A stretch of DNA of 64,000 nucleotides from an uncultured Thermoguttaceae bacterium (GTDB lineage Bacteria > Planctomycetota > Planctomycetia > Pirellulales > Thermoguttaceae), in assembly GCA_938084835.1 (NCBI GenBank), contig CALKER010000002.1, positions 62,001 to 126,000 of the forward strand, given 5' to 3'. A model generated the notes under the pieces. The model had not been told where the DNA came from. It worked only from the letters and a program-made list of their open reading frames with translations, and ran no database searches. Below, piece after piece: positions 1 to 64,000 of the stretch. Position 1 is the stretch's first letter, and each line of letters begins with the position of its first letter. The position numbers and the translations under genes are program-made.

Positions 1-1
1 G

Positions 2-571
2 GCCTATTTTGTGGCGATGGAAGATCCAGGCTTGATCATCTTTCCCACTCATCGGTTACTTCAAGGGGTGGGGCGGTGGACGGCGGAACTTCTCCGCCAG
101 CGGCTGGAGGGGCCTTTCCGGCTCCGCTACCCGGGCCAAGGGTTGGAACTGGCCAGCGATGTGTGGGAAGATGTAGGCACCGCGGCCGCCCCGGCAGCTT
201 TTGCCTTTTACACGCCCGCTGACGATTGCTGGACTATTGCCGAGCTTACCTCCGATGGCTTGGCACTCATGGATCAGGTAGCCCAAGATCATCATGAACC
301 CTGGCGGCGGGTGGGGGTATGCATTTTCCACCGATTGATCCTCGAACATCTTTTGGAACTGAAACAGATCGACCGCATCCGTTACGTACACGCCGTTTCG
401 GAAGTGGTGGAGACCTGCCAAAAGGATGCCTTCGATCTCATTGCGCTTGTGCCGCCGGTTTCGGTCCAGCAGCTTCGGGAGGTAAGCCTCATGGGGGAGC
501 GTTTTCCGCAGAAAAGCACGTACTTTTATCCAAAACCTGCGGCGGGTTTGGTCATTAACCCCCTTGAATAA
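2..571 (+). CDS. DUF1015 family protein, C-terminal part (5' end outside window)
   Basis: The reading frame is open to the window edge, so the start is missing. The first in-window codons read AYFVAMEDPGL, which fits the interior of DUF1015 proteins, followed by PTHRLL at the expected place. The protein ends with KSTYFYPKPAAGLVINPL, a motif I associate with the DUF1015 C-terminus. About 189 residues are visible of a family usually a little over 400 long. The family is widespread and its biochemical role is not established. It lies upstream of parA in the same direction, but a gap of about 690 bases containing parS separates them, so cotranscription is doubtful. Confidence 0.85.
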   Translation, partial: AYFVAMEDPGLIIFPTHRLLQGVGRWTAELLRQRLEGPFRLRYPGQGLELASDVWEDVGTAAAPAAFAFYTPADDCWTIAELTSDGLALMDQVAQDHHEPWRRVGVCIFHRLILEHLLELKQIDRIRYVHAVSEVVETCQKDAFDLIALVPPVSVQQLREVSLMGERFPQKSTYFYPKPAAGLVINPLE

Positions 572-1264
572 TTCGCCCGGGAGTCACCCTCCTCTATCTT
601 AGCTAGCGGGTATCCTCCTGCTGCCTTTGGAGTGAGCGTGGGGTGGTGTTTACCTTGGCGAAGTCCTCCTCGTCTCTACTACCGGCGCCTTTTCCAAGCA
701 TGGCCCTGATCCTCCCCTCGGTCAGCGTGAACGGGTCCTTAAGTTTCTGCGGCTCCGTGCCGGGTGGACACTCAAACCGGGCGGGGCCGAGCAGAAGTCC
801 TGGTTCCAAACCAGTTCCCCGCTGGGGCCACTGGGGAACACTTGGCTTTAAGTCAATCGGCGAAGTTGCTTCCTTCGGATGTTTCGCGTGAAACAGCGGC
901 TCATTTGGCAGTCATCGGCTGCCGATGGACCTCCTGCCTGAACGGGCTTCCGACTTCCGGGTCTGTTTGTGGCTTCCTCGCCACCGATCTTTAACCAGCA
1001 ATTTCGCTTGATGGTTTTTGCGTTGCTACCGGACGCTTGGGAGTTGCATTACGGGCAACGTGGTTTTACGGGGGGACCAACTAGTTTGGCCAAGGTTCCG
1101 GGGATTTCATGTGAAAGGTGGGTCGACGGTAGGGAAGAGCGGAAGCTTGACGATTCTGTTGGGCTGGCCGGTGGGGTAAATTGCCGTTCTCGCATCTGTT
1201 CGATGTGGATTAAAATCGCTAGTTGATTCGTGAGGCGCTATGGGCCCAAGGCAGAGTCAACCCG
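572..1264. other. intergenic region between DUF1015 gene and parA, carrying parS
   Basis: No convincing gene is seen here. The region holds the parS site at 880-895. It also holds a hairpin at 814-839 (GTTCCCC and GGGGAAC arms around a 12-base loop) and a weaker parS-like palindrome at 1105-1116. The small open frames in it have no recognisable protein character. Confidence 0.6.
880..895. promoter_or_regulatory. parS: parS centromere site
   Basis: The 16 bases TGTTTCGCGTGAAACA differ from the bacterial consensus parS TGTTTCACGTGAAACA at one position. The site is 370 bases upstream of parA and about 1.1 kb upstream of parB, the usual location for chromosomal parS. ParB is known to load here and spread as a CTP-dependent sliding clamp that ParA segregates. 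The match is seen directly; the function is inferred from family knowledge and context. Confidence 0.9.
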
Positions 1265-2008
1265 ATGGGACGGATCCTGTGCGTTGCCAATCAGAAAGGA
1301 GGCGTGGGGAAGACGACCACGGCGATCAATTTGGCGGCGGCGTTGGCGAAAGCAGGCTGCCGCACGCTTGTGGTGGACTTTGACCCGCAGTGCAATGCCA
1401 CCAGCGGGCTGGGATGCCGGCCAATCCTCCATCACCCACTGGTGCGCGGCCAGGCCTTGCAGGAAGCAATCCTCCGAACCCGCCAAGAGGGGTTAGAGCT
1501 TCTGCCGGGGACAAAAAGTTTCCGCGATGTGGAGCGCCTTGCTCGGGACACCTCCCTTATGCCGGCAATTCGGGAGCAACTTCGGCTCGGAATGGCCGGC
1601 TATGATTTTGTCCTCATCGATTGTCCCCCCTCTGTCGGGCAGCTGACACGCACGGCACTGGCAAGTTCCGACGAAGTCCTCATGCCCATCCAATGTGAGT
1701 ATTTCGCCATGGAGGGGCTGGCCCAGATGATCGAGGTCATCCGCCAGGTAATGACCGCGGAAGCTCCAAAACTGCAGTTCGCCGGCATCCTCCTGACGAT
1801 GTATGATCACTCCTTGGAACTGACCTTGGAGGTGGAGCGGGAAGTGCGGGAATTTTTCGGCGAAATTGTCTTTCAGACGGTGATCCCGCGAGACGTGGCC
1901 TTGGCGGAGGCTCCCAGCCACGGGCTATCGGTTCTAGATTATGCCCCACGTTCGCGGGGAACTCGGGCCTATGTAGAACTCTCCTGGGAGGTACGCGACC
2001 TTGGCTAA
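1265..2008 (+). CDS. parA: chromosome-partitioning ATPase ParA (Soj)
   Basis: This is a 247-residue P-loop ATPase of the ParA/MinD class that moves ParB-parS complexes on the nucleoid. Visible motifs are the deviant Walker A KGGVGKTT near residues 10-17, the DFDPQ switch segment with downstream NATSGL, and the Walker B-like LIDCPPSVG. The length is typical of chromosomal Soj proteins. An in-frame TTG at 1223 would add 14 residues, but the ATG at 1265 places the conserved beta strand at the normal distance from the start, so I prefer it. The stop overlaps the start of parB by 8 bases, indicating translational coupling. Confidence 0.95.
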   Translation: MGRILCVANQKGGVGKTTTAINLAAALAKAGCRTLVVDFDPQCNATSGLGCRPILHHPLVRGQALQEAILRTRQEGLELLPGTKSFRDVERLARDTSLMPAIREQLRLGMAGYDFVLIDCPPSVGQLTRTALASSDEVLMPIQCEYFAMEGLAQMIEVIRQVMTAEAPKLQFAGILLTMYDHSLELTLEVEREVREFFGEIVFQTVIPRDVALAEAPSHGLSVLDYAPRSRGTRAYVELSWEVRDLG

Positions 2009-3284
2009 GGAAAGACGCTTGGGAAGAGGCTTGGAAGCCCTACTGGGCAAAATCCCGGAGTCGGGCGACGCGGGATTTGCCAGCGGTGAAAGAACATCCA
2101 TCATTGCGGAGGATAATGCCCATCGTGTGGATCTTACGGGGGGCACGAACCCCCTACCTAAGCCGTCCGAAAGCGCCCTCGGTGGAAGCTCGTTACCAGC
2201 CAGCCTATCCCCCGTTAGGGGCGGGCATGAGAGCCGCATGGGGCATGTCAGCCAACCTGACCCGGGGTCCGCGGAGCCCCGAGCGACCGGGTTACCGCCA
2301 TCGGATGGCGCCAATCTACCCAATGGGAGAGTCCTAACGGGCTCGACCCCAAAGCAGGGTGACTCCCCGATTACCACAGAGAAGTCACCGAATCCGGACT
2401 CTGAAGCATCCACCATCAGTGGGGTTAATGATCCCACTAGTCGAATTATTGAGGTGGAGATTTCGCAAATCCAGAGTAATCCCTTCCAACCTCGGGGGGA
2501 ATTTTCGGGGCCAGAAATTCAATCGTTGGCCGACAGCCTTCGAGCCCATGGTTTGCTCCAGCCGCTTGTGGTTCGGCGGCAGGGGTCGAAGTATCAGTTG
2601 GTGGCGGGGGAGCGACGACTGCGGGCGGCCGTGCAGGCCGGTTGGAAGCGAGTGCCCGTCCAGGTGATTGAGGCCGACGATCGCCAGCTGGCCGAGCTGG
2701 CTCTAGTAGAAAATCTCCACCGCAAGGACTTAAATCCTTTGGAGAAGGCAGCCTCGTTCCAGCGCTACCTACGAGAGTTTGGCGCAACTCAGGAGCAACT
2801 AGCCAGCCGGTTGAAGATGGACCGCTCCACCGTGGCGAATTTGCTCCGGCTTTTAGAACTGCCCGCGGCCGTCCAACAGGCCCTCCGTGAGGGGCGAATC
2901 ACTCAGGGCCATGCGAGGGCCCTTCTGGCCCTGGATGACGAACGGACACAAATTGACTTTTGCGAAAGAATTCAGCGGGAGGGTTGGTCGGTCCGGCAGA
3001 CGGAGGCCATGGTCAAAAAGGCACTGGAAGAGTCCAGCCCCGAAGGAAGGGGTTTTCGGGTCATGGAGGCGGAACCTCCTCCGCGAGCCATCCGCAGTCG
3101 AAGCCAGCATATTGAGGCTTTGGAGCGGGAGTTCCGGCTTGCCCTGGGCACGATTGTGGAGATCGTGAGCAGTCGGCAAGGTCGCGGCCGGGTCATTATT
3201 CATTTCCGCAGCCACAACGAGTTTGAACGCATCCGCCGCATCGTGTGCGAGGCATCTCCGGTTCCTCATGCTAAAGCCTCGTGA
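2001..3284 (+). CDS. parB: chromosome-partitioning protein ParB (Spo0J) with a long N-terminal linker
   Basis: ParB binds parS and uses CTP to clamp DNA. The start is a TTG overlapping the parA stop. The first 15 residues (RRLGRGLEALL) match the basic ParA-stimulating peptide. The ParB/CTPase domain begins near residue 148 and contains NPFQPR and GERRLRAA, followed by ENLHRKDLNPLEKA. The DNA-binding HTH follows (TQEQLASRLKMDRSTVANLL), and the C-terminus probably dimerises. The oddity is a Pro/Ser/Gly-rich stretch of about 130 residues (about 19-148) between the ParA-interaction peptide and the CTPase domain. Spo0J of Bacillus subtilis is about 280 residues; this protein has 427. Confidence 0.95.
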   Translation: MAKERRLGRGLEALLGKIPESGDAGFASGERTSIIAEDNAHRVDLTGGTNPLPKPSESALGGSSLPASLSPVRGGHESRMGHVSQPDPGSAEPRATGLPPSDGANLPNGRVLTGSTPKQGDSPITTEKSPNPDSEASTISGVNDPTSRIIEVEISQIQSNPFQPRGEFSGPEIQSLADSLRAHGLLQPLVVRRQGSKYQLVAGERRLRAAVQAGWKRVPVQVIEADDRQLAELALVENLHRKDLNPLEKAASFQRYLREFGATQEQLASRLKMDRSTVANLLRLLELPAAVQQALREGRITQGHARALLALDDERTQIDFCERIQREGWSVRQTEAMVKKALEESSPEGRGFRVMEAEPPPRAIRSRSQHIEALEREFRLALGTIVEIVSSRQGRGRVIIHFRSHNEFERIRRIVCEASPVPHAKAS

Positions 3285-3287
3285 CCT

Positions 3288-3318
3288 GCCGAGGGGACAA
3301 ACGCCTCGCAGCTTTTTG
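3288..3318 (+). terminator. possible Rho-independent terminator after parB
   Basis: Just after the parB stop, CGAGG (3290-3294) can pair with CCTCG (3304-3308), and a run of five T follows at 3313-3317. The stem is short, so this is only a moderate candidate. Confidence 0.4.
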
Positions 3319-3325
3319 GAAAAAG

Positions 3326-3468
3326 TTCCGGACCGGTTTGAGTAATGCCTTCTCCCAACCGATCGGTTTTGTGGCCGGAGATTTTCCGAACGTGTGCGGG
3401 GAAGAATGACAACAGCTACCGAATCTGGCCTGCGGGGTTGGATCTTCCGGACGAGTGCGGGGAAGAAA
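3326..3468. repeat. three degenerate direct repeats spaced about 60 bases
   Basis: Units begin at 3326, 3384 and 3445, so the spacings are 58 and 61 bases. The second and third share 20 or more of 23 positions, with the core GTGCGGGGAAGAA. The first matches only in its TTCCGGAC part. The intervening sequences are unrelated. The pattern resembles a decayed short CRISPR array, with some likeness to type I-E repeats in the GTGCGGGGAA half. No cas genes are present in the window. Confidence 0.45.
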
Positions 3469-3514
3469 CCGGCGGTGTGGCATCTTTAAGGTGTGGCATC
3501 TCCAGATTTTCGTT

Positions 3515-5008
3515 TTAACTTTCGCTTTTGCCCGGCGGGTGGGCTTGACGATGGGTAGAGGGCGGAGAGACTTCGGCTGCTAGGCGCAGCTGTTGTTCGC
3601 GGTCCGGATCCAAACCGTGGCGCATGGCCATGGTTTGCGCCGACATAGCACCTGTGCGTACGAGGATGGCGTCGGCCTGGGCCTCCTTCAGGCGGTCCCG
3701 GACAGCCAGGGTGGGAGGAATGGCCTGGATGTTGATATCGCGGAGGACATTCGGCGGGATTTGCCCTAGCCGGGCAGCCGTTTGAAGAACCCGCCACATG
3801 ACCTGCAAGTCCTCCTCGATCAATTCTTGCTGTAGACGCTGGAACATTTTGACGGCGGGTCCTTCTGCCACCATCGTGGAAGCATAGTTAGCGTTGGAGG
3901 CATCGCTGGTCAGCATGAATTCGGGCATGACGAGCCTGGAGGCAATGGCCCGTAATTCCGCCTGAAGCACGGCAACAAAGCGCGAAGCGTCGATTCCGGC
4001 AGCGGGAAATTCGTACTCCGTGCCGGCATAAACATCGAGAATGGTTCCCGGGGCCAATCGTCGCAGGAAAGGCTGGTCGCCCCGCAGAGGCGAGGGCTGC
4101 CCACTGCGGGCGACAAAGTCGTGGACGTGAGGCCAGGCTAAATGAGAATGCCGGCGGATCAAAGCAATGGCCGACTGGATTTCGGCCACAGCACACATAT
4201 TGCGGAGCAGTTTCTCCGCACGACGCAGATTCTTGCGAACGGGGTAAAACAGGGGAAGACCTCGTTTGACGTTGGCATCCACATTAGCCTTACGATGCTG
4301 GATCTCTTCCGCAGGGATGAGCTGACCGTCCACAAAGTACCCTAGGACCGATTCCACATCGTGAGCTTTGGTGAGGATGCCGAAATTTGCGGCGGGGTCA
4401 TCGCGGTGGGCTTCGGGAGTGGAGACCTGATCTGGTTCGACGAACCTGACAAGCAGGGTGCCTTCCGGATCGGGAAAGAACCGCAAGAAGACTTCTCCGT
4501 CGCGATCGCGTCGGCGAACAATCTCCTGTTGGCGTCGGTGCCACATATTGCGGCGGAGGAAGCGGATCAAGATTTCCTGAAGGTGCCACTGAAGGGTCTC
4601 GGGCAATTGCCGTCCCGGCTTAGGGGTGATGCGGTAGCCGTGACCGGTTCCCACGATGTAACTGACCCGATTTTCATGTCCGTTGATAGCAAATTCGTTT
4701 TCTACTGCCAGGGCGCGGCATTCCAGACGGATGGCGGCCAGCTGCGCTTCGGTGGTAAAGGGCATTCCCCGTTGGCTGCCGGGTGGGGAAGGGGCCTCCA
4801 GCGGGAGCCAACGTTGCCCCTCAGGGTCAACATACGCCTCGTCCGGATCTACCAGCGACTGGGCTACGGCTTCAAACAGCCGATTTAACGCTTGGCGATA
4901 GCTTTGCCACAAAGCGTCGAAACCTGTAACGGCTGACTGGGGATTCTGAGCCCCATACCCGCAGCGGTGTTGGGTGTCGTCTGAGGACTGACTGCGGTTT
5001 TCGGCCAT
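3515..5008 (-). CDS. phage portal protein
   Basis: The protein has 497 residues, a usual portal length. It forms the dodecameric ring at one capsid vertex through which DNA enters. Family-like segments are DRDGEVFLRFF followed by VRFVEPDQV, and later MPEFMLTSDASNANYAS, typical of lambda-type portals, where the Asn-rich stretch precedes a helical clip region. The C-terminal 50 residues are polar. The ATG at 5008 has AAGGAG nine bases upstream. It lies 114 bases after the large terminase gene and is the last gene of the minus-strand phage block. Confidence 0.85.
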   Translation of the reverse strand: MAENRSQSSDDTQHRCGYGAQNPQSAVTGFDALWQSYRQALNRLFEAVAQSLVDPDEAYVDPEGQRWLPLEAPSPPGSQRGMPFTTEAQLAAIRLECRALAVENEFAINGHENRVSYIVGTGHGYRITPKPGRQLPETLQWHLQEILIRFLRRNMWHRRQQEIVRRRDRDGEVFLRFFPDPEGTLLVRFVEPDQVSTPEAHRDDPAANFGILTKAHDVESVLGYFVDGQLIPAEEIQHRKANVDANVKRGLPLFYPVRKNLRRAEKLLRNMCAVAEIQSAIALIRRHSHLAWPHVHDFVARSGQPSPLRGDQPFLRRLAPGTILDVYAGTEYEFPAAGIDASRFVAVLQAELRAIASRLVMPEFMLTSDASNANYASTMVAEGPAVKMFQRLQQELIEEDLQVMWRVLQTAARLGQIPPNVLRDINIQAIPPTLAVRDRLKEAQADAILVRTGAMSAQTMAMRHGLDPDREQQLRLAAEVSPPSTHRQAHPPGKSES

Positions 5009-5122
5009 GGTATGATGCTCCTTCGGCTAGCTTGTCGCCGTGAGACGGATACTGCGGCACGGATTGTGAGGACCGCCACATTTCCCTGGCATAGGTTGCA
5101 GGATAGGCAAAAGTGTTTGCCG

Positions 5123-6751
5123 TCACTGTGTTGACAGATAGCCAGTAATTTTTTCGCTCCCGGCGGGGCGGAGGTAACCTTCCGCCACGCGGATGGCAAG
5201 TTCTAGGGCATCGGGGCCGTCGTCGGAGTCGCCATAGGGAAAGAGCCTTAGCTGATCGAGCAGCAAAGTGGTGGGCGGGTGGGATGCCCGAAAACGAATC
5301 CGCCGGGCCGCCAAGGAGGGACCCAATCGGCGGATACGAAGAAGCTTGTTTGCGTGGTTAGTGACCAGCAAAACGGCTGGTGGCAGTAGGCCCTGGCGGC
5401 GAAATTCCTGGCGGAAGGCATCCCCAAGAAGTGATTGGAAGAGATTGGCTTCGATGGCGAACACATCAGGGCGGTGCTGTTGCCACAAGGCGACACCGTC
5501 GGCCACCATTTGGGGGAGAGGGCGGCGAGCCAGATCGGCCTCCACGTAAAAAACTCCATCACCTGCCGTGGCCACAAGGACATAGGCCGAGTAGTCCCCG
5601 TTGGGACTTGTCCCGCCTTGGCTGGGATCCAGGGCCAGCACCCTGAGGGTGATGTTTGGGGGATAGTCGGCGAAGAAGATTTCACCCTGGAAATATTCTG
5701 CTGGCCATTCGCTTTGGTGGGGCAGAAGCGGGCGATTTTGCTTTTCTCGTTCAAAGGCGGCATGGCCAAGCTCGGCGCGAAGGCACATGAGGGCATAAAG
5801 GTCTTCGCGTTGCGGCCATAGGACGCGAGCTCCGGCCTCCATGTCGGCTTGGTGAGCTTGATAGAAAAGGCGGGCTTTGCGGGCTGCCTCTCGATCTGCG
5901 CTTTGCGTATAGATGTTTTCCCACTGCCGCCACAGATCCATGCGGATCGGCCAGCGCTCCAGCGAACAAAAGACGCGCGAGCGCCATCCGGCCCGGCGCG
6001 CAAGTTCCACGGCCAAAGCTTCCGGATGAAGCGCCGTGGCCAAGTGGACGATATTGGTCTCCGGGGAGCCAGCAGGAATCAAAGTGCCAAAGAACCACTG
6101 GCGGCAACGCTCTCGTCCTTCCGGTGTCAACACCTGGCGGTCGTTTTGAATGTCGTCGCACACAATTAGCGTGGGTCGATGCGCCAGCCGACGTTTTCCC
6201 CGAAGGGCCTGGAGCACCCCGATAGCTTCGATGGTGACCCCATTGGCCAGGAAGATAGCCTGTCGCCGGCTGACTAGCGTTCTGCCGGTTACATGCGGAT
6301 AGTCTTGTGCCAGCAAGGGGTTGTGCGCCAGTTCGTGTTTGATGTTTTCCAGATGCGCCAGGGCTTGCCTGCGGGTTTCGCTCACAATCCAGATGTACGG
6401 TTCCTTTCCGTGGACCGCAAGCCATACGGGGAAAGCCAGGGTGGCAATTGTGGACTTAGCATTTCCGCGGGGAGCAAGCACGTTGAGCCGGCTGCCCCGC
6501 GAGGTAACCATCCGCTCCAGTTCCCGGGCAAGCCAGCGATGCATTCGGCTGGGGGGTAGCGTAAATGCGCAGGGAAGGTAAAGGTAGGCCCAGTCCAACA
6601 AGTCCTCTGTGTGTGGGACCCGGGGAGGGGCTCGTCGCTTTTGTTGGCGGAGGTGGGCCATCGTCTCGCGGAACTTCTGCCACAGCACAAGCGCGGCTCC
6701 CCGCCGGAGGCGAGGTTCCCACAATTTCCAGGGGACCACTTGGGCTTTCAT
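5123..6751 (-). CDS. phage terminase large subunit
   Basis: This is a 542-residue DNA-packaging motor with an N-terminal ATPase and a C-terminal RNase H-fold nuclease. The ATPase shows a Walker A variant, APRGNAKST, at residues 93-101 and a Walker B, LIVCDD, at about 195-200. The nuclease acidic residues appear as LALDPSQGG (D375), FAIEAN (E434) and GPDALELA near residue 517. Both active sites look intact. The upstream Shine-Dalgarno is weak and the start may be internal. The gene precedes portal, the normal phage order, but it follows a glycosyltransferase rather than a small terminase. Confidence 0.88.
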   Translation of the reverse strand: MKAQVVPWKLWEPRLRRGAALVLWQKFRETMAHLRQQKRRAPPRVPHTEDLLDWAYLYLPCAFTLPPSRMHRWLARELERMVTSRGSRLNVLAPRGNAKSTIATLAFPVWLAVHGKEPYIWIVSETRRQALAHLENIKHELAHNPLLAQDYPHVTGRTLVSRRQAIFLANGVTIEAIGVLQALRGKRRLAHRPTLIVCDDIQNDRQVLTPEGRERCRQWFFGTLIPAGSPETNIVHLATALHPEALAVELARRAGWRSRVFCSLERWPIRMDLWRQWENIYTQSADREAARKARLFYQAHQADMEAGARVLWPQREDLYALMCLRAELGHAAFEREKQNRPLLPHQSEWPAEYFQGEIFFADYPPNITLRVLALDPSQGGTSPNGDYSAYVLVATAGDGVFYVEADLARRPLPQMVADGVALWQQHRPDVFAIEANLFQSLLGDAFRQEFRRQGLLPPAVLLVTNHANKLLRIRRLGPSLAARRIRFRASHPPTTLLLDQLRLFPYGDSDDGPDALELAIRVAEGYLRPAGSEKITGYLSTQ

Positions 6752-6969
6752 GGAGGAAACATCCTGCGGATTGCCTTAGGGGACACCACACCATAGGCGG
6801 CGACCGGCGCCAACAGTAAGTAGCTGGCCCAGTGTGCGGATCATCGTCCGGGATGGGCTGCAAAGCGCGCTTCCTTGCCGCCGGTAAACACCTGACAGAG
6901 CCTTGTGGGTGTTGACCCTATGTGGGTAATTTTCGTTTCATCTCGGGGGCGCCGTTAATGCCGCGGGGG

Positions 6970-8064
6970 TCACCGCCGGGAGGCGGGCCGCGCCGCCAGT
7001 TCCCTTGAGTTACCAAAAATTCGCGAGTTGCCTTCCAGTGCCAAAAATTTTTGCCACAAAGGTATAAGCTGCTCTGGGGCGGCCAGAGAGGCCACCTTTT
7101 GCCGGGCAGATGTGGCAAGCTGGAGTCGCAGCCGATCGCTGTCGGCAAGGAGCCGCACGTTTTCGATTAATTCCTCTTCCGTGCGGAAAAGCAGTCCTGT
7201 GTGGCGATGGGTGATCATCTCCGGCCAGCCGCCGGAAGCAGGGGCAATAACAGGGACCCCGCTGGCCATCGCCTCAAGGCCGATTCTTGGCCAATTTTCG
7301 ATGGCACGGCCTCCCCAGCCTAACAGGACGTGAAGCGAAGCGAGGAAGGCCCGGGCAGGCATTGCCCCCGGTGGCAGAACCTCAGCCCACGGTGGCGGGG
7401 CACCTACATGCCGCTTCACCTCTGCTGACCAACCCATCAGGCGAAAACGCAGGGGCCGGCGGGTCTGTTCCAAAACTTTCCACAAATTGCGCGGCAGTTT
7501 GGCAGGATCGGCACGACACAGCCGGCCGATCACAAGTTCCTCTCCCGCTTCTCGCCGGCGGAAAGACCATGGGAATTCATCAGCAAAAAAGGCCCCGGGG
7601 ATTCGGTGGCAGTGCTCGCGCTTGATTCCCCAGGCAGCAAGCTGCGGAAGGAGAGTGCGGAGCTGGTATCGGCTTTGAAAAAGATAGCCGTCAAAGGGCC
7701 CAACCTCCGCGTACACTTTTTTCTCCTGAGGAAAAAGCCAATTCATACAGCCGGCCCAGAGGAGGCGGCAACCAAGGCGACGAAGCTCCGCCGCTACTTC
7801 CAAAAAACGCCGGTTGCAAAAGGCAATCATCGTGGCGCCTGCAAGTTCTGGGCAGTGGGCCAACTGGGACGGGTGGAGGACCCAGATGCGGCAGGAAAGG
7901 CCCTCCACCTTGTCGCGCCAAGCCGATGGCGGCTCCTTGGGTACAATACAGGTGATCTTCAATCCCATGAGCCGCCACAGCCGCAGTACATGCCATAGCT
8001 CGGTACTTGCGCCACCAATTTCTCCCGGAAAGCCCAGTACAAAAAGCGCGCGGTTTTTGTCCAC
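6970..8064 (-). CDS. glycosyltransferase family 4-like protein within the phage block
   Basis: The 364-residue protein has a two-domain GT-B layout. The N-terminus FPGEIGGASTELWHVLRLW resembles the GT4 glycine-rich acceptor-domain motif. The C-terminal half carries PRIGLEAMASGVPVIA with GWPEMI, the nucleotide-sugar binding signature with the second glutamate of the EX7E element. No signal peptide or membrane segment is visible, so it is probably cytoplasmic. It has a GTG start with GAGGAC 11 bases upstream. It lies between an unknown phage gene and the large terminase, all on the minus strand. It may glycosylate a virion protein or modified DNA; it could also be a host-surface-altering cargo gene. 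Confidence 0.8.
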   Translation of the reverse strand: MDKNRALFVLGFPGEIGGASTELWHVLRLWRLMGLKITCIVPKEPPSAWRDKVEGLSCRIWVLHPSQLAHCPELAGATMIAFCNRRFLEVAAELRRLGCRLLWAGCMNWLFPQEKKVYAEVGPFDGYLFQSRYQLRTLLPQLAAWGIKREHCHRIPGAFFADEFPWSFRRREAGEELVIGRLCRADPAKLPRNLWKVLEQTRRPLRFRLMGWSAEVKRHVGAPPPWAEVLPPGAMPARAFLASLHVLLGWGGRAIENWPRIGLEAMASGVPVIAPASGGWPEMITHRHTGLLFRTEEELIENVRLLADSDRLRLQLATSARQKVASLAAPEQLIPLWQKFLALEGNSRIFGNSRELAARPASRR

Positions 8065-8122
8065 AACGGTGTGATGTCCTCGAAGGATGGTGTCGGATTT
8101 TGAGGTGCCGACTGGCCGGTTT

Positions 8123-8944
8123 TTACCAAGCTAAATCGAGGATCAGGGCAAAGTCCGCTAGCGAGTAGAGGGGGCGGCCATCGGCAGCGGCCCGCTCCCA
8201 CATTCCTGTTTGCGCAGACCGCTGATGGTTCCAGCCGAGTGTCTCCCCCGATTCCTCGTGCCATCGTTCGAGGAAGCGGAAACAAAGTTCCCATAGGAAG
8301 CCGACCTCCCGGCCTCCAGGAGGCATGTGGGTGGCTGCCATCTCTACCAAAAGAAGCGTCTCGGGCGGAAAGCCGAGGAATTCCTCTGCGTTGACCTTTC
8401 CTCGCAGACGCGCAAGGATCTCCCACGGAGGCTCCGCCGGTGACATAAGCGTTAACAGCCACTGACTTGTCGGCAGAAGCCGCTCTGAAGGGAAAAACCC
8501 GGGGAGGAAACTACCCACACCCGCCCCCCACAGGGGATCTGGTGCGGAGGCACCGCACCAGGTCCCACCGGTCGTACCCAAAGGTCTCAGAATGAGCGAC
8601 GGTCGGAGGGCGTAAACAGGTGTGGGAGGATGCCCGAGGTCGACCCAATATTCGACCTCTGCCTCCACCAGGGTGCGGGGTGGGAGGGTCTTTTCGCCCG
8701 ATCGGGTCCCCGGCCGGCCTGCGGGGTTGGATTCCCGGAAGCGAATCGTCACCGCATGCCCCGGCGGCAACCCGCCGCCTACAATCGATTTGCTTGCCCC
8801 TTCCGAGGTTTGCCGGGCGAAAACACTCTCGACGAACTCCCGGCGTTTTGTCCACGGCACGAGAAAACGGTGCCAACTCTTAACAGAACAGCGGGTGTAT
8901 TCCTCCGCAGATTCTCCCACGATCTCCGCCGGTAAGTGCTCCAT
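8123..8944 (-). CDS. unrecognised phage-block protein
   Basis: I do not recognise this 273-residue protein. The chosen ATG at 8944 has GAGGGAAA nearby; an in-frame GTG at 8959 would add five residues. The N-terminal part has CSVKSWHRFLVPWTKRREF and a segment rich in beta-type residues, and the C-terminal part is helical with many Trp and Leu. There is no signal peptide. It lies 58 bases upstream of the glycosyltransferase in the same transcription unit, so a structural or assembly role is possible but unproven. Confidence 0.6.
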   Translation of the reverse strand: MEHLPAEIVGESAEEYTRCSVKSWHRFLVPWTKRREFVESVFARQTSEGASKSIVGGGLPPGHAVTIRFRESNPAGRPGTRSGEKTLPPRTLVEAEVEYWVDLGHPPTPVYALRPSLILRPLGTTGGTWCGASAPDPLWGAGVGSFLPGFFPSERLLPTSQWLLTLMSPAEPPWEILARLRGKVNAEEFLGFPPETLLLVEMAATHMPPGGREVGFLWELCFRFLERWHEESGETLGWNHQRSAQTGMWERAAADGRPLYSLADFALILDLAW

Positions 8945-9214
8945 GATTTTTTCCCTCACAGTGGGGCAAGTGGGCCGAACTCAGAACGGGCTTGACAGTT
9001 GTCCTGGGGTTTTGTCCTCCGCCCAGGGACAACAAGCAAGCGACCATCATCTCCGCCCAATGTGGCCAGAGTTTCTTTTTGCCGGTGACTGAGCCAGCAT
9101 GTACCAAGGTGCCAACGAAGAAGTTCGATTTTTGCGCCTGGCTGCCGGAGGCGTTTTCCGGCTCCCAAGAGGAAAGACCCCTGTGTATGGCCTTTCCGCG
9201 GTAGCAAGCGTTGT

Positions 9215-9916
9215 TTACCACCAGAAGCTTTCCTCGCCACTTGAATCCTCCCAGGAGGAAGAGTCGCCGAAGCTGCTGTCCTCGGAAGAGGGGTCCTGGG
9301 AGTCGGAGGTCGTTTCCGAAGAGCCTTCGTCGGCGGAACTATCCGCCGGCTCGGAGGAACAATCGGAGCTAGAGGAGGCCTCTGGGGACTCCGGTGGTGT
9401 TTGGCCAGGGGAGTCTTCGAACTCGAGGAGTCTTCCCACCACTGCCAGGTCATAAACAACGGGAGCCTGGAGGGCGGTTAATTCGATGGTGAGAGCAGAG
9501 GGACTTACTGCCCAACCTTGGCCGGGGGAAGCTATCACGGCCACGCTCTGCGGCGGCAGGAGGAGCGCGGCCTGCGAATTCCACGGGCCTTCCCAACCGT
9601 CCTCCGGCCCCGGGCCGATCCGCAGCATGCCACCCTCCTGCGATCGGTTGTGAATCCAGAGGAGTTTGATTCGGCAAAAGCCAAGGTAAATGAGTCGGCC
9701 GAAGATCTCTCGCGGAAGGAGATCCAGCTCGACCAATTGGCTTTGCCCGGCAGCCAGTTGCGCCGACTCCTGCAGCCAGAGGCCGTCCGTGGAGGAAGGT
9801 CCAAGGGGCCGCCAAAAGCGCAGGGTGTGATTGTCAAGCACCGTCGCCGCGTGGATTTTTTGCCGCCACAAATAACGGAGTTGAAGTAATAAACCGCCTT
9901 CCAGCCGAAGCACCAT
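9215..9916 (-). CDS. phage-block protein with a Ser/Asp/Glu-rich C-terminal tail
   Basis: The 233-residue protein is not recognised. Residues 1-170 look like a beta-rich globular domain (GLLLQLRYLW, then LLLPPQSVAVIA). The last 60 or so residues are almost wholly Ser, Asp, Glu, Pro and Thr, a disordered acidic tail ending in EESFWW. It follows the tail-completion-like gene after 19 bases. A minor virion protein is plausible. The tail could be a flexible surface extension, but that is inference. Confidence 0.6.
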   Translation of the reverse strand: MVLRLEGGLLLQLRYLWRQKIHAATVLDNHTLRFWRPLGPSSTDGLWLQESAQLAAGQSQLVELDLLPREIFGRLIYLGFCRIKLLWIHNRSQEGGMLRIGPGPEDGWEGPWNSQAALLLPPQSVAVIASPGQGWAVSPSALTIELTALQAPVVYDLAVVGRLLEFEDSPGQTPPESPEASSSSDCSSEPADSSADEGSSETTSDSQDPSSEDSSFGDSSSWEDSSGEESFWW

Positions 9917-9935
9917 CGCAGTTGACTCCTTGCGC

Positions 9936-10343
9936 TCAGGTTTCCGATGTGGCCAGGGGGATAAAGATTACAGCCACAAAACGGAGGCTTTTCTCCCAAT
10001 AATCTCGAATAGCGACGACGGGGGTGGCTTGATCGAACCACATGCCAACCAGTAGCTTGCCCGCCGATAGAGGATGCACCCAGCCTTCGTACGCACTTTG
10101 CACCTGCCTAGCGATTGCCTCCAGCTGGGAAAATTGGAGGGCTCTCAGGCAGATATCGAACTCCACGCGGTGAAGATACCCTGTGGTCGTGCGAAAGCTG
10201 GTAAGCTCTCGGCCGGGGACAACCACGGCGCACGGAGGGCGGAAAGAACCATCGCCCGTTATCACCCGCCAGCCGGGCAGAAGCGCACGCAAGGTGGCAG
10301 TCCGCTCCCAGCGTTGGTGGATGGCAGCATATAGCTCGTACAT
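9936..10343 (-). CDS. phage tail-completion/terminator-like protein
   Basis: A 135-residue protein beginning MYELYAAIHQRWERTATLRALLPG, the pattern of DUF3168/tail-completion proteins: an N-terminal helix followed by an alternating beta sheet with FDICLRAL and a C-terminal LRFVAVIFIPL strand. Such proteins cap the head-tail joint or the end of the tail tube. It follows the two-domain adaptor-like gene in transcription order, as expected for a connector region. No tube or tape-measure gene follows, which is odd for a tailed phage. Confidence 0.55.
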   Translation of the reverse strand: MYELYAAIHQRWERTATLRALLPGWRVITGDGSFRPPCAVVVPGRELTSFRTTTGYLHRVEFDICLRALQFSQLEAIARQVQSAYEGWVHPLSAGKLLVGMWFDQATPVVAIRDYWEKSLRFVAVIFIPLATSET

Positions 10344-10452
10344 AGCTTGTGGTGCCCTATAGGAGAGGGGCCCATACCTGTGCTAGCCCGCGATGGCGGC
10401 CAGCGGCGGTCAGAGATGGACTGGTTGTTGCTTTGCCCGGCCGCCGCTTCAT

Positions 10453-11094
10453 TTACCGATCGCATGTTTCAATGGCCTCCACCCAGGGAAGCTGATCGAC
10501 GCGCTCGGCAGCGTGGACGGAGAGGACCTCCAGAACTTTTCCCGCCGGTGTGCGAAGGCGAAGATAGCAGTCCAGCGGGGGACATTCCTCCAGCGTGATG
10601 CGATAGCGTCGCTCATAGCCGGTGCGGGCCGAGCCAGCCCGCTGCGCCTTCCACAGGGCTACTCGCGCCCGGAGGCCAGTCTTCCACACATGCCACCCGC
10701 GAGCCAGGGTCCCATCCGATTGTTTACGAACGGAGAGCATCTCCACCGTCACATGCCTATTCAGCCCATGCGTTAGCACAAGGTCACGAGCATAAAGTAC
10801 CCATCGGGAAGAGGCGGCAACAAGCTGACAGGTGAGGACCGTCCAGCGCCGACCGTCGCTTGTGTCCACGCGATCCCCAGGCTGGGGTGTAAAATCTGGT
10901 GCCCACGCTAGATGGATGATCACATCCTGCGGCAAGGAGCCATCCTCCCCACGTACCGGAGCGCGTAACGATCGCGGCTGAAGGACCACTCCTTCCACTG
11001 ACAAGCTCTGGTTGGCACCGGCTTGCCAATGGCGGAGGGATTGCCGGGCATCGGCAATCCGCCATAACTCGCTCGCTAATGAGGCAAGTTCCAC
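10453..11094 (-). CDS. probable head-tail adaptor with two similar domains
   Basis: In this 213-residue protein two segments look alike: PQPGDRVDTSDGRRWTVLTC in the first half and CYLRLRTPAGKVLEVLSV in the second. Both resemble the small beta barrel of phage head-tail connector (SPP1 gp16/gp17-like) proteins, where a DGRRW-V pattern is common. The N-terminal 40 residues look helical. The position between a small helical protein and the tail-completion-like protein supports a connector role. The family call is tentative. Confidence 0.5.
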   Translation of the reverse strand: MELASLASELWRIADARQSLRHWQAGANQSLSVEGVVLQPRSLRAPVRGEDGSLPQDVIIHLAWAPDFTPQPGDRVDTSDGRRWTVLTCQLVAASSRWVLYARDLVLTHGLNRHVTVEMLSVRKQSDGTLARGWHVWKTGLRARVALWKAQRAGSARTGYERRYRITLEECPPLDCYLRLRTPAGKVLEVLSVHAAERVDQLPWVEAIETCDR

Positions 11095-11240
11095 CGCTTA
11101 CTCCTTTTCTGGCAAAAGCTGGCAATCGCTTCCAAGTACAATTAACCCGCGCGAAATCGATCCGCGTGATATGTTTTCCGCACATATCCCTTGTGGATCA
11201 CTTATTGCGTGAGTAGTCCGGATCGCTGCATCGGTAGGCC

Positions 11241-11453
11241 TTAGGTGAAACCTTGGGAGCTAATCTCTATATTTTCCAGAGCTGCCAATTTTTGTTCGCA
11301 CCAAGCCAGCAGATGCCGCAGCTCCCGAGTATATTCCGTCCACGCCACCTGTTGGCCATCCAGTTCGTAGGAGGGTTTAGGGTGGGCGGTGACTTCGGCC
11401 AGTAACGCAAGAACTTGGCTTCGGATCCGTCGCAACTGTAAAAGGTCGTTCAT
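11241..11453 (-). CDS. small helical phage-block protein
   Basis: A 70-residue protein, mostly helical with a Leu heptad-like pattern and several Trp. GGGAGAG lies at a proper distance before the ATG at 11453. The sequence (LELDGQQ-like centre, HLLAWCEQKLAAL) fits the tiny proteins often found between head and connector genes in tailed phages. No function can be assigned. Confidence 0.55.
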   Translation of the reverse strand: MNDLLQLRRIRSQVLALLAEVTAHPKPSYELDGQQVAWTEYTRELRHLLAWCEQKLAALENIEISSQGFT

Positions 11454-11657
11454 TGCGAAGCTCTCCCGTGTTGTTCACCTGCGCAGAAGGGTTCTGAACG
11501 TAAGGCTCATCTCTGGGTTAAGGGTTCCTCATCCGCCGTAGTGCCGCTTTGGCGGGATAAGCGTTTAGCCCGCAGATTGTTTAGGTGATGGGGCTGGCTG
11601 GGCGCAAAATAAAGGGAAATCAAGGGGCGATTTTGCCTCTGCATACTCTGAGAACGA

Positions 11658-12071
11658 CTAAATGGTGTAAACTCGAAACCGAACGATAATCACCTGACCT
11701 ACCGCCGGCTGTAAACGAAACTCCACTAAATAGTGCCGGCCAGCTCCCGGGAACGGGGGTGCCACCGCAGCATCGAGGGTATGGCGAAAGTTATATCCTA
11801 CTTCGTCAACGTCCCAGGGATAATCTCGGCGAAGCTCGGGTAGTAAGAGGTCGCGGACGGCAAGGCTTCGGGCGTGATGCCCCGGTACGGCCTGGCGGTA
11901 GTTGGGATCGCTGAGGTTGAGCTCGTACACGGAATACTCTGCCGCAATCACGTCATCTGGCCGAAGCGGTGCCCCGAACTCGTCAACGACGCGGGCAAGC
12001 AACGTTGCCGTTCCCCCACGGAAGGCCACACCGTAAATATCGAATGCCTGCGCTACCGGTGATCCATTCAC
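11658..12071 (-). CDS. unrecognised beta-rich phage-block protein
   Basis: A 137-residue protein. The N-terminal half has RGGTATLLARVVDEFGAPL, an immunoglobulin-like or bacterial Ig pattern. The C-terminal strand GRHYLVEFRLQPAVGQVIIVRFRV would complete a beta sandwich. No catalytic motif is seen. It lies between the LamG-like gene and the small helical gene on the same strand. It is probably a minor virion or decoration component, by context only. Confidence 0.5.
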   Translation of the reverse strand: MNGSPVAQAFDIYGVAFRGGTATLLARVVDEFGAPLRPDDVIAAEYSVYELNLSDPNYRQAVPGHHARSLAVRDLLLPELRRDYPWDVDEVGYNFRHTLDAAVAPPFPGAGRHYLVEFRLQPAVGQVIIVRFRVYTI

Positions 12072-12298
12072 AGGTAAAACCCTCCGGATTTCCTCCGGGA
12101 GACCGGAAAAGCTCCCAATTGCCCCTGGCCTCTGCTAGTACGGTCGAGGTGGTTTTGGTTGTGGCCCCATGGTGGGGCTTAATCCCGTTGCCGGGGTGTG
12201 AGCTGGCAAATGCAGGCGGGGTCAACACAGGCCCCATCATCCGCGGGCTAATCTTCACCAGCGGCTTAAGCTCAAAAGGCAGTTGGAAATTGTGTCTT

Positions 12299-13105
12299 TT
12301 AGCCGGCGATCTTCCCCCAAGATGGGGACAGCACCGAAACCTTGGCTGCGGCCACGTGCGAAGATTGTACCTGGCCGATGTGAGGCCACGCCCGGCTGGA
12401 AGCTCCGCGCACTTCCGTCCAAAAAGCGAGGCCCCCACCGCCAGGCTGAAGAATCATCGGTCCCGGCAGGGGAGATGGGTCCCCGGAGGCGGCAAGAGGA
12501 TGGCTACCGTGCAGATCACCCCATCCGTCGGCCAACGGCCAGAAGGAGCCAAGCAGACCCCGACCGACTACCAAGCGGGGATCAACCCCCGACAAAAGCG
12601 CCATTATCTGCCGGGGGGTTAAGATGCCGCGGCCCAAAGCCACCCAGGCCACTGCGCCGGCAAAGTAAGCTGTTGGTTGCGCGGTAGAGGCTCGGGCAAA
12701 AGCAAGCTCGTTGACAAAGGGTACGGACACCGCCTGGGTGTTGATTCCTGAAGCCTCCCGAGTGTAAACGGCGCGGCGAAAGCTTGCTGGCCATTCGGCT
12801 ACCACCGGTTGCCACACTGCCGGAGTAAGGGGCCGGCTGGCCACGGCCAACGCGCGAGCGTGCCAGGGACCCATGCTTACCGCGGCCGGATAACCGCCGG
12901 GTAAAACTTCCAGAGTAAAATACGATACGGTCGTCGTCCGACTCCCCAAGAACACCACAACCTGCCGCGATTCCCCGCCAAGCGGTTTGATCCACAACGA
13001 TAACCACCATGGTGGACCGGTGATTGTTGGCGGCTGGAGGGAGCGGCAATAGCTCTGCCTTTCCGGATCAAACTGGTAACCCATGGGAAAGTCCGTTTCG
13101 GCCAT
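12299..13105 (-). CDS. LamG/concanavalin-like protein of the phage block
   Basis: With the ATG at 13105 the protein has 268 residues; a TTG at 13132 is the alternative. The pattern PWWLSLWIKPLGG, a central FAGAVAWVALGRGILTPRQI and the late LGSFWPLADG follow the layout of LamG-like jelly-roll domains, in which a strand with W-L-W is followed by an A-V-A-L-R-L-T region. Such domains bind carbohydrate or act as receptor-binding or decoration modules in phages. The gene lies just downstream of a short unknown protein and near the capsid gene, so a capsid-surface or adhesin role is plausible. Confidence 0.55.
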   Translation of the reverse strand: MAETDFPMGYQFDPERQSYCRSLQPPTITGPPWWLSLWIKPLGGESRQVVVFLGSRTTTVSYFTLEVLPGGYPAAVSMGPWHARALAVASRPLTPAVWQPVVAEWPASFRRAVYTREASGINTQAVSVPFVNELAFARASTAQPTAYFAGAVAWVALGRGILTPRQIMALLSGVDPRLVVGRGLLGSFWPLADGWGDLHGSHPLAASGDPSPLPGPMILQPGGGGLAFWTEVRGASSRAWPHIGQVQSSHVAAAKVSVLSPSWGKIAG

Positions 13106-13171
13106 CACCCCTCGGTCGCTGTGTCGGTCCAAATATCCGGTATTCTTAGCGCTTGGTTCGCAGTGGAAAGG

Positions 13172-13657
13172 TTATCCTAAGGGACGAACAATAATCCGTA
13201 GTAGTTCACACTGCCCGGTGTACAAACTGTGAAGGGTGCTGCTTATAACACGCAGACGGAAGAGATCACCTCCGGCAACAGCAGCGCTTCCCTCGCCGGC
13301 CGAAAATGTCGCCTCACCGACGACCACCGTGCCTTCTTCCGGTGGCACTGGGAGCGTTACCAGCTGGGGAGGACTTTCCGCGGGGGTGTAAAGGCTGGCA
13401 TCGGCCGCCGGCAGTCTTGTAAGGGCCACTTCCAGGCTGACCCGGTGCGCCGGGGTGTTGTCACCCGCGAAGGTAGCCAAAAGTGTCACGCGAAGTCCTT
13501 CCCCGTGGTAAACAAGCGGCATCACCGCCACGAAATCCGCCCGATAACTCCCCGAGGCGGGAAACACCACCACAGGCCAGCCCTGGCGGATATCGACAAG
13601 CGCAGGGTTGGCTCCGGTGGGGATGGCTGCTTGCGGGCAGAGGTCGATGGCCCACAT
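13172..13657 (-). CDS. unrecognised phage-block protein next to the capsid gene
   Basis: A longer frame reaches 13852, but the ATG at 13657 has a strong AAGGAGG nine bases upstream, so I take a 161-residue product. It is rich in Val, Ala and Leu with alternating strands (WPVVVFPASGSYRADFVAVMPLVYHG) and no Cys cluster. It lies about 190 bases after the capsid stop and 66 bases before the LamG-like gene. A head-completion or decoration role is possible. It is not assigned to a family. Confidence 0.55.
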   Translation of the reverse strand: MWAIDLCPQAAIPTGANPALVDIRQGWPVVVFPASGSYRADFVAVMPLVYHGEGLRVTLLATFAGDNTPAHRVSLEVALTRLPAADASLYTPAESPPQLVTLPVPPEEGTVVVGEATFSAGEGSAAVAGGDLFRLRVISSTLHSLYTGQCELLRIIVRPLG

Positions 13658-13848
13658 CCCTTTAATCCTCCTTCGCCGATAGTTGCTCCCACGGAGGTGC
13701 TGAACAAGTAAAAACAGGTCTTTGGCACGGCCGAAATTTAACGACGGGATTAAACGGTTACCCGTCGTTTGACACCTGCCGGATCCGTGTGCCGCCCACC
13801 GAAGTTTTGGCCCATGTAGCAGGTCGCACCCCTGCGCACTGGCCGAAC

Positions 13849-15009
13849 TCACGCCGTGCAGCGGACCACGTAACGCGGGTCGAGCACTGCTGGGGCACCC
13901 CGCTCACTGGCCTTGAACCGCACCAGAATGTCCTGCGTAAACTCGGCTTCCGAGCCGGGCGGCGATTGCGTCACGGTGATTGGCCAGTTCTCCATGTAGG
14001 CGAACGCTTTCCCAAAATCGCCGAGAAACCACCAGCTGCGGGCTTGGTCGGCGGGTACTCCCGAAGCGATGATTCGCCGGTAAAGCAACCGACTCTCATA
14101 AACGCGGTAAGTGCGAAGCAAGTTGCCCGTGACAATTGCGCCGGCGGCCGTCTGCACCGAGAGCTCGTGACCGAAGAAGATCCGCCGCGCCGCCTGCCGA
14201 TATGCCGGTGTCACCACCACCGTGGTGGCGTCCACGAGGATCGGTTCGCCGGTGGTGGGATCGACCATTTCCGCAAAGAGATTTTCCGCTTTGTCCACAC
14301 TGGTCCAGTCCACAAGCTCGTTGCCAGCCAAAGCATTGACCCAGGGGCCTTGGTCCTCGGCGTGATAATAAGTGTTAAAGCTTTGGCCATTCCAACGATA
14401 TGTGTTGACAGCACCAATAACGGTGTCGCTAATCCGTTTTTCTTTGGAGAGGCCCAGGATTTGCCCGACTTCCGCCGCACGGCGAAGGACTAGCCCCGTG
14501 CGATCGAAGAAAATCGCCTCCCGAGTAATGGGCACGATGAGCCCGTGCTTAGTCGTAGCCGGTGTCTCCACGTAATCCTCGCTGAGTCCGACATGCGGAT
14601 AGGGCATGCCAGGGTGAATCGGTGCGGCCACATCTCCCAGCCGTCCCACGCCGGGAATCCGCTCCCCGTCCAGCCGGGTGGGAATCGTCGGCACCAAACG
14701 CGACAACACGAAAGCCTCGCTGCGGTATGATTCGAGGATCTTGCTATAAACAATCTGGCCTGTGACCTGGAGGAAGGCGGTTGCGTCCACAGCCTCGGTA
14801 CTTTCGCGGAGTACTGTATCGCTGCGCGGATTGAGGTTGCGGACCCAGTCGCGTCCGTCGGGCACCAGGGCCTCGGCAAGCTCGCGCAGGCTGAAGTCCT
14901 CCGGCCGAAGGTGCCCAGCTTGGATCGCCTCCCCAAGGTGCCGCACTGTCGCCTGAGGTCCGTCCAGTTCGTAACGCCGCCGTAGTTCGCGATAACAGAT
15001 CGTTGCCAC
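13849..15009 (-). CDS. phage major capsid protein
   Basis: The 386-residue length and position after the protease and a small decoration-like gene fit an HK97-fold coat protein. The N-terminal 60 residues are helical and charged. Then come SEAFVLSRLVPTIPTRLDGERIPG, TKHGLIVPITREAIFFDRTG and a C-terminal domain with ATTVVVTPAYRQAARRIF and FKASERGAPAVLDPRYVV, which parallels capsid proteins of many tailed phages. It has a GTG start with AGGAC just upstream. I cannot define the exact family. Confidence 0.75.
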   Translation of the reverse strand: MATICYRELRRRYELDGPQATVRHLGEAIQAGHLRPEDFSLRELAEALVPDGRDWVRNLNPRSDTVLRESTEAVDATAFLQVTGQIVYSKILESYRSEAFVLSRLVPTIPTRLDGERIPGVGRLGDVAAPIHPGMPYPHVGLSEDYVETPATTKHGLIVPITREAIFFDRTGLVLRRAAEVGQILGLSKEKRISDTVIGAVNTYRWNGQSFNTYYHAEDQGPWVNALAGNELVDWTSVDKAENLFAEMVDPTTGEPILVDATTVVVTPAYRQAARRIFFGHELSVQTAAGAIVTGNLLRTYRVYESRLLYRRIIASGVPADQARSWWFLGDFGKAFAYMENWPITVTQSPPGSEAEFTQDILVRFKASERGAPAVLDPRYVVRCTA

Positions 15010-15130
15010 GTCCTGACCCCTTGTGATTGTGATGGTTCTGCTTCTTCACGCGAACGGAAATGTGATGTACCCCTTGCCGGAAAAAGCCTCCGTGCCGCCG
15101 CGCCCAATGAGGCTGGATCCACGCTGCCAA

Positions 15131-15616
15131 TTAGCTTGCCGGAGCGGTAGTCCCCGCAACACCCCCTGCCATCACGGTGGAGCAAATTTCCACAAGAATC
15201 TTGGTAGTGGGCCGGTCGCTGCGGGCGGCAACTCGGCCAATAGCCTCAGCGGCTTCTGTCACTTTTTCTACCTGTTGACTAAGTGGGCTTCCGCTGGTTT
15301 GATCAATAGCCAGCCCTACCCATTGGCCTAGGCTACAGGTAGTGGCGGCTACATCGAATTCGAACACCCCTCGCGTAGCCACCCGGATAGCTTGGCTTTC
15401 GCCACGCCGGCTTTGTTGCATCGCTACCCCAAGAAAGGCTGCGGCAAAACTACGGCGAGTAGCAGCCGCGGTGCCTGCCGGGGGAAAACTATGGGCCGGC
15501 TTGGCCAGACCCCCGTCCAACCATATCAGGTCTCCAATTTCGATGGTACTTTCGGTGTCCACAGCTGCTACTACAGGTGCCGTCTCTCCGTATCGCCAAC
15601 GCATCACATTAGCCAT
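15131..15616 (-). CDS. probable capsid decoration/head protein (DUF2190-like)
   Basis: The ATG at 15616 has AAGGAG seven bases upstream; the frame extends further but without a good start. The 161-residue protein has VAAVDTESTIEIGDLIWLD near the N-terminus and FLGVAMQQSRRGESQAIRVA with GVFEFDV in the middle, the pattern of DUF2190 and other capsid-stabilising proteins in which a strand carries the A-V-G-D-L segment. It is located between the protease and the major capsid protein, the usual place for a decoration protein. Confidence 0.6.
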   Translation of the reverse strand: MANVMRWRYGETAPVVAAVDTESTIEIGDLIWLDGGLAKPAHSFPPAGTAAATRRSFAAAFLGVAMQQSRRGESQAIRVATRGVFEFDVAATTCSLGQWVGLAIDQTSGSPLSQQVEKVTEAAEAIGRVAARSDRPTTKILVEICSTVMAGGVAGTTAPAS

Positions 15617-15855
15617 GGCTGGCTCCTTATGTTTGGGGTGTAGCGTTTTCGACCATTGACCACGTATCTCCGCTGAACGGGTGTCCGGTGACGCTCGATT
15701 CTCGGCCGCGAGGCAAAAATCGGAGGCCCCATTAGTGGGCTTGGCCGGAATGGTGCTTTCGATCGGCCAGAAATTTCCCTCGGCCCTCCACCGGTTGTTG
15801 AGCAAAGCCCCAATCGCAACTTGTGGGGCACAGGGTGATCGTCCCAGGGGAAGAC

Positions 15856-16866
15856 CTAGCGGCAAATGGCTTGGACAAAGTGCTTCACGTCATCGCCCCA
15901 ACGAGGTGGGGGAGAGGCTGGCCGGCACGAGGGGATTCGGGCCGTGCCCAGCCCTTTGGTTGTGGCATAAAGTTCGGCTCTTTTTCCCACCAGTCGTCGT
16001 ACGGCCTGAGGGTCGGTTGCTTGGTAGAGACTCTCCAGGAACGATTCGTCAACAAGCTCGGCGTCAAAGCTTGGTGTTCCCGGGAGAGGCAGACCAAACT
16101 CCGCCAGGGCCCGCCAAATGGCCAGTGTTCGTTCCGCATGCTCAAGCTTGTGCCGAAGCAAGGTGACTTCTTCCCGGAGTTGACCGATGGCCTCATGTTG
16201 CGGAGCCCGGAGCGCCTCCGCAAGCGGAGGACAAATTTTCTCGACATCTTGCGCCGTTAAAGTCTCAAGCATAGCCCGCATCCACGCCCCAGGAATTTCA
16301 ACCGGCAGAATGGCGCTGGCTTGGGCGTGCGCTGGCATGTGGCTGTCGGCCGCGGACTCTGCTGAGGTTTTTGCTTCAAAGAGTCCGTCGGTCGTGGCCG
16401 GATCAGCCACCAGATCCACACTGAAGACATGGAGGATGGCTTCCACAATTGTTTCTTCCCCCTGCCGATGGGTGCGGGCTAGCACGCTGTGCGACAGCCC
16501 TACATTTTCCGGCAGATGTTCGGCATCCCAAGCCAACTGCTCAGCCAGCGCGTGTTTGGGGTTGTACACAAGATCAGCAAAAAGGCCTTCTCCGTCCACA
16601 TACCGTACTTGGCGGATCAAACCAATTCGGTCTCGATAGTCCCGGAATGTCCCGGGCTGGCTTGCCCCGTGACCCACGTTCACTTTTGCCCGCTCATACA
16701 GTTTGCACGCTTGCCGGAGCGTCTCTGCGGGGTAAATCCGCTTGTTGCGGGAACGTAATCCAAGGAGCTTCACCCCGTGGATGACTCCTGAGCGTCGGTC
16801 CACCCGCACGAGACGCTCGGATACACTCCCCCACTCGAAGAGTAAAGCCTCGTGGCCTGCCTCCAT
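15856..16866 (-). CDS. prohead maturation protease with C-terminal scaffold-like region
   Basis: The 336-residue protein starts at an ATG with AAGGAGA six bases upstream. Residues 1-170 resemble herpesvirus-assemblin-like phage prohead proteases: VNVGHGASQ, then LPENVGLSHSVLA with the likely nucleophile serine, then AILHVFSVDLVADPATTDGLF, the hallmark SVDLV-PAT segment. The C-terminal half has a charged coiled-coil (AIGQLREEVTLLRHKLEHAE), as in scaffolding proteins. Protease and scaffold fused in one frame is known in some phages. It is the first recognisable gene of the minus-strand block. Confidence 0.75.
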   Translation of the reverse strand: MEAGHEALLFEWGSVSERLVRVDRRSGVIHGVKLLGLRSRNKRIYPAETLRQACKLYERAKVNVGHGASQPGTFRDYRDRIGLIRQVRYVDGEGLFADLVYNPKHALAEQLAWDAEHLPENVGLSHSVLARTHRQGEETIVEAILHVFSVDLVADPATTDGLFEAKTSAESAADSHMPAHAQASAILPVEIPGAWMRAMLETLTAQDVEKICPPLAEALRAPQHEAIGQLREEVTLLRHKLEHAERTLAIWRALAEFGLPLPGTPSFDAELVDESFLESLYQATDPQAVRRLVGKRAELYATTKGLGTARIPSCRPASPPPRWGDDVKHFVQAICR

Positions 16867-17045
16867 CGTTCTCTCCTTTTCAGTGGCTCAACAAGGCCTG
16901 CTATCAGCAGGAAGCCTTTTCCCCCTCGTGGCCGAAACTGGCCCTTGGTATACGTCCGCAAGAGGCCCCTACGCTCTGCCTCCGCCAGGCTCCAGAGCAC
17001 TAGGGAGCTAAACTCTGCTACCTCCCCTTCGCACCATAGTGTCAC

Positions 17046-18302
17046 CGCTGTGGGAATAAGGCTTCAGGGCGAAACTTTTCGAACGATCGCCGCTTTTCGG
17101 CGAAGTTTCCTTTGGCCTCTTAAGGAAAGTTCGAGCGCAATACTGTACAAAAGAATAGATACTCCCCTGGCTCAACTTCAAGCTTGTTGCCCCAGAACCC
17201 AGCCGTTTTATCATCCGGACGCGCCCTCGGAAAAATACCCCTTGGATTTTTGATCCTCTGTTCGAACTTGAATCGATTCTTCAGGCATAAATTTTGCCCG
17301 CCGGGGATTTCCTCTTTGGTCATGAATTTTCTTTTGCGCGGTAACTCTTCGCGCAAAATCAAGAGCGTTCTTTCGGGCCATGGATTTACTGCTTAGGGGA
17401 CCGGTGTTTGTTGTGGACGCCGATCTTGCCGTAGGGTGGGGGGAAAGTTGCTCAAAGCTCCCCGCAAGCGGCAAAGTACCAATTTCCTTTTTGGGGAGCC
17501 CGTGGCAAACGCGGCGACAATGTGGAGCCATCCGATACGTGACGACACCAGCCAAGGTCACATCCGGGCCATAAGGGCGGCTGGGGTCGACAACATTAAA
17601 GGGTGTCGACAAATAAGATTGTCGCGGAGGAAAGGGGTGCTAGCTTCTTGCTCCTTGAGCTGGACCGCTGCTACCGCACGTTACCGCTTCCCAGCGGTCC
17701 TATCGCCCATCGATGGCCAAGGGCGCCCCCCTTTGTTTGCTGATGCGGAAGGAATCCGGAAGTATTAGGCGTTGATTCCTCAGCCGGCAGCCGTTTGAAA
17801 GCCTTTGATATCGAGTTTCGGTCAGCTGACCCTGTTCGTGGTGGAAGGCATTCTTCTTGTGGGCCCGGCCCGGAAGGGCCCGGAGAGTGATCTGTTCCAG
17901 GAATAGTGATTCTCTTTGGCAGGCAGTATTTTGGAATCAATTCCGAAGACCAAACCGCGCTAATCTTTTTGCCCTAACTTTTGGTGCGAGCCCAAGCTTC
18001 CTACCCTAATTTCCCCGGTTTTTGGCAGTTTTTTCCCACCAAGCTTGCGGCTAGATGAAAGAATTTACATGGGTCAGTTGGACTGGCGCGGGATCGTCGA
18101 CGACTTTTCGCTTGCGGCAAGCGGCGGGCCAAGATAGTATTCCAATGGCGAGGGCCGCCGGGCGGGGCGGCGCCACGCACTGCCGAGGGCCGGTGGCCAC
18201 CAACCGTCATCGGCTACCCATGCGTACCACGCCCCCCCGGGGCCGGAAAGACGGCACAATCACGGTAACACGCGTTCAGGTTTCCCAAACGAGGGACCAC
18301 TC
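17046..18302. other. gap without convincing gene
   Basis: About 1.25 kb separates the phage block from the FHA gene. The frames in it are short, overlapping in several phases and without protein character. I see no tRNA, integrase or attachment repeat marking an edge of the phage block. Confidence 0.5.
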
Positions 18303-18920
18303 ATGCACGTGATTTTGACTGTCGTCGGCGGAAAAGCTGACCGGCGACAGGTTCGGGTAAGAATTCCCGTGCTGATCGGCCGCAGTCGCGAGGCAGGTTT
18401 GGTGGTGGCTCACCCCATGGTGAGCCGGCGCCATTGCGAACTTTATTACGATCGAGGTGTTCTTCGGGTCCGCGATTTGGGATCCCTCAACGGCGTGTAC
18501 GTGGGCGGCCGGCGGGTGGTGGACGCCCCCTTACCACCTCAAGCGGAGTTCACCGTTGGCCCCCTCACCTTGCGGGTTGATTACTCCCCAGAAGTGTTAG
18601 CTCAACAATTCGCCCGTCTGCAAGCCGCCGCAAATGGTCCCGAGTCGCAAGCTTCTCCTCCGCCGCTCCCCGGATCCGAAAACCTTCAGGCCGACGTGGG
18701 TGAAGAATTTGAGCTCGAACCAGACGTGAGCGAGGTCCAATCCCCAGCAGATCGACCTGGGATTTTCCCTGCATTTTCCCTTGATTCCTCAGTTTCGGAG
18801 GGTTCACAATCCCATCTAGAGTCGGGTAATGGAATCCCCCATAAGGGCAAACACTCGAGCCAGCTGGATGAGATGCACACTCTTTTCCCAGAAGATCTTC
18901 CGCCAGAGTTAGGGCGGTAG
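18303..18920 (+). CDS. FHA-domain protein
   Basis: The 205-residue protein carries one N-terminal forkhead-associated domain, a phosphothreonine-binding module. Diagnostic residues are visible: LIGRSREAGLVV, SRRHCELY and DLGSLNGVYVGG. The C-terminal 100 residues are Pro/Ser/Glu-rich and probably disordered. GAGGGA precedes the ATG. No kinase gene is adjacent. The protein probably reads the phosphorylation state of a Ser/Thr kinase target; the partner is unknown. Confidence 0.85.
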   Translation: MHVILTVVGGKADRRQVRVRIPVLIGRSREAGLVVAHPMVSRRHCELYYDRGVLRVRDLGSLNGVYVGGRRVVDAPLPPQAEFTVGPLTLRVDYSPEVLAQQFARLQAAANGPESQASPPPLPGSENLQADVGEEFELEPDVSEVQSPADRPGIFPAFSLDSSVSEGSQSHLESGNGIPHKGKHSSQLDEMHTLFPEDLPPELGR

Positions 18921-19262
18921 CTCCCGCTCAGAGACCAGGGGCAAGAGGATTCTCTTCTTGAACGACTCCGTGTAGCACCCTACGAGTCCTGTTCGGTTTT
19001 TAACCTTGCCGATCGCCGGTTTCTTTCCCGCGATACGCAGAAAAGTAGGCTGTGTTTCTTCAGCTTGCTAAGCCATCGTGACCGGACAGATGTCCGCCCG
19101 CTGTGGGAACTTCTTCTTTGGGGTGAGAAGAAGTTGTCCCGCAATGCAGTGGTCCACCCGCTGCCTCAGCCTCACGAAAACTTTAGGAACTCACTGGCAG
19201 CGAAACACGAATGGCTACTCTGGCGGTCTACCCCCGCCCATCTTCCGCCGGAAGTTCCCGGC

Positions 19263-20108
19263 CTAGGTTTCACCTCTCACCTTCGGATTGTGGTCGATCT
19301 CCTCGAGCCCGTCCGGAATATCGCAGAGCCGGATTCTTACTGGGGTATCTACGGAGGCCTGGAGGGTGGTAGCGGCACTACCGCAGACTACGGCAATTTC
19401 CAGGCGGTTGGCCGAGCCGATCAGGGCAATCAGCTGTCCCGCCGGATATTCCCCGTACGTGCGGCCGAGGCCACGAATGATGTGTCCCGCAATGCAAACC
19501 TCCCAGTAAGTTCCACAGCCTAGGTCGGCAAGGTGCTCCCGATTGATATTGGTGATCAAATTGCCAAAGGAATCGATAGCCACAACCTGGCCTTCGATTT
19601 CCCTTCCGTGCCTGCGTGGCTGAGGCCAGTCGAGCAAACAAATTGACCCAACGGGCGGGCCAAGCCGCGCCGGATCGAGCCCCGCCGCCAGCCGAGCAGC
19701 CACTGGTGCCAGGATATCCCTGGCATGGAAAGTGGACGAAACCTCTCGCCGCCACAAGTCCCTTTCCTCAAGTCGAAGAACTCGGTGCACTGGCCCACTT
19801 TTGTACACCAAGGTGAGCAAGCCGTTATCGGGCGCCAAATATCGTTGCGAGCCGATCTCCGCATAAAGGAGCGCTCGATCAGTCCCTACGCCGGGATCCA
19901 CCACCGCAAGGTGAATCGTTCCCGGCGGGAAGAAAGGGCTTGCATCGGCGAGAACCAGCGCACCGACCCGGATATTCTGAGGAGGAATATCGTGCGTGAT
20001 GTCAACAAGTTGGACATCGGGGCAAAAACTTAGGATCACCCCTTTGACAGCCCCCACATAGGGGCCGGCTGTGCCGAAATCGGTTGTTAACGTGATCACC
20101 GGCCGCAT
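19263..20108 (-). CDS. SAM hydrolase / SAM hydroxide adenosyltransferase (DUF62 family)
   Basis: The ATG at 20108 is preceded by AAGGAA at eight bases; the frame extends upstream without a good start. The 281-residue protein has the family signatures TLTTDFGTAGPYVGAVKGV near its start, AVVDPGVGTDRAL and APDNGLLTLV, and later HARDILAPVAARLA. These enzymes cleave S-adenosylmethionine with water to give adenosine and methionine and are related to fluorinases; the fluorinase chemistry is not implied. Convergent with the upstream FHA gene. Confidence 0.85.
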   Translation of the reverse strand: MRPVITLTTDFGTAGPYVGAVKGVILSFCPDVQLVDITHDIPPQNIRVGALVLADASPFFPPGTIHLAVVDPGVGTDRALLYAEIGSQRYLAPDNGLLTLVYKSGPVHRVLRLEERDLWRREVSSTFHARDILAPVAARLAAGLDPARLGPPVGSICLLDWPQPRRHGREIEGQVVAIDSFGNLITNINREHLADLGCGTYWEVCIAGHIIRGLGRTYGEYPAGQLIALIGSANRLEIAVVCGSAATTLQASVDTPVRIRLCDIPDGLEEIDHNPKVRGET

Positions 20109-20287
20109 CGCGAATTCCTTGCGACTGGTCTGGCCCGCTGCCGGCCTGGGATGCAGGAGGGAGCTTTGCCTCGGGACTGCTGCCCTGGAAGCCCTTTTAG
20201 GAGGCAAGATCGTTACGCATACAATGCCCCCTCTATTTCCCCCAGCTGCGGGAGGGGCCCTTAAGCTGTGGCCGCGCTATCCAGAGG

Positions 20288-21757
20288 CTAAGCTGTCTCC
20301 TCGATGAGCCGAAGACACATTTCCCGGACCTTTGCCGGGTCCACGTGGGGATTGATTTTTTTTGCCTGGCCGACCAATCCTCCCACCGCTTTTATCTTGC
20401 CCGCTTTTACGTCGGCAACAGTTTTTGGGTTTTGCGCGATCACAAGGCGGCAAATCTTTTCGATCTCCGCGTCCCCCACATCCACAAAACCGAGGGAGGC
20501 GACGGCCTCCTCGGCCGATTCCCCCGTGGACAACATTCGCGCCAGGACCTCCCGGCCGCGACGCGTATCCAGTTTGCGATCTCGTACCATAATCAACAGC
20601 TCAGCCAGACGCTCCGGAGGCAAGGGAAAGGCATCGAGGCTCACTTGATGCTCGTTGAGGAAGCGGAGCACCTCTTGCTGCACCCAGTTGGCGGCAAGTT
20701 TCCCCTCCCCGCAAAGGGTAGCAACACGCTCAAAGTACTGGACTAAGGCTCGGCCTTGGCTGACAAGGACATCACTATCGTAAGGGGTGATGCCGTAGGT
20801 GGTCTCTAGCCGCTCACGTAATAGTTGCGGCAGCTCGCCCAAGCTGGTGCGGATTCGCTCGATTTCCGCCTCGGACACCACCACCGGTACCAGGTCTGGC
20901 TCCGGGAAGTAGCGGTAGTCGCTGGATTCTTCTTTGGTCCTTTGCGGACGAGTAAGCTCGGCCTCCTCATCCCAGCCGCGGGTTTGTTTGGGGACCTGTC
21001 CCAAACGTCGGCCTGTTTCCAAAAATTCCTGGTACTGGCGCTCGGCTTCGTAGGTAAGGGCCCTCTCCACGGCCCGAAAGCTATTCATGTTTTTCACCTC
21101 GACAATTGGCGTGGGGATAGGCCCCTCCGGAGTATTCACGCCAATATTGATATTGGCATCCACACGGAGACTTCCCTCCTGCATGTTGCAGTCGGAGACA
21201 TCCAGGTAATTGAGCAGAAGCTTCAGCTCCTGGAGGAAAATCTTCGCCTCGGCGGGGGTTCGAAGGTCTGGTTTGGTCACAATTTCAAGAAGAGGGACGC
21301 CGCAGCGATTCAAATCAATTCGACTGTCGGCCTTGCCTGCCCGCTCGTCGTGCATGCTTTTGCCCGCGTCCTCCTCCAAATGCACCCGGATGATCCCGAT
21401 CCGCTTGCTCTGACCAGTTTCCGGTGAACGTATCTCCAGATAGCCATTTCGACCTAGGGGCAAATCGTATTGACTAATTTGGTAGTTCTTGGGCAAGTCG
21501 GGATAGTAGTAGTTCTTTCGATCCCACTTCGTAAATCGGGCAATTTCGCACTGCAGGGCACAGGCCGTCTTTAGTCCAAGTTCGAATGCCCGGCGATTCA
21601 TCATCGGTAGCACCCCGGGCATCCCGATGCAAATCGGACAGGTTTGCGTATTTGGTGGTGCCCCAAATTCCGTGCTACAGCTGCAGAAAAGCTTGCTCTG
21701 CGTGAGAAGTTGCACATGCACTTCCAGACCGATGATGATTTCGTAAGGTCGCTGCAT
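20288..21757 (-). CDS. gatB: Asp-tRNA(Asn)/Glu-tRNA(Gln) amidotransferase subunit B
   Basis: This 489-residue GatB is the tRNA-binding and kinase subunit of the complex that converts mis-acylated Glu-tRNA(Gln) or Asp-tRNA(Asn). The N-terminus GLEVHVQLLTQSKLFCSC is diagnostic, followed by KTACALQCEIARFTKWDRKNYYYPDLPKNYQISQ in the expected place (given here only as a landmark region, residues about 60-95). The C-terminal Yqey-like tail is present. It follows gatA after 73 bases and shares its strand, as in a gatCAB operon. Confidence 0.97.
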   Translation of the reverse strand: MQRPYEIIIGLEVHVQLLTQSKLFCSCSTEFGAPPNTQTCPICIGMPGVLPMMNRRAFELGLKTACALQCEIARFTKWDRKNYYYPDLPKNYQISQYDLPLGRNGYLEIRSPETGQSKRIGIIRVHLEEDAGKSMHDERAGKADSRIDLNRCGVPLLEIVTKPDLRTPAEAKIFLQELKLLLNYLDVSDCNMQEGSLRVDANINIGVNTPEGPIPTPIVEVKNMNSFRAVERALTYEAERQYQEFLETGRRLGQVPKQTRGWDEEAELTRPQRTKEESSDYRYFPEPDLVPVVVSEAEIERIRTSLGELPQLLRERLETTYGITPYDSDVLVSQGRALVQYFERVATLCGEGKLAANWVQQEVLRFLNEHQVSLDAFPLPPERLAELLIMVRDRKLDTRRGREVLARMLSTGESAEEAVASLGFVDVGDAEIEKICRLVIAQNPKTVADVKAGKIKAVGGLVGQAKKINPHVDPAKVREMCLRLIEETA

Positions 21758-21830
21758 GGCTAGGATTGATCGTTGCGGCGAAATATTTACGAACGGCTAA
21801 ACTTTTCAGTGCAATTTCGGTCGACCTTTT

Positions 21831-23393
21831 TCATAGAGCTGGCTTATCCGGAGCCGGGAGCGTAGGCCGGCGCCGATGCCAATCAGTCTCCCGCTGGAAC
21901 CAGTAGGCTAGCTGAAGCAGTAAGGGTTCGGCAAATGGCGGCCCTTGGAGGTGAAGCCCCACGGGAAGCCCTTCCCTGGTTTGCCCGCATGGAATGGAGA
22001 CGGCCGCAATGCCCGCCAAATTCGCCCCTACCGTAAATGCGTCGAAAAGATACATCGCCAAGGGATCTTGAATCTTTTCCCCGATGGCAAAAGCCCCCGT
22101 TGGGGTGACAGGACCAATAAGCGCCGAAACCTCCTGGAAGGTCCGGTCATACTCTTCGCGGATCAGTCGTCGTACTTTGGCTGCATGAAGGTAGTAAGCC
22201 TCGTAATAGCCGGCACTAAGGGCATAAGTGCCCAGCATAATCCGGCGTTTGACCTCCGCCCCGAAACCTTCCGCGCGGGTCTTACGATACAGACGCACCA
22301 TTGGAGGGTCGGGCTCTTCTGCCACGGAGGAGGGTCCTTTTTCTGCCCACCGGCGCCGCTCCTCCGCCAATTGTTCCTCCATCCTGTGTTCATCGCAGCG
22401 ATAGCCGTAGTGTACGCCGTCGTAGCGAGCGAGATTACTTGATGCCTCGCTCGTGGCAATGATGTAATAGCATGCCACAGCCAACCGATGGTGAAGCAGG
22501 CGAACTTCCTTCACCTCCACGCCCAAATTGGCAAAGACCTTTACCGCTTCGCGAATGGCTTGGGCTACGTCGGTATCGACACCTTCTCCAAGTTGGTCCA
22601 CAAGGAGTCCAAGCCGAATTGTGGGTAGTGGCTGTTGGATCAGTTCACGGTAGGGCGGAACCTCCCGGTTCGCACTGGTGGCATCCAAAGGATCGTGGCC
22701 GGCCAACACCTCCAGCAACAACGCCACATCTTCGGCGGTCCGAGCCAACGGCCCAATTTGATCTAAACTGCTGGCAAAGGCCACCAGCCCGAATCGGCTC
22801 ACGCGACCGTAGGTAGGCTTAAGCCCGGTGACGCCGCATAACGCCGCAGGTTGCCGGATCGACCCACCCGTGTCGCTTCCCACCGACAACGGTACCATCC
22901 CTGCGGCCACGGCAGCTGCGGCTCCCCCGCTTGATCCCCCCGGCACCCGCGACAGATCCCACGGATTTCTCGTCACCTTAAAGGCCGATAGCTCCGTCGA
23001 GCCCCCCATGGCAAACTCGTCCATGTTGGTCTTCCCTACGAGCACGGCATCGCCAGCGCGTAAACGGCACACTACCGTGGCATCAAAAGGCGGCCGAAAA
23101 TTCGCAAGAATTTTCGACGCACATGTCGTCTTCCAATCCGTGGTACAAATGTTGTCTTTAATGGCCACGGGCAGACCTGCTAACGGTCCTACGGGCTTAC
23201 CCTCGCGGCGGCGACGGTCTACCTCCGCGGCTTGTTCCAACGCCTTCTCGGGATCAAACGTTAGAAAAGCCCCTACGGCCGGTTCATACTGCTTGACCCG
23301 GGCCACAAAGGCCCGCGTGACCTCCTCGGCCCCGATCTCCCCGCGGCAGAGCCACTGAGCAAGCTCACTTGCAGTCAGACTGGCCAAATCCAT
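21831..23393 (-). CDS. gatA: Asp-tRNA(Asn)/Glu-tRNA(Gln) amidotransferase subunit A
   Basis: This is the amidase subunit, 520 residues from the ATG at 23393; a GTG at 23429 would add 12. The Ser-cis-Ser-Lys amidase triad is visible in VAIKDNIC (Lys), GSDTGGSIRQPA and PGGSSGGAAAAV. It supplies ammonia from glutamine for the transamidation. Gene order gatC-gatA-gatB on the minus strand is standard, although the gatC-gatA spacing of 168 bases is longer than usual. Confidence 0.97.
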   Translation of the reverse strand: MDLASLTASELAQWLCRGEIGAEEVTRAFVARVKQYEPAVGAFLTFDPEKALEQAAEVDRRRREGKPVGPLAGLPVAIKDNICTTDWKTTCASKILANFRPPFDATVVCRLRAGDAVLVGKTNMDEFAMGGSTELSAFKVTRNPWDLSRVPGGSSGGAAAAVAAGMVPLSVGSDTGGSIRQPAALCGVTGLKPTYGRVSRFGLVAFASSLDQIGPLARTAEDVALLLEVLAGHDPLDATSANREVPPYRELIQQPLPTIRLGLLVDQLGEGVDTDVAQAIREAVKVFANLGVEVKEVRLLHHRLAVACYYIIATSEASSNLARYDGVHYGYRCDEHRMEEQLAEERRRWAEKGPSSVAEEPDPPMVRLYRKTRAEGFGAEVKRRIMLGTYALSAGYYEAYYLHAAKVRRLIREEYDRTFQEVSALIGPVTPTGAFAIGEKIQDPLAMYLFDAFTVGANLAGIAAVSIPCGQTREGLPVGLHLQGPPFAEPLLLQLAYWFQRETDWHRRRPTLPAPDKPAL

Positions 23394-23561
23394 GGAATGT
23401 GTACCGTCTTCCGCTTGTCGTTTGTCCACCTACATGTCACGGGGGCAGCTTGCCGCTCAAGATTTGTCCGCACAAGGGTTAATATCCTGTCAACACACAA
23501 AAGCCCGCTTCACCGGACGTTCCGCCTATGAGGAACCTTGCCATGCGTAGTTAGGTCCGGC

Positions 23562-23855
23562 TTACGCAGGCCCCAATACGGCAGGAACCAAATAACATTC
23601 GCCATCGTGTTTAGGAGCGTTTTTCAGCGCTTCTTCGCGCGGCAGGCTTGGCGCGACCCTATCTTCGCGAAAGACGTTGGTGAGCTCTAAGGGATGTGCC
23701 ATGGGTTCCACATGCGACGCATCCACACCGCGGAGGATTTCCATGTACTCGAGGATGCGACTCAGTTGGGCCGCCATCTCGGCGATTTCGTCCTCACTCA
23801 ACAGGAGCCGCGCCAAATAAGCCACTTTACGTACTTCCTCCGGGGTGATGGCCAT
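23562..23855 (-). CDS. gatC: Asp-tRNA(Asn)/Glu-tRNA(Gln) amidotransferase subunit C
   Basis: The 97-residue protein matches GatC: EEVRKVAYLARLLLSEDE near the start, ILEYMEILRGVD in the middle and a C-terminal DGECYLVPAVL. GatC stabilises the GatA-GatB interface. It is the first gene of the gat operon. Confidence 0.95.
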   Translation of the reverse strand: MAITPEEVRKVAYLARLLLSEDEIAEMAAQLSRILEYMEILRGVDASHVEPMAHPLELTNVFREDRVAPSLPREEALKNAPKHDGECYLVPAVLGPA

Positions 23856-24031
23856 ATGCTAACTTGCTCCCTGAAGGCTTGATAAACAAAGTCAATAAGC
23901 CAAGCTCCCGGCCAATGTTGGCTTTAAGCCGGGGACTACCTGCACGCCCCAATCGCGTAAGAGGTACTGCGTATCGAAAGATACCGTGTTCCACAAGATG
24001 ATGCGTGGGCAAGCAAGCGGGATACGTCAGG

Positions 24032-24119
24032 CCACTTCCCCCGCGTGCTCTGAGCCGCCATACTATCCACGAGGATAAAAGACAGCCCCACAACCACTTC
24101 CCCTGCACGCTCTGAGCCG
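24032..24119. repeat. direct repeat pair, 62-base spacing, after rpmB
   Basis: Two 26-base units beginning at 24032 and 24094 match at 23 positions. The shared ends are CCACTTCCCC and GCTCTGAGCCG. The 36 bases between them are unrelated and contain a TATCC/GGATA hairpin. Read on the minus strand the units end in GGGGAAGTGG, similar to the core of the repeats at 3384 and 3445. Confidence 0.5.
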
Positions 24120-24120
24120 G

Positions 24121-24453
24121 CTATTTCTTGCGCCGTTTCTTCCGTTCTTCCTTGGCCAGGACGGCTTCGAGAGCGGCCTTTTCGCTGGGGTCCAAAGGGG
24201 GAAGTTTGAAGGGAGATGTCCGCATCAATTTAGCCACCAACCCACTACGAATGCACTGCGTGCACACGCGCAGTCGTCTGGGGGTGCCCCCAGCGGTCGT
24301 GACTCGAACCCGCTGCAAATTCGGGCGAAATTTTCGCCGGGTGATTCCCGTTATCTTCGTACCAACCCCACCCAGGTACTTTGCTTTACCCCGCTTGGCT
24401 ACTTGGTTGCCCATCGCGGGCTTTTTTCCGCAAATTTCACATGCTTGCGCCAT
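24121..24453 (-). CDS. rpmB: 50S ribosomal protein L28 (zinc-ribbon form, extended)
   Basis: The 110-residue protein begins AQACEICGKKPAMGNQV and contains RRKFRPNLQRVRV and a second cysteine pair, CTQCIRSG. With the first, the two CxxC pairs make the zinc-binding form of L28. Typical L28 is 60-80 residues. This one has an extra C-terminal helix-like, Lys/Arg-rich tail ending KKRRKK that could contact rRNA. Confidence 0.93.
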   Translation of the reverse strand: MAQACEICGKKPAMGNQVAKRGKAKYLGGVGTKITGITRRKFRPNLQRVRVTTAGGTPRRLRVCTQCIRSGLVAKLMRTSPFKLPPLDPSEKAALEAVLAKEERKKRRKK

Positions 24454-25905
24454 CGTTGTGCCTACCTTCCACTATTGAAACGGAGTTATCGTGCCGTGGA
24501 ATCGATTGATTCTCCTTTGTTAAAAACACTCCCGTTCATCAAAAGCTCGCGCTTTGACCGACCGCTTTGGGCGCCCAATTTCACCGCCTAAATTGGCTGA
24601 ATTTCACCGCCTGATTTATAAAGTCCATGCCAGGTTTTTCCCATCTCGGGGACAGGACCTGCCTTGGGATGGGGCAACCGACATGGTATTTGCTGCCACC
24701 GATCCCGGCGGTAGATATTCTCGTGGTGAACATTCCCCCACTTCAAACGCGGGAGCCTGGGAGCATACGGGACCGCCTGTCGCTATCTCAGCCGGTAAGG
24801 GCCTCGCAAAGCTTAAGGGGATCCCGTTACGATTCTCTTGGAGCCGTTATTTTCATCCGCCGTTCGTCAAACCCGTTTACGGTCCTCCCTTTTCGGGTTA
24901 TTTAACTTACCATCCGATTAATATTTAATTTAGTTTCCCGTCACAATGAGGCGCGCATGCCTTCTAGCCAAACCCGAGTCGTAAGGCCAAAATACTCACG
25001 GAAAATGACACAAGCTCATCAATGTCCGGGGAACTTGTCCAATAACTAATTGGCCGGTATCCTTTCCCCCCTAATTTACGGCAACTTATTTTCCCAAAGT
25101 TGCGGGAAAAAGCGAGGGATTGGGCATCGGCCGAGAAAGTTTCCCGTGCGATGGGTGAATCGGCCGGAGAGCCGATGCTTTCCGCGCATCGGCGTAACAG
25201 GGCAATTTTTTCACGTCTCGAGCAAATGTTCAATCCCGCTCTCGGCCGGCAGCCCTGTCGGAAAACCAAGCTGCATAGTTTCAAGCGTGAGTGAAGCGGC
25301 CCGGAGTGTCCCGTCCCAAATCACTCCAAACGCGGTAGGCCTGGCATACCCCAAGTGTAGGTACGGACTGTATTATTTCCCCTTTACATGGTGGATCCGA
25401 TCGAGCTAAAAAAGGGGACGATCTTCACCTTCCCCTCCAAAATGGTTACATAATAAGCCGAAAAAGTGTTATGAGGTAGGCGATGACAAAGGGGCAACTA
25501 TCTGGGCAAATGGTTCACTTTCGACATCTCCGGCACGCCAAGGGCGCGGGGGACAAAATACTGGAAATCGGTGGGGTATCTTGATCCGCCGTCAGATTGG
25601 TCCACACGCGGGTTTCCGCTGGGTAGGGATTTTGAGCGGCCGAGCGATCCTGCCTGACCCGCCCGGGAGGTTGGGTCCACCTTTGGTCACCACAATCGGC
25701 CCTTAGTTATGACAATTTGGTGGGCGACAGACATAGCGGGAAATCACCTCTTTCGACACAGAGACGTTGGTCTTTAATTGGCGGAGTAGTGGCCGTTTCG
25801 CGCGCGATTCCAATCGGAGTTTGGCGGCTTCTGGGGCAGCTGGCTTGCCGCCATGCGACAGTTGATTTCCTGGGGGTATAGCTGGGCAAACGGGAGACCG
25901 GAGTT
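24454..25905. other. gene-poor gap between rpmB and an isomerase gene
   Basis: About 1.45 kb with no convincing gene. Short open frames occur on both strands without recognisable features. AATTTCACCGCCT occurs twice, 23 bases apart, at 24577 and 24600, and a hairpin with GCCGATGC / GCATCGGC arms lies at about 25172-25194. Confidence 0.5.
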
Positions 25906-26727
25906 ATGAATGGATTATCCGTAAGCCAGCGAACCACTTCTCAATGGTCGTTCGAAGAAGATTTGGTGTTTCTCTCACAAGCGGGGCTCGATGGCATCGG
26001 GCTTTGGCGCCGCAAACTCCTCGAAGTGGGAGAGGATAAGGCCTTTGAGCTTCTTTCGGAGAGCTCTTTGAAACCGCTTTATCTCGATTGGACTGGCGGA
26101 TTCACGGGTTCGCAGGGTTGGTCCTACCGCCAAGCGATTGAGGAAGCTCAAAGATTTATCGAATTTGCTTCGCGGATACGCGCTTCAGTGGTGATTCTCC
26201 ATAGCGGGGCCCGTGGCCGCCATACCTTTAACCATTCGAGGCGTATCCTCCGCGACGCCATCAAAGAACTCGTTCCAGTAGCCAAGCAGTACGGAGTCAT
26301 CCTAGCGCTCGAGCCGGTGCATCCCAAGGATCCCGAGGAGCTTACTTATTTGCAGACAATTGCGGAAACGGTGGAATTCATCACCGGCGCCAACTGCGAC
26401 AATGTGAAGTTTGTGTGTGATCTTGGTCATGTTGGTCTCGATTCCGCCGCTCTAGAACAGATCGGAAATTGGGTCTCGCATGTCTGTCTTGTGCAGTTGG
26501 CTGATCTCCAAGTGATGGACGGTCATCCTGTTCGGGTGCCGCTCGGGTCAGGGGTAGTGCCTTTGAATCGGGTGCTGACGCAGCTCATTAAGCTTGGGTA
26601 TAAAGGTCCATTCGACATCGAAATGTGGGGGCCTGGGGTATCGTCTCGGCAGCCTCATGAGTTAATAGCACAGGCACGTGAGTTCTTCTTGCGAAATTTC
26701 CGACCGCTACTCAGTGAGCCAGCTTGA
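25906..26727 (+). CDS. sugar phosphate isomerase/epimerase (xylose isomerase-like TIM barrel)
   Basis: The 273-residue length and pattern fit the AP endonuclease 2-like TIM-barrel family. Metal-site segments are visible: VILHSGARGRH, LALEPVHP, VKFVCDLGHVG with Asp and His, and FDIEMWGPG near the end. The substrate cannot be told from sequence. No signal peptide is seen, so it is cytoplasmic. It stands alone between gene-poor gaps. Confidence 0.85.
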   Translation: MNGLSVSQRTTSQWSFEEDLVFLSQAGLDGIGLWRRKLLEVGEDKAFELLSESSLKPLYLDWTGGFTGSQGWSYRQAIEEAQRFIEFASRIRASVVILHSGARGRHTFNHSRRILRDAIKELVPVAKQYGVILALEPVHPKDPEELTYLQTIAETVEFITGANCDNVKFVCDLGHVGLDSAALEQIGNWVSHVCLVQLADLQVMDGHPVRVPLGSGVVPLNRVLTQLIKLGYKGPFDIEMWGPGVSSRQPHELIAQAREFFLRNFRPLLSEPA

Positions 26728-28179
26728 GGGAATGGCTCGGTTATTCGGCTGCGAGCCAATTTTCCCCACCTCACCTCATCGCTATCTGCCGCGGAATTTA
26801 TTGTCAAAGGTTCTACCGGATTGGGCAAAAGTTTCTTTAAATTTTCCGAAGCTAATATTTTCTTCTAATTCACCAAAGACAATATTTTCTGTATATTTCC
26901 CAAAGCCAATAATATGCCTAGGCTCCCAGCCACGTATTTTCCGAAGCCGATCATCGGTGGGGTTCGTGAGATTTGCCAAGTGGCAAGGATGTTTTTCGCC
27001 ATTTTCCTTGCGACTAGTAAATTTTGCCTGAACTGCTTTATTTTTTGGTTCATAAAGTGTGTTGGGGGCGCAACTCTGTGTCTCTGTGTCCGGCGGATAG
27101 GGAATAAATTCAGTCCATGATTGTGACCGACAACGAGGCCTTCTGATCGCGGGGTTGCGGTGTCGGGGATGGGCTGACGAACCGCTGCCACGAACAACGC
27201 TTTGTAAACACAAGGTCCGTCTTTCGGTTGCTCTGAGGGTGCTCTTCATCACTTCAAAGGTTTGTCCCTTAAAGTAAACGTTTTTACCGGTCTGAGAGAG
27301 ACTTTTCGTCGAAACAGTTATCAACGGATACCAACTCAAGCCGCTGCCCTCATTCCTCTTTTAGCGGCGTTTGGTACGTGATAGGCGCGTATCTCCGGAG
27401 CGAAATGGCCCCGTTGTCCACGGGCAAGCCTTGGGCCTGGTGAATTCGGGTGCTCGGTCATTCAAGCCCATATTACTTAAGCACGTGTTGCGGAAACGGT
27501 GCTTTCCGAATAATCTAGCGGAGGACTTGTGCAAAATTTAGTTTAATGGTCATGATTTTGTCCAAGTGGCTGCCGGCATACTCAGCGGAGGTTGGCCGAA
27601 AGTTCCACTAGGATGAGTTTTCCCGGGGTGATTCTGCTTGGGGAAGGTTTCCCCCTCCAGCAGCTTTGTTGCCGACGTCAAATCGCGGAGCGATTTACAC
27701 TTTGCGACCGGACCGGAGAAGGAGGGTTGGGAGGCACGGAGGTGCTTTTTGGTTTTGTTTTTTCCACGGGAATTTCTTCCCGGCAAGGTGTTACAATAAA
27801 AACTTGCTCCAACTTCGATCGGCGGATGGGTTAGACTCGGAAAGTCTTGAAAATTGGCGAGCATTTCGGCGGGCTCGGCATCCGTGCTTGATGGTCGGCG
27901 GCCGGGAGGAAAGCTTTGCACGTCGGGCTTAAGCGCCGCTGGCCAGGGTGCCGGTGCCCCGTGCAAACGTTTCACCAAGGGCATTTGGTTCTGCAAGGCA
28001 ATTTGGCCGTCGGGAATTTACCCATCTGGACGAAGACCGACCCATTTGGAATCAAGAGCGACCCGACGAACAGGCCAAAAACACGGGATATTTCGCAGAT
28101 ACTTTGCGGTTCCAAAGGGTGATGCTTACGAGGGTTTCAAGGAGCGATCCTAACGTACTGAGGGCCTGGGAGCGGGCGG
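26728..28179. other. gene-poor gap
   Basis: About 1.45 kb. It contains a 27-base degenerate tandem repeat (26842-26918), but I see no gene. Several open frames exist, mostly because the sequence is stop-poor in repeated segments. Confidence 0.5.
26842..26918. repeat. 27-base degenerate tandem repeat
   Basis: Three adjoining units start at 26842, 26869 and 26896, sharing CCAAAG or CCGAAG followed by CAATATTTTC-like sequence. A fourth related copy starts near 26939. The period is a multiple of three, so on the minus strand it encodes near-repeats of nine residues such as IVFGELEEN and ISFGKFKET. The surrounding frame has no start region or family resemblance. Confidence 0.5.
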
Positions 28180-29154
28180 ATGAGTCAACAAGACGATCAG
28201 GCATCCAACGAGGCAAACAATGAGCGGACGGTCACCGAGTATTTGGTTCGTTTTGGGGCCATGCGGCAGATTGGGATCTTCCGCTGGAGCAAACCCGACC
28301 CGCTTAGTAGCGGGAAAGAGGTGATCGTGCGCACGCCCAGGGGTACTGAGGTGGGAGTAGTCCTCCGGGTTTGCCAACCGGCAGCCATGAAGGCCCTCTC
28401 AGATGACGTCTCCCTTGTTAAGGGAACAATTCTCCGCGTGATGACCGAAGCTGACCGCGCCGAATTGCAGCGGATTGCCTTACGGGAAAAGGAAGAATAT
28501 GAGTTTTGCCAAAGTCAGGTGGAAGCCCTTGGTTTGTCGTTGAAATTGGTGCGTGTGGAGCATTTGTTCGGCGGGGAGCGGATCTTGGTCTATTTTCGCT
28601 CGGCAGGCCGGGTAGATTTTCGGCAATTGGTGCGGCAATTAGCGCGGCAATTTCGCACTCGAATCGAAATGCGACAGATCGGCGTGCGGGACGAGGCCCG
28701 ACTTTTAGCCGACTACGGCGACTGCGGGCAGCCGGTGTGTTGTAACACTTATTTGGTGATCATCCCGCCGATTTCGATGCGGATGGCTAAGGTCCAGCGG
28801 GCTACTTTGGATCCGACGAAAATCTCCGGGCGCTGCGGGCGGCTAAAATGCTGTCTGCGGTACGAGTACGAGATCTATGAGGATGCCCTGAAGCGATGCC
28901 CCCCGGTGGGTGCGACGGTTAAATGTGAGTTGGGGGTAGGCTCCGTGGTGGGCCAAGAACTCCTCCGCGAACACGTGTGGGTGGAGATCGAAGGCCAGGG
29001 TCGGAGGCTCCTCCCCGTCAGCCAGCTGGAAGTTCTCTCACTTCCTGCGGCACCAGCCGAGAGCTTCGGCGACCAGGAAGAGCCAGACCAGGGCGAAGTC
29101 GCACCACCGCCGCTTGAGGACGCAGCTGCTGAGTTCGACTCGGAAGAAGCCTAA
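28180..29154 (+). CDS. PSP1/RicT-like (YaaT) protein
   Basis: The 324-residue protein contains the PSP1 C-terminal domain. Diagnostic are GDCGQPVCC followed by KISGRCGRLKCCLRYE, the cysteine-rich segment that can bind an iron-sulfur cluster in RicT. RicT-class proteins in Firmicutes work with RicA and RicF on RNase Y-dependent maturation; the role in planctomycetes is not established. The acidic C-terminal tail (about 40 residues) looks disordered. It is followed by the Minf_1886-like gene on the same strand. Confidence 0.85.
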   Translation: MSQQDDQASNEANNERTVTEYLVRFGAMRQIGIFRWSKPDPLSSGKEVIVRTPRGTEVGVVLRVCQPAAMKALSDDVSLVKGTILRVMTEADRAELQRIALREKEEYEFCQSQVEALGLSLKLVRVEHLFGGERILVYFRSAGRVDFRQLVRQLARQFRTRIEMRQIGVRDEARLLADYGDCGQPVCCNTYLVIIPPISMRMAKVQRATLDPTKISGRCGRLKCCLRYEYEIYEDALKRCPPVGATVKCELGVGSVVGQELLREHVWVEIEGQGRRLLPVSQLEVLSLPAAPAESFGDQEEPDQGEVAPPPLEDAAAEFDSEEA

Positions 29155-29533
29155 TAGGTGCTGAATATCTCGCCAAGGCACGGGCTTTAAGCTTAGGCCG
29201 CATGCAGGTCGGTATGGACCCTCGCGGAACGGGGGATCAAGTTCGTTTGGCAGCCCCAAGAATAGATTAGGAGCACTCCACGAATGCCGAGCCGGGCAAT
29301 CCCATCCTGGCAACGCGACGGTGCCAAGTGCCTCCGCTGGTGGTGGAAGTGGTAGTCGATGATTGTTGAAAGTCTTGATCGAGTGTTGAGTAGTCGCTTG
29401 GAACTGTGCTGTTGGGGCGGGAAGAACCGATGGGTCTTGGGGGGCGACACCGGGGCCTCGTGGGGTGGCATCACCCCAAGTGCCGCGTAAATTAGAAAAT
29501 TGGGTCACTTCGATAAATTGTCGCGAGAGAAGA

Positions 29534-30016
29534 ATGTCGGACGCGTTGGAAGAGCTTCGCGCATTGGTTCGGGCAAATCCGCGATATAAGTTGGAGGCCT
29601 ATCTTTTTGTCTTTGAAGTCCTCAACTATGCGCAGGAAGTGCTGGGCATGGGGCGCCTGTGCCCAAGTGAGCCCTTGCCCGGCGAAGATCCTTCCGTGGT
29701 GTCGGATGAACCGCAGCGGCACCTCACCGGTCAAGAACTCTGCGAAGCGGCGCGGGTTTATGCCCTTGAGCGCTTTGGGCTTATGGCCAAAGCTGTACTG
29801 AACAGTTGGGGGATCCGTTCTACGAGTGACCTCGGCGAAATTGTATTCAACCTGATCGCTTGTGGACGCATGCGTAAGACCCGGGAGGACCGTCGGGAAG
29901 ACTTCGACAACGTTTACGACTTTGACGAGGCCTTCCAGGTGGACGTGCGAACGCTGGTCGAGGGTCTTGGACGGCCAAGCCGGCCGCAGAAGCCGGAGGG
30001 TGAAAGAAACTCGTGA
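29534..30016 (+). CDS. Minf_1886-like conserved protein
   Basis: The frame extends upstream, but the ATG at 29534 follows GAGAGAAG, giving 160 residues. The sequence LEAYLFVFEVLNYAQEVL, with GQELCEAARVYALERFG and GEIVFNLI, matches the conserved helical Minf_1886 family as I remember it, a short protein common in planctomycetes and Verrucomicrobia. Function is unknown. The stop overlaps the next gene's ATG by four bases, so the two are coupled. Confidence 0.75.
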   Translation: MSDALEELRALVRANPRYKLEAYLFVFEVLNYAQEVLGMGRLCPSEPLPGEDPSVVSDEPQRHLTGQELCEAARVYALERFGLMAKAVLNSWGIRSTSDLGEIVFNLIACGRMRKTREDRREDFDNVYDFDEAFQVDVRTLVEGLGRPSRPQKPEGERNS

Positions 30017-30252
30017 TGAAAAAACAATCGCAATCCAAAATCGCAGGCTCCACGCGAAGAAAATCAGGAGCTGCTAACGAGGAAGGACGGCCAGTTCGAA
30101 CCGAGGCGACCGGTGGGGTGGTGCTTCCAGTTGGGAGAAGCCGGCAGCCGACAGCTCGTGACTGGTTGTTGGTTGTCCTCTCCGGTACGCTCCTCGGCTT
30201 GTGGATCATCTTTCTTGCCATACTGGCCATCTTCACGGGGCGTTGGCGTTAG
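30013..30252 (+). CDS. small single-span membrane protein
   Basis: A 79-residue product starting within the ATGA overlap of the preceding gene. Residues 1-45 are basic and polar. Residues about 50-75 form one hydrophobic helix (WLLVVLSGTLLGLWIIFLA), with a short GRWR end. The tight coupling supports it being real. Function unknown. Confidence 0.65.
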   Translation: MMKKQSQSKIAGSTRRKSGAANEEGRPVRTEATGGVVLPVGRSRQPTARDWLLVVLSGTLLGLWIIFLAILAIFTGRWR

Positions 30253-30538
30253 ACCACAAGGAATAAGCGGCGTTTCGATAACGGAAGCTTAAGGCGGCTT
30301 TCCTCGCAGGTGGAACCGGGAGGATCTCCCGCGCAAAAAACGGGGAATCGGGATCGGCCCTTCGAGAGCGTTATGTGCGGACGTTTGACCTAGCCGGATA
30401 GCTTCAGTGTGAACGCTAATTTTTGATGCCTTTTTAGGTATGCGTGTGGGACATGCTGAGACCGGTTGGCTTGAGGATCGGGGTAAATTGTTCAGTAGTA
30501 AATGCCTAAAGTTTTTTGCGGTAGCTTGGTCATCTAGG

Positions 30539-32380
30539 ATGCGTTCTTGCAGGTCGATTGTGTTGAGGACGGCGATCGTGTTTCGAAAACTTGCCAGGTG
30601 GTGTTTGTATTTGGTCGTTGGAGGGTGGGCCGGCGGCGCTTGGCTCGGGGTGGCGGTTGCCGGCAACTCTCAACTGGCTACCGCTCGTCCTGAGGGAGCC
30701 GATGTGATCTTATTTGTCAACGGCAAGATTGTTAGCATGGATGACGAATCTTCCATTGCCGAAGCCATGGCGATAGCGGGTGAGCGGATCCTTGCCGTAG
30801 GCACCGCTCAGGCAGTGGAGGAAGCGGTTGCCAAGGCGGGTGGTGCCACGCGCCGTGTAGATTTGAAAGGTCAAATGGTGCTGCCAGGACTCATTGACAC
30901 CCATGTGCACCCGCCAGGTGCAGCCGTTTTCGAATTCGATCATCCGGTGCCGCAGATGGATTCGATCGAGGATGTATTGGCCTACGTTCGCCAGCGTGCC
31001 TCCGTGCTTCCGGCGGGCCAATGGATTCGCATCCAGCAGGTTTTCATTACCCGGCTTCGGGAGCGACGCTATCCCACACGCGAGGAACTGGACGCAGCGG
31101 CTCCGCACCATCCAGTGGTCTTTCGTACAGGTCCAGATGCCGTGCTGAATTCGCTGGCTCTTCAGTTGTGTGGGATTACCCGGGATTTTGAAATCCGCGA
31201 TGGATTGCCAGGCAAAATCGAACGTGATCCCGTCACTGGTGAGCCCACGGGTGTCCTTCGCAACTGCAGCCGCTTCATCAAGTATCAATCCCCGGAAAAG
31301 TCGCCAAGTTTTGAAGACCGGGTTGAGGCGTTGCGGGCTTTGCTGGCCGCTTACAATCAGGTAGGCATCACCAGCATTGTCGATCGCGGGGTGGGAGAAG
31401 CAAGTATTCAGTTGTACCAAACGCTGAAGGATCGGGGCCAACTGACGTGTCGGGTATTCCTAACTTACTATGTCAATGCCCAAGGGCGTTGGGAGGACAT
31501 CGAAAAAGGTGTCCGCTTTGCCCGAGAACACCCCCTCCGCCAGTACAATCCCTGGCTGTGGTTGCGGGGGATTAAGTTTTTTCTTGACGGGGGGATGCTT
31601 ACTGGCAGTGCCTACATGAAAGAGCCATGGGGTGTCAGCCCGATCTATTCCATTGATGATCCCGAATACCGTGGGGTGCTTTTTGTGGAGCCGGAGCCAC
31701 TGGCACGACTGGTGCGGTTCATCTTGGAGAACGATCTGCAACCGACCGCCCACTGTGTGGGTGACGGTGCCGTGGAGGCACTGGTGGCCGCGTATGTTCG
31801 GGCCGCCGAGGCGGTCCCCCTTCGCGAAAAGCGTCCCTGCCTTTCCCACGCTAATTTCATGACACCAGAGGCCATCGCGCTAATGGCCCAATATGGGATC
31901 GTGGCCGACATGCAGCCGGTGTGGCTTTACCTGGATGGCAGGACGCTGCTGGACCATTTCGGCCCGCAACGCCTCCGTTATTTCCAGCCTTATCGAACAC
32001 TCTTCGACCACAAAGTGATTGTGGCTGGCGGTTCGGACCATATGCAAAAGATCGGGCGTCGCCGCTCCAACAACTCGTATGACCCCTTCCTGGGAATGTG
32101 GACAGCAATTTGCCGGCTGCCTCGAGACTTGTCCGATCCCCTCCATCCGGAGGAATCGATCACCCGTATGGAGGCCATTCGACTGTACACGATTAACGGC
32201 GCCTATCTAACGTTTGAAGAGCACATGAAGGGGTCGCTCGAGCCAGGAAAACTGGCGGACTTCATCGTCTTAGATCGTGACATCCTCACCTGCCCGGTAA
32301 ACGAGATCAAGGACACCGAGGTGCTTGAAACATGGATTGGGGGCCAATGCGTTTACCGGTTTGGTGATTCGTCATTGTGA
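30539..32380 (+). CDS. exported amidohydrolase (YtcJ-like, amidohydrolase family 3)
   Basis: From the ATG at 30539 the product has 613 residues; an upstream ATG at 30440 would add 33. An N-terminal Arg-rich segment and a hydrophobic stretch (LYLVVGGWAGGAWLGVAVAG) form a signal peptide. The fold is shown by ADVILFVNGKIVSMDDESS, DTHVHPPGA, HCVGDGAVEALV and GGSDHMQKIG, the metal-binding sites of the amidohydrolase 3 family, and by LADFIVLDRDIL at the end. It hydrolyses an amide-type bond; substrate unknown. Confidence 0.88.
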   Translation: MRSCRSIVLRTAIVFRKLARWCLYLVVGGWAGGAWLGVAVAGNSQLATARPEGADVILFVNGKIVSMDDESSIAEAMAIAGERILAVGTAQAVEEAVAKAGGATRRVDLKGQMVLPGLIDTHVHPPGAAVFEFDHPVPQMDSIEDVLAYVRQRASVLPAGQWIRIQQVFITRLRERRYPTREELDAAAPHHPVVFRTGPDAVLNSLALQLCGITRDFEIRDGLPGKIERDPVTGEPTGVLRNCSRFIKYQSPEKSPSFEDRVEALRALLAAYNQVGITSIVDRGVGEASIQLYQTLKDRGQLTCRVFLTYYVNAQGRWEDIEKGVRFAREHPLRQYNPWLWLRGIKFFLDGGMLTGSAYMKEPWGVSPIYSIDDPEYRGVLFVEPEPLARLVRFILENDLQPTAHCVGDGAVEALVAAYVRAAEAVPLREKRPCLSHANFMTPEAIALMAQYGIVADMQPVWLYLDGRTLLDHFGPQRLRYFQPYRTLFDHKVIVAGGSDHMQKIGRRRSNNSYDPFLGMWTAICRLPRDLSDPLHPEESITRMEAIRLYTINGAYLTFEEHMKGSLEPGKLADFIVLDRDILTCPVNEIKDTEVLETWIGGQCVYRFGDSSL

Positions 32381-33506
32381 CGCCGGAGGCTTGACGAGAG
32401 GTTTGTCGCCTCCTACGGTAGCTGGATAGCGCGTAGCGCGGGCTAAAATCCCACCCGATTTTTGGCGGAGGCGGTCCTCCGGCAATAGTTGGCAGAAGCA
32501 GACAATAGTTTGGGGAGAGATTGACAGTCGCCCGGCTACCTGGCCTCGTTGGCGCGGTGTGCAGTCCCCAGTGCCTCCAGAGTGGGATAGGGTGAAGGGC
32601 CTTGCCCTTCCCTATCCACTGGGCAAATCCCACTTCGCCAAAAATATCGGTTATTTAGTAGATAATCGATTGATGTCACTTGGAGGGTCCGGTGGGGATA
32701 ATTGCAGCAGCTCTAAGAAGAGCGGAAATTCTATGGCGTAAATGGGTGCGCCGAGCGTACTAAAAATTTTGGAAGCGTTCTCCGTCCGAATTTCGCCCTC
32801 CGTTGGGCCCCCGCCACGCGTCGTGATACCGTCTAAAGTTGGCCCAGGAGCATACCAAGCTCAAAATGCCCTCGGTGAAAATTTTGGAGCGCCCGTTTTG
32901 AAAACGGAATTGTCGTTGCGGAAGAGTGTCTTCTTTTGACGGCTGAAATTGTCTGGCCGTGGCGTCCCCGGAGAGTCCCGGCAATCCGGGCCACGTCAAG
33001 TTAAGTCCTGGGTCCTACTCGACTGGTAGGATTCGGCCAAAGGGTTATTTGTGTTGCGTGGGGGAGGGCCCCGCAGGCTTTCCGAAGTTTTGAATCTGGA
33101 ATAGTTTGCTTAAAGGAAGGCCATCAATTCAGAAAGGAAGTTTGCTCCCGCTGTGAGGACTATGCGTCAGATCGCGGTTTGCGACCCGACGGTTTCTGAG
33201 GATCAATTAGGTTAAAGGGGGGACTTGGTACACCCGCAAGGGGCTTAAATAATCCTTGAGGGGCTAAATCGTTGGGGCAAGTGCTTAGAGAGCGTGACTC
33301 CGGGGCCCGTTCCGATCGGGCTCTGGGGGGAAGATAATTCCCGGTGATGGTTGTGGAGGTCTAACTTGTGGGAAGAAGTGGTAGTCCTCGGCCACATGCT
33401 CGGGGGCTCGTTTGAGGACGTCGGCCTTTGGCGACACCCCGTCGGCAGCGGCCGGAACCGCTGGTGGCGCGGGTTACGAGCCCCCCAAGAGGAAAAGGAT
33501 AACGGT
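32381..33506. other. gene-poor gap before infA
   Basis: About 1.1 kb with no convincing gene. It contains a short direct repeat (CAATAGTT at about 32483 and 32505). Otherwise nothing recognised. Confidence 0.5.
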
Positions 33507-33725
33507 ATGGCAAAAGAAAAAGGAATCGAAGTTTCAGGTGTTGTAACCGAAGCCCTAGCCAACACGAGATTTCGCGTAAAGCTGGAAACCGGTCATGAAG
33601 TTCTGGCTCACGTGGCCGGAAAAATGCGGAAAAATTTCATCCGAATCGTTCCTGGCGATCGCGTGACGGTAGAACTATCCCCATATGACCTCACTCGGGG
33701 TCGAATTACGTACCGGGAACGGTAG
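33507..33725 (+). CDS. infA: translation initiation factor IF-1
   Basis: The 72-residue protein is a textbook IF-1 S1/OB fold: [38 protein letters not shown] and [22 protein letters not shown]. It binds the ribosomal A site in initiation. The ATG at 33507 has GAGGAAAAGGA upstream. The frame is open further upstream but contains no homologous sequence there. Confidence 0.97.
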
Positions 33726-34715
33726 CGCCCTACCACGCGGCCGGGGTCGTCGTTCCTTGCGGATTTTTTGCAGATCTTGTGGAAATGAGGCACCCTCTAC
33801 GAGCCGTCAGATCCGTTCTCTTCTTCGTTGGGGAGGACCTCTCCGTGGCCAACACGTAGTTGGTTTCTCGTGCGTCGGGTGGTATCTCTTCGATTCATGT
33901 AGCCGGCAGATTCATTCGTCGTTACGGTCAAACTTTTCGCTTGAGACAGTGTGGATTGTGGGCGGCGCGGTACCGGCCAAGGTAAATGTGAGGGCTTTTC
34001 GCCGATGATGTGGAAAGCGAGAGAGTGGTAGCATGAGGACTTTTCGCTCGGCGTTGGCGGGGGTACTCGCGTTGGAATTTTTCCGCTAGTTTGGGCTGGA
34101 GTGGGGAAGTTCTGAGCGTTTCGGCCGGTGTCTGCGATGGCCGTCGCCACCGTGGCTATGGCATGAAATCCCAAGTTATCCCCGCGGGGGTTAGGGGTTA
34201 ATCATCCCAGAGTGTCCGTTGTGATAACGGTGCCAGCGATCCGGGGGGTTGGGGACTCACTCTGTGGAGGAAGCGGAGCGTCCCAACAGTAAGGGTATCC
34301 GCGCGGGGTTGGGGCTTCCGTGTAAACGCGCTCTGCCGCCACGCTGCAAGCAAGCGATCCTCGCAGGGGTTGGGGAGCCCTCCCACCGACCACCTACCGA
34401 GTAGCCGATCGAAGGCATCCCGCCATAGCGGGGTTTGGTTCCCCTGGCGTCCTGCGACTCCAGAATTTTTGCGCCTTTAAAACCTAATGGAAGGTGCCTG
34501 GCTTCCCCGCGGGGAGAGGGCCGTGGGCTGCGGGTTCCTTTTGGCGGGATGCGAATGTATAATCCGGGACGAGTTCCGTTGGGCGTGCCCTTTCTGGCAC
34601 AGCAAGTTATAGGAGTGGGCATGGGTCGTCAGCTAAGATAGTTTAAACGGGATCTACTCTACAAACGGTAAACATCGCTGGTCGCACGTCTGGCAAACAC
34701 CTTAGGAGAACGAGA
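33726..34715. other. gap after infA containing the 60-base periodic repeats
   Basis: About 1 kb. No gene is convincing. It contains the periodic repeat array at 34175-34445 and a final GC-rich palindrome near 34503 (TTCCCCGCGGGGAG). Confidence 0.55.
34175..34445 (+). CRISPR. decayed CRISPR-like array (five degenerate units, about 60-base period)
   Basis: Units carry ATCC at 34178, 34239, 34297, 34357 and 34417, giving spacings of 61, 58, 60 and 60 bases. The third and fourth units share nearly all of ATCCnCGCnGGGGTTGGGG; the second lacks two bases; the first and fifth keep a CCCCGCGGGG or CCCGCnnnnGCGGG palindrome. Intervening segments of about 32 to 36 bases are unrelated to each other. This is the pattern of repeats of about 28 bases with 32-base spacers in type I-E-like arrays. 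The repeats vary far more than in an active array, and no cas genes are nearby. Confidence 0.45.
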
Positions 34716-36539
34716 ATGCAAACGCTTCCAAAGTGTCGATGGCTCGTAGCGTTTTTGTTGGTGATTTGGCTCATAGTGCCCACGGCAAGCTCGGCCGAGT
34801 TTCAGCCACATGTGGTTATTTCTTCGGCTAGTTATTCTGAATTGAAATCAGATTTGCGGTATTTGGGTGCGTTGTTTGGAAATCCTCAGCTGGCAGAGGG
34901 GTTGGAGGCTGTCCTCCTCTTGCAAACGCAGGGCCGGCTTTTGATGGCTTTGGATCGTACGCAGCGGTTTGGAGTGGCCTTGCAATTTGACCCAAGCGTA
35001 AAATTGATACCCGGTGAAATGCCCGAGCCTGCGGCTTGGGTAGTCGTGATTCCTATCACCAATGCTAATGCCTTCCTGAAGCTAGTCCAAGTGTTTGCAG
35101 GAATTCCCCTGGAGCTTGAAAAGGGGTTGTATCAGGCTTCGACCCCCGACGGGTTTACGGTGTTTTTCAAAGTTGAGGGAGGTTGGGCCCTCCTAAGCCC
35201 TCAAAGGGACGTTCTGACGGCATTGCCGCGGGACCTGGCAGGCCTTATTGCAGGGGCAGGCACCCGCTACGATGTAGCTTTGCAACTGAATTTCAGTAAA
35301 TTACCCCTTGATTGGCAGGATAGCTTGGTCGAGGCGTTGAAATCGCAGTTACTCGGAACGTTGGTGCAAAGTTCCCAGGAAACCGATGCCGCTTTCCAGA
35401 TGCGGTCGGCTTTAGTTGACCAAATTCTATCTTTTGTGGAGGATGCCTACACCGAGATTGACGAAGTGACTTGGGGCTTCACCATTGATCGAGAAAAGAG
35501 GGTCGCCACGTTCGACGTGGCGGTGACCGCGGTGCAGGGCGGGACTGCCGAACGGGTGATTAGTCAGGCGAAAGCATTACCATCCCATTGGGGCGATTTG
35601 CCTGGTACGAACCCGGCAGTTTATACAAACTTTTCGGGCAGGCCCGGCTGGGCTCTTGCGGAAAACCTTTTGCGCGGGCTAGATAGGGTTCGCCTCCAGG
35701 CACTGGAAGAGCTGGAGAGGTCCGAGTGGGCTAAAGCGTTTCCCGCGGCTCAGACCTTAGTTAATTCCGTTTTGGATACACTCCGGGAGGTTGCCACAGA
35801 GCCAGAGTGGGACTGGGCGTCTGCCGTTTGGACCGGCCCCGAACGTCGTGCGGCCGTCTTCGCCATCCGGTCAAAGGGACTTTCGGGAGTCAACAGGCTC
35901 TTGCAGAATATCGCAGGCGCCATTGAGGATAGCAAGGAGCTAAAGGCGGTGGTCGAACCGGAAGTTGCCGCGGTGGGAAATGTCGTCATCCACCGTGTTC
36001 GGGCTAAGATCGGGGCCCATTTCAATAATCGACAGCAGCTGGTGGATTGGCTCGGGCAAGAAGAGCTCGAATTTGCTGCCGCCGTCGGTCCTGATCGGGT
36101 GCTTCTTGCTGCCGGCGCGAATACTGTTGAGCTTCTTCGGGAGCTTGCTCGCGAGGGAAAGACTCCTTCTGAGGCGCAGCCTAGGATGTTTCGGATGTTC
36201 GTAGATGTTGCCGCTTTCGGCAGGTTGGCGGAGTTGTCAGGTGAGCTCGGGAATCAACAAGATGGGGAACAAGCCAGATTAGTCAGGGAGGTTTTGAAGC
36301 AAGTAGGCGAACCTGTGCGAATGGGTTTTACCATGACTCCACTTCCTCGCGGACTGGAGTTCCAAATTGAGCTCAACGAGGGGTTTCTCAAGGCCGCTGC
36401 GGAGGTCGTGCGGCGTCAAACCGGTGGTGTCCTGCCGATGCCATTGCCCGGCCAAGCACCGCCAACCCCCAGCTTTAGAGACCAGCCTCGGGGAAGAATT
36501 CAAACAATCCCGGTCTTGCCGCCCAACGTATTACCGTAA
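34716..36539 (+). CDS. exported planctomycete protein of unknown function
   Basis: The 607-residue protein starts after TTAGGAGAACG. Residues 1-27 form a signal peptide (WLVAFLLVIWLIVPTASSA). The remainder has alternating hydrophobic and charged stretches with repeated patterns such as VQVFAGIPLELEKGLYQAS and AAVGPDRVLLAAGANTVELL, suggesting repeated alpha/beta units. The C-terminal 40 residues are Pro-rich. I recognise no catalytic motif. Probably periplasmic. Confidence 0.8.
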   Translation: MQTLPKCRWLVAFLLVIWLIVPTASSAEFQPHVVISSASYSELKSDLRYLGALFGNPQLAEGLEAVLLLQTQGRLLMALDRTQRFGVALQFDPSVKLIPGEMPEPAAWVVVIPITNANAFLKLVQVFAGIPLELEKGLYQASTPDGFTVFFKVEGGWALLSPQRDVLTALPRDLAGLIAGAGTRYDVALQLNFSKLPLDWQDSLVEALKSQLLGTLVQSSQETDAAFQMRSALVDQILSFVEDAYTEIDEVTWGFTIDREKRVATFDVAVTAVQGGTAERVISQAKALPSHWGDLPGTNPAVYTNFSGRPGWALAENLLRGLDRVRLQALEELERSEWAKAFPAAQTLVNSVLDTLREVATEPEWDWASAVWTGPERRAAVFAIRSKGLSGVNRLLQNIAGAIEDSKELKAVVEPEVAAVGNVVIHRVRAKIGAHFNNRQQLVDWLGQEELEFAAAVGPDRVLLAAGANTVELLRELAREGKTPSEAQPRMFRMFVDVAAFGRLAELSGELGNQQDGEQARLVREVLKQVGEPVRMGFTMTPLPRGLEFQIELNEGFLKAAAEVVRRQTGGVLPMPLPGQAPPTPSFRDQPRGRIQTIPVLPPNVLP

Positions 36540-36876
36540 GTTTGGCCTTTAAATCCCTCCGGTTGACGCATCAAAGGCCCTGCTTATAGGTACCCAGACG
36601 GGACGATGGCGGCTTTAATGGGACCAGTGGTGGAAATGCTGCCGGAGCTAAAAGCCTCCGTCCTTCTTGCCGCGATGTCGCACAGGAAAGTTTCCAGTCG
36701 GCATAGCCTGCCAGAGGTGTCGTTGCGTCATTTGGCAGGTTGAAGACCGAAATTGGGGTTCTGCGGGAAGTTTCAGGGAGTTTGATGCCAGCCGACACTG
36801 TTCGGGCCAGTTCCCCTGCGAGGTGTGGGTTGCGGCGTCGCGTTGTTTCAGCCTTTTGTCAACGGCGGAAAGCAAC

Positions 36877-39222
36877 TCAGTTGGCGATCACCTCGAACGG
36901 GATGGCCGGCAGAAGTCCCACAGGGATCGGTCGGGCCGGCATTCCCGGCCGTGCACGCCGTTCCTGCAACAGCTCGACAAGCAGATTGCCTTTGAGCCCC
37001 GGGGACACCTTGTCTTTGTCGGCGGAGATCTCCAGTTTCAACCTCCCTAGGCCTTGCCGGAGCTGACCGAGGGTGATTCCCTCAGGTGCTTCCCGCAACT
37101 GGAATTTGAAATCGGCAAGGGGGGCTGCCCGTCCCACGGGAAGCGTGATTTCGCCGCTGCCACCCAGTGGGATTTTCACCGGCGACTGAGCAGCAAAACT
37201 TACTGCCGGGGCTGGGATGCGGCGGGTGTCGCTTACCGATACCAGCCAACAATCTGCCGGAACAAGATGCCGATAGATAAACGCCTGCATCATATCATCG
37301 CAGGGGACCGCCGCCCGCTCGATAGTGCGTTCTCCAATTTTCACACGGCCGACCAGCTTCGGCGTGTACACCCCTGAGGGGACTGAGCTTCCCACGCCTA
37401 AAGTGATCACCGCATGATCGGCACCGGCTGGGATCCAGTTGCCGCTCAGCTGAAAGCCTGGTGGTGCGTCGCGAAGTTCTAGGAGGATATCGCCCTCCAA
37501 TCCATCCTTACGTACCACCCACACCGAAATGGGCACTGCCAACACCGACCTGACGTTGACGGTACTGGGGGCAAGTCGGAGGAGGAAATCTGGTTGCGGT
37601 CGGCTGATGCGGAGTCGATAGGCGTACTCCTGGCCCCCGCGACGCTGAATATCCGCAAGATGAACATAAAGAGCCCCGTCTTTCGGGGCTTTGAAGTGGA
37701 GGTAGGAGTCGGCATGATGGGTGACAAGCCCTGCGGCCTTGTCCTCATGATCATCGCTGTAGGCGAGGACGTGGCCGCTTTCGTCCGTTACCCATACGAC
37801 GGAATCCAGCGGGGAGCCAAGCCGCCGGGCCACCACTTCGACCACCCACTCTTCGCCAGTGCGAGCCTTGATGCGGAAGACATCCACATCTTGCGGGGCA
37901 TCGATCCGGCCGTTAACCACACATCCTTTGTTGATCTCTAGCGCATCGCTGATGGTGCCGTTTGGTTCCTTTTCTGCCAGATCGGGGAGTCGGTCCGCGG
38001 CAAAGGGAAGGTGGTTCCAGCTTGCGCCTGTGGGAAAGAGCTCGAGCACTCTGATACCCGGCTCGGCCCAGGTCAGATCCACGGGAAGCGACGTTTCCGG
38101 CAGGTTCCACCCTTCGAGGGTCACAGTCACTTTACGCCCCACTTGGCCACCCAGAGGGAAGATACTGGTCACGAAAGGCACCTCACCGACAAGCAGCCTG
38201 TAGACGAAGTCTTCCCGCCCGCGGAAAAGGGCGTCGCTGACCGTAATTGTGTACAAACCATCTTCCGGAACTTCGTACATCATGACTGGGTCCGGATGAA
38301 ACCGCCAGTCATCCGCAAAAGCGACTTCTCGCCCTGCCGAGTCGTAAAGCGTTAGCACCGCTTGGAACCATCCGGGCACAGCGTCGGCCAAATAGGGGAT
38401 TAGGCTCCTCCCCGCCAAGGCGAAGACCACTTTTTGACCCTTCCGCAAAGGTATGTGGAAGCGGTCCACATCCCCCGGTAGGATTTGCCCGTTGATGACC
38501 ACCGGCTCCTCAGATATCTCCACCGACATTGCCACGCGGTCGTTGGGTTCCGTTTCCACGACCTCCGTCCATTTGTCCACTTGGAAAATAAGCGGCGTAG
38601 AGTATAGACTGCCTCTTTTGACCCGCAGATAGTATTGTCCCGGGGGTACGTCGGCGGCGACAGTCACTTCGGCGGTAAGCCGCTCGGCAATCTGCGGATT
38701 CGGTTGGCGTTTGGGATCCATACGATAGCGTCGAAATTCGTCAAGCGCCCGCAGTTGCTCCATAGTTACGCCCATTTCCTGGGCGACTTTGGCAAACAGG
38801 GCCTGCGTTCCCATGCGAGCGCGGTTGGGTTCGGACCGGAGGATCTGCTGCACTTTGTCCCGGATGGCCTGCAGCTTCTGCATTAAATTATTAACTTCTC
38901 GCTGCGTCAGCGGCCGGGTGTACCCTGTGATGGTGAAGTTGATTCCGGGATGGCTAGCGACGATTTTATCAACATTCTCTAGATACTGACCACCGAAAGT
39001 CACTTGGAAGCTCGTCCCCTGTTTTCCCCCCGCGGGAAAAACATAGCCGATTTGCGGTGGGTTGACTGCCGGTTGGGCCCACACCAAGTTGCTAAGCCCT
39101 AAGCACAAAATCGCGGCGACAACCCCATACGGCTTCCATTTATCAAAGACTTCCCTAGGTGTTGTGGCCATACCCCAAGCGAGCTTTCGTTGTAAAGCCT
39201 CAAGGCATAGGGCGCTTGTCAT
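36877..39222 (-). CDS. exported protein with bacterial pre-peptidase C-terminal (PPC) domains
   Basis: The ATG at 39222 has GGAGAA six bases upstream; the 781-residue product has a hydrophobic export segment at about residues 33-50 (VVAAILCLGLSNLVWA). An IPT/TIG-like domain follows (IGYVFPAGGKQGTSFQVTFGGQYL). Two PPC domains are recognisable by EPNDRVAMSVEISEEPVVINGQ and by EPNGTISDALEINKGCVVNGRI, each followed by DVDRF or DVDVF. The protein is probably a periplasmic or surface substrate-binding or adhesive protein. It belongs with the DUF1501 and DUF1549/DUF1553 genes just upstream on the same strand. Confidence 0.85.
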   Translation of the reverse strand: MTSALCLEALQRKLAWGMATTPREVFDKWKPYGVVAAILCLGLSNLVWAQPAVNPPQIGYVFPAGGKQGTSFQVTFGGQYLENVDKIVASHPGINFTITGYTRPLTQREVNNLMQKLQAIRDKVQQILRSEPNRARMGTQALFAKVAQEMGVTMEQLRALDEFRRYRMDPKRQPNPQIAERLTAEVTVAADVPPGQYYLRVKRGSLYSTPLIFQVDKWTEVVETEPNDRVAMSVEISEEPVVINGQILPGDVDRFHIPLRKGQKVVFALAGRSLIPYLADAVPGWFQAVLTLYDSAGREVAFADDWRFHPDPVMMYEVPEDGLYTITVSDALFRGREDFVYRLLVGEVPFVTSIFPLGGQVGRKVTVTLEGWNLPETSLPVDLTWAEPGIRVLELFPTGASWNHLPFAADRLPDLAEKEPNGTISDALEINKGCVVNGRIDAPQDVDVFRIKARTGEEWVVEVVARRLGSPLDSVVWVTDESGHVLAYSDDHEDKAAGLVTHHADSYLHFKAPKDGALYVHLADIQRRGGQEYAYRLRISRPQPDFLLRLAPSTVNVRSVLAVPISVWVVRKDGLEGDILLELRDAPPGFQLSGNWIPAGADHAVITLGVGSSVPSGVYTPKLVGRVKIGERTIERAAVPCDDMMQAFIYRHLVPADCWLVSVSDTRRIPAPAVSFAAQSPVKIPLGGSGEITLPVGRAAPLADFKFQLREAPEGITLGQLRQGLGRLKLEISADKDKVSPGLKGNLLVELLQERRARPGMPARPIPVGLLPAIPFEVIAN

Positions 39223-39375
39223 CGGCATTTCTCCCAAGTACCGGTGGAGCTGGCCTCAATCTATATGGGCTTTTGGCCTAAGGTGAGCAAAGAACTCTCC
39301 GCGAGATACGTGGACGCATCCCTTTGTCCCCAACGCGGACCCTTGTGTGTGGATTCACGTGGTGGATTTACGTGC

Positions 39376-40761
39376 CTACGCGATGATTTCCGTGAGCAAG
39401 CCGCCAGTGGGTGTACCCTCCTCTTTCGAGGGAAGAAGCGATACGTCAAACCCCTGCGGATGTCGCAAACTGGCCGTGGGCTCGATCCCCATCAGCTGGT
39501 AGATGGTGCCGATTAAATCGGTGGGATAAACGGGCCTGTCCTTGACGTAAGCACCTTTGTCGTCGCTTTCGCCCACCACACAACCACCTTTGAAACCGCC
39601 GCCGGCAACAAAGGCGGAAAAGACATGGCCCCAATGGTGTCGGCCACCATTCCACGGTGCTTCCCAAGCTACCTTGGGTGTGCGGCCAAATTCTCCACAG
39701 GCCAGCACGATGGTGCTGTCTAAAAGCCCCCGCTCAGCCAAGTCCTTCACGAGCGAAGCCAGCGCCCGGTCGAACTCCGGCAATTTCCGCCGCATGATGG
39801 TAAAGTGATCTTTATGAGTGTCCCAACCCTTATAGTTGATGGTGATAAAGCGTACACCACGTTCGATGAGTCGCCGCGCCACCAAGCACGACTGTCCAAA
39901 AGTGTTTCGCCCGTAGGCATCGCGGACTTCCTGGGGTTCCTGAGTCGGATCGAAGGCTTTGCCACTTTCCCCCAGAATCAGATCGTAGGCTTCCTCCTCG
40001 GCTTGGATCAACTCCCGAATTTGGGGATCCTCGCCCAGCTGTTTCCGCAAGGTATCCATTTGGAGCAAAAGTTCGCGCCGGCGTCGCTGCTGGATTTCGG
40101 TGGTTCCGGGAGTGATGATTCCTTCTACGGCAAAGGGCGTTCGCGCGGGATCCCCACCCGTGGCAAAGGGTTTGTATCGCGGCCCGAGGAAGCCTGCCTC
40201 CGAGAACCGACCTTGGGGTTCGGTGAGAACAATGTAGGGGGGAATGAGACCGGCACTGCTAGCTCCACTTCGTGACGTGCCGAAGTAGGTAATCACCGCC
40301 CCAAAATGCGGATAAACGATGCGATCCCCCGGCATTCGTCCAGTTTGCACCAGGTAGGAAGCTGTCTCGTGCCCATTGACGCCGTGAGTCATGCTGCGGA
40401 TAAGCGAATACTTATCGGCATGCTTGGCAAGTTCTGTGAGCAGTTCGCCAATCACGATACCCTCTACGTTGGTCCGGCTAACCTGCGAGAAGGGGCCGGT
40501 GTAGTCGTAACCTGCCTGGGGTTTGGGATCGAAGGTATCGAGGTGACTTGGCCCACCCCACATCCAAATTTGAATGACGGCTTTGGCGCGGGCCTGGGGA
40601 GCGACCGGCGAAGCCGGCGCGACCTTCAGCCCATACCTTCCCGCCACGGATAGGCCTAGCAGAGTAAAAACCCCTCGCCGTAAAAAACTCCGCCGACCAC
40701 AGGCGCCCTTCTGATTTTCCACGTGAAGGACAACCTCGCGAATTGCCGGTGTGTGGGCCAT
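39376..40761 (-). CDS. DUF1501 protein with twin-arginine-like leader
   Basis: The 461-residue protein begins with CGRRSFLRRGVFTLLGLSV, a Tat-like leader. The DUF1501 core shows IQIWMWGGPSHLDTFDPKP, then GVNGHETASYLVQTGRMPGD, and the late FGRTPKVAW with GGRHHWGHVFS. DUF1501 proteins are alkaline-phosphatase-superfamily related and abundant in planctomycetes. They nearly always pair with DUF1549/DUF1553 proteins, as here. Substrate and reaction are not established. Confidence 0.93.
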   Translation of the reverse strand: MAHTPAIREVVLHVENQKGACGRRSFLRRGVFTLLGLSVAGRYGLKVAPASPVAPQARAKAVIQIWMWGGPSHLDTFDPKPQAGYDYTGPFSQVSRTNVEGIVIGELLTELAKHADKYSLIRSMTHGVNGHETASYLVQTGRMPGDRIVYPHFGAVITYFGTSRSGASSAGLIPPYIVLTEPQGRFSEAGFLGPRYKPFATGGDPARTPFAVEGIITPGTTEIQQRRRRELLLQMDTLRKQLGEDPQIRELIQAEEEAYDLILGESGKAFDPTQEPQEVRDAYGRNTFGQSCLVARRLIERGVRFITINYKGWDTHKDHFTIMRRKLPEFDRALASLVKDLAERGLLDSTIVLACGEFGRTPKVAWEAPWNGGRHHWGHVFSAFVAGGGFKGGCVVGESDDKGAYVKDRPVYPTDLIGTIYQLMGIEPTASLRHPQGFDVSLLPSKEEGTPTGGLLTEIIA

Positions 40762-40903
40762 GAGATGCCTCCTGTGTCACCTAGCTCACTTGTGATTTGC
40801 CTTCCGCCATGGGGCGTTTCAATTTGGGATAGTTAACCGCCGACAATCTTTTGCGCTTTTTTGCCTGAGGGCTCGAAGCCTGCAGATCCGAAGGCGCGGG
40901 GTT

Positions 40904-42547
40904 TTAATGACGGAAAAGGAACTCGGAACTATTGATCAACGCCCACGCCAGGTCCGTTAAATCGGCACTTCGCCGAAACCCCCCCTGCGCCGTGGCCCGG
41001 GCTTGAGCCAGCTCTTCTTCGGTGGGGTACCGGGAAAGGATCCGCAGGTAAAGCCGCTCGATTGCCTCGCGCGGTGACGTCGTCTGTCGGGCAAAAGCCA
41101 ATCCTGGTCCCTGTTGGATTTTTCGCAAAATATGGGAAGAGTTCAGCAGGTGTAGGCGCTGCCCGGCGGTAACCCGATTGATTCGCTCCGAAAAATACCC
41201 GGTATCCCTCGGCGGGCGGCCGAAAAGTTCTAAAAAGGTGCTCGTGATGCTGGCGTCGGCAAGGGCAATGGATCGTTGCCAGTCGGGGACGATAGTGTAC
41301 GGCTCGGGGATCATGCTCCAATAGTCTTCCGCCGAACCGGTGATTTGATTGATAGCGTCGATCAGGACCTCCGCCTCCAAACGCCGTAGGCTGTAATGGC
41401 CGAAGAATACAGCCGACTGCTGCGGGTCCGATCGAGCGATCGGCGACAGTTGATAAGTCTGCGAAGTTGCGATCAGCCGATAAATGTGTCGAAGGTCGTA
41501 CCCGGCACTCACGAGCTCTTCGGCCAGGTAGTCGAGCACGTCAGGATGAACCGGAGGATTGTCTTCGCGGAAGTCGTCCGGCTCGTGGACCAAACCTCGT
41601 CCTAAAAGCCACGCCCATATCCGATTGACCACCACCCGAGTAAACCAGGGATTTTCCGGACGAATGAGCCAATCGGCGAACACCTCCCGCGGATCTTTTT
41701 CTGGCGGCAAGCGCACCAGGGTGCCGTCGGGAAGGACGGCTTCCTCGGGCAAAGGTTTTCCCCCTTCTGCAGCCGTGTGAATGGGATCCCAAATGACGAT
41801 CTCTTCCTTCCACTCGCCCGTACTTTTGTAAGCCACCTGGCTAAAGAACACAGCCAGCTGTTCGACGCGCTCCGAGGGCCAGGAGCTGATGCGAGTACCT
41901 AAAAAAGTAAGTGCTACAGCGCCGGCTAAGCCCTGCGGCGACCGGTCCTGAACCGCCCGATAAAAATTCACCGGCGGCACCCGGAAGTTACTCCCACTGG
42001 AAGTTAGGAGGGTCCGGGCAAACTGATCGTATGGCATGTTTTGCGCAATGGCCCAACGGATCCACCGCGCATATGCTTGGACGGCATTTGGCCATAAGTT
42101 AATGGGGAATTCGGACTTGATCCGAAGTACGTCACCCCAATGAAGAGTCCAATAATCGGCAAACTCCGGACGGGTCAGCAACGAATCGATGAGCTTCTCC
42201 CGTTTGTCGGGGGTGGTGTCGGCCAAAAATTGTCGCGCCTCCTGCTCGGTAGGTAGCGTACCGATCAGATCCAAATAGACCCGCCGCAAGAACACGGCAT
42301 CGGAACAAGGCTTCGCCGGTTGGATTCCCAACTTCTTTAACCTCGAGAAGATTAGGTGGTCGATGCGGTTTTTCGGCGTCGGCTCGCCATCGAGCTCGTA
42401 CGGATTGGCACCCAAACCGGTGGGGAGTCCCACAACACAAAGCAGGCCAACGAGGATCCCGCGAGCTAAGCCAGAGTAAAACGATGCAAAGTTTCGATTC
42501 CAAGTGGGAATGCAAGCTTTGGGAGTTCGTCCGAGGCGGGCAACCAT
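40904..42547 (-). CDS. DUF1549/DUF1553 (PSD1-type) protein
   Basis: The 547-residue protein has an export segment at about residues 27-45. DUF1549 shows IDHLIFSRLKKLGI with LRRVYLDLIGTLPT and a LHWGDVLRIKSEF stretch. DUF1553 shows NPWFTRVVVNRIWAWLLGRGLV with LDYLAEELVSAGYDLRHIYRLI and SQTYQLS. The family is a hallmark of planctomycetes, often encoded beside DUF1501. Function is not established. It is the upstream gene of a three-gene minus-strand set with DUF1501 and the PPC protein. Confidence 0.93.
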   Translation of the reverse strand: MVARLGRTPKACIPTWNRNFASFYSGLARGILVGLLCVVGLPTGLGANPYELDGEPTPKNRIDHLIFSRLKKLGIQPAKPCSDAVFLRRVYLDLIGTLPTEQEARQFLADTTPDKREKLIDSLLTRPEFADYWTLHWGDVLRIKSEFPINLWPNAVQAYARWIRWAIAQNMPYDQFARTLLTSSGSNFRVPPVNFYRAVQDRSPQGLAGAVALTFLGTRISSWPSERVEQLAVFFSQVAYKSTGEWKEEIVIWDPIHTAAEGGKPLPEEAVLPDGTLVRLPPEKDPREVFADWLIRPENPWFTRVVVNRIWAWLLGRGLVHEPDDFREDNPPVHPDVLDYLAEELVSAGYDLRHIYRLIATSQTYQLSPIARSDPQQSAVFFGHYSLRRLEAEVLIDAINQITGSAEDYWSMIPEPYTIVPDWQRSIALADASITSTFLELFGRPPRDTGYFSERINRVTAGQRLHLLNSSHILRKIQQGPGLAFARQTTSPREAIERLYLRILSRYPTEEELAQARATAQGGFRRSADLTDLAWALINSSEFLFRH

Positions 42548-44083
42548 AGGCGGGCTCCGAAAACGCCGTTTCTTGTGAGGATTTGCGCAAAAACGTCGGG
42601 CTGGCGAAAGGAAAGCGATAGCCTGCCAAATATATTAACCCTGAGGAATGGCATGCGGGTAGAGAAATTAAGACGAGTTCTCACCCATGGGTGCTCGGAC
42701 TAAAAAGTTTGGTGCGCTGTTCGGCTCAGCCTGAGCGTTTTGCTTGCTGACGGCTTTCGCCAGCCAGGTTACTTTGAAAGGATTCAGCCCGGACTCGTCA
42801 TGCGGGCCCGGCACCCTTTTACGCCTGCAGAGCTTGCGGCCTCGTCTGGGATAGTTCCCTTAACGGAAACGGTGAAAATTCAAGCGTGGCGAAAAATGCC
42901 GCTAAAGAGGGGTATTGGCTACCGGGGCACTTTTGTCGGGCACATTTGGCTAAAGCTGGCGGGAGAGACAGTCTGGTGCGGCCATCTCGTCTGGTGGTTT
43001 TATGCCGCTGTTGTTTGGGTGGAAGAAACGTGCGCTATTTTACCTGGGGCAAGAAATGCTCGTATTGGTTTAGGGCAGGAAATGCTAGTAAATTGAGAAG
43101 AATTACATCTAAAACGAACGGAACTCTAAACTCGGATATACCCGTCTACTCGTAACGTGGATGTGCCCGGCCCGAGCCCGCTAGGTGCTCCGGGTCCCCG
43201 CGGGGGAGCAACCGCATGTCGAGCACGATAGAAGCCGAGATGGATTTGACCCGGCTTGAGCGTCGTTCCTCGAAATAAATGTTAGCTCCAATCTTCCAAG
43301 GAAATCCTAGCTACAAACACCCAATTTTTACTTCTGGCGTTAAAAGGGTGTCTTCCTCGAGGGTGCCTTAGTATAAGGACTTATGCCAAAAATGTCGGCC
43401 AGCAGTAGTGCTTTTTCCCGGACAATAACACCGATACCAATTAACGCCGGTACCGATCAAGTAATCTGCAGGAATCATTAATTTGATTGTAAATTAAAGA
43501 AAAATTCGGGACACTGGGGTCACTGTGGCGGGTAATACGCTGGCCCCGGTGGGTAATACGTGGACTGTGTCTCCCACCGGCAAATCTATCTTCCGGTTAT
43601 ACGAAAATGTTTATTTGCGCAGTAAACTATGGAGGGTACGTAGTTGGGGGAAAGGCGGGCTAGAAATCAGCTATGGATTTGGGGCTTTAGAGGGCGTTTT
43701 TTGAATTTCAGGAATATTGGAGTTTAGAAAGAATGACGAATTTAGGAAGACTGCAGATTTACGAAGATTGGGAATCCTGCCGATTTCGGCCGCACTACTC
43801 TGCCGCAGTGCTTCATGGCGGGTCTTTGGCGCGTTCATAGCCGCTTTATGGTGCGTGTTTTTGCTCCGCGGAGAAGTTGCAAGTGAGCCCAAAGTAGTTT
43901 GGGCCTTTCGAATAGCCCGCCGCAAGTTGGCATTGCCTAGGGGAGAGCTTTTGGGGACAATCGCTGCCTTCCTAACTTCAAGGTAAAGGCGGTACTTTAA
44001 GACCGGTTAGGTGGCTGGGTCGGGAGGTGTTAGTTCCCGTAAAAAACTTCCAGCCAGTCGGCGGCTGCAAGGAGGCTTGGCTT
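42548..44083. other. gene-poor gap before the plus-strand cluster
   Basis: About 1.5 kb. No convincing gene. GC content drops in 43260-43960. A hairpin with GCTCC / GGAGC arms lies at about 43183-43210, and the nonamer GGGTAATAC occurs twice (about 43532 and 43552). No integrase or tRNA is seen. Confidence 0.55.
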
Positions 44084-45766
44084 ATGTCAAGGAAGAGTGT
44101 CTTGGCCGGGGCCCTTGTCGGTTGGCTCGTTTGTTGGGGGCAGGCCGGGGGGGCAGTGGTCGAGTTATGGAACTTCACTTCCCCTGCTTGCGGGGCCTGC
44201 CGGCAGATGGAGCCGGTGGTTCAAAAACTCGTCCAACGGGGAATCCCCATTCGGCGAATTGACGTGACTCGTCAGACGGGTTTAGCCCAGCAGTTCGGGA
44301 TAAAGGCTTTACCAACTTTTGTAGCAGTAATAGACGGGCAGCCTGGCCCTCGGCTGGTGGGAGCCACCACGGCAGAAGCACTGGAAGAACTTTACCGACG
44401 CGGGCTGGCACACAGGACGATAATTAATGATGGGGCGGATAGCCATTCCACCCATCAGTCGGGTTCTTGGGGGCAAGCGGGCTCCTCCAGCCGTGCTGCG
44501 GTGGCCCTTGAGGGTGTCGCCGGGTGGAATCCGGGCCGCCATGGCCGTCCGGCAGCCGGACCATCGTCAGCTCCGGGACCCGGGACCATGGAAAGTGGCG
44601 TCCTGGCTTATGCCCGAACGGTGGCCGATCTGTTGGCCGCTACGGTACGACTTCGCGTGCGCGACAAGGGTGGGCAATCGTGCGGTTCGGGGACCATCGT
44701 CGATGCCCGGGGTGGAGAAGCGCTGGTGCTGACTTGTGGCCATATCTTTCGGGAGAGCAAGGGATCGGGGGCAATCGAGGTGGACTTATTCGGCCCGGAG
44801 CCGGCGGAGGCGCTTGTGGGCCGTCTGGTCGCCTACGATCTTAATCGCGACTTGGGCCTTGTGGCGATTCGTCCGCCTGGGCGAGTGGTCGTGGCGCGGG
44901 TGGCTCCGGCGGGCACCCGGCTGAATCAGGGAGATACGGTCATTTCGGTGGGATGCGATCACGGAAGTCGCCCCACAGCCCGGTTCACCCGCATCACAGG
45001 TGTCAACAAATATGTAGGGCCGCCTAACATCGTCGTCGCCGGTATGCCCTCTGAGGGGCGGAGTGGCGGGGGATTGTTCAGCGAGGAAGGCCTTCTGATT
45101 GGCGTATGCAATGCCGCCGACCCGGCCGACAGCGAAGGGCTTTTTTCAGCCTTGGCGGCCATCCACGAGCTTCTGGATCGACGCGGTCTAGCCTTTGTGT
45201 ACAAAGGGCCGTTTCCTCCAGCAGATGGTGTCCAGCTTGCGGAAGCCACCACGCCGGGCGGGGGACTTCATTCTTCTGCCCAGGTGGTCCCTCCTGTAGT
45301 GCCCGTGTCGACAGGGACGTCCTCAGAGGCAAGTTTGGCAGGCTCTTCCGGGGGCTGGCCTCCACCTTTGGCAACGGCTGAGCGAGGCCAGCCCGAGCGT
45401 GTCGACGAACTTTCTCCGCGGGAAGAAGCACTCCTGGCAACCTTGGCGCGACGGCTGCGGGAAGGGGCCGAGCTCCTCTGGGTGATTCGCCCGCGAGATG
45501 GTGAGCCGGGCCGGGGAGAAGTGCTAGTCACCGAAGAATTATCGCCGGCCTTTTGGGCTCGGCTGGCGGCAATGCACCAGTTGCTTCCCCAAAGGACCAG
45601 TTGGAGTGGTGACGGAGCTACAGGATTGGACCGCTCCCCAAGGCCTCCTGCTCCTCAGGGGGGTACTGAGGAGGGGCATACCCGACCAACCCGCCGTGTC
45701 ATTTTGAAGTACCAGGCCGATTCGAGCCCGGGCGATAGATCCCCGGCGGGCGGCACGGGCCGTTAA
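44084..45766 (+). CDS. exported thioredoxin-fold / trypsin-like protease fusion
   Basis: From the ATG at 44084, with AGGAGG upstream, the product has 560 residues. A signal peptide (VLAGALVGWLVCWGQAGGA) is followed by a thioredoxin fold at about 25-108 with a CGAC redox motif (C36, C39) and the cis-Pro LPTF. After a Gly/Ser/Pro linker a chymotrypsin-fold domain begins near 180: CGSGTIVD, LTCGHIF (H220), NRDLGLVAI (D256) and EGRSGGGLF (S327). The catalytic triad is complete. A long Pro-rich C-terminus follows. An exported enzyme with both a redox and a protease domain is unusual. It is the first gene of the plus-strand cluster. Confidence 0.85.
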   Translation: MSRKSVLAGALVGWLVCWGQAGGAVVELWNFTSPACGACRQMEPVVQKLVQRGIPIRRIDVTRQTGLAQQFGIKALPTFVAVIDGQPGPRLVGATTAEALEELYRRGLAHRTIINDGADSHSTHQSGSWGQAGSSSRAAVALEGVAGWNPGRHGRPAAGPSSAPGPGTMESGVLAYARTVADLLAATVRLRVRDKGGQSCGSGTIVDARGGEALVLTCGHIFRESKGSGAIEVDLFGPEPAEALVGRLVAYDLNRDLGLVAIRPPGRVVVARVAPAGTRLNQGDTVISVGCDHGSRPTARFTRITGVNKYVGPPNIVVAGMPSEGRSGGGLFSEEGLLIGVCNAADPADSEGLFSALAAIHELLDRRGLAFVYKGPFPPADGVQLAEATTPGGGLHSSAQVVPPVVPVSTGTSSEASLAGSSGGWPPPLATAERGQPERVDELSPREEALLATLARRLREGAELLWVIRPRDGEPGRGEVLVTEELSPAFWARLAAMHQLLPQRTSWSGDGATGLDRSPRPPAPQGGTEEGHTRPTRRVILKYQADSSPGDRSPAGGTGR

Positions 45767-46712
45767 GGAGAGCTTCCAGTTCTTTCCCGGTTGAAACTTG
45801 CGAGCTAGTGCCAAAGAGGCCCTCGTGTACAATCGTCTGTCTAAATTGCATTAGGGATGAAGTCACGGCTGGAGGACGGCTAAGGAGTCTTGCCGAGATT
45901 GACTATCGTCTCTATGGTACCGGGGTCAAAACCAAGGAGTTTGTTAACACATCCCCGGCGATCTCATCGGTTGAAGTTGCCTGCCTCGCTCTACTACTTG
46001 TCAACAGCGTGAAAACTTTTACCTCGTTGGCGTAAGGCGGGGCTCATGCACTAGCGGCTGGAAGCAGCAACCCTAGCCGGCAATGGCACCAACCGGCAGG
46101 GGCCGAAAGTCAAGAACTGCCCCCATCGCCGACCCTCAAGAGCCTGATTGTTACGTACCTCCAGCGGAAAAAGTCCTGACTCAGCTGTGGCCCGGCGCCC
46201 CCAAACCAGTGGTCCTAGTGTTTTTCCCCAGGCAGTTAGGGCAAGGCCAGCCGGCGATGGTCTCGGGGTCGGGGGTGACCGATCCCCCCTTTGCAGTTAG
46301 GGCGAAGGGGAGATTAGTACGACTGCGGGATTGCTGATTTCGGCATAAAGGCTGGATCAATTCCGAGGAACTCACACTCTGGGCAAAGCGACAGAGAGTT
46401 TTGGCGGAGTGATCCCCCTATAAATTTCCCCTTCAGGAACCTGCCTCGAATTCCTCCTCAGAGCCGATGCTTCGCGGTTTAGGAAGCTAAGCAGCAAAGT
46501 AAGCTTTCTTGGCCTCATGCGCTCAGGGTGGTCAGGTTATGTCCCAACTTGTTGAGCTATGCCTTGCAGTTGATCCGCCCCGGAGTGTACCCTCATATCG
46601 GTACATATGTTCACATCTGTGGCGGCGAAGAAAGGGGCGTGAGGCACGCGAAGGCAGACCGAATTTTTGCCGTGTGTGAATTGGCGTGATCGTTAGTGGT
46701 GAGGCTCGCGTG
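45767..46712. other. gap within the plus-strand cluster, with a 61-base spaced repeat
   Basis: About 950 bases with no convincing gene. A direct repeat pair lies at 46221-46312. Confidence 0.5.
46221..46312. repeat. direct repeat pair, 61-base spacing
   Basis: GCAGTTAGGGC occurs at 46232 and 46293, each preceded by a run of C (TTCCCC or TCCCCCC) and followed by G/A-rich sequence. The intervening sequence is unrelated. The spacing matches that of the other repeat sets. Confidence 0.4.
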
Positions 46713-47105
46713 ATGATCTCCCACGATAAGCTTGAGACGATCGTGGCACTTGTGGCCGAGGGAAAGCTTAGTCAGCGGGCTATTGCGCGCAAGGTTGGTG
46801 TCAGTCGCAATACGGTGGCGGCGATTGTCCATAAGCGGCGCGATTGTTACCAGAAGGCCCTCCAAGCCAGCGGGAAAGAGACAGCTGACGGAAGTTTGGT
46901 TCGGCGTCGTGGGCGATGTCCCCTCTGTCGGGCGGTGGTTCTCCTTCCTTGCCTTGCCTGTTTGGTGCGGCAACTGGTGGCCGCCGGGGCCCTAAGGCGG
47001 CTTTCCCCAGGAGCAGATGAGCCGCTGCGGTTGGAGCTTCGCCCCGCGGAGTGGCGCCGCTACCTCCGCATTCGCCTCCAACGAGAGCTCCTTGCACGGC
47101 GCTAA
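46713..47105 (+). CDS. HTH protein with two CxxC zinc-knuckle pairs
   Basis: The ATG at 46713 gives 130 residues; GTG codons upstream at 46686 and 46710 are alternatives. Residues about 6-41 form a helix-turn-helix (KLSQRAIARKVGVSRNTVAAIV). A CPLC (69-72) and a CLAC (80-83) follow, likely one zinc site, then a basic Leu-rich helical tail. Probably a DNA-binding regulator of the cluster. It precedes the papain-fold gene by about 50 bases. Confidence 0.7.
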   Translation: MISHDKLETIVALVAEGKLSQRAIARKVGVSRNTVAAIVHKRRDCYQKALQASGKETADGSLVRRRGRCPLCRAVVLLPCLACLVRQLVAAGALRRLSPGADEPLRLELRPAEWRRYLRIRLQRELLARR

Positions 47106-47110
47106 CTGAT

Positions 47111-47140
47111 TTGTCAACAAGACCCGGCTTATCGCATAAA
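47111..47140 (+). promoter_or_regulatory. possible sigma70-type promoter for the papain-fold gene
   Basis: TTGTCA (47111-47116) and CATAAA (47135-47140) are separated by 18 bases, 14 bases before the ATG at 47155. Each box has one or two mismatches. A weak candidate. Confidence 0.35.
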
Positions 47141-47154
47141 CAAAAGAGGTAGTG

Positions 47155-47784
47155 ATGAAGTTCCCTATGAACCAGGGCCAGACGACGATAGCTTGGCCAC
47201 GACAGGTTCACTTGAGGCCATTACGACCGGTGGCATTTTCCCAAGCGGTAGCCCAGGTGTCGGACGGCGATCTGCTTCTTTTCCGACGGGTGGGGATAGT
47301 GGCTCGTGCGGGACGGGGTGTTCACTCGCACGCAGCGATGGCCGCTTGGTGGGACACGGAACTTTTCCTTTTAGAGGTGACCCCACGGTACGGTGGGAGG
47401 GCGGTACGGTTGGCGGCTGCTGTGGAAAAATATCCTGGCCGAATTGATCTCTTCCGAGCCGATCCGGAGGGGCATTATCCCCATTTTGATCGCAGGGGTG
47501 CTGTACAGGCCATGCAGCGGCTTATGGGCCAGCCCTATGGGTGGGGACGTCTGATGGGGATTGTGCTGCGGCGCTTACCCCTGCTTCGGCTTGTGCTTCC
47601 AACGGCCACGGCCGGTGAGACCCCGGTCCATCAAGCGGCTTTTTGCAGCGAGGCGGTGGCCTGGGCCGCCAGGGTTGGCGGTGGGGTGGATCCGGTCCCC
47701 CACTTGGCCGACCGCTTCACCGAACCGGCCGATTTGGCGCGGAGCCTCTTCCATCGCTATTGGCTTACCTTTGTGCCGGGATGA
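47155..47784 (+). CDS. YiiX/NlpC-P60-like permuted papain-fold hydrolase
   Basis: The 209-residue protein has AGAGGT before the ATG at 47155 (a GTG at 47152 is also possible). DGDLLLFRRVG near residue 37, HSHAAM with H57 or H59, LFLLEVTPRYGG, and FCSEAVAWA with C164 follow the layout of circularly permuted papain-fold enzymes of the YiiX/YaeF class, where His comes before Cys. These cleave peptides or amide bonds, often in the cell wall or on lipids. No signal peptide is seen, so it may be delivered by another route. In phage or GTA clusters such enzymes serve as tail-associated cell-wall hydrolases, but that is inference. Confidence 0.65.
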   Translation: MKFPMNQGQTTIAWPRQVHLRPLRPVAFSQAVAQVSDGDLLLFRRVGIVARAGRGVHSHAAMAAWWDTELFLLEVTPRYGGRAVRLAAAVEKYPGRIDLFRADPEGHYPHFDRRGAVQAMQRLMGQPYGWGRLMGIVLRRLPLLRLVLPTATAGETPVHQAAFCSEAVAWAARVGGGVDPVPHLADRFTEPADLARSLFHRYWLTFVPG

Positions 47785-48046
47785 CGTCAGGGGGCCGAAT
47801 CTCGCCTGTGAATGTTGGATACATAAGCACCGTGGTGGCTGCGACAGCATGCGGGGCAGGGATCTGGGCAAGAGCGGGGGCATGCCAGGGCGGGGCGGAG
47901 GCGGCGGTTGACCGGGCGGGGAACTGTCGGCCCAAGGCCAACGGCGAGGCGACGGCCCGGTCCCCCTCCGCCACGCCCACTTTTTACTCAAGCCAAATTT
48001 CCCGGGCTTATTCTTCAGGGATCGCTTCGGCGGAGGTGAAGGGCTG

Positions 48047-48075
48047 TTGACAAATATTTTTTGGACAGATTAAAA
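48047..48075 (+). promoter_or_regulatory. possible sigma70-type promoter for the second protease gene
   Basis: TTGACA at 48047-48052 is a perfect -35 box. TTAAAA at 48070-48075 is a partial -10 box 17 bases downstream. The GTG start at 48096 follows. Confidence 0.45.
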
Positions 48076-48095
48076 GCTACCAAGGGGCACAGCCA

Positions 48096-49520
48096 GTGAC
48101 GGAGCGTTTGTTACTAGCCCTTGAGCTCGTCGTTGGGATGACGATGGCCGTTGCGCCCTCGTCCAGGGCGAAGGCGAGCGTGGGTGCCACTTACTGGGGC
48201 AGCGGATTTTATAGACCAATTTCGCAAGGGTGCCAATCGTTTTCGGCCGACGCCGCCACGGCGTGGGATAGCCGCACGAAATCGGCCTGGGCCATCGGCC
48301 CGCTTTCTACGCCTGCACTGCTGGCCAGCTCGCCGGGCATCTTTGCTACCGGAGTGGCAACGGCTCCAAGGGACTGCAAGGCAACACCGGCGGGTCCGGT
48401 GCCTACACAACCCCATCGGGCGGTAGCTCGGGTGATTGCCGGCCAGTGGAAACGCAATTACGGAACAGGAACGGTGGTGGCCGCGGCTTCGGACCGGGCT
48501 TGGCTGGTTACGTGCGCCCACTTGTTTCAGGGAATTCCGCGGGGAGGGGCCGGTCCCCCGGTGGTGGCTCTTTTCCCGGATGGTCAGCGCGGGCTTGGCC
48601 GGTTGATCGCTTTGGACGAAACGTGGGACCTAGCGCTCGTGGAGCTTCCCGGGATAACGATTCAAGCGGTGAAGGTCGCCGAGCACTCCCCACAGGTGGG
48701 GCAATGGTTGACAAGTTGCGGTTACGGGTCCGAGGGGCAATTTGCCTGTAACCGGGGCCAACTGCAAGGCTATGTGTCGCCTGGCCGGAGCCCTATCCGC
48801 GAGATGTTTACCCTCTCGGGAAAGGCACGCCAGGGAGATTCCGGAGGACCGGTTTTCGACAGCTCCGGCCAGCTGGTGGGTGTGCTGTGGGGAAGCGATG
48901 GCCAGGTGGTGGTAGCCACCGGCTGTAGCCGGCTGCGAGAGTTTCTCAGGCGGGTGTTGCCCGAGTGGGAGCGTCATCCCGGAGCTTCTCCACCTCGTGG
49001 GTCGGAGCCACCTCCCGGCACTTGCCCGGCACCTTGTGACGGGGATCGCCATGCCTCCGAAAGCGCGGTGTCTCGCACTGAGCTAGCGGCTTTGGCCGAG
49101 CGGGTGCGAAAGCTCGAGCAAGAAGTAGGCCTGGGCGGATCGATCGAGGCCCCCACGCGCAGACTCAGCGAACGATTGAGGCAACTGGAGGAGGCGGCAG
49201 CCTTGCTACCGGCTTTGCGCCAAAGGGTGACCGAGGCAGAACAGGCCCTGGGATCGGCCAACCTTCGGGCCGTCGTCCGCGATGTAGCTCTTGGCCTCCT
49301 TGCCGAGCAGACGCCGTCGGTGGTTGATCGGCTCGTGCCCCGGTTGGTGGAAGCCCTTGGCTGGACCACACCCCCCTCGCTGGCTTTGGTCCTAGCGTCG
49401 CGGTTGTTAGCTCGGCTTTTGGCTCGCCGGGCGGGTGCAGTTCGTCGACAACTCCGCCGGCACAAGGTTCCTTCGGCGCGATCGGCACCTACAAGGGAAT
49501 CACCGGCGGAAGAGAGATAA
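48096..49520 (+). CDS. exported trypsin-like protease with coiled-coil C-terminus
   Basis: The 474-residue product has a GTG start with AAGGGG eight bases upstream. Residues 1-27 could form a signal peptide. After about 105 residues of Ala/Pro/Ser-rich sequence a chymotrypsin-fold domain shows GTGTVVAAASDRAWLVTCAHLF (H142), TWDLALVEL (D178) and ARQGDSGGPVFDS (S249), so the triad is intact. A charged helical region (about 330-395) looks like coiled coil and is followed by a basic tail. It is not closely similar to the first protease outside the catalytic domain. Confidence 0.82.
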   Translation: MTERLLLALELVVGMTMAVAPSSRAKASVGATYWGSGFYRPISQGCQSFSADAATAWDSRTKSAWAIGPLSTPALLASSPGIFATGVATAPRDCKATPAGPVPTQPHRAVARVIAGQWKRNYGTGTVVAAASDRAWLVTCAHLFQGIPRGGAGPPVVALFPDGQRGLGRLIALDETWDLALVELPGITIQAVKVAEHSPQVGQWLTSCGYGSEGQFACNRGQLQGYVSPGRSPIREMFTLSGKARQGDSGGPVFDSSGQLVGVLWGSDGQVVVATGCSRLREFLRRVLPEWERHPGASPPRGSEPPPGTCPAPCDGDRHASESAVSRTELAALAERVRKLEQEVGLGGSIEAPTRRLSERLRQLEEAAALLPALRQRVTEAEQALGSANLRAVVRDVALGLLAEQTPSVVDRLVPRLVEALGWTTPPSLALVLASRLLARLLARRAGAVRRQLRRHKVPSARSAPTRESPAEER

Positions 49521-49577
49521 ACCGGCTGGGAATGGGAGGGCTGTGTCGATCCCTCGTGGCATTGGGAGAGGTTACCT

Positions 49578-49832
49578 ATGGGATCTATGGAATGGCTGAT
49601 GCTTGGGGGCGTTGCTGTGACGGTTGTTGTTGCCCTTGCCCCCTGGGCGGGGATGGTTCATGCCCGCCTGGCAGTCCTGACCGCTCAACTAGCCTCGATC
49701 GAGGCCAAGGTAGAAAAGCTCCTGCGGGTCCACGAGGAAAACCTGCCCCGGGGAGCCGTCTGGGAGGCCCGACTGGCAGCGGTGGAAGAACGCCTCCGGC
49801 AAGTGGACCGCTATCTTGCGGAGGCTGGCTAA
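49578..49832 (+). CDS. small membrane protein with coiled coil
   Basis: The 84-residue protein has one N-terminal hydrophobic helix (WLMLGGVAVTVVVALAPWAGM), then a charged helix with heptad spacing (LAVLTAQLASIEAKVEKLL and VEERLRQVDRYLAEAG). GAGAGG precedes the ATG. The layout recalls phage-encoded XhlA-type or holin-accessory proteins, but the family is uncertain. It follows the second protease by 58 bases. Confidence 0.6.
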   Translation: MGSMEWLMLGGVAVTVVVALAPWAGMVHARLAVLTAQLASIEAKVEKLLRVHEENLPRGAVWEARLAAVEERLRQVDRYLAEAG

Positions 49833-50001
49833 GGGCAGAACTCCGACGTCGGACACACTCTGAGATCTCACTTAAGGCCCTTTCAACACTGATTCATAGG
49901 TGCCGGTCGGAGCAAACACGTTATGGTGGAGAGATTTCACCTTTTGAAGCAAGCCTGTATGCGCCGGCAGGCTGTCTGGGAAGCCACAAGGAGCTTTAGC
50001 G

Positions 50002-50556
50002 GTGCTTGTACGCGATCGGATTGTGGAGCTTCGCCGGGTGCCGGCGCATTTACTTCGGCCTCACCCGCGAAATTGGCGGAGCCATCCGGAAAGTCAGCGG
50101 AACATCCTTCGTGGACTTTTGGCCGAGGTGGGTTATGCCGATGCCCTCATTGCTCGGTCGCTACCCGACGGCACACTGCAGCTGCTCGACGGGCACCTGC
50201 GGGCGGAACTTACCCCTAACTGTCATGTGCCTGTGCTTGTAGTCGACCTGGACGACAAAGAAGCGGACAAACTCCTTGCCCTCCTCGATCCCTTGGCTGG
50301 GCTTGCCGAGGCTAATCACCACACTTTAGCCGAGCTTGCTTCCTCGGTGGAGACGCAGAATGAAGCTGTGCGGGACTTTCTCCAATCGCTCGCGGCTCCC
50401 GCAGGGGAGGAATCGCCAGAGGAAAAACCGCCGTCGGAAATTCCTCTGCCGGAGTTGTATCAGGTGGTGGTAGATTGTCGCGACGAAGCCGAGCAAGCTA
50501 CCCTTTACGAACGCCTGACTGCGGAAGGATACAAATGTCGACTGGTGAACATGTAA
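50002..50556 (+). CDS. ParB-like N-terminal domain protein
   Basis: The 184-residue protein has a GTG start with AAGGAG at the proper distance. The ParB/Srx-like core is seen in LRPHPRNWRSHPESQ, LIARSLPDGTLQLLDGHLRAEL and VLVVDLDDKEADKLLALLDPLAG. The usual GERR motif is replaced by DGHLR, as in phage ParB-like proteins. There is no HTH domain, so it is not a chromosomal ParB. Its last 22 bases overlap the start of the ABC-GNAT gene, so the two are cotranslated. Confidence 0.85.
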   Translation: MLVRDRIVELRRVPAHLLRPHPRNWRSHPESQRNILRGLLAEVGYADALIARSLPDGTLQLLDGHLRAELTPNCHVPVLVVDLDDKEADKLLALLDPLAGLAEANHHTLAELASSVETQNEAVRDFLQSLAAPAGEESPEEKPPSEIPLPELYQVVVDCRDEAEQATLYERLTAEGYKCRLVNM

Positions 50557-51893
50557 CGCGTAAGACTTCGGGGGCCGAGCCGGACGATCACAACCCCGCC
50601 CTCTCGGTTATGACCCAGTCGCTGCCGGCTGGTCACGCCACTTCTGAGGTTGCCCCTTGTGAGGGAGTATCCCAGTGTCGCTTTTGTCACACGGATTTTA
50701 GTCTTCCGCAGCGGGTGAATTTTTCGCTGAGGACACCGGTTCGCGGTTCATTTCGGGTCGAGCAAATTCGGGCAATGTTCGATCTGCCGGTAAGGGACGA
50801 ATCGGTCCGGCAGGTGGATTTGAGCTTTGGCCCGCTACCGCCCGAGTGGCGGATTGGGCTGATTGTCGGTCCTTCGGGAAGTGGGAAAAGTTCGCTGGCG
50901 CGGTGGCTTTTCGGGCAGCACCTTTATCAGCCGGGGGATTGGCCCACCGACTGTGCGGTGGTAGATGCCTTCGGGGCTGTTTCCCTAAAGCTTTTGGTGC
51001 GGACGCTGACGGCGGTAGGTTTTAGCTCTCCCCCGGCCTGGCTTCGGCCCTATGCGGTGCTTTCCACTGGGGAGAAAGCTCGATGCGATCTGGCCCGGGC
51101 GGTAGTGGAGGCTCTTGTCCGGGGCCAGGCCTCCTGTGGCATTCCCGCCCCTGTGATGGTGTCACGCACCCAGGTTGGTCCATCCCACCAACTGCCTTTA
51201 GTGGTTGTGGACGAATTCACCAGTGTGGTTGACCGCACTGTAGCCAGGGCCATTGCCGCCGCTTTGAGACGGGCCATTTCCCGCAACCTTCTCCCCTGCC
51301 GATTCGTGGCGGTGACGTGCCACTATGACGTAGTGCCTTGGCTGTGTCCGGACTGGGTTGTGGACCTGGCCACCGGGACTTTTCAGGTGCAACCCACGAG
51401 CCGGCCGTCCATTCAGCTGGAGCTTTTTCGGGCCCCCCACTCAGCGTGGCAGGTGTTTGCGCCGCATCATTATCTGACGGGAAATTTGAGCGCAGCGGCT
51501 CAGTGCTTTGTTGCCTGTTGGGAGGACCGGCCTGTGTGCTTCTGTGCCCTGATCCCGCAGGGCGGACGCCCGGGCTGGCGCCGGATCTCGCGATTGGTCA
51601 TCCTCCCGGAGTATCAGGGACTGGGGATTGGCTCGGCAGTACTGCACGCGGTGGCGGAGTGGCTCCTGTCGGCCAACATTCGCACCAGCATCACCACCTC
51701 GCATCCGGCGATGATTGCCTATCTCCAGCGCAGTGCGGCGTGGCGAATTACCCGACGTCAACGAACCGGCGCACAATTCCGCCGCCCGGCCGGCGCCCCG
51801 CTGCGGGGACGCTGGGTTGTGTCGGCCGAGTTTTGGCCCCCAGGCCGCACTTCTCAAGCTCGGGGCATCCGCTCGGTGCGGGCGGTCAACTGA
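50535..51893 (+). CDS. ABC-type ATPase fused to a GNAT acetyltransferase domain (COG2401-like)
   Basis: The ATG at 50535 has GAAGGA upstream and gives 452 residues. A CxxC pair (C48, C51) and a short region precede a complete ABC ATPase: Walker A GPSGSGKS (112-119), signature LSTGEKARCDLA (176-187), Walker B PLVVVDEFTS (221-230) and switch H263. There are no membrane segments, so this is not a transporter. The C-terminal GNAT domain has RISRLVILPEYQGLGIGSAVL (351-370), the acetyl-CoA loop, and TSHPAMIAYLQRSAAWR. The ABC-acetyltransferase fusion corresponds to COG2401, known mainly from archaea. A DNA-modification role like that of the GNAT-fold Mom protein of phage Mu is possible but inferred. 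Confidence 0.85.
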   Translation: MSTGEHVTRKTSGAEPDDHNPALSVMTQSLPAGHATSEVAPCEGVSQCRFCHTDFSLPQRVNFSLRTPVRGSFRVEQIRAMFDLPVRDESVRQVDLSFGPLPPEWRIGLIVGPSGSGKSSLARWLFGQHLYQPGDWPTDCAVVDAFGAVSLKLLVRTLTAVGFSSPPAWLRPYAVLSTGEKARCDLARAVVEALVRGQASCGIPAPVMVSRTQVGPSHQLPLVVVDEFTSVVDRTVARAIAAALRRAISRNLLPCRFVAVTCHYDVVPWLCPDWVVDLATGTFQVQPTSRPSIQLELFRAPHSAWQVFAPHHYLTGNLSAAAQCFVACWEDRPVCFCALIPQGGRPGWRRISRLVILPEYQGLGIGSAVLHAVAEWLLSANIRTSITTSHPAMIAYLQRSAAWRITRRQRTGAQFRRPAGAPLRGRWVVSAEFWPPGRTSQARGIRSVRAVN

Positions 51894-51946
51894 GTGGTCC
51901 TGCCGCGTCGGGTTGTTGCTGGCTGGCCCTAAGGGACTGCTAACCC

Positions 51947-52435
51947 ATGCCCACGCGAGGAAGACCCCCACTTTTGGACGAGATCAAACGCCGCGAGATT
52001 CTCGCCATTCTCTCGGTCGGCTGTAGTCGTTCTACGGCAGCCGATTACGTGGGTTGCTCCGTCAGCACGATCCAAAAGACGGCGGAGCGCGATCCGGCCT
52101 TTGCCGATGAGTTGCGCCGTGCCGAATCCCGCGCCGAGATCGTGTTGCTTCAAGCCATCCAGCAGGCGGCCCGCAAGGAACAATATTGGCGGGCTGCTGC
52201 CTGGGCTTTGGAACGCACTAAGCCGGAGCAATTCGGCCCACGGCGGCCGGGAGCTATCCCCCTCAAAGACTTGCAAGCGCTCATCGAAGCCCTTGTTTCC
52301 CTGGTGGTGGAGGAACTTCCCGATCGAAGTTGTAAACGCCTATTAAAACGAATCGACAGTCTGCTGGCCGACTTTGGCCTCGGGCCCTTAGGCCCACCGG
52401 CGGGGCGGTCCGCATCGAGGACAAAAACCGGATAA
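51947..52435 (+). CDS. terminase small subunit-like HTH protein
   Basis: The 162-residue protein starts at an ATG in the usual spacing. Residues about 8-50 (DEIKRREILAILSVGCSRSTAADYVGCSVSTIQKT) form a helix-turn-helix. The next helix, RAESRAEIVLLQAIQQAA, and KEQYWRAAAWALERTKPEQF with FGPRR follow the common pattern of small terminase subunits that recognise phage DNA for packaging. The 3' half is helical. It is the last gene of the plus-strand cluster and the closest small-terminase candidate for the large terminase at 5123-6751. Confidence 0.7.
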   Translation: MPTRGRPPLLDEIKRREILAILSVGCSRSTAADYVGCSVSTIQKTAERDPAFADELRRAESRAEIVLLQAIQQAARKEQYWRAAAWALERTKPEQFGPRRPGAIPLKDLQALIEALVSLVVEELPDRSCKRLLKRIDSLLADFGLGPLGPPAGRSASRTKTG

Positions 52436-52510
52436 GCCCAATTCCCGTATCCCCTCAAGTGTTCACCACGCTTTTTTTAGGGGAGAAATAGGCGGTGGTT
52501 TTTACCGGAA

Positions 52511-52606
52511 TCGCAACCGGCGGACCTCACGGAGATATCCCTCTCCACCAGATAGTGCGGTAGTGTTCATGTGCCACTTGCGGCCCTTGCGGAGATATGC
52601 CGGCGA
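52511..52606. repeat. direct repeat pair, 60-base spacing
   Basis: Aligning the block at 52511 with that at 52571 gives about 20 identical positions out of 26. The conserved core is CGGAGATAT, at 52530 and 52590. The spacing is exactly 60 bases. Confidence 0.45.
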
Positions 52607-52701
52607 CGGAGCCCCCACGAGCTCCCGGCTAGAGCTCCTTTCTGGCTGGTGGACACTTGGCGGTCAGGCCGGGGCGCAAGGCCGGGTGCGCCTGTGGTTG
52701 G

Positions 52702-52814
52702 AATGAGTTTAACACTTCAGCTGCAATGAGTTTGAAACTTGTTAGACGAAATGAGTGAAAGACTTGTAGATGAAATGAGTTTGATACCGCATTTGATACT
52801 GCAATTGGAATGAG
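52702..52814. repeat. 24-base degenerate tandem repeat
   Basis: AATGAG recurs at 52702, 52725, 52750, 52774 and 52809, so spacings are 23, 25, 24 and 35 bases. On the minus strand the block reads as imperfect eight-residue repeats such as NSFHLQVF and HSFRLTSF. No gene start or family is attached. Confidence 0.5.
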
Positions 52815-53185
52815 TTTAAGGAGCAGCAATTGGCTTTTCGGCGGGAGAGCTTGCGGTGATTTATCCTCCCGGCAGTTTAGGTGCGGAAGGTCATGCTACC
52901 GGGGCTGCGGAAGGCCTCTCTCCAGTCTGTGCTGCCAAAAGGTAAAACCTCCTGCGGGCAAGCTGCTGGAAGAATTCGGAGGGTAAAAGCTTGCCCTCTG
53001 GCCAGGTTCCGGGATTGTTGGCCGGGAGGTAAATCTCGAACCGAAAATCGCGCTTTGCTGGCAAGGCCGAGCCGCGTTCACCCGGCCGGCCACCTCCCCG
53101 ACCACCCTAGGCCGGCCAGTAGTCTCCGTAACCTAATGTCCCTACTGTGGTTGGCTACCGCTTGATGGAACCGGTTGGGGCAGGG

Positions 53186-54700
53186 TTAAGGTTCTCCCCT
53201 TGGGCTGAGTGAAGCGTAGTCGGCCCCATTGAGGCTGGCCACCACGGACCGAAGCCACGCTTCTTGCTCGGCAAGCATCGATTGGACGCGGTCGGGGTGT
53301 TCCGCCGCCACATTAGTGGTCTCATACGGATCCTTCTCCAGGTGATAAAGTTCCAACCGGACGGGTTGCTTTGCCGGTTGAATGCGGTGGAGCTTCCAAT
53401 GGCCCTCGATCCAGGCGGCATGACCGGGAAAGCTATCCGTCGGATATGGGGGCTCTGGAAGTTGGCCCGCTTGTTGACTGGGAGGATCGGGGGGAAGATC
53501 TTCGCCGCGCTGCTGAGCCTCCAAGAGTTTTGCCATCCACTGGGCGCTTGGCGTCTGAATCCCGGGGGCCGGATAGTGCCAAAAGCCTAGCGGTGCCGGC
53601 CGCTGGTCCACATGTCCCTCGAGGATGGGAACCAGGCTGATGCCGTCGAGCGGTGGTAGGGGCCGCTCCGGCTTCAAGCCAACCAGTTCCACAAGCGTGG
53701 GAAGGATATCGCTGGAACAACATCGGGCCGTAATCACCCGTGGCGAGGGGAAGCGAGTTGGCCATTCGAGGATGCTCGGCACCAAAAGCCCCCCCTCGTA
53801 AATCTGGCCCTTATGGCCACGAAATCCCCCGGTTGACCCCACCTTGGGAAGCGCCCCGTTATCGCTGGTATACCACAGGATGGTCTGTTGGCGAATTCCC
53901 AAATCCTGGAGAGCTTGCCGCAGCATGCCGAAGGCATAATCCAGCGCGGTGATCTCTCCGTAAAAGTGCCGGAGGGTATTCGGCTGCTCGGGGTAAAGGG
54001 CGAGGAATTCCTCGGCAGCTTGATGGGGAGCATGGGGCGAGCCAAAACACACGTAGGCGAAGAAGGGCCGGCCGGCTCCCACTTGCTCCTTGATCCAGCT
54101 CAGGGCAAGTTGCGCTGTGACCACCGAGCTTTCCCCCCGAAACGCCACAGCCCGACCTTCATCGCTGAGGATGGGGTCGTTGTCGAAAAAGTTTGGGGAG
54201 CTTACCCAGCGGCTAAAGCCCATGCGGCCGGGATGAACCGGGCTTGTCCGATACACGGAGCCCAGATGCCATTTGCCGAAATGTCCCGTGGCATAGCCGG
54301 CCTGCTGCAACAGCGCCGCCAGCGTGACTTCTTGCGGACGAATAGGATACCCCCAGGTGAAAACACTCATCCGGTTGGGGTGCCGACCGGTGAGGATGCT
54401 TGCCCGCGTGGGGGAACAAACCGGAGCATGGGCGTAAAAGCGATCGAAGCGGACGCCGGCTCGCGCAGCGGCATCCAAATGCGGCGTTTTCAATACCGGA
54501 TGGCCTTGGAAGCCTACATCCCCCCAACCGTGGTCATCAGCCACCACCAGCAGAATGTTGGGCTGGCTTGCCGCAACTGACACCTCAAACGGACAGCTCG
54601 TCAAAACAATCCCAAGCGCAACTGCAAAAGCCCACCACGGCGCGGTAAACGGTGATGGCGGACTCATCCGCTGCCCAGAAGCCAGCAAAAATAATCCCAT
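53186..54700 (-). CDS. exported sulfatase (formylglycine-dependent)
   Basis: The 504-residue protein has AGGAGA upstream of the ATG. A signal peptide (AFAVALGIVLTSCPFEVSVAA) precedes the sulfatase core: NILLVVADDHGWGDVGFQG with metal-binding Asp residues, then CSPTRASILTG, the CxPxR signature whose Cys becomes formylglycine. The middle has HFGKWHLG and YTSDNGALPKVGSTGGFRGHKG. Hydrolysis of sulfate esters of polysaccharide is expected; substrate unknown. Planctomycetes carry many such genes. Confidence 0.92.
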   Translation of the reverse strand: MGLFLLASGQRMSPPSPFTAPWWAFAVALGIVLTSCPFEVSVAASQPNILLVVADDHGWGDVGFQGHPVLKTPHLDAAARAGVRFDRFYAHAPVCSPTRASILTGRHPNRMSVFTWGYPIRPQEVTLAALLQQAGYATGHFGKWHLGSVYRTSPVHPGRMGFSRWVSSPNFFDNDPILSDEGRAVAFRGESSVVTAQLALSWIKEQVGAGRPFFAYVCFGSPHAPHQAAEEFLALYPEQPNTLRHFYGEITALDYAFGMLRQALQDLGIRQQTILWYTSDNGALPKVGSTGGFRGHKGQIYEGGLLVPSILEWPTRFPSPRVITARCCSSDILPTLVELVGLKPERPLPPLDGISLVPILEGHVDQRPAPLGFWHYPAPGIQTPSAQWMAKLLEAQQRGEDLPPDPPSQQAGQLPEPPYPTDSFPGHAAWIEGHWKLHRIQPAKQPVRLELYHLEKDPYETTNVAAEHPDRVQSMLAEQEAWLRSVVASLNGADYASLSPRGEP

Positions 54701-54827
54701 GGGATGATCTCCTTTCGCTTATCTCGCTCGGCACGCGTCCTAGGGTTTTTGCGCATCCAGAGGGTGGCCAATTGTTGATGGCCCGGAATTCGTCTACGCC
54801 TTGGGGGCAGGGATATTTTTTTGCGGA

Positions 54828-56417
54828 TCAACGCGTGATTTCATCCCGCAGCTCCAGCCGTGCCTGACGCACCGCAAAACAATCATCTCCGGAAAACACC
54901 AGCCACAGCGTGATGCCGTCGGCGCTCATCCATTTAGTGGGAAACGAGCCGCTTTCGCCGGGATCAACATCCCATTTTTCGCAATAGTAAACCGTTGTCC
55001 ATGGTCCCCACGGGTCAGGGGCATCGTACAGGGCACAACCGCGGCCGACGCGAGCCCCACCAGCACCCGAATCAACGGGATAAACATGCCGCCACAGGTA
55101 GCGCCTTAGCGCCGGATTATAAGTGATTCCCGAGCGCCAGCAACGCCCGCAATGTTCGAAGATGGCCTGCCGGGCGCGCAAATTCCTGGTCCATTGGGGA
55201 TAACCTTCCGGGTCAAAGCCGGCAAAGTACTCGTAGGCCGATTGATCACGAAGGCGGCTTTGGGGCACGCGGGCGAGGATCATCCGATCGGCAGGTGTAT
55301 ACGCATCTTCACTATCGGGAGAATAGATGTAAACATATTCAGTGCTGGCTCCTGCATAGTTCTTCCCAAAGTTGAGGAACGTTGGGCAGCCGAAGCTTTT
55401 CGTAAACTTCCATGGTGCCCACTGCCAGCTTTGGCCATGATCTTCCGACCAAGCTAGCTGGGCATTACCCGCATTGCGCACCAGCATGTAAAGCACGCCG
55501 TTGACCATAAGCATACCGCTGGCCTTCTTCCCCCGCGGACCATCACCGTACTGCTCTCCAGAGGCCGAGCGAATATTAATGCCGCGGATGGCAGGCGGAA
55601 CCCCCTCCACCCGGGCAAATCCCAGACTCAACTTCCGGGGGACCCTCGGCTCAAAGCCCCAGCCATCGCCGTAGGCAGTGTAGAGATGATCATCATCCCC
55701 CCACGTGATGGGCCAATTGTCGCTTCCCGGTGCCAGCCGAAGGATCTCTTGCGAAGGGGCCCACTGGATACCGGCAATCACTGGGCTTGGGGGATAAGGT
55801 GCCCGGGCCACCGAACGGCTACAAGCGGAAGTCCACCTTGCCGGGCGATCATCGGGAGCCTCCGCCACACGTTCCACCACCGGCCGAAAGGGGTAAGCCT
55901 CCCATTTGACGGCAGGACCTTGGGGCCCCAGCAATCCCCCGCTTCGCCCCATAATCGGCCCAAGGCTGGGGATCCGAGATAGCAGTTGTTCCATCGCTGC
56001 AGGCCCAGCGTAGGTGAGCATGGCAATGTTCGCATCACGACCGCGGAGCTGTTCCCCTAGCGAAAAAAAGACGCGGGCCTGATCGAAGGCGATCGCAGAC
56101 GGAGCCTCAGGCAGCTTTCGCCATGGCCGGAAGTTCTCCTTCCAAGGGGGTTTTTCCTTTAGCCCACAAGCATCAAGCCTCGAAGCACGGAAGCCCAAGT
56201 GCCGCACGGTCATCTGGGATTTTGGCAGGTTACATCTCCATTGAGCGAGGAACTTCGACAACGGATTGTTCACTCCAAGAGAGCCACCCCCCAGGGCCAC
56301 GGCGAGTCCAAGACCGGCGACCACCGCTCTGGCGAGCGCCCCAATGCTCCGACGTACCGTCACCCCGTGATTGGGCCAGTACCACTGCCTTGCGATTTTA
56401 TCCTCCCAAATCACCAC
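54828..56417 (-). CDS. exported DUF4185-like protein
   Basis: The 529-residue protein has a GTG start whose first base lies in the stop codon of the preceding sulfatase gene. A hydrophobic segment at about residues 25-50 (ALARAVVAGLGLAVALGGGSLG) may export it. The C-terminal two thirds contain DNWPITWGDDDHLYTAYGDGWGF, VNGVLYMLVRN and AWSEDHGQSWQWAPW, a beta-propeller-like pattern of DUF4185 and related glycoside-hydrolase-like proteins. It sits between two sulfatases, so a role in degrading a sulfated glycan is plausible. Confidence 0.65.
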   Translation of the reverse strand: MVIWEDKIARQWYWPNHGVTVRRSIGALARAVVAGLGLAVALGGGSLGVNNPLSKFLAQWRCNLPKSQMTVRHLGFRASRLDACGLKEKPPWKENFRPWRKLPEAPSAIAFDQARVFFSLGEQLRGRDANIAMLTYAGPAAMEQLLSRIPSLGPIMGRSGGLLGPQGPAVKWEAYPFRPVVERVAEAPDDRPARWTSACSRSVARAPYPPSPVIAGIQWAPSQEILRLAPGSDNWPITWGDDDHLYTAYGDGWGFEPRVPRKLSLGFARVEGVPPAIRGINIRSASGEQYGDGPRGKKASGMLMVNGVLYMLVRNAGNAQLAWSEDHGQSWQWAPWKFTKSFGCPTFLNFGKNYAGASTEYVYIYSPDSEDAYTPADRMILARVPQSRLRDQSAYEYFAGFDPEGYPQWTRNLRARQAIFEHCGRCWRSGITYNPALRRYLWRHVYPVDSGAGGARVGRGCALYDAPDPWGPWTTVYYCEKWDVDPGESGSFPTKWMSADGITLWLVFSGDDCFAVRQARLELRDEITR

Positions 56418-57775
56418 TAAAGCCTTTCTGTTCCACTAGCAAATTCGTCGAGCTCTTTCGGTCGAATGCCGCGGTGGGCGTCCAGCACGTGGCGGAAAAG
56501 GGTGAAGGCCCGCGCCGCCTCTCCTTGGAGCTTGGTTGGATCAAGCGGGCGACGCTCCTCGGGATCATTTTCCAGATCGAAGAATCGACCATCGGCATAA
56601 AGTTTGTAGTGCTGGTCGAACACAAATTCGCTTACCGAAAGATCGGCGGTTTGTCGCGGGGAATACCAGCAATAGATCCACTGGCGCGGCTGACCGGGCC
56701 GGCCTCGCAGTTGCGGCCAAAAGCTTATGCCATCCAGCACCAAGTTGGGGGGCAAGGCAATACCGGCAGCCTCACAGATGGTGGGAAGCACATCGGTGCT
56801 GTCCACAAGATCGGTGCAGACCTGGCCCGCGACCACTACTCCCGGCCAATTCACAATAAGTGGGACCCGCATTCCCGCACGAGTCGTCAGGCCTTTGCCT
56901 CCCACAATTTCGCGGCCGCGCCAACGCGATCGAATTTGACGACTGGTACCGTTGTCGGCCGTAAACAAAACAAGTGTTCGCTCCCGAAGACCAAGAACCT
57001 CCAAGTGATCGACGAGCTTCCCGATTAACTTGTCCATATATTCCACCATTTGGCCGAAGTGCCGGGGATGGCGATTCACCTCCTCCCCCTGCGCTTGTGG
57101 ATCCCAGTCGGGGCTGTCAGGCGTCGGTTGAAAAGGCGAATGCGTCAGTGTGAGTGAATAGTAAAGCAGGAAAGGTCGATCTTTATGTCGGCTTATGAAG
57201 TCGCAGGCAAACTCATGGAGCAGATCCGGACCGTACTCACCGTTTTGGTAGTCCCGCTCCTGTCCCATAATCTCAAGACCGGGATTGGCAAAGCGCGGCG
57301 GACGTCGTGTATGTTGCCATAAGTAAAATTCATGGAATCCCATTCGCCGGGGCAGATCTGGTGCCGTTCCCAGTTGCCATTTGCCTACTATTGCCGTGGC
57401 GTAACCCGCTTTGTCAAAAAGGTGGGCAAAGGTAGTCACCCTGGGATCGATGATTCCAAATCGGATGTAATTGCGGGCGTTCGACTGCCCGGTCATTAGC
57501 TGAATTCTGGTAGGTGTACAAAGCGGCTGGACATAAGCGTGTTCAAAACGCACGCCGGTGGCCGCCAGCTGATCCAGTCGGGGCGTCCGGTACGATTCTC
57601 CCCCATTGGCCCCAATAGTTTCAAAACCGAGGTCGTCGGCCAAGATGATTACAATGTTGGGCTGTGCCGGGTTGCCACTTCGCTCGGCGTAAGCCCCTGG
57701 GAAAGGATTGCCCGTCTGAGACCACACAGTAATTATCACGACCTTAAGCAGCAGTGCCCGCAGAAGGGAAGTCAT
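56417..57775 (-). CDS. exported sulfatase (second)
   Basis: The ATG at 57775 has GGAGG seven bases upstream and gives 452 residues; an upstream ATG at 57823 is less likely. A signal peptide ([17 protein letters not shown]) is followed by [32 protein letters not shown] (formylglycine Cys in CTPTR) and KWQLGTAPD, with LFTADNGTS later. It is related to, but not a near copy of, the first sulfatase. Confidence 0.9.
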
Positions 57776-57898
57776 GAGGGAGCCTCCGATAATTAGGTGA
57801 ACGGTACGCCACGAGTGAAACACGGAATGGCCGATGGCCAGGTGTTTTGCTCTCCCATCAGAGCAAACAGCAAATTCCCATGTGCGTGGCGGGCTGCT

Positions 57899-58420
57899 TT
57901 AGCCGGGCTTGCCGGGGGAATCCGGCCGGGAGCTGGCCGGGGCTTGCACCTCCGCGCTTTCCGTGCTGTTGGCAGCGGCATTCCGCACGGCGCTTGGGGC
58001 CTTGAGGTCCAGATGCTCGGCGATCCACCGCTCCAACTCTCCCCAGTCTACCGGCGGAAGATCTCCCAGATCGGGCCGAAGGTTCGCGGCGCCCTTGATG
58101 TAAACGTGCTGGATTTCTTGGGCGGGTTTGTCCGTATTCCAGTGGATCAGAATGCGAATGCAGCGCCGCAAAGCCCCTGGGACGTCTAATTCGTGAAAGC
58201 ACATGAGTGCCACGTTAGTCCACCCGAGCTGCCGGGCGGCTAAGGCGGGAAATTCAGCATTTAAATCTGGCGTGGTTGTAAATATTACGCTGGCGACATC
58301 CTCCGGCCTGATATCGTTGCTACGGATCATGAGCGCAAGAAGTTGTCGGGTGGCCTCCAAAATGGCCTCTCGTGTGTTGGCGTCGGCCGTGGTAGCTCCG
58401 CGAACTCCTCGGCAAGGCAT
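57899..58420 (-). CDS. aroH: chorismate mutase, AroH type
   Basis: The 173-residue protein begins [17 protein letters not shown], typical of monofunctional trimeric chorismate mutases (B. subtilis AroH). [37 protein letters not shown] and [18 protein letters not shown] follow. Active-site Arg in RGVRG and the RRC-I-R segment are visible. It converts chorismate to prephenate for Phe/Tyr synthesis. A C-terminal extension of about 45 residues, Ala/Ser/Pro-rich, is extra compared with the usual 120-130 residues. Confidence 0.92.
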
Positions 58421-58892
58421 GTCGCTTTAGGCTCAGTCGCTCCCGGGTTTGGCAGAGTTTTTCCAAGGATTAGCTTTGGGGTAAAACTCTATCACCTCTT
58501 GCCCTGACCACCTTCCGGATTCAGACAACGAAACCGGTTTTGGCGGTTGCGGGGCCAAGCAGGTGCGATCGATTTGATTCTCCAACGATTTTACTTCCCG
58601 CCCGCCTAGGTGCTATTAGCCTGTATTGTCGTCATTAGCCCGTTTGATGCTACTGATTTCCATGATATACCCAAATTTTTTTAGCCCCGGGCTACTTTTG
58701 GCTAGGGTGGCAGGACAGGTTTGGCCGACGCAAGACGGCCTTGGGCGACGGGATCCGCTTGCCTCTCACTGGGGCCAATCGCAGGCTGCCAAGCGGAGTT
58801 CTTCCGGTGATTTTCCCCCGCTTTTCGGGCTATTTTTCGGCGGCGACGTGGAAAATGCCACTCCGGCCGGCGGGGTGCTACAAGTCCCGATC

Positions 58893-58928
58893 AAACAAAA
58901 ACCCGTGCTCCCAGAGGGGAGCACGGGG
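58893..58928 (-). terminator. Rho-independent terminator for the pseudopilin gene
   Basis: The arms CCCGTGCTCCC (58902-58912) and GGGAGCACGGG (58917-58927) form a perfect 11-bp stem with a 4-base loop. On the minus strand it is followed by a T-rich run (58893-58901). It lies 80 bases after the pseudopilin stop. Confidence 0.92.
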
Positions 58929-59006
58929 GCACGGCGAACACAGAGGAGCTACTGCCGCAGCCTAGCCGCAGGAAGAGGCAGTGGGCCGGACTCAATCGAC
59001 GCTAAA

Positions 59007-59504
59007 TCATTGGAAATACTCGGGATTGTTTGGATAAATCGTCCCGGTGGTGGGATCGTATTGCCAACCACCTTGATTGTCAGCCGGCGCCGTTGGCACT
59101 TGGCCTGGGGTAGTTACTTGCACCACTCGGTTCTTTCCGTCGTAGGGATTGGGCGGAAGAGCCCCTTGAATGTAAGGACCAAACGGATAATTCGGTCCCG
59201 GAGCCCCTATTTCCCCCTGGGCGTTAGTCGCACTTGTCAGCTGCGGTAAGTCGTTGTTGATCAACTCCGGTGCCCGGCCAAAGTGCTGGGCCTTGTAGAG
59301 CTCTATTTGGGATCGCAGTGTGTGGAGGTTAAACTGCAGGGCGCTGGCGCGGGCGTCATCGGTGGAGGAAGCAAATTGTGGGATGACCACAGCGGCCAAA
59401 ATCGCCATGATTACCACCACAATTAGCACCTCGATGAGCGTCAAAGCCTTTCGTGCTCTCCCGTGGCGCGGTGAGCGAGCTTCGGGTACCATAAGGTCCT
59501 TCAT
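59007..59504 (-). CDS. type II secretion/type IV pilus-like pseudopilin (GspG-like)
   Basis: The 165-residue protein has a prepilin leader of about 20 basic residues, then LTLIEVLIVVVIMAILAAVV, the pseudopilin N-terminal helix with conserved Glu at +5. The residue before the cleavage point is Ala instead of the usual Gly. The C-terminal domain (LHTLRSQIELYKAQHFGRAPE and PYDGKNRVVQV) fits GspG-like major pseudopilins. It is a single gene, not next to other secretion genes. Confidence 0.88.
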   Translation of the reverse strand: MKDLMVPEARSPRHGRARKALTLIEVLIVVVIMAILAAVVIPQFASSTDDARASALQFNLHTLRSQIELYKAQHFGRAPELINNDLPQLTSATNAQGEIGAPGPNYPFGPYIQGALPPNPYDGKNRVVQVTTPGQVPTAPADNQGGWQYDPTTGTIYPNNPEYFQ

Positions 59505-60482
59505 GTTTTTTTAATCTCCCAACTACTGGTGCAAGCTTTGGTCGAAGCTCCTCCTTGTGCCTGAAATTGGATTCCGTTAGTTAGCGACAACCGAAATGCA
59601 AAGTTCCACACTTCCCCAGTACCAGTATGAGTGGGTGGCGAAAGTGCCCCGTTGTCATTTGTACAGCTTGGGCGCTTTTACCCGATTCCCCCCGCTCCCC
59701 TTTTGTGCCGAAACGGCTTGACAACTGTGGGATCCCAAGTCATCCGGGCTGGAGGTCGCTCCCGCAGATCTTTGTGGAGTGCGTTTTTTACCTCGGCCGA
59801 CTTCGACACTACTGGTCTTCACCGATGATCTAGGTCACACTTTTCGAGCTGTCAAATTCCCTGCGGATCCCAGCCGATCGACTCTGGCCGAAAAGGGTTA
59901 AGAGCGGAACTTGGCCCTTCCCTCCCTATCCCTGCCGTTTTTCTGCGATTCAACAGCGGGTGCTTTATCGATGCAGGAAGCGGAGCTTTTCTACCAAAGC
60001 CACGTGAGCTTTTGATGAGGAAACCGCCGCAAGAAATGCCTTCAAAACCATTGGAGACTAGACATCCCCGAATCACCGGCCAGAAAGTCCCGCATGAAAG
60101 CAGCGGGGAGCTTCCCGAGCAAATCCTTGCGGCATCCAGGAGGGTAGTGATGGCCTCGGTAGGGTCCCTGCTAATCGGCAAACTCCATCCAAATGAGCCA
60201 ATCTTTCTAACCGGAAAGGCTTGTGAGTCCGAAAATCTCGCGAAGATTGGAGGTTTGGGCGAAAAGGCAAAACTTTTCATGCTAGAATGCCCGATGACAA
60301 CATCAGGGAACACCGGTGCTTCCTCCCACCGCGTAAGGCAATCGCCAGAAGTTGCTGGCTGTGTCGGTTTCGTTAAAGGGTGCCGGCCAGGAAGGTCGAA
60401 GCAACCAACAAATGTAGTTTCCACCCCGGTTCGGAGACACGATATCTTTCCAGGTCGAGATCTGCGCTGAAGGAGGCATGCG
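59505..60482. other. gap between divergent pseudopilin and YTV-protein genes
   Basis: About 980 bases, probably containing the promoters of both flanking genes. No convincing gene is seen; the open frames on both strands lack protein character. Confidence 0.5.
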
Positions 60483-62312
60483 ATGAGAGTCAGTTGGAAG
60501 ATTCCGCTGCTTAGCCTAATAGTGGGATTGGCAGCGGTACAGGCGCAGGCCAGTTGTCTTGGTCTTGCGCGTTATCCCCACTTAGCGGGACTTTTCTTCG
60601 ACGCCGCTTGCTGCGAGGAAATGTGCTTCACGGTGATGCGTCCGGCCCCGAGGGTGATCTTGGAACACCAACAGGTCACCTTCTACAAGACGGTCTGGGA
60701 GCGCGTGGTTGAGCCCCGAACGGTGACTCTCACCAAGTACGTGCGTGAGCTTTCCCACCGTGAGGTGGAGTACACAGTCCTCAAGCCGGTTTGGGAGACT
60801 CATGTCAAGGAAGTCCCTTATACCGTGCTGAAGCCTGTCTGGGAAACCCACGTGAAAGAGGTTCCCTACACGGTGTGGAAGCCGGTGTATGAGACTCGCG
60901 AAAAGGAAATCTGCTACACGGTGATGAAACCCGTGTACGAGACTCGCACCGAGCAGTACACGGTAATGAAGCCGGTGTGGGAAACTCGCGAGAAGGACGT
61001 CCACTACACCGTAATGAAGCCAGTGTACGAAACTAAGCACTACACCTACACCGTGCTGAAGCCTGTCTGGGAAACCCACGTGAAAGAGGTTCCCTACACG
61101 GTGTGGAAGCCGGTGTATGAGACTCGCGAAAAGGAAATCTGCTACACGGTGATGAAGCCCGTGTACGAGACTCGCACCGAGCAGTACACGGTAATGAAGC
61201 CGGTATGGGAGACCCACGTAAAGGAAGTCCCCTACACGGTGATGAAACCCGTGTATGAAACTCGGGAAAAGGTCTGCAGGTATGTCGTCTGGAAGCCCGT
61301 ATGGGAAACGAAGCAGAAAGAAGTTACCTACACGGTTTGGAAACGGGTAGCCGAGACCCGTGAAAAGGAAATCTGTGAGGTCGTTTGGAAACCGGTCCGC
61401 TACACGACGACGGTTAAAGTGCACACCGGCCGGTGGGACACGGTCGTCGTGGAAAAACCGGGTCCTGTCATTACCAAGTGGATTCAGGAGCCCGGGGAGT
61501 GGGTTTGGGATCCATGCTGCTGCCGCTTTATCTATTGCCCCGGCGAGGTAAAACAGGTTCAAGTCCAGTGCCCGCCAATTAAGATCGTCAAGCGGGTATG
61601 GGTCCCAGAGGTGGTGGAAAAGGAAGTCGAGTTCGTCAAGTGGGTCCGTGAGGTTCGGGTGAAAAAAGTCCCCTACACGGTCTATAAATGGATTCCCGAA
61701 CAGCGGGTCCAGCAGGTCACCTATCAGGTGTGCAAACTGGTTCCGGAAGTAGTGGAAAAGCGGATTCCCTACACCGTTTGCAAGCTGGTGCCTGAGCAAC
61801 GTGTGAAGAAGGTGACCTATCAGGTCTACCGGCTTGTGCCCGAGGTGCGGGAGCGGACCTATCAGGTCCGCCGGCTTGTACCCGAACAACGGGTCAAGAA
61901 AGTGACCTATCAGGTCTGCAAGCTGGTTCCCGAACAGCGGGTCCAGCAGGTCACCTATCAGGTCTGCAAGCTGGTGCCGGAGCAGCGGGTCAAAAAGGTA
62001 ACGTATCAGGTGTGCCGCCTGGTGGCCGAGAAACAGGTAAAGCTGGTACCCTATTGGGTGTGCAAACCTGTCCAGGTGACCAAGACGATCCACTGCGTAA
62101 GGTACGTGCCGAAACAGGTGCTCTGCACAGTGACGCGGTGCGTGCCACGAGTCGTGTGGCAGCAAGTGCCGGTGACCATCCGCTGTCCGGTGCTCCGATG
62201 CTGCGTGCCGGCCTGCTGTGACCCGTGTGCGGCACCTGCAGATTCGCACCAGGCACCCCAGCCTAAGCCGGCACCCAACGATGCCAAAGATCCCAAGCCC
62301 GTTGAGGCTTAA
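60483..62312 (+). CDS. YTV-repeat cell-surface protein
   Basis: The 609-residue protein starts after AGGAGG at six bases. A signal peptide (IPLLSLIVGLAAVQAQA) is followed by two repeat regions. The first, about residues 65-300, repeats units of about 15-17 residues built on YTVMKPVYETR or YTVLKPVWETH. The second, about 385-545, repeats VTYQVCKLVPEQRVKK-like units. YTV-repeat proteins were reported from Rhodopirellula and linked to the planctomycete cell wall. Cysteines in the middle (CCCRFIYC) and at the end (CCVPACCDPCA) may cross-link. Antisense frames over this gene arise from its repetition. Confidence 0.9.
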   Translation: MRVSWKIPLLSLIVGLAAVQAQASCLGLARYPHLAGLFFDAACCEEMCFTVMRPAPRVILEHQQVTFYKTVWERVVEPRTVTLTKYVRELSHREVEYTVLKPVWETHVKEVPYTVLKPVWETHVKEVPYTVWKPVYETREKEICYTVMKPVYETRTEQYTVMKPVWETREKDVHYTVMKPVYETKHYTYTVLKPVWETHVKEVPYTVWKPVYETREKEICYTVMKPVYETRTEQYTVMKPVWETHVKEVPYTVMKPVYETREKVCRYVVWKPVWETKQKEVTYTVWKRVAETREKEICEVVWKPVRYTTTVKVHTGRWDTVVVEKPGPVITKWIQEPGEWVWDPCCCRFIYCPGEVKQVQVQCPPIKIVKRVWVPEVVEKEVEFVKWVREVRVKKVPYTVYKWIPEQRVQQVTYQVCKLVPEVVEKRIPYTVCKLVPEQRVKKVTYQVYRLVPEVRERTYQVRRLVPEQRVKKVTYQVCKLVPEQRVQQVTYQVCKLVPEQRVKKVTYQVCRLVAEKQVKLVPYWVCKPVQVTKTIHCVRYVPKQVLCTVTRCVPRVVWQQVPVTIRCPVLRCCVPACCDPCAAPADSHQAPQPKPAPNDAKDPKPVEA

Positions 62313-62442
62313 GGCAGTGCCGACGGTACTCTGGTGGTTCTAAGCTCTGCCATGTAGCGGTAACGAACCCTGGCTTGACCCCTGCCTAGCGTGTGACCCG
62401 TGCCTCCTCGGAAAAAGTGGGGTGGCAGGTCGCCAGCACCCA

Positions 62443-62484
62443 CCGGCCCGAGCCGGTCTCCGGCTCGGGCCGGAGCTTTTTCTC
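62443..62484 (+). terminator. Rho-independent terminator for the YTV-protein gene
   Basis: A 14-bp stem, CCGGCCCGAGCCGG with its complement and a TCT loop (62443-62473), is followed by AGCTTTTTCT. It lies 130 bases after the stop. Confidence 0.9.
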
Positions 62485-62827
62485 CCCTAAACCCCTAAGT
62501 CTCCCCTAAACTCCTAAGCTATCCGCCTTGGCGTTTCCGGGCTTGTAGGCCACGGAACATGTGTTAGCTCAGAAGAAGCAGGCTCCTCGCGTCTGCGGGG
62601 GATTGCCTCACGTGCGCCCCGGCCGCTACAATCGGCGCATGATGGCAAAATAGGCTTGTTTGGGGCTTTCGGCATTTACAGGCTGAAGTAAGATGTTCCA
62701 AACATTTTTCCGCGGCAGCCAAAAGTCGCAGGTGCAGGGTGTTGACGCTACTAATTGGGCCTAGTGTATTCTTTTGTTTGGCAAGGCTGACGATGGGGGC
62801 GGCCCATCTGGCATAGGAGTATCGGTG

Positions 62828-63994
62828 ATGGCCATCCGTACGTGGACTATCTGTGATGTGGCTCGGGACGAGTATTTGGAAAGCCTTGTGGTCACTCCGG
62901 GCAAAGTCGGGGGTCAAGCACGAGGATATCGCGTCACCAAGCGGCGGCTTCGTGGGGGACTCCGCGACGGTGTGGATACCGTGGAAATCGACAACGGCGC
63001 CATGCAGATCGTCATCCTTCCCACCCGCGGCATGGGCATTTGGGAAATCCGCGTAGGCGATTTTCGCATCGGATGGCAGGCACCGGTCCAGGGGCCTATT
63101 CACCCCCGCTTTGTGCCTTTGATGGAGCCCAGCGGTTTGGGCTGGCTGGATGGTTTCGACGAACTTCTCGTGCGGTGTGGCTTGGAAAGTAACGGTGCTC
63201 CCGAATTTGACGAGGCGGGCCGGCTTCGCTATCCGCTTCACGGCAAAATCGCCAATATCCCGGCCCACCGGGTGGAACTTTCTGTTGATGGCGATGCCGG
63301 GCGAATTCAGCTTACCGGCGTTGTCGATGAGGTCCGCTTATTTTTCGCCAAGTTGCGACTAAGTACCACCTACACGCTCGAGGTGCAAAGCCGAAGACTC
63401 ACCATTCAGGACACCGTGACTAATCTGTCCGCAGAGCCGGGTGAATTTGAGCTCCTCTATCACATTAATTTCGGCCGACCCCTCCTCGAGCCCGGTGCCC
63501 GCGTGGTTGTGCCCGTGCGCCGCTTGGCCCCCCGGGATGCGGTCGCCGCCGCTGCGCTGGACAGTTGGGATGAGTATCCTTCGGAAACACCCGGTGTTAA
63601 GGAGGCAGTCTATTTTATGCAGCTTTTTGCGGAGCCGGGGGGAAAGACCGTGGCACTTCTCCACGATGCGGCTAGGGCCAGAGGAGCGGCCATTCGCTTC
63701 AACATCAACGAGTTACCCTACTTTACTTTGTGGAAAAATCCTCAGGCTGTCGCCGACGGATACGTCACGGGGCTTGAGCCGGGAGTCAACCTCCCCAATC
63801 GCCGCTCCTTCGAAAAAGAAAACGGCCGGGTGGCAAACCTTGAGCCCGGCCAGTCACGATCATTCCAACTTGGCCTCGAGATTCTCCTCGGGGAGGCTGA
63901 AATCCGTAAATGTGTCGACGAGGTGGCCTCTCTTCAGGCCCAGGGAACCCCAGAAATTTCGCCCCACCCGCTTCCGGGGTGGTCCATTTTATGA
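62828..63994 (+). CDS. DUF4432 / aldose 1-epimerase-like protein
   Basis: The ATG at 62828 has TAGGAG at eight bases and gives 388 residues. The beta-sandwich pattern is shown by VDTVEIDNGAMQIVILPTRGMGIWEI near residue 50 and by LLYHINFGRPLL at about 215, with YPLHGKIANIPAHRV between, as in the galactose mutarotase superfamily. The gene ends within three bases of a TGA close to the window edge and is complete. Substrate unknown; probably a sugar. Confidence 0.82.
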   Translation: MAIRTWTICDVARDEYLESLVVTPGKVGGQARGYRVTKRRLRGGLRDGVDTVEIDNGAMQIVILPTRGMGIWEIRVGDFRIGWQAPVQGPIHPRFVPLMEPSGLGWLDGFDELLVRCGLESNGAPEFDEAGRLRYPLHGKIANIPAHRVELSVDGDAGRIQLTGVVDEVRLFFAKLRLSTTYTLEVQSRRLTIQDTVTNLSAEPGEFELLYHINFGRPLLEPGARVVVPVRRLAPRDAVAAAALDSWDEYPSETPGVKEAVYFMQLFAEPGGKTVALLHDAARARGAAIRFNINELPYFTLWKNPQAVADGYVTGLEPGVNLPNRRSFEKENGRVANLEPGQSRSFQLGLEILLGEAEIRKCVDEVASLQAQGTPEISPHPLPGWSIL

Positions 63995-64000
63995 CTGCCT

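Follow-up and report, generated by a model that had tools for sequence, protein, structure and literature searches.

A GTA-like head and DNA-packaging gene cluster with an apparently reduced tail in the planctomycete order Pirellulales

The gene transfer agent (GTA) systems named in the literature we surveyed are proteobacterial. That of Rhodobacter capsulatus (RcGTA) retains a tail tube, tape measure, distal tail and baseplate (PMC7296036), and its tube, terminator, stopper and distal tail proteins have one common fold and bind each other (PMC7296036). The cf-PICIs, which are capsid-forming satellites, carry capsid, protease, portal and connector genes together with both terminase subunits, without tails (PMC10690885). 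In a 2021 survey, the large terminase (TerL) of a planctomycete prophage (Zavarzinella) was placed near RcGTA-like TerLs (PMC7947584). Our literature search found no description of the cluster reported here in the papers searched.

We investigated this cluster in a stretch of 64,000 nucleotides (the window), which comprises bases 62001–126000 of contig 2 of a 4.75-Mb planctomycete genome (~93% complete) and whose best capsid matches are relatives named Thermoguttaceae or Pirellulales. As in RcGTA, head, packaging and neck genes of an apparently domesticated siphophage sit in the host chromosome, the genes are inherited vertically over a large clade, and the locus can split; profiles of two neck candidates also give weak matches to the stopper and terminator of RcGTA. 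Among the flank genes that were family-searched, no conserved integration or replication gene was recognised beside the cluster. In contrast to RcGTA, the cluster belongs to another phylum and another phage lineage, is known here from genes, and has partly or wholly lost the tube, tape measure, distal tail and baseplate. In anatomy and inheritance the cluster is GTA-like, yet it falls outside the RcGTA family: the RcGTA series of stopper, terminator, tube, tape measure, distal tail and hub is incomplete in the window's genome, and the nearest TerLs of named phages (Rhizobium phage RR1-B and Pseudomonas JBD26) are 35% identical. Like cf-PICIs, it combines head and packaging genes without the bulk of a tail, yet it keeps a tip-like gene; unlike them, it shows no integrase, excision or replication module, lies between host genes, and is order-wide, mostly single-copy and host-congruent rather than mobile and patchy.

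One cluster in two modules

The head block (3515–16866) is occupied by 14 minus-strand open reading frames, one of just 70 aa; the sequence-only reading had the strand right and counted 13 genes. The set of protease, capsid, connectors, TerL and portal that it had named was borne out by family matches. The putative prohead protease (15856..16866, −), of the HK97 type with His and Ser, matched phrog_29592/207 weakly, and its catalytic H66 and S125 are invariant in 175 homologues, with D151 at 98%. Gene g244 (15131..15865, −) lies between the protease and capsid genes, in the same place in 170 loci, and from this position may be decoration-like. The major capsid protein (13849..15009, −) matched PF25209 with 64 bits against a cut-off of 27, as well as phrog_133; after it come the variable gene g226 (13172..13852, −; 24 loci), g277 (12299..13132, −; 54 loci), a possible LamG/ConA-like accessory protein (PF13385, E 0.005, below cut-off), and g137 (11658..12071, −; 77 loci), a conserved small protein. 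At the other end of the block lie TerL (5123..6751, −; ATPase plus nuclease, phrog_38 4.1e-84), whose Walker A K/S, Walker B DD and nuclease D/E/D residues are invariant in 125 sequences, and the portal (3515..5008, −; PF05136 E 1.7e-18, phrog_21 1.6e-35). A glycosyltransferase of the element (6970..8064, −; PF00534) has homologues in phage G150, contig G160 and a genus mate, and downstream of g278 in some relatives.

The neck was assigned through more distant matches. The conserved 70-aa protein g70 (11241..11453, −), found before the stopper in 154 loci and in virus contigs G148, G149, G150 and G153, is adaptor-like by position. The candidate stopper or head-closure protein g213 (10453..11094, −; 148 loci) gave profile matches to 2kz4, SPP1 gp16 and the RcGTA stopper Rcc01689 (E 0.006–0.09) and to phrog_161 Hc1 (E 0.027), and the candidate tail terminator g135 (9936..10343, −) matched RcGTA Rcc01690 over its full length (E 0.067); a g135 homologue in phage G149 matched the phrog_78 tail terminator (E 0.0013). 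Both profiles were built from 28 sequences, and their matches, weak alone, agree with the gene order. Beside the terminator, g233 (9215..9916, −) is predicted as a beta-sandwich (model core pLDDT >90) with a Ser/Glu-rich tail, for which no confident fold match was obtained; a jelly-roll coat protein was considered and dropped, the Foldseek TM of only ~0.3 not being trusted. Gene g278 (8123..8959, −) is distal-tail- or tail-tip-like. The stopper, terminator and tip assignments are thus remote ones. Searches of PDB sequences with the capsid, g233 and g278 profiles gave nothing useful, PF03354 did not match the window's own genome (a family mismatch), and RNA-family and tRNA searches of the window returned none.

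Host genes flank the block on the left (RecO, DHPS, QPRTase, SAHH, ParAB) and on the right (FHA, SAM hydrolase, GatB, GatA), neither flank carrying an integrase, and a check for prophage parts outside the window found host metabolism over the 20 kb past its left end. The arrangement expected of an intact prophage, with integrase, replication genes and a complete tail near the head genes, was not found. A 19-nt direct repeat near both block ends (3272–3290 and 16843–16861, 18/19 match; matched by 0/60 shuffles) was considered as an attachment site, a reading on which we do not rely: one copy is the end of parB, and the ParB C-terminus is conserved in genus mates. The other copy is at the protease start. 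Contig 15 of the same genome (G000, L296:6687–8207 and 13774–16020) holds, near its end, an additional, divergent TerL (phrog_38) together with a portal (phrog_113) that belongs to a different family; the two appear to be a separate prophage or phage remnant.

By clustering the genes around TerL in relatives, we traced the other half of the element, overlooked by the sequence-only reading, to 46686–52435 (+; module A), ~30–36 kb from the head block in the same window. It comprises an HTH/Zn-ribbon DNA-binding protein and candidate regulator (46686..47105, +; upstream of the ParB-like gene in 16 loci), a YiiX-like peptidase family protein and lysis candidate (47152..47784, +; 21 loci, E to 2e-64), assigned by eye and with no Pfam match, a trypsin-like peptidase (48096..49520, +; PF13365 E 1e-21, 40 loci), a ParB-like protein (50002..50556, +; 84 loci, phrog_723/620), an ABC ATPase-GNAT acetyltransferase fusion (50475..51893, +; 94 loci) and the small terminase, TerS (51947..52435, +; phrog_4102 E 2.8e-16). 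The fusion matches phrog_11143 (E 1.5e-88), which is annotated as of unknown function, and immediately precedes TerS in most loci. In relatives, the ParB-like, ABC-GNAT and TerS genes run directly upstream of TerL, often preceded by the peptidase genes. The earlier statement that lysis genes are absent needs correction for a possible lysis peptidase ~30–36 kb from the block in the same window. Upstream of the ParB-like gene in 12 loci (for example, G126 5044–6123) is an endonuclease/exonuclease/phosphatase-like protein (by eye), which was not found near module A of the window. In family f7 loci, the trypsin-like and ParB-like genes enclose a further gene (for example, G136 9192, +, 277 aa) that is 84–88% identical and more conserved than the capsid within that family.

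In a genome of the same genus (G001), the YiiX-like, trypsin-like, ParB-like, ABC-GNAT, TerS, TerL, portal, protease, g244 and capsid genes form a single run up to the contig end; a second contig carries g278 and the remainder of the capsid gene. Most relatives have the order TerS-TerL-portal-protease-capsid-connectors. One cluster has therefore been split into two modules ~30 kb apart in the window's lineage: the unusual order pointed out earlier, with protease and capsid first and terminase and portal last, is real, but secondary to this split and not the original arrangement. The rearranged order, adjoining the same FHA gene, is common to the window and G002, and TerL-portal lies apart from protease-capsid in other relatives as well (for example, G016, G017 and G124). 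We also considered a circular permutation as the source of the odd order, but TerS has remained at 52 kb and relatives often have TerL-portal apart from protease-capsid, so a split into modules was preferred.

Tail genes in phages and chromosomes

The block had been described as without a tail. In agreement with this, a tail-tube profile found no match anywhere in the window's genome, the contractile-tube family PF06841 had none there, and the tape-measure family PF10145 reached only a sub-threshold 14.9 bits; on the other side, two block genes missed earlier, g135 and g278, are a putative neck terminator and a tip-like component. The tail of the window appears reduced rather than wholly absent, and this ~93% complete genome may contain small genes for receptor binding or a tip that went unrecognised. 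In the predicted model of g278, residues 9–108 gave lambda tail tip and baseplate proteins as best matches (Z 7.0–6.5); most, though not all, of the leading hits to this N-terminal domain are of these two kinds, which scored 7.0 with the lambda tail tip, 5.3 with SPP1 Dit and 5.1 with RcGTA. A Z of 7, below 8, is suggestive of a tail-tip-like protein without reaching the level at which a common arrangement is excluded. Foldseek with the g278 model yielded no significant match in the PDB and only uncharacterised phage proteins among viral models.

Two planctomycete-associated phages from IMG/VR share much of the cluster: G149 (a 37.9-kb contig with DNA polymerase, helicase and exonuclease) and G150 (45.4 kb, 45,403 bp, with a 144-bp terminal repeat) have capsids of 46–50% identity, g244, g70, stopper and terminator, and in G150 TerL, portal and protease are homologous too. 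Unlike the window, both carry a full tail in the order terminator, tube protein, chaperone, tape measure and then, as the first gene after the tape measure, the g278 homologue; g233 was found in neither.

We observed the tube protein in 32/148 Pirellulales genomes and g278 in 82/148, and in some chromosomes the tube protein sits between g233 and g278. The window's genome has kept stopper, terminator and tip-like protein, with tube and tape measure not found. The complete chromosomes G096 and G113 have the genes from TerS to the stopper and neither tube nor g278, and those of family f7 keep TerS to stopper, with no terminator, tube or tip gene found past the stopper. These results show a graded loss of the tail among Pirellulales chromosomes. 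Three loci with wider spacing (L249, L234 and L238) keep the tube, the chaperone and sometimes a short tape-measure-like gene, and are possible intermediates or less reduced forms.

Distribution, copy number and inheritance

TerL (E<=0.001) was detected in 113/148 Pirellulales genomes, and in 79 of the 94 good ones (completeness >=90%, contamination <=5%). The capsid gene was found in 100/148 genomes, representing 68 of 83 genera, and in 77/94 good ones; it was not detected in the other 17. Cultured Botrimarina, Bythopirellula and Aeoliella strains carry the cluster. When the phylum was sampled evenly, only one family of the same class and one other genome gave clear matches outside Pirellulales. 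Nearly all of the 100 genomes have the capsid gene at one locus, a second, divergent one occurring only in G075, G093 and G103; in other genomes with several matches, the genes are either broken or truncated at contig ends. G038, G058 and G115 have numerous short TerL fragments, frequently of the C-terminal nuclease end, scattered over different contigs and often away from contig ends.

The capsid diverges no faster than the housekeeping protein GatB (mean distance 0.31 vs 0.34, 17 genomes), and the distances of all seven element genes tested correlate with those of GatB (Mantel r 0.28–0.58, p <= 0.014). The element trees mostly mirror host descent. Groups recovered by both the element and the GatB trees are the window's genus with its sister G026, family f7 with the pair G145/G128 and, for the genomes present in both, family f1. 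Members of family f2 are split, so that part of the element tree is incongruent, and some horizontal exchange has probably occurred. Two of the checks proposed in the sequence-only reading bear on this. Comparison across planctomycetes showed the gene order to be conserved and the element to be mostly single-copy across the order; dN/dS values of 0.05–0.32, where computable, are consistent with purifying selection but not decisive, as dS is saturated (G000 vs G002). With the minor incongruence in f2 and this saturation, the overall picture is one of vertical inheritance under purifying selection across the clade.

Explanations and proposed working

The sequence-only reading had offered a degraded prophage, a GTA-like particle and a head-only element. 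The latter two fit the gene set, conservation and inheritance. On balance we consider it probable that the cluster is a siphophage set of morphogenesis and packaging genes that has been domesticated, resembles a GTA in anatomy and inheritance, and has had its tail shrunk to a stub. A prophage in decay would explain the missing integrase, replication and tail genes and the two-module split; the cluster is conserved, mostly single-copy and intact in ~100 genomes of 68 genera, with invariant catalytic residues, a capsid as conserved as GatB and largely host-like trees, which contradicts this explanation, the most improbable of those weighed. Scarcely better placed is a scenario in which a single prevalent lineage of planctomycete phages was captured several times independently and its head genes survived preferentially: related tailed phages exist, and f2 incongruence and the extra divergent copies would agree with it, but trees are congruent at genus and family level, and the upstream ParB-like and ABC-GNAT genes, conserved in the order, were not found by profiles in the five virus contigs searched.

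Two further explanations are unlikely, though less so. A capsid-forming satellite that makes heads, borrows tails from co-resident phages and spreads like cf-PICIs would have the gene set of the cf-PICI list (PMC10690885), and tailed relatives exist as possible tail donors; against it, no integrase or replication gene was recognised in the conserved set, host genes stand on both flanks, and the element is mostly present in one copy whose trees largely follow the host and whose modules drift apart on the chromosome. Slightly better placed is the idea of heads without delivery, that is, DNA-packaging shells for DNA export, protection or altruistic release, for example, in which tail genes were lost because injection is unneeded. 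The invariant catalytic residues of the packaging genes and the f7 chromosomes, which end at the stopper, are in line with this, but g278 in more than half of the genomes, the window's included, points to a tip that still serves a purpose in them.

Under the favoured reading of a domesticated, GTA-like cluster, a siphophage morphogenesis and packaging cluster would have been captured early in Pirellulales; since then it has been kept as a host-encoded element by descent, which conservation, copy number and tree shape show. Given the intact catalytic residues, the likeliest role of terminase, portal, protease, capsid and stopper is to assemble a head and load it with DNA: TerS/TerL would fill the proteolytically matured head through the portal, and the stopper would close it. 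Because no replication gene was recognised in the conserved set, the cargo would most likely be host DNA, as in gene transfer agents. With the tube, chaperone and tape-measure genes lost but g135 and g278 retained, the tail is probably a stub in the window's lineage, where the neck may meet the tip almost directly, the terminator contacting the tip with few or no tube rings; the shared fold and mutual binding of the RcGTA proteins make such a neck-to-tip stub plausible. More speculatively, the YiiX-like peptidase encoded in module A may serve for release. The least secure part of this proposal is the passage of DNA from one cell to another. Beyond it, we tentatively put forward an order-wide, vertically inherited DNA-packaging head whose tail has been progressively dismantled, from a neck-to-tip joint in the window's lineage to stopper-capped heads without recognised delivery in one family, which could be either a GTA variant delivering without a tube or a host-owned shell with another use.

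Dozens of short "viral" IMG/VR contigs (loci L206–L256) have capsids 54–67% identical to the window's and are probably chromosomal pieces of the element rather than viruses; many IMG/VR entries of this kind would thereby be mistaken for viruses. For Planctomycetota, a candidate spread over a whole order would represent a separate domestication in another phylum, and because the group has cultured members carrying the cluster, it is directly testable. Together with the tailed phages and the tube-bearing and tube-less chromosomes, the graded tail loss forms a natural series for asking how much of a tail a host-owned DNA-packaging particle needs. That the cluster, with most tail genes missing, has stayed intact across the order, largely by descent and as a single copy, points to a use for the bacteria, perhaps in packaging DNA or passing it on.
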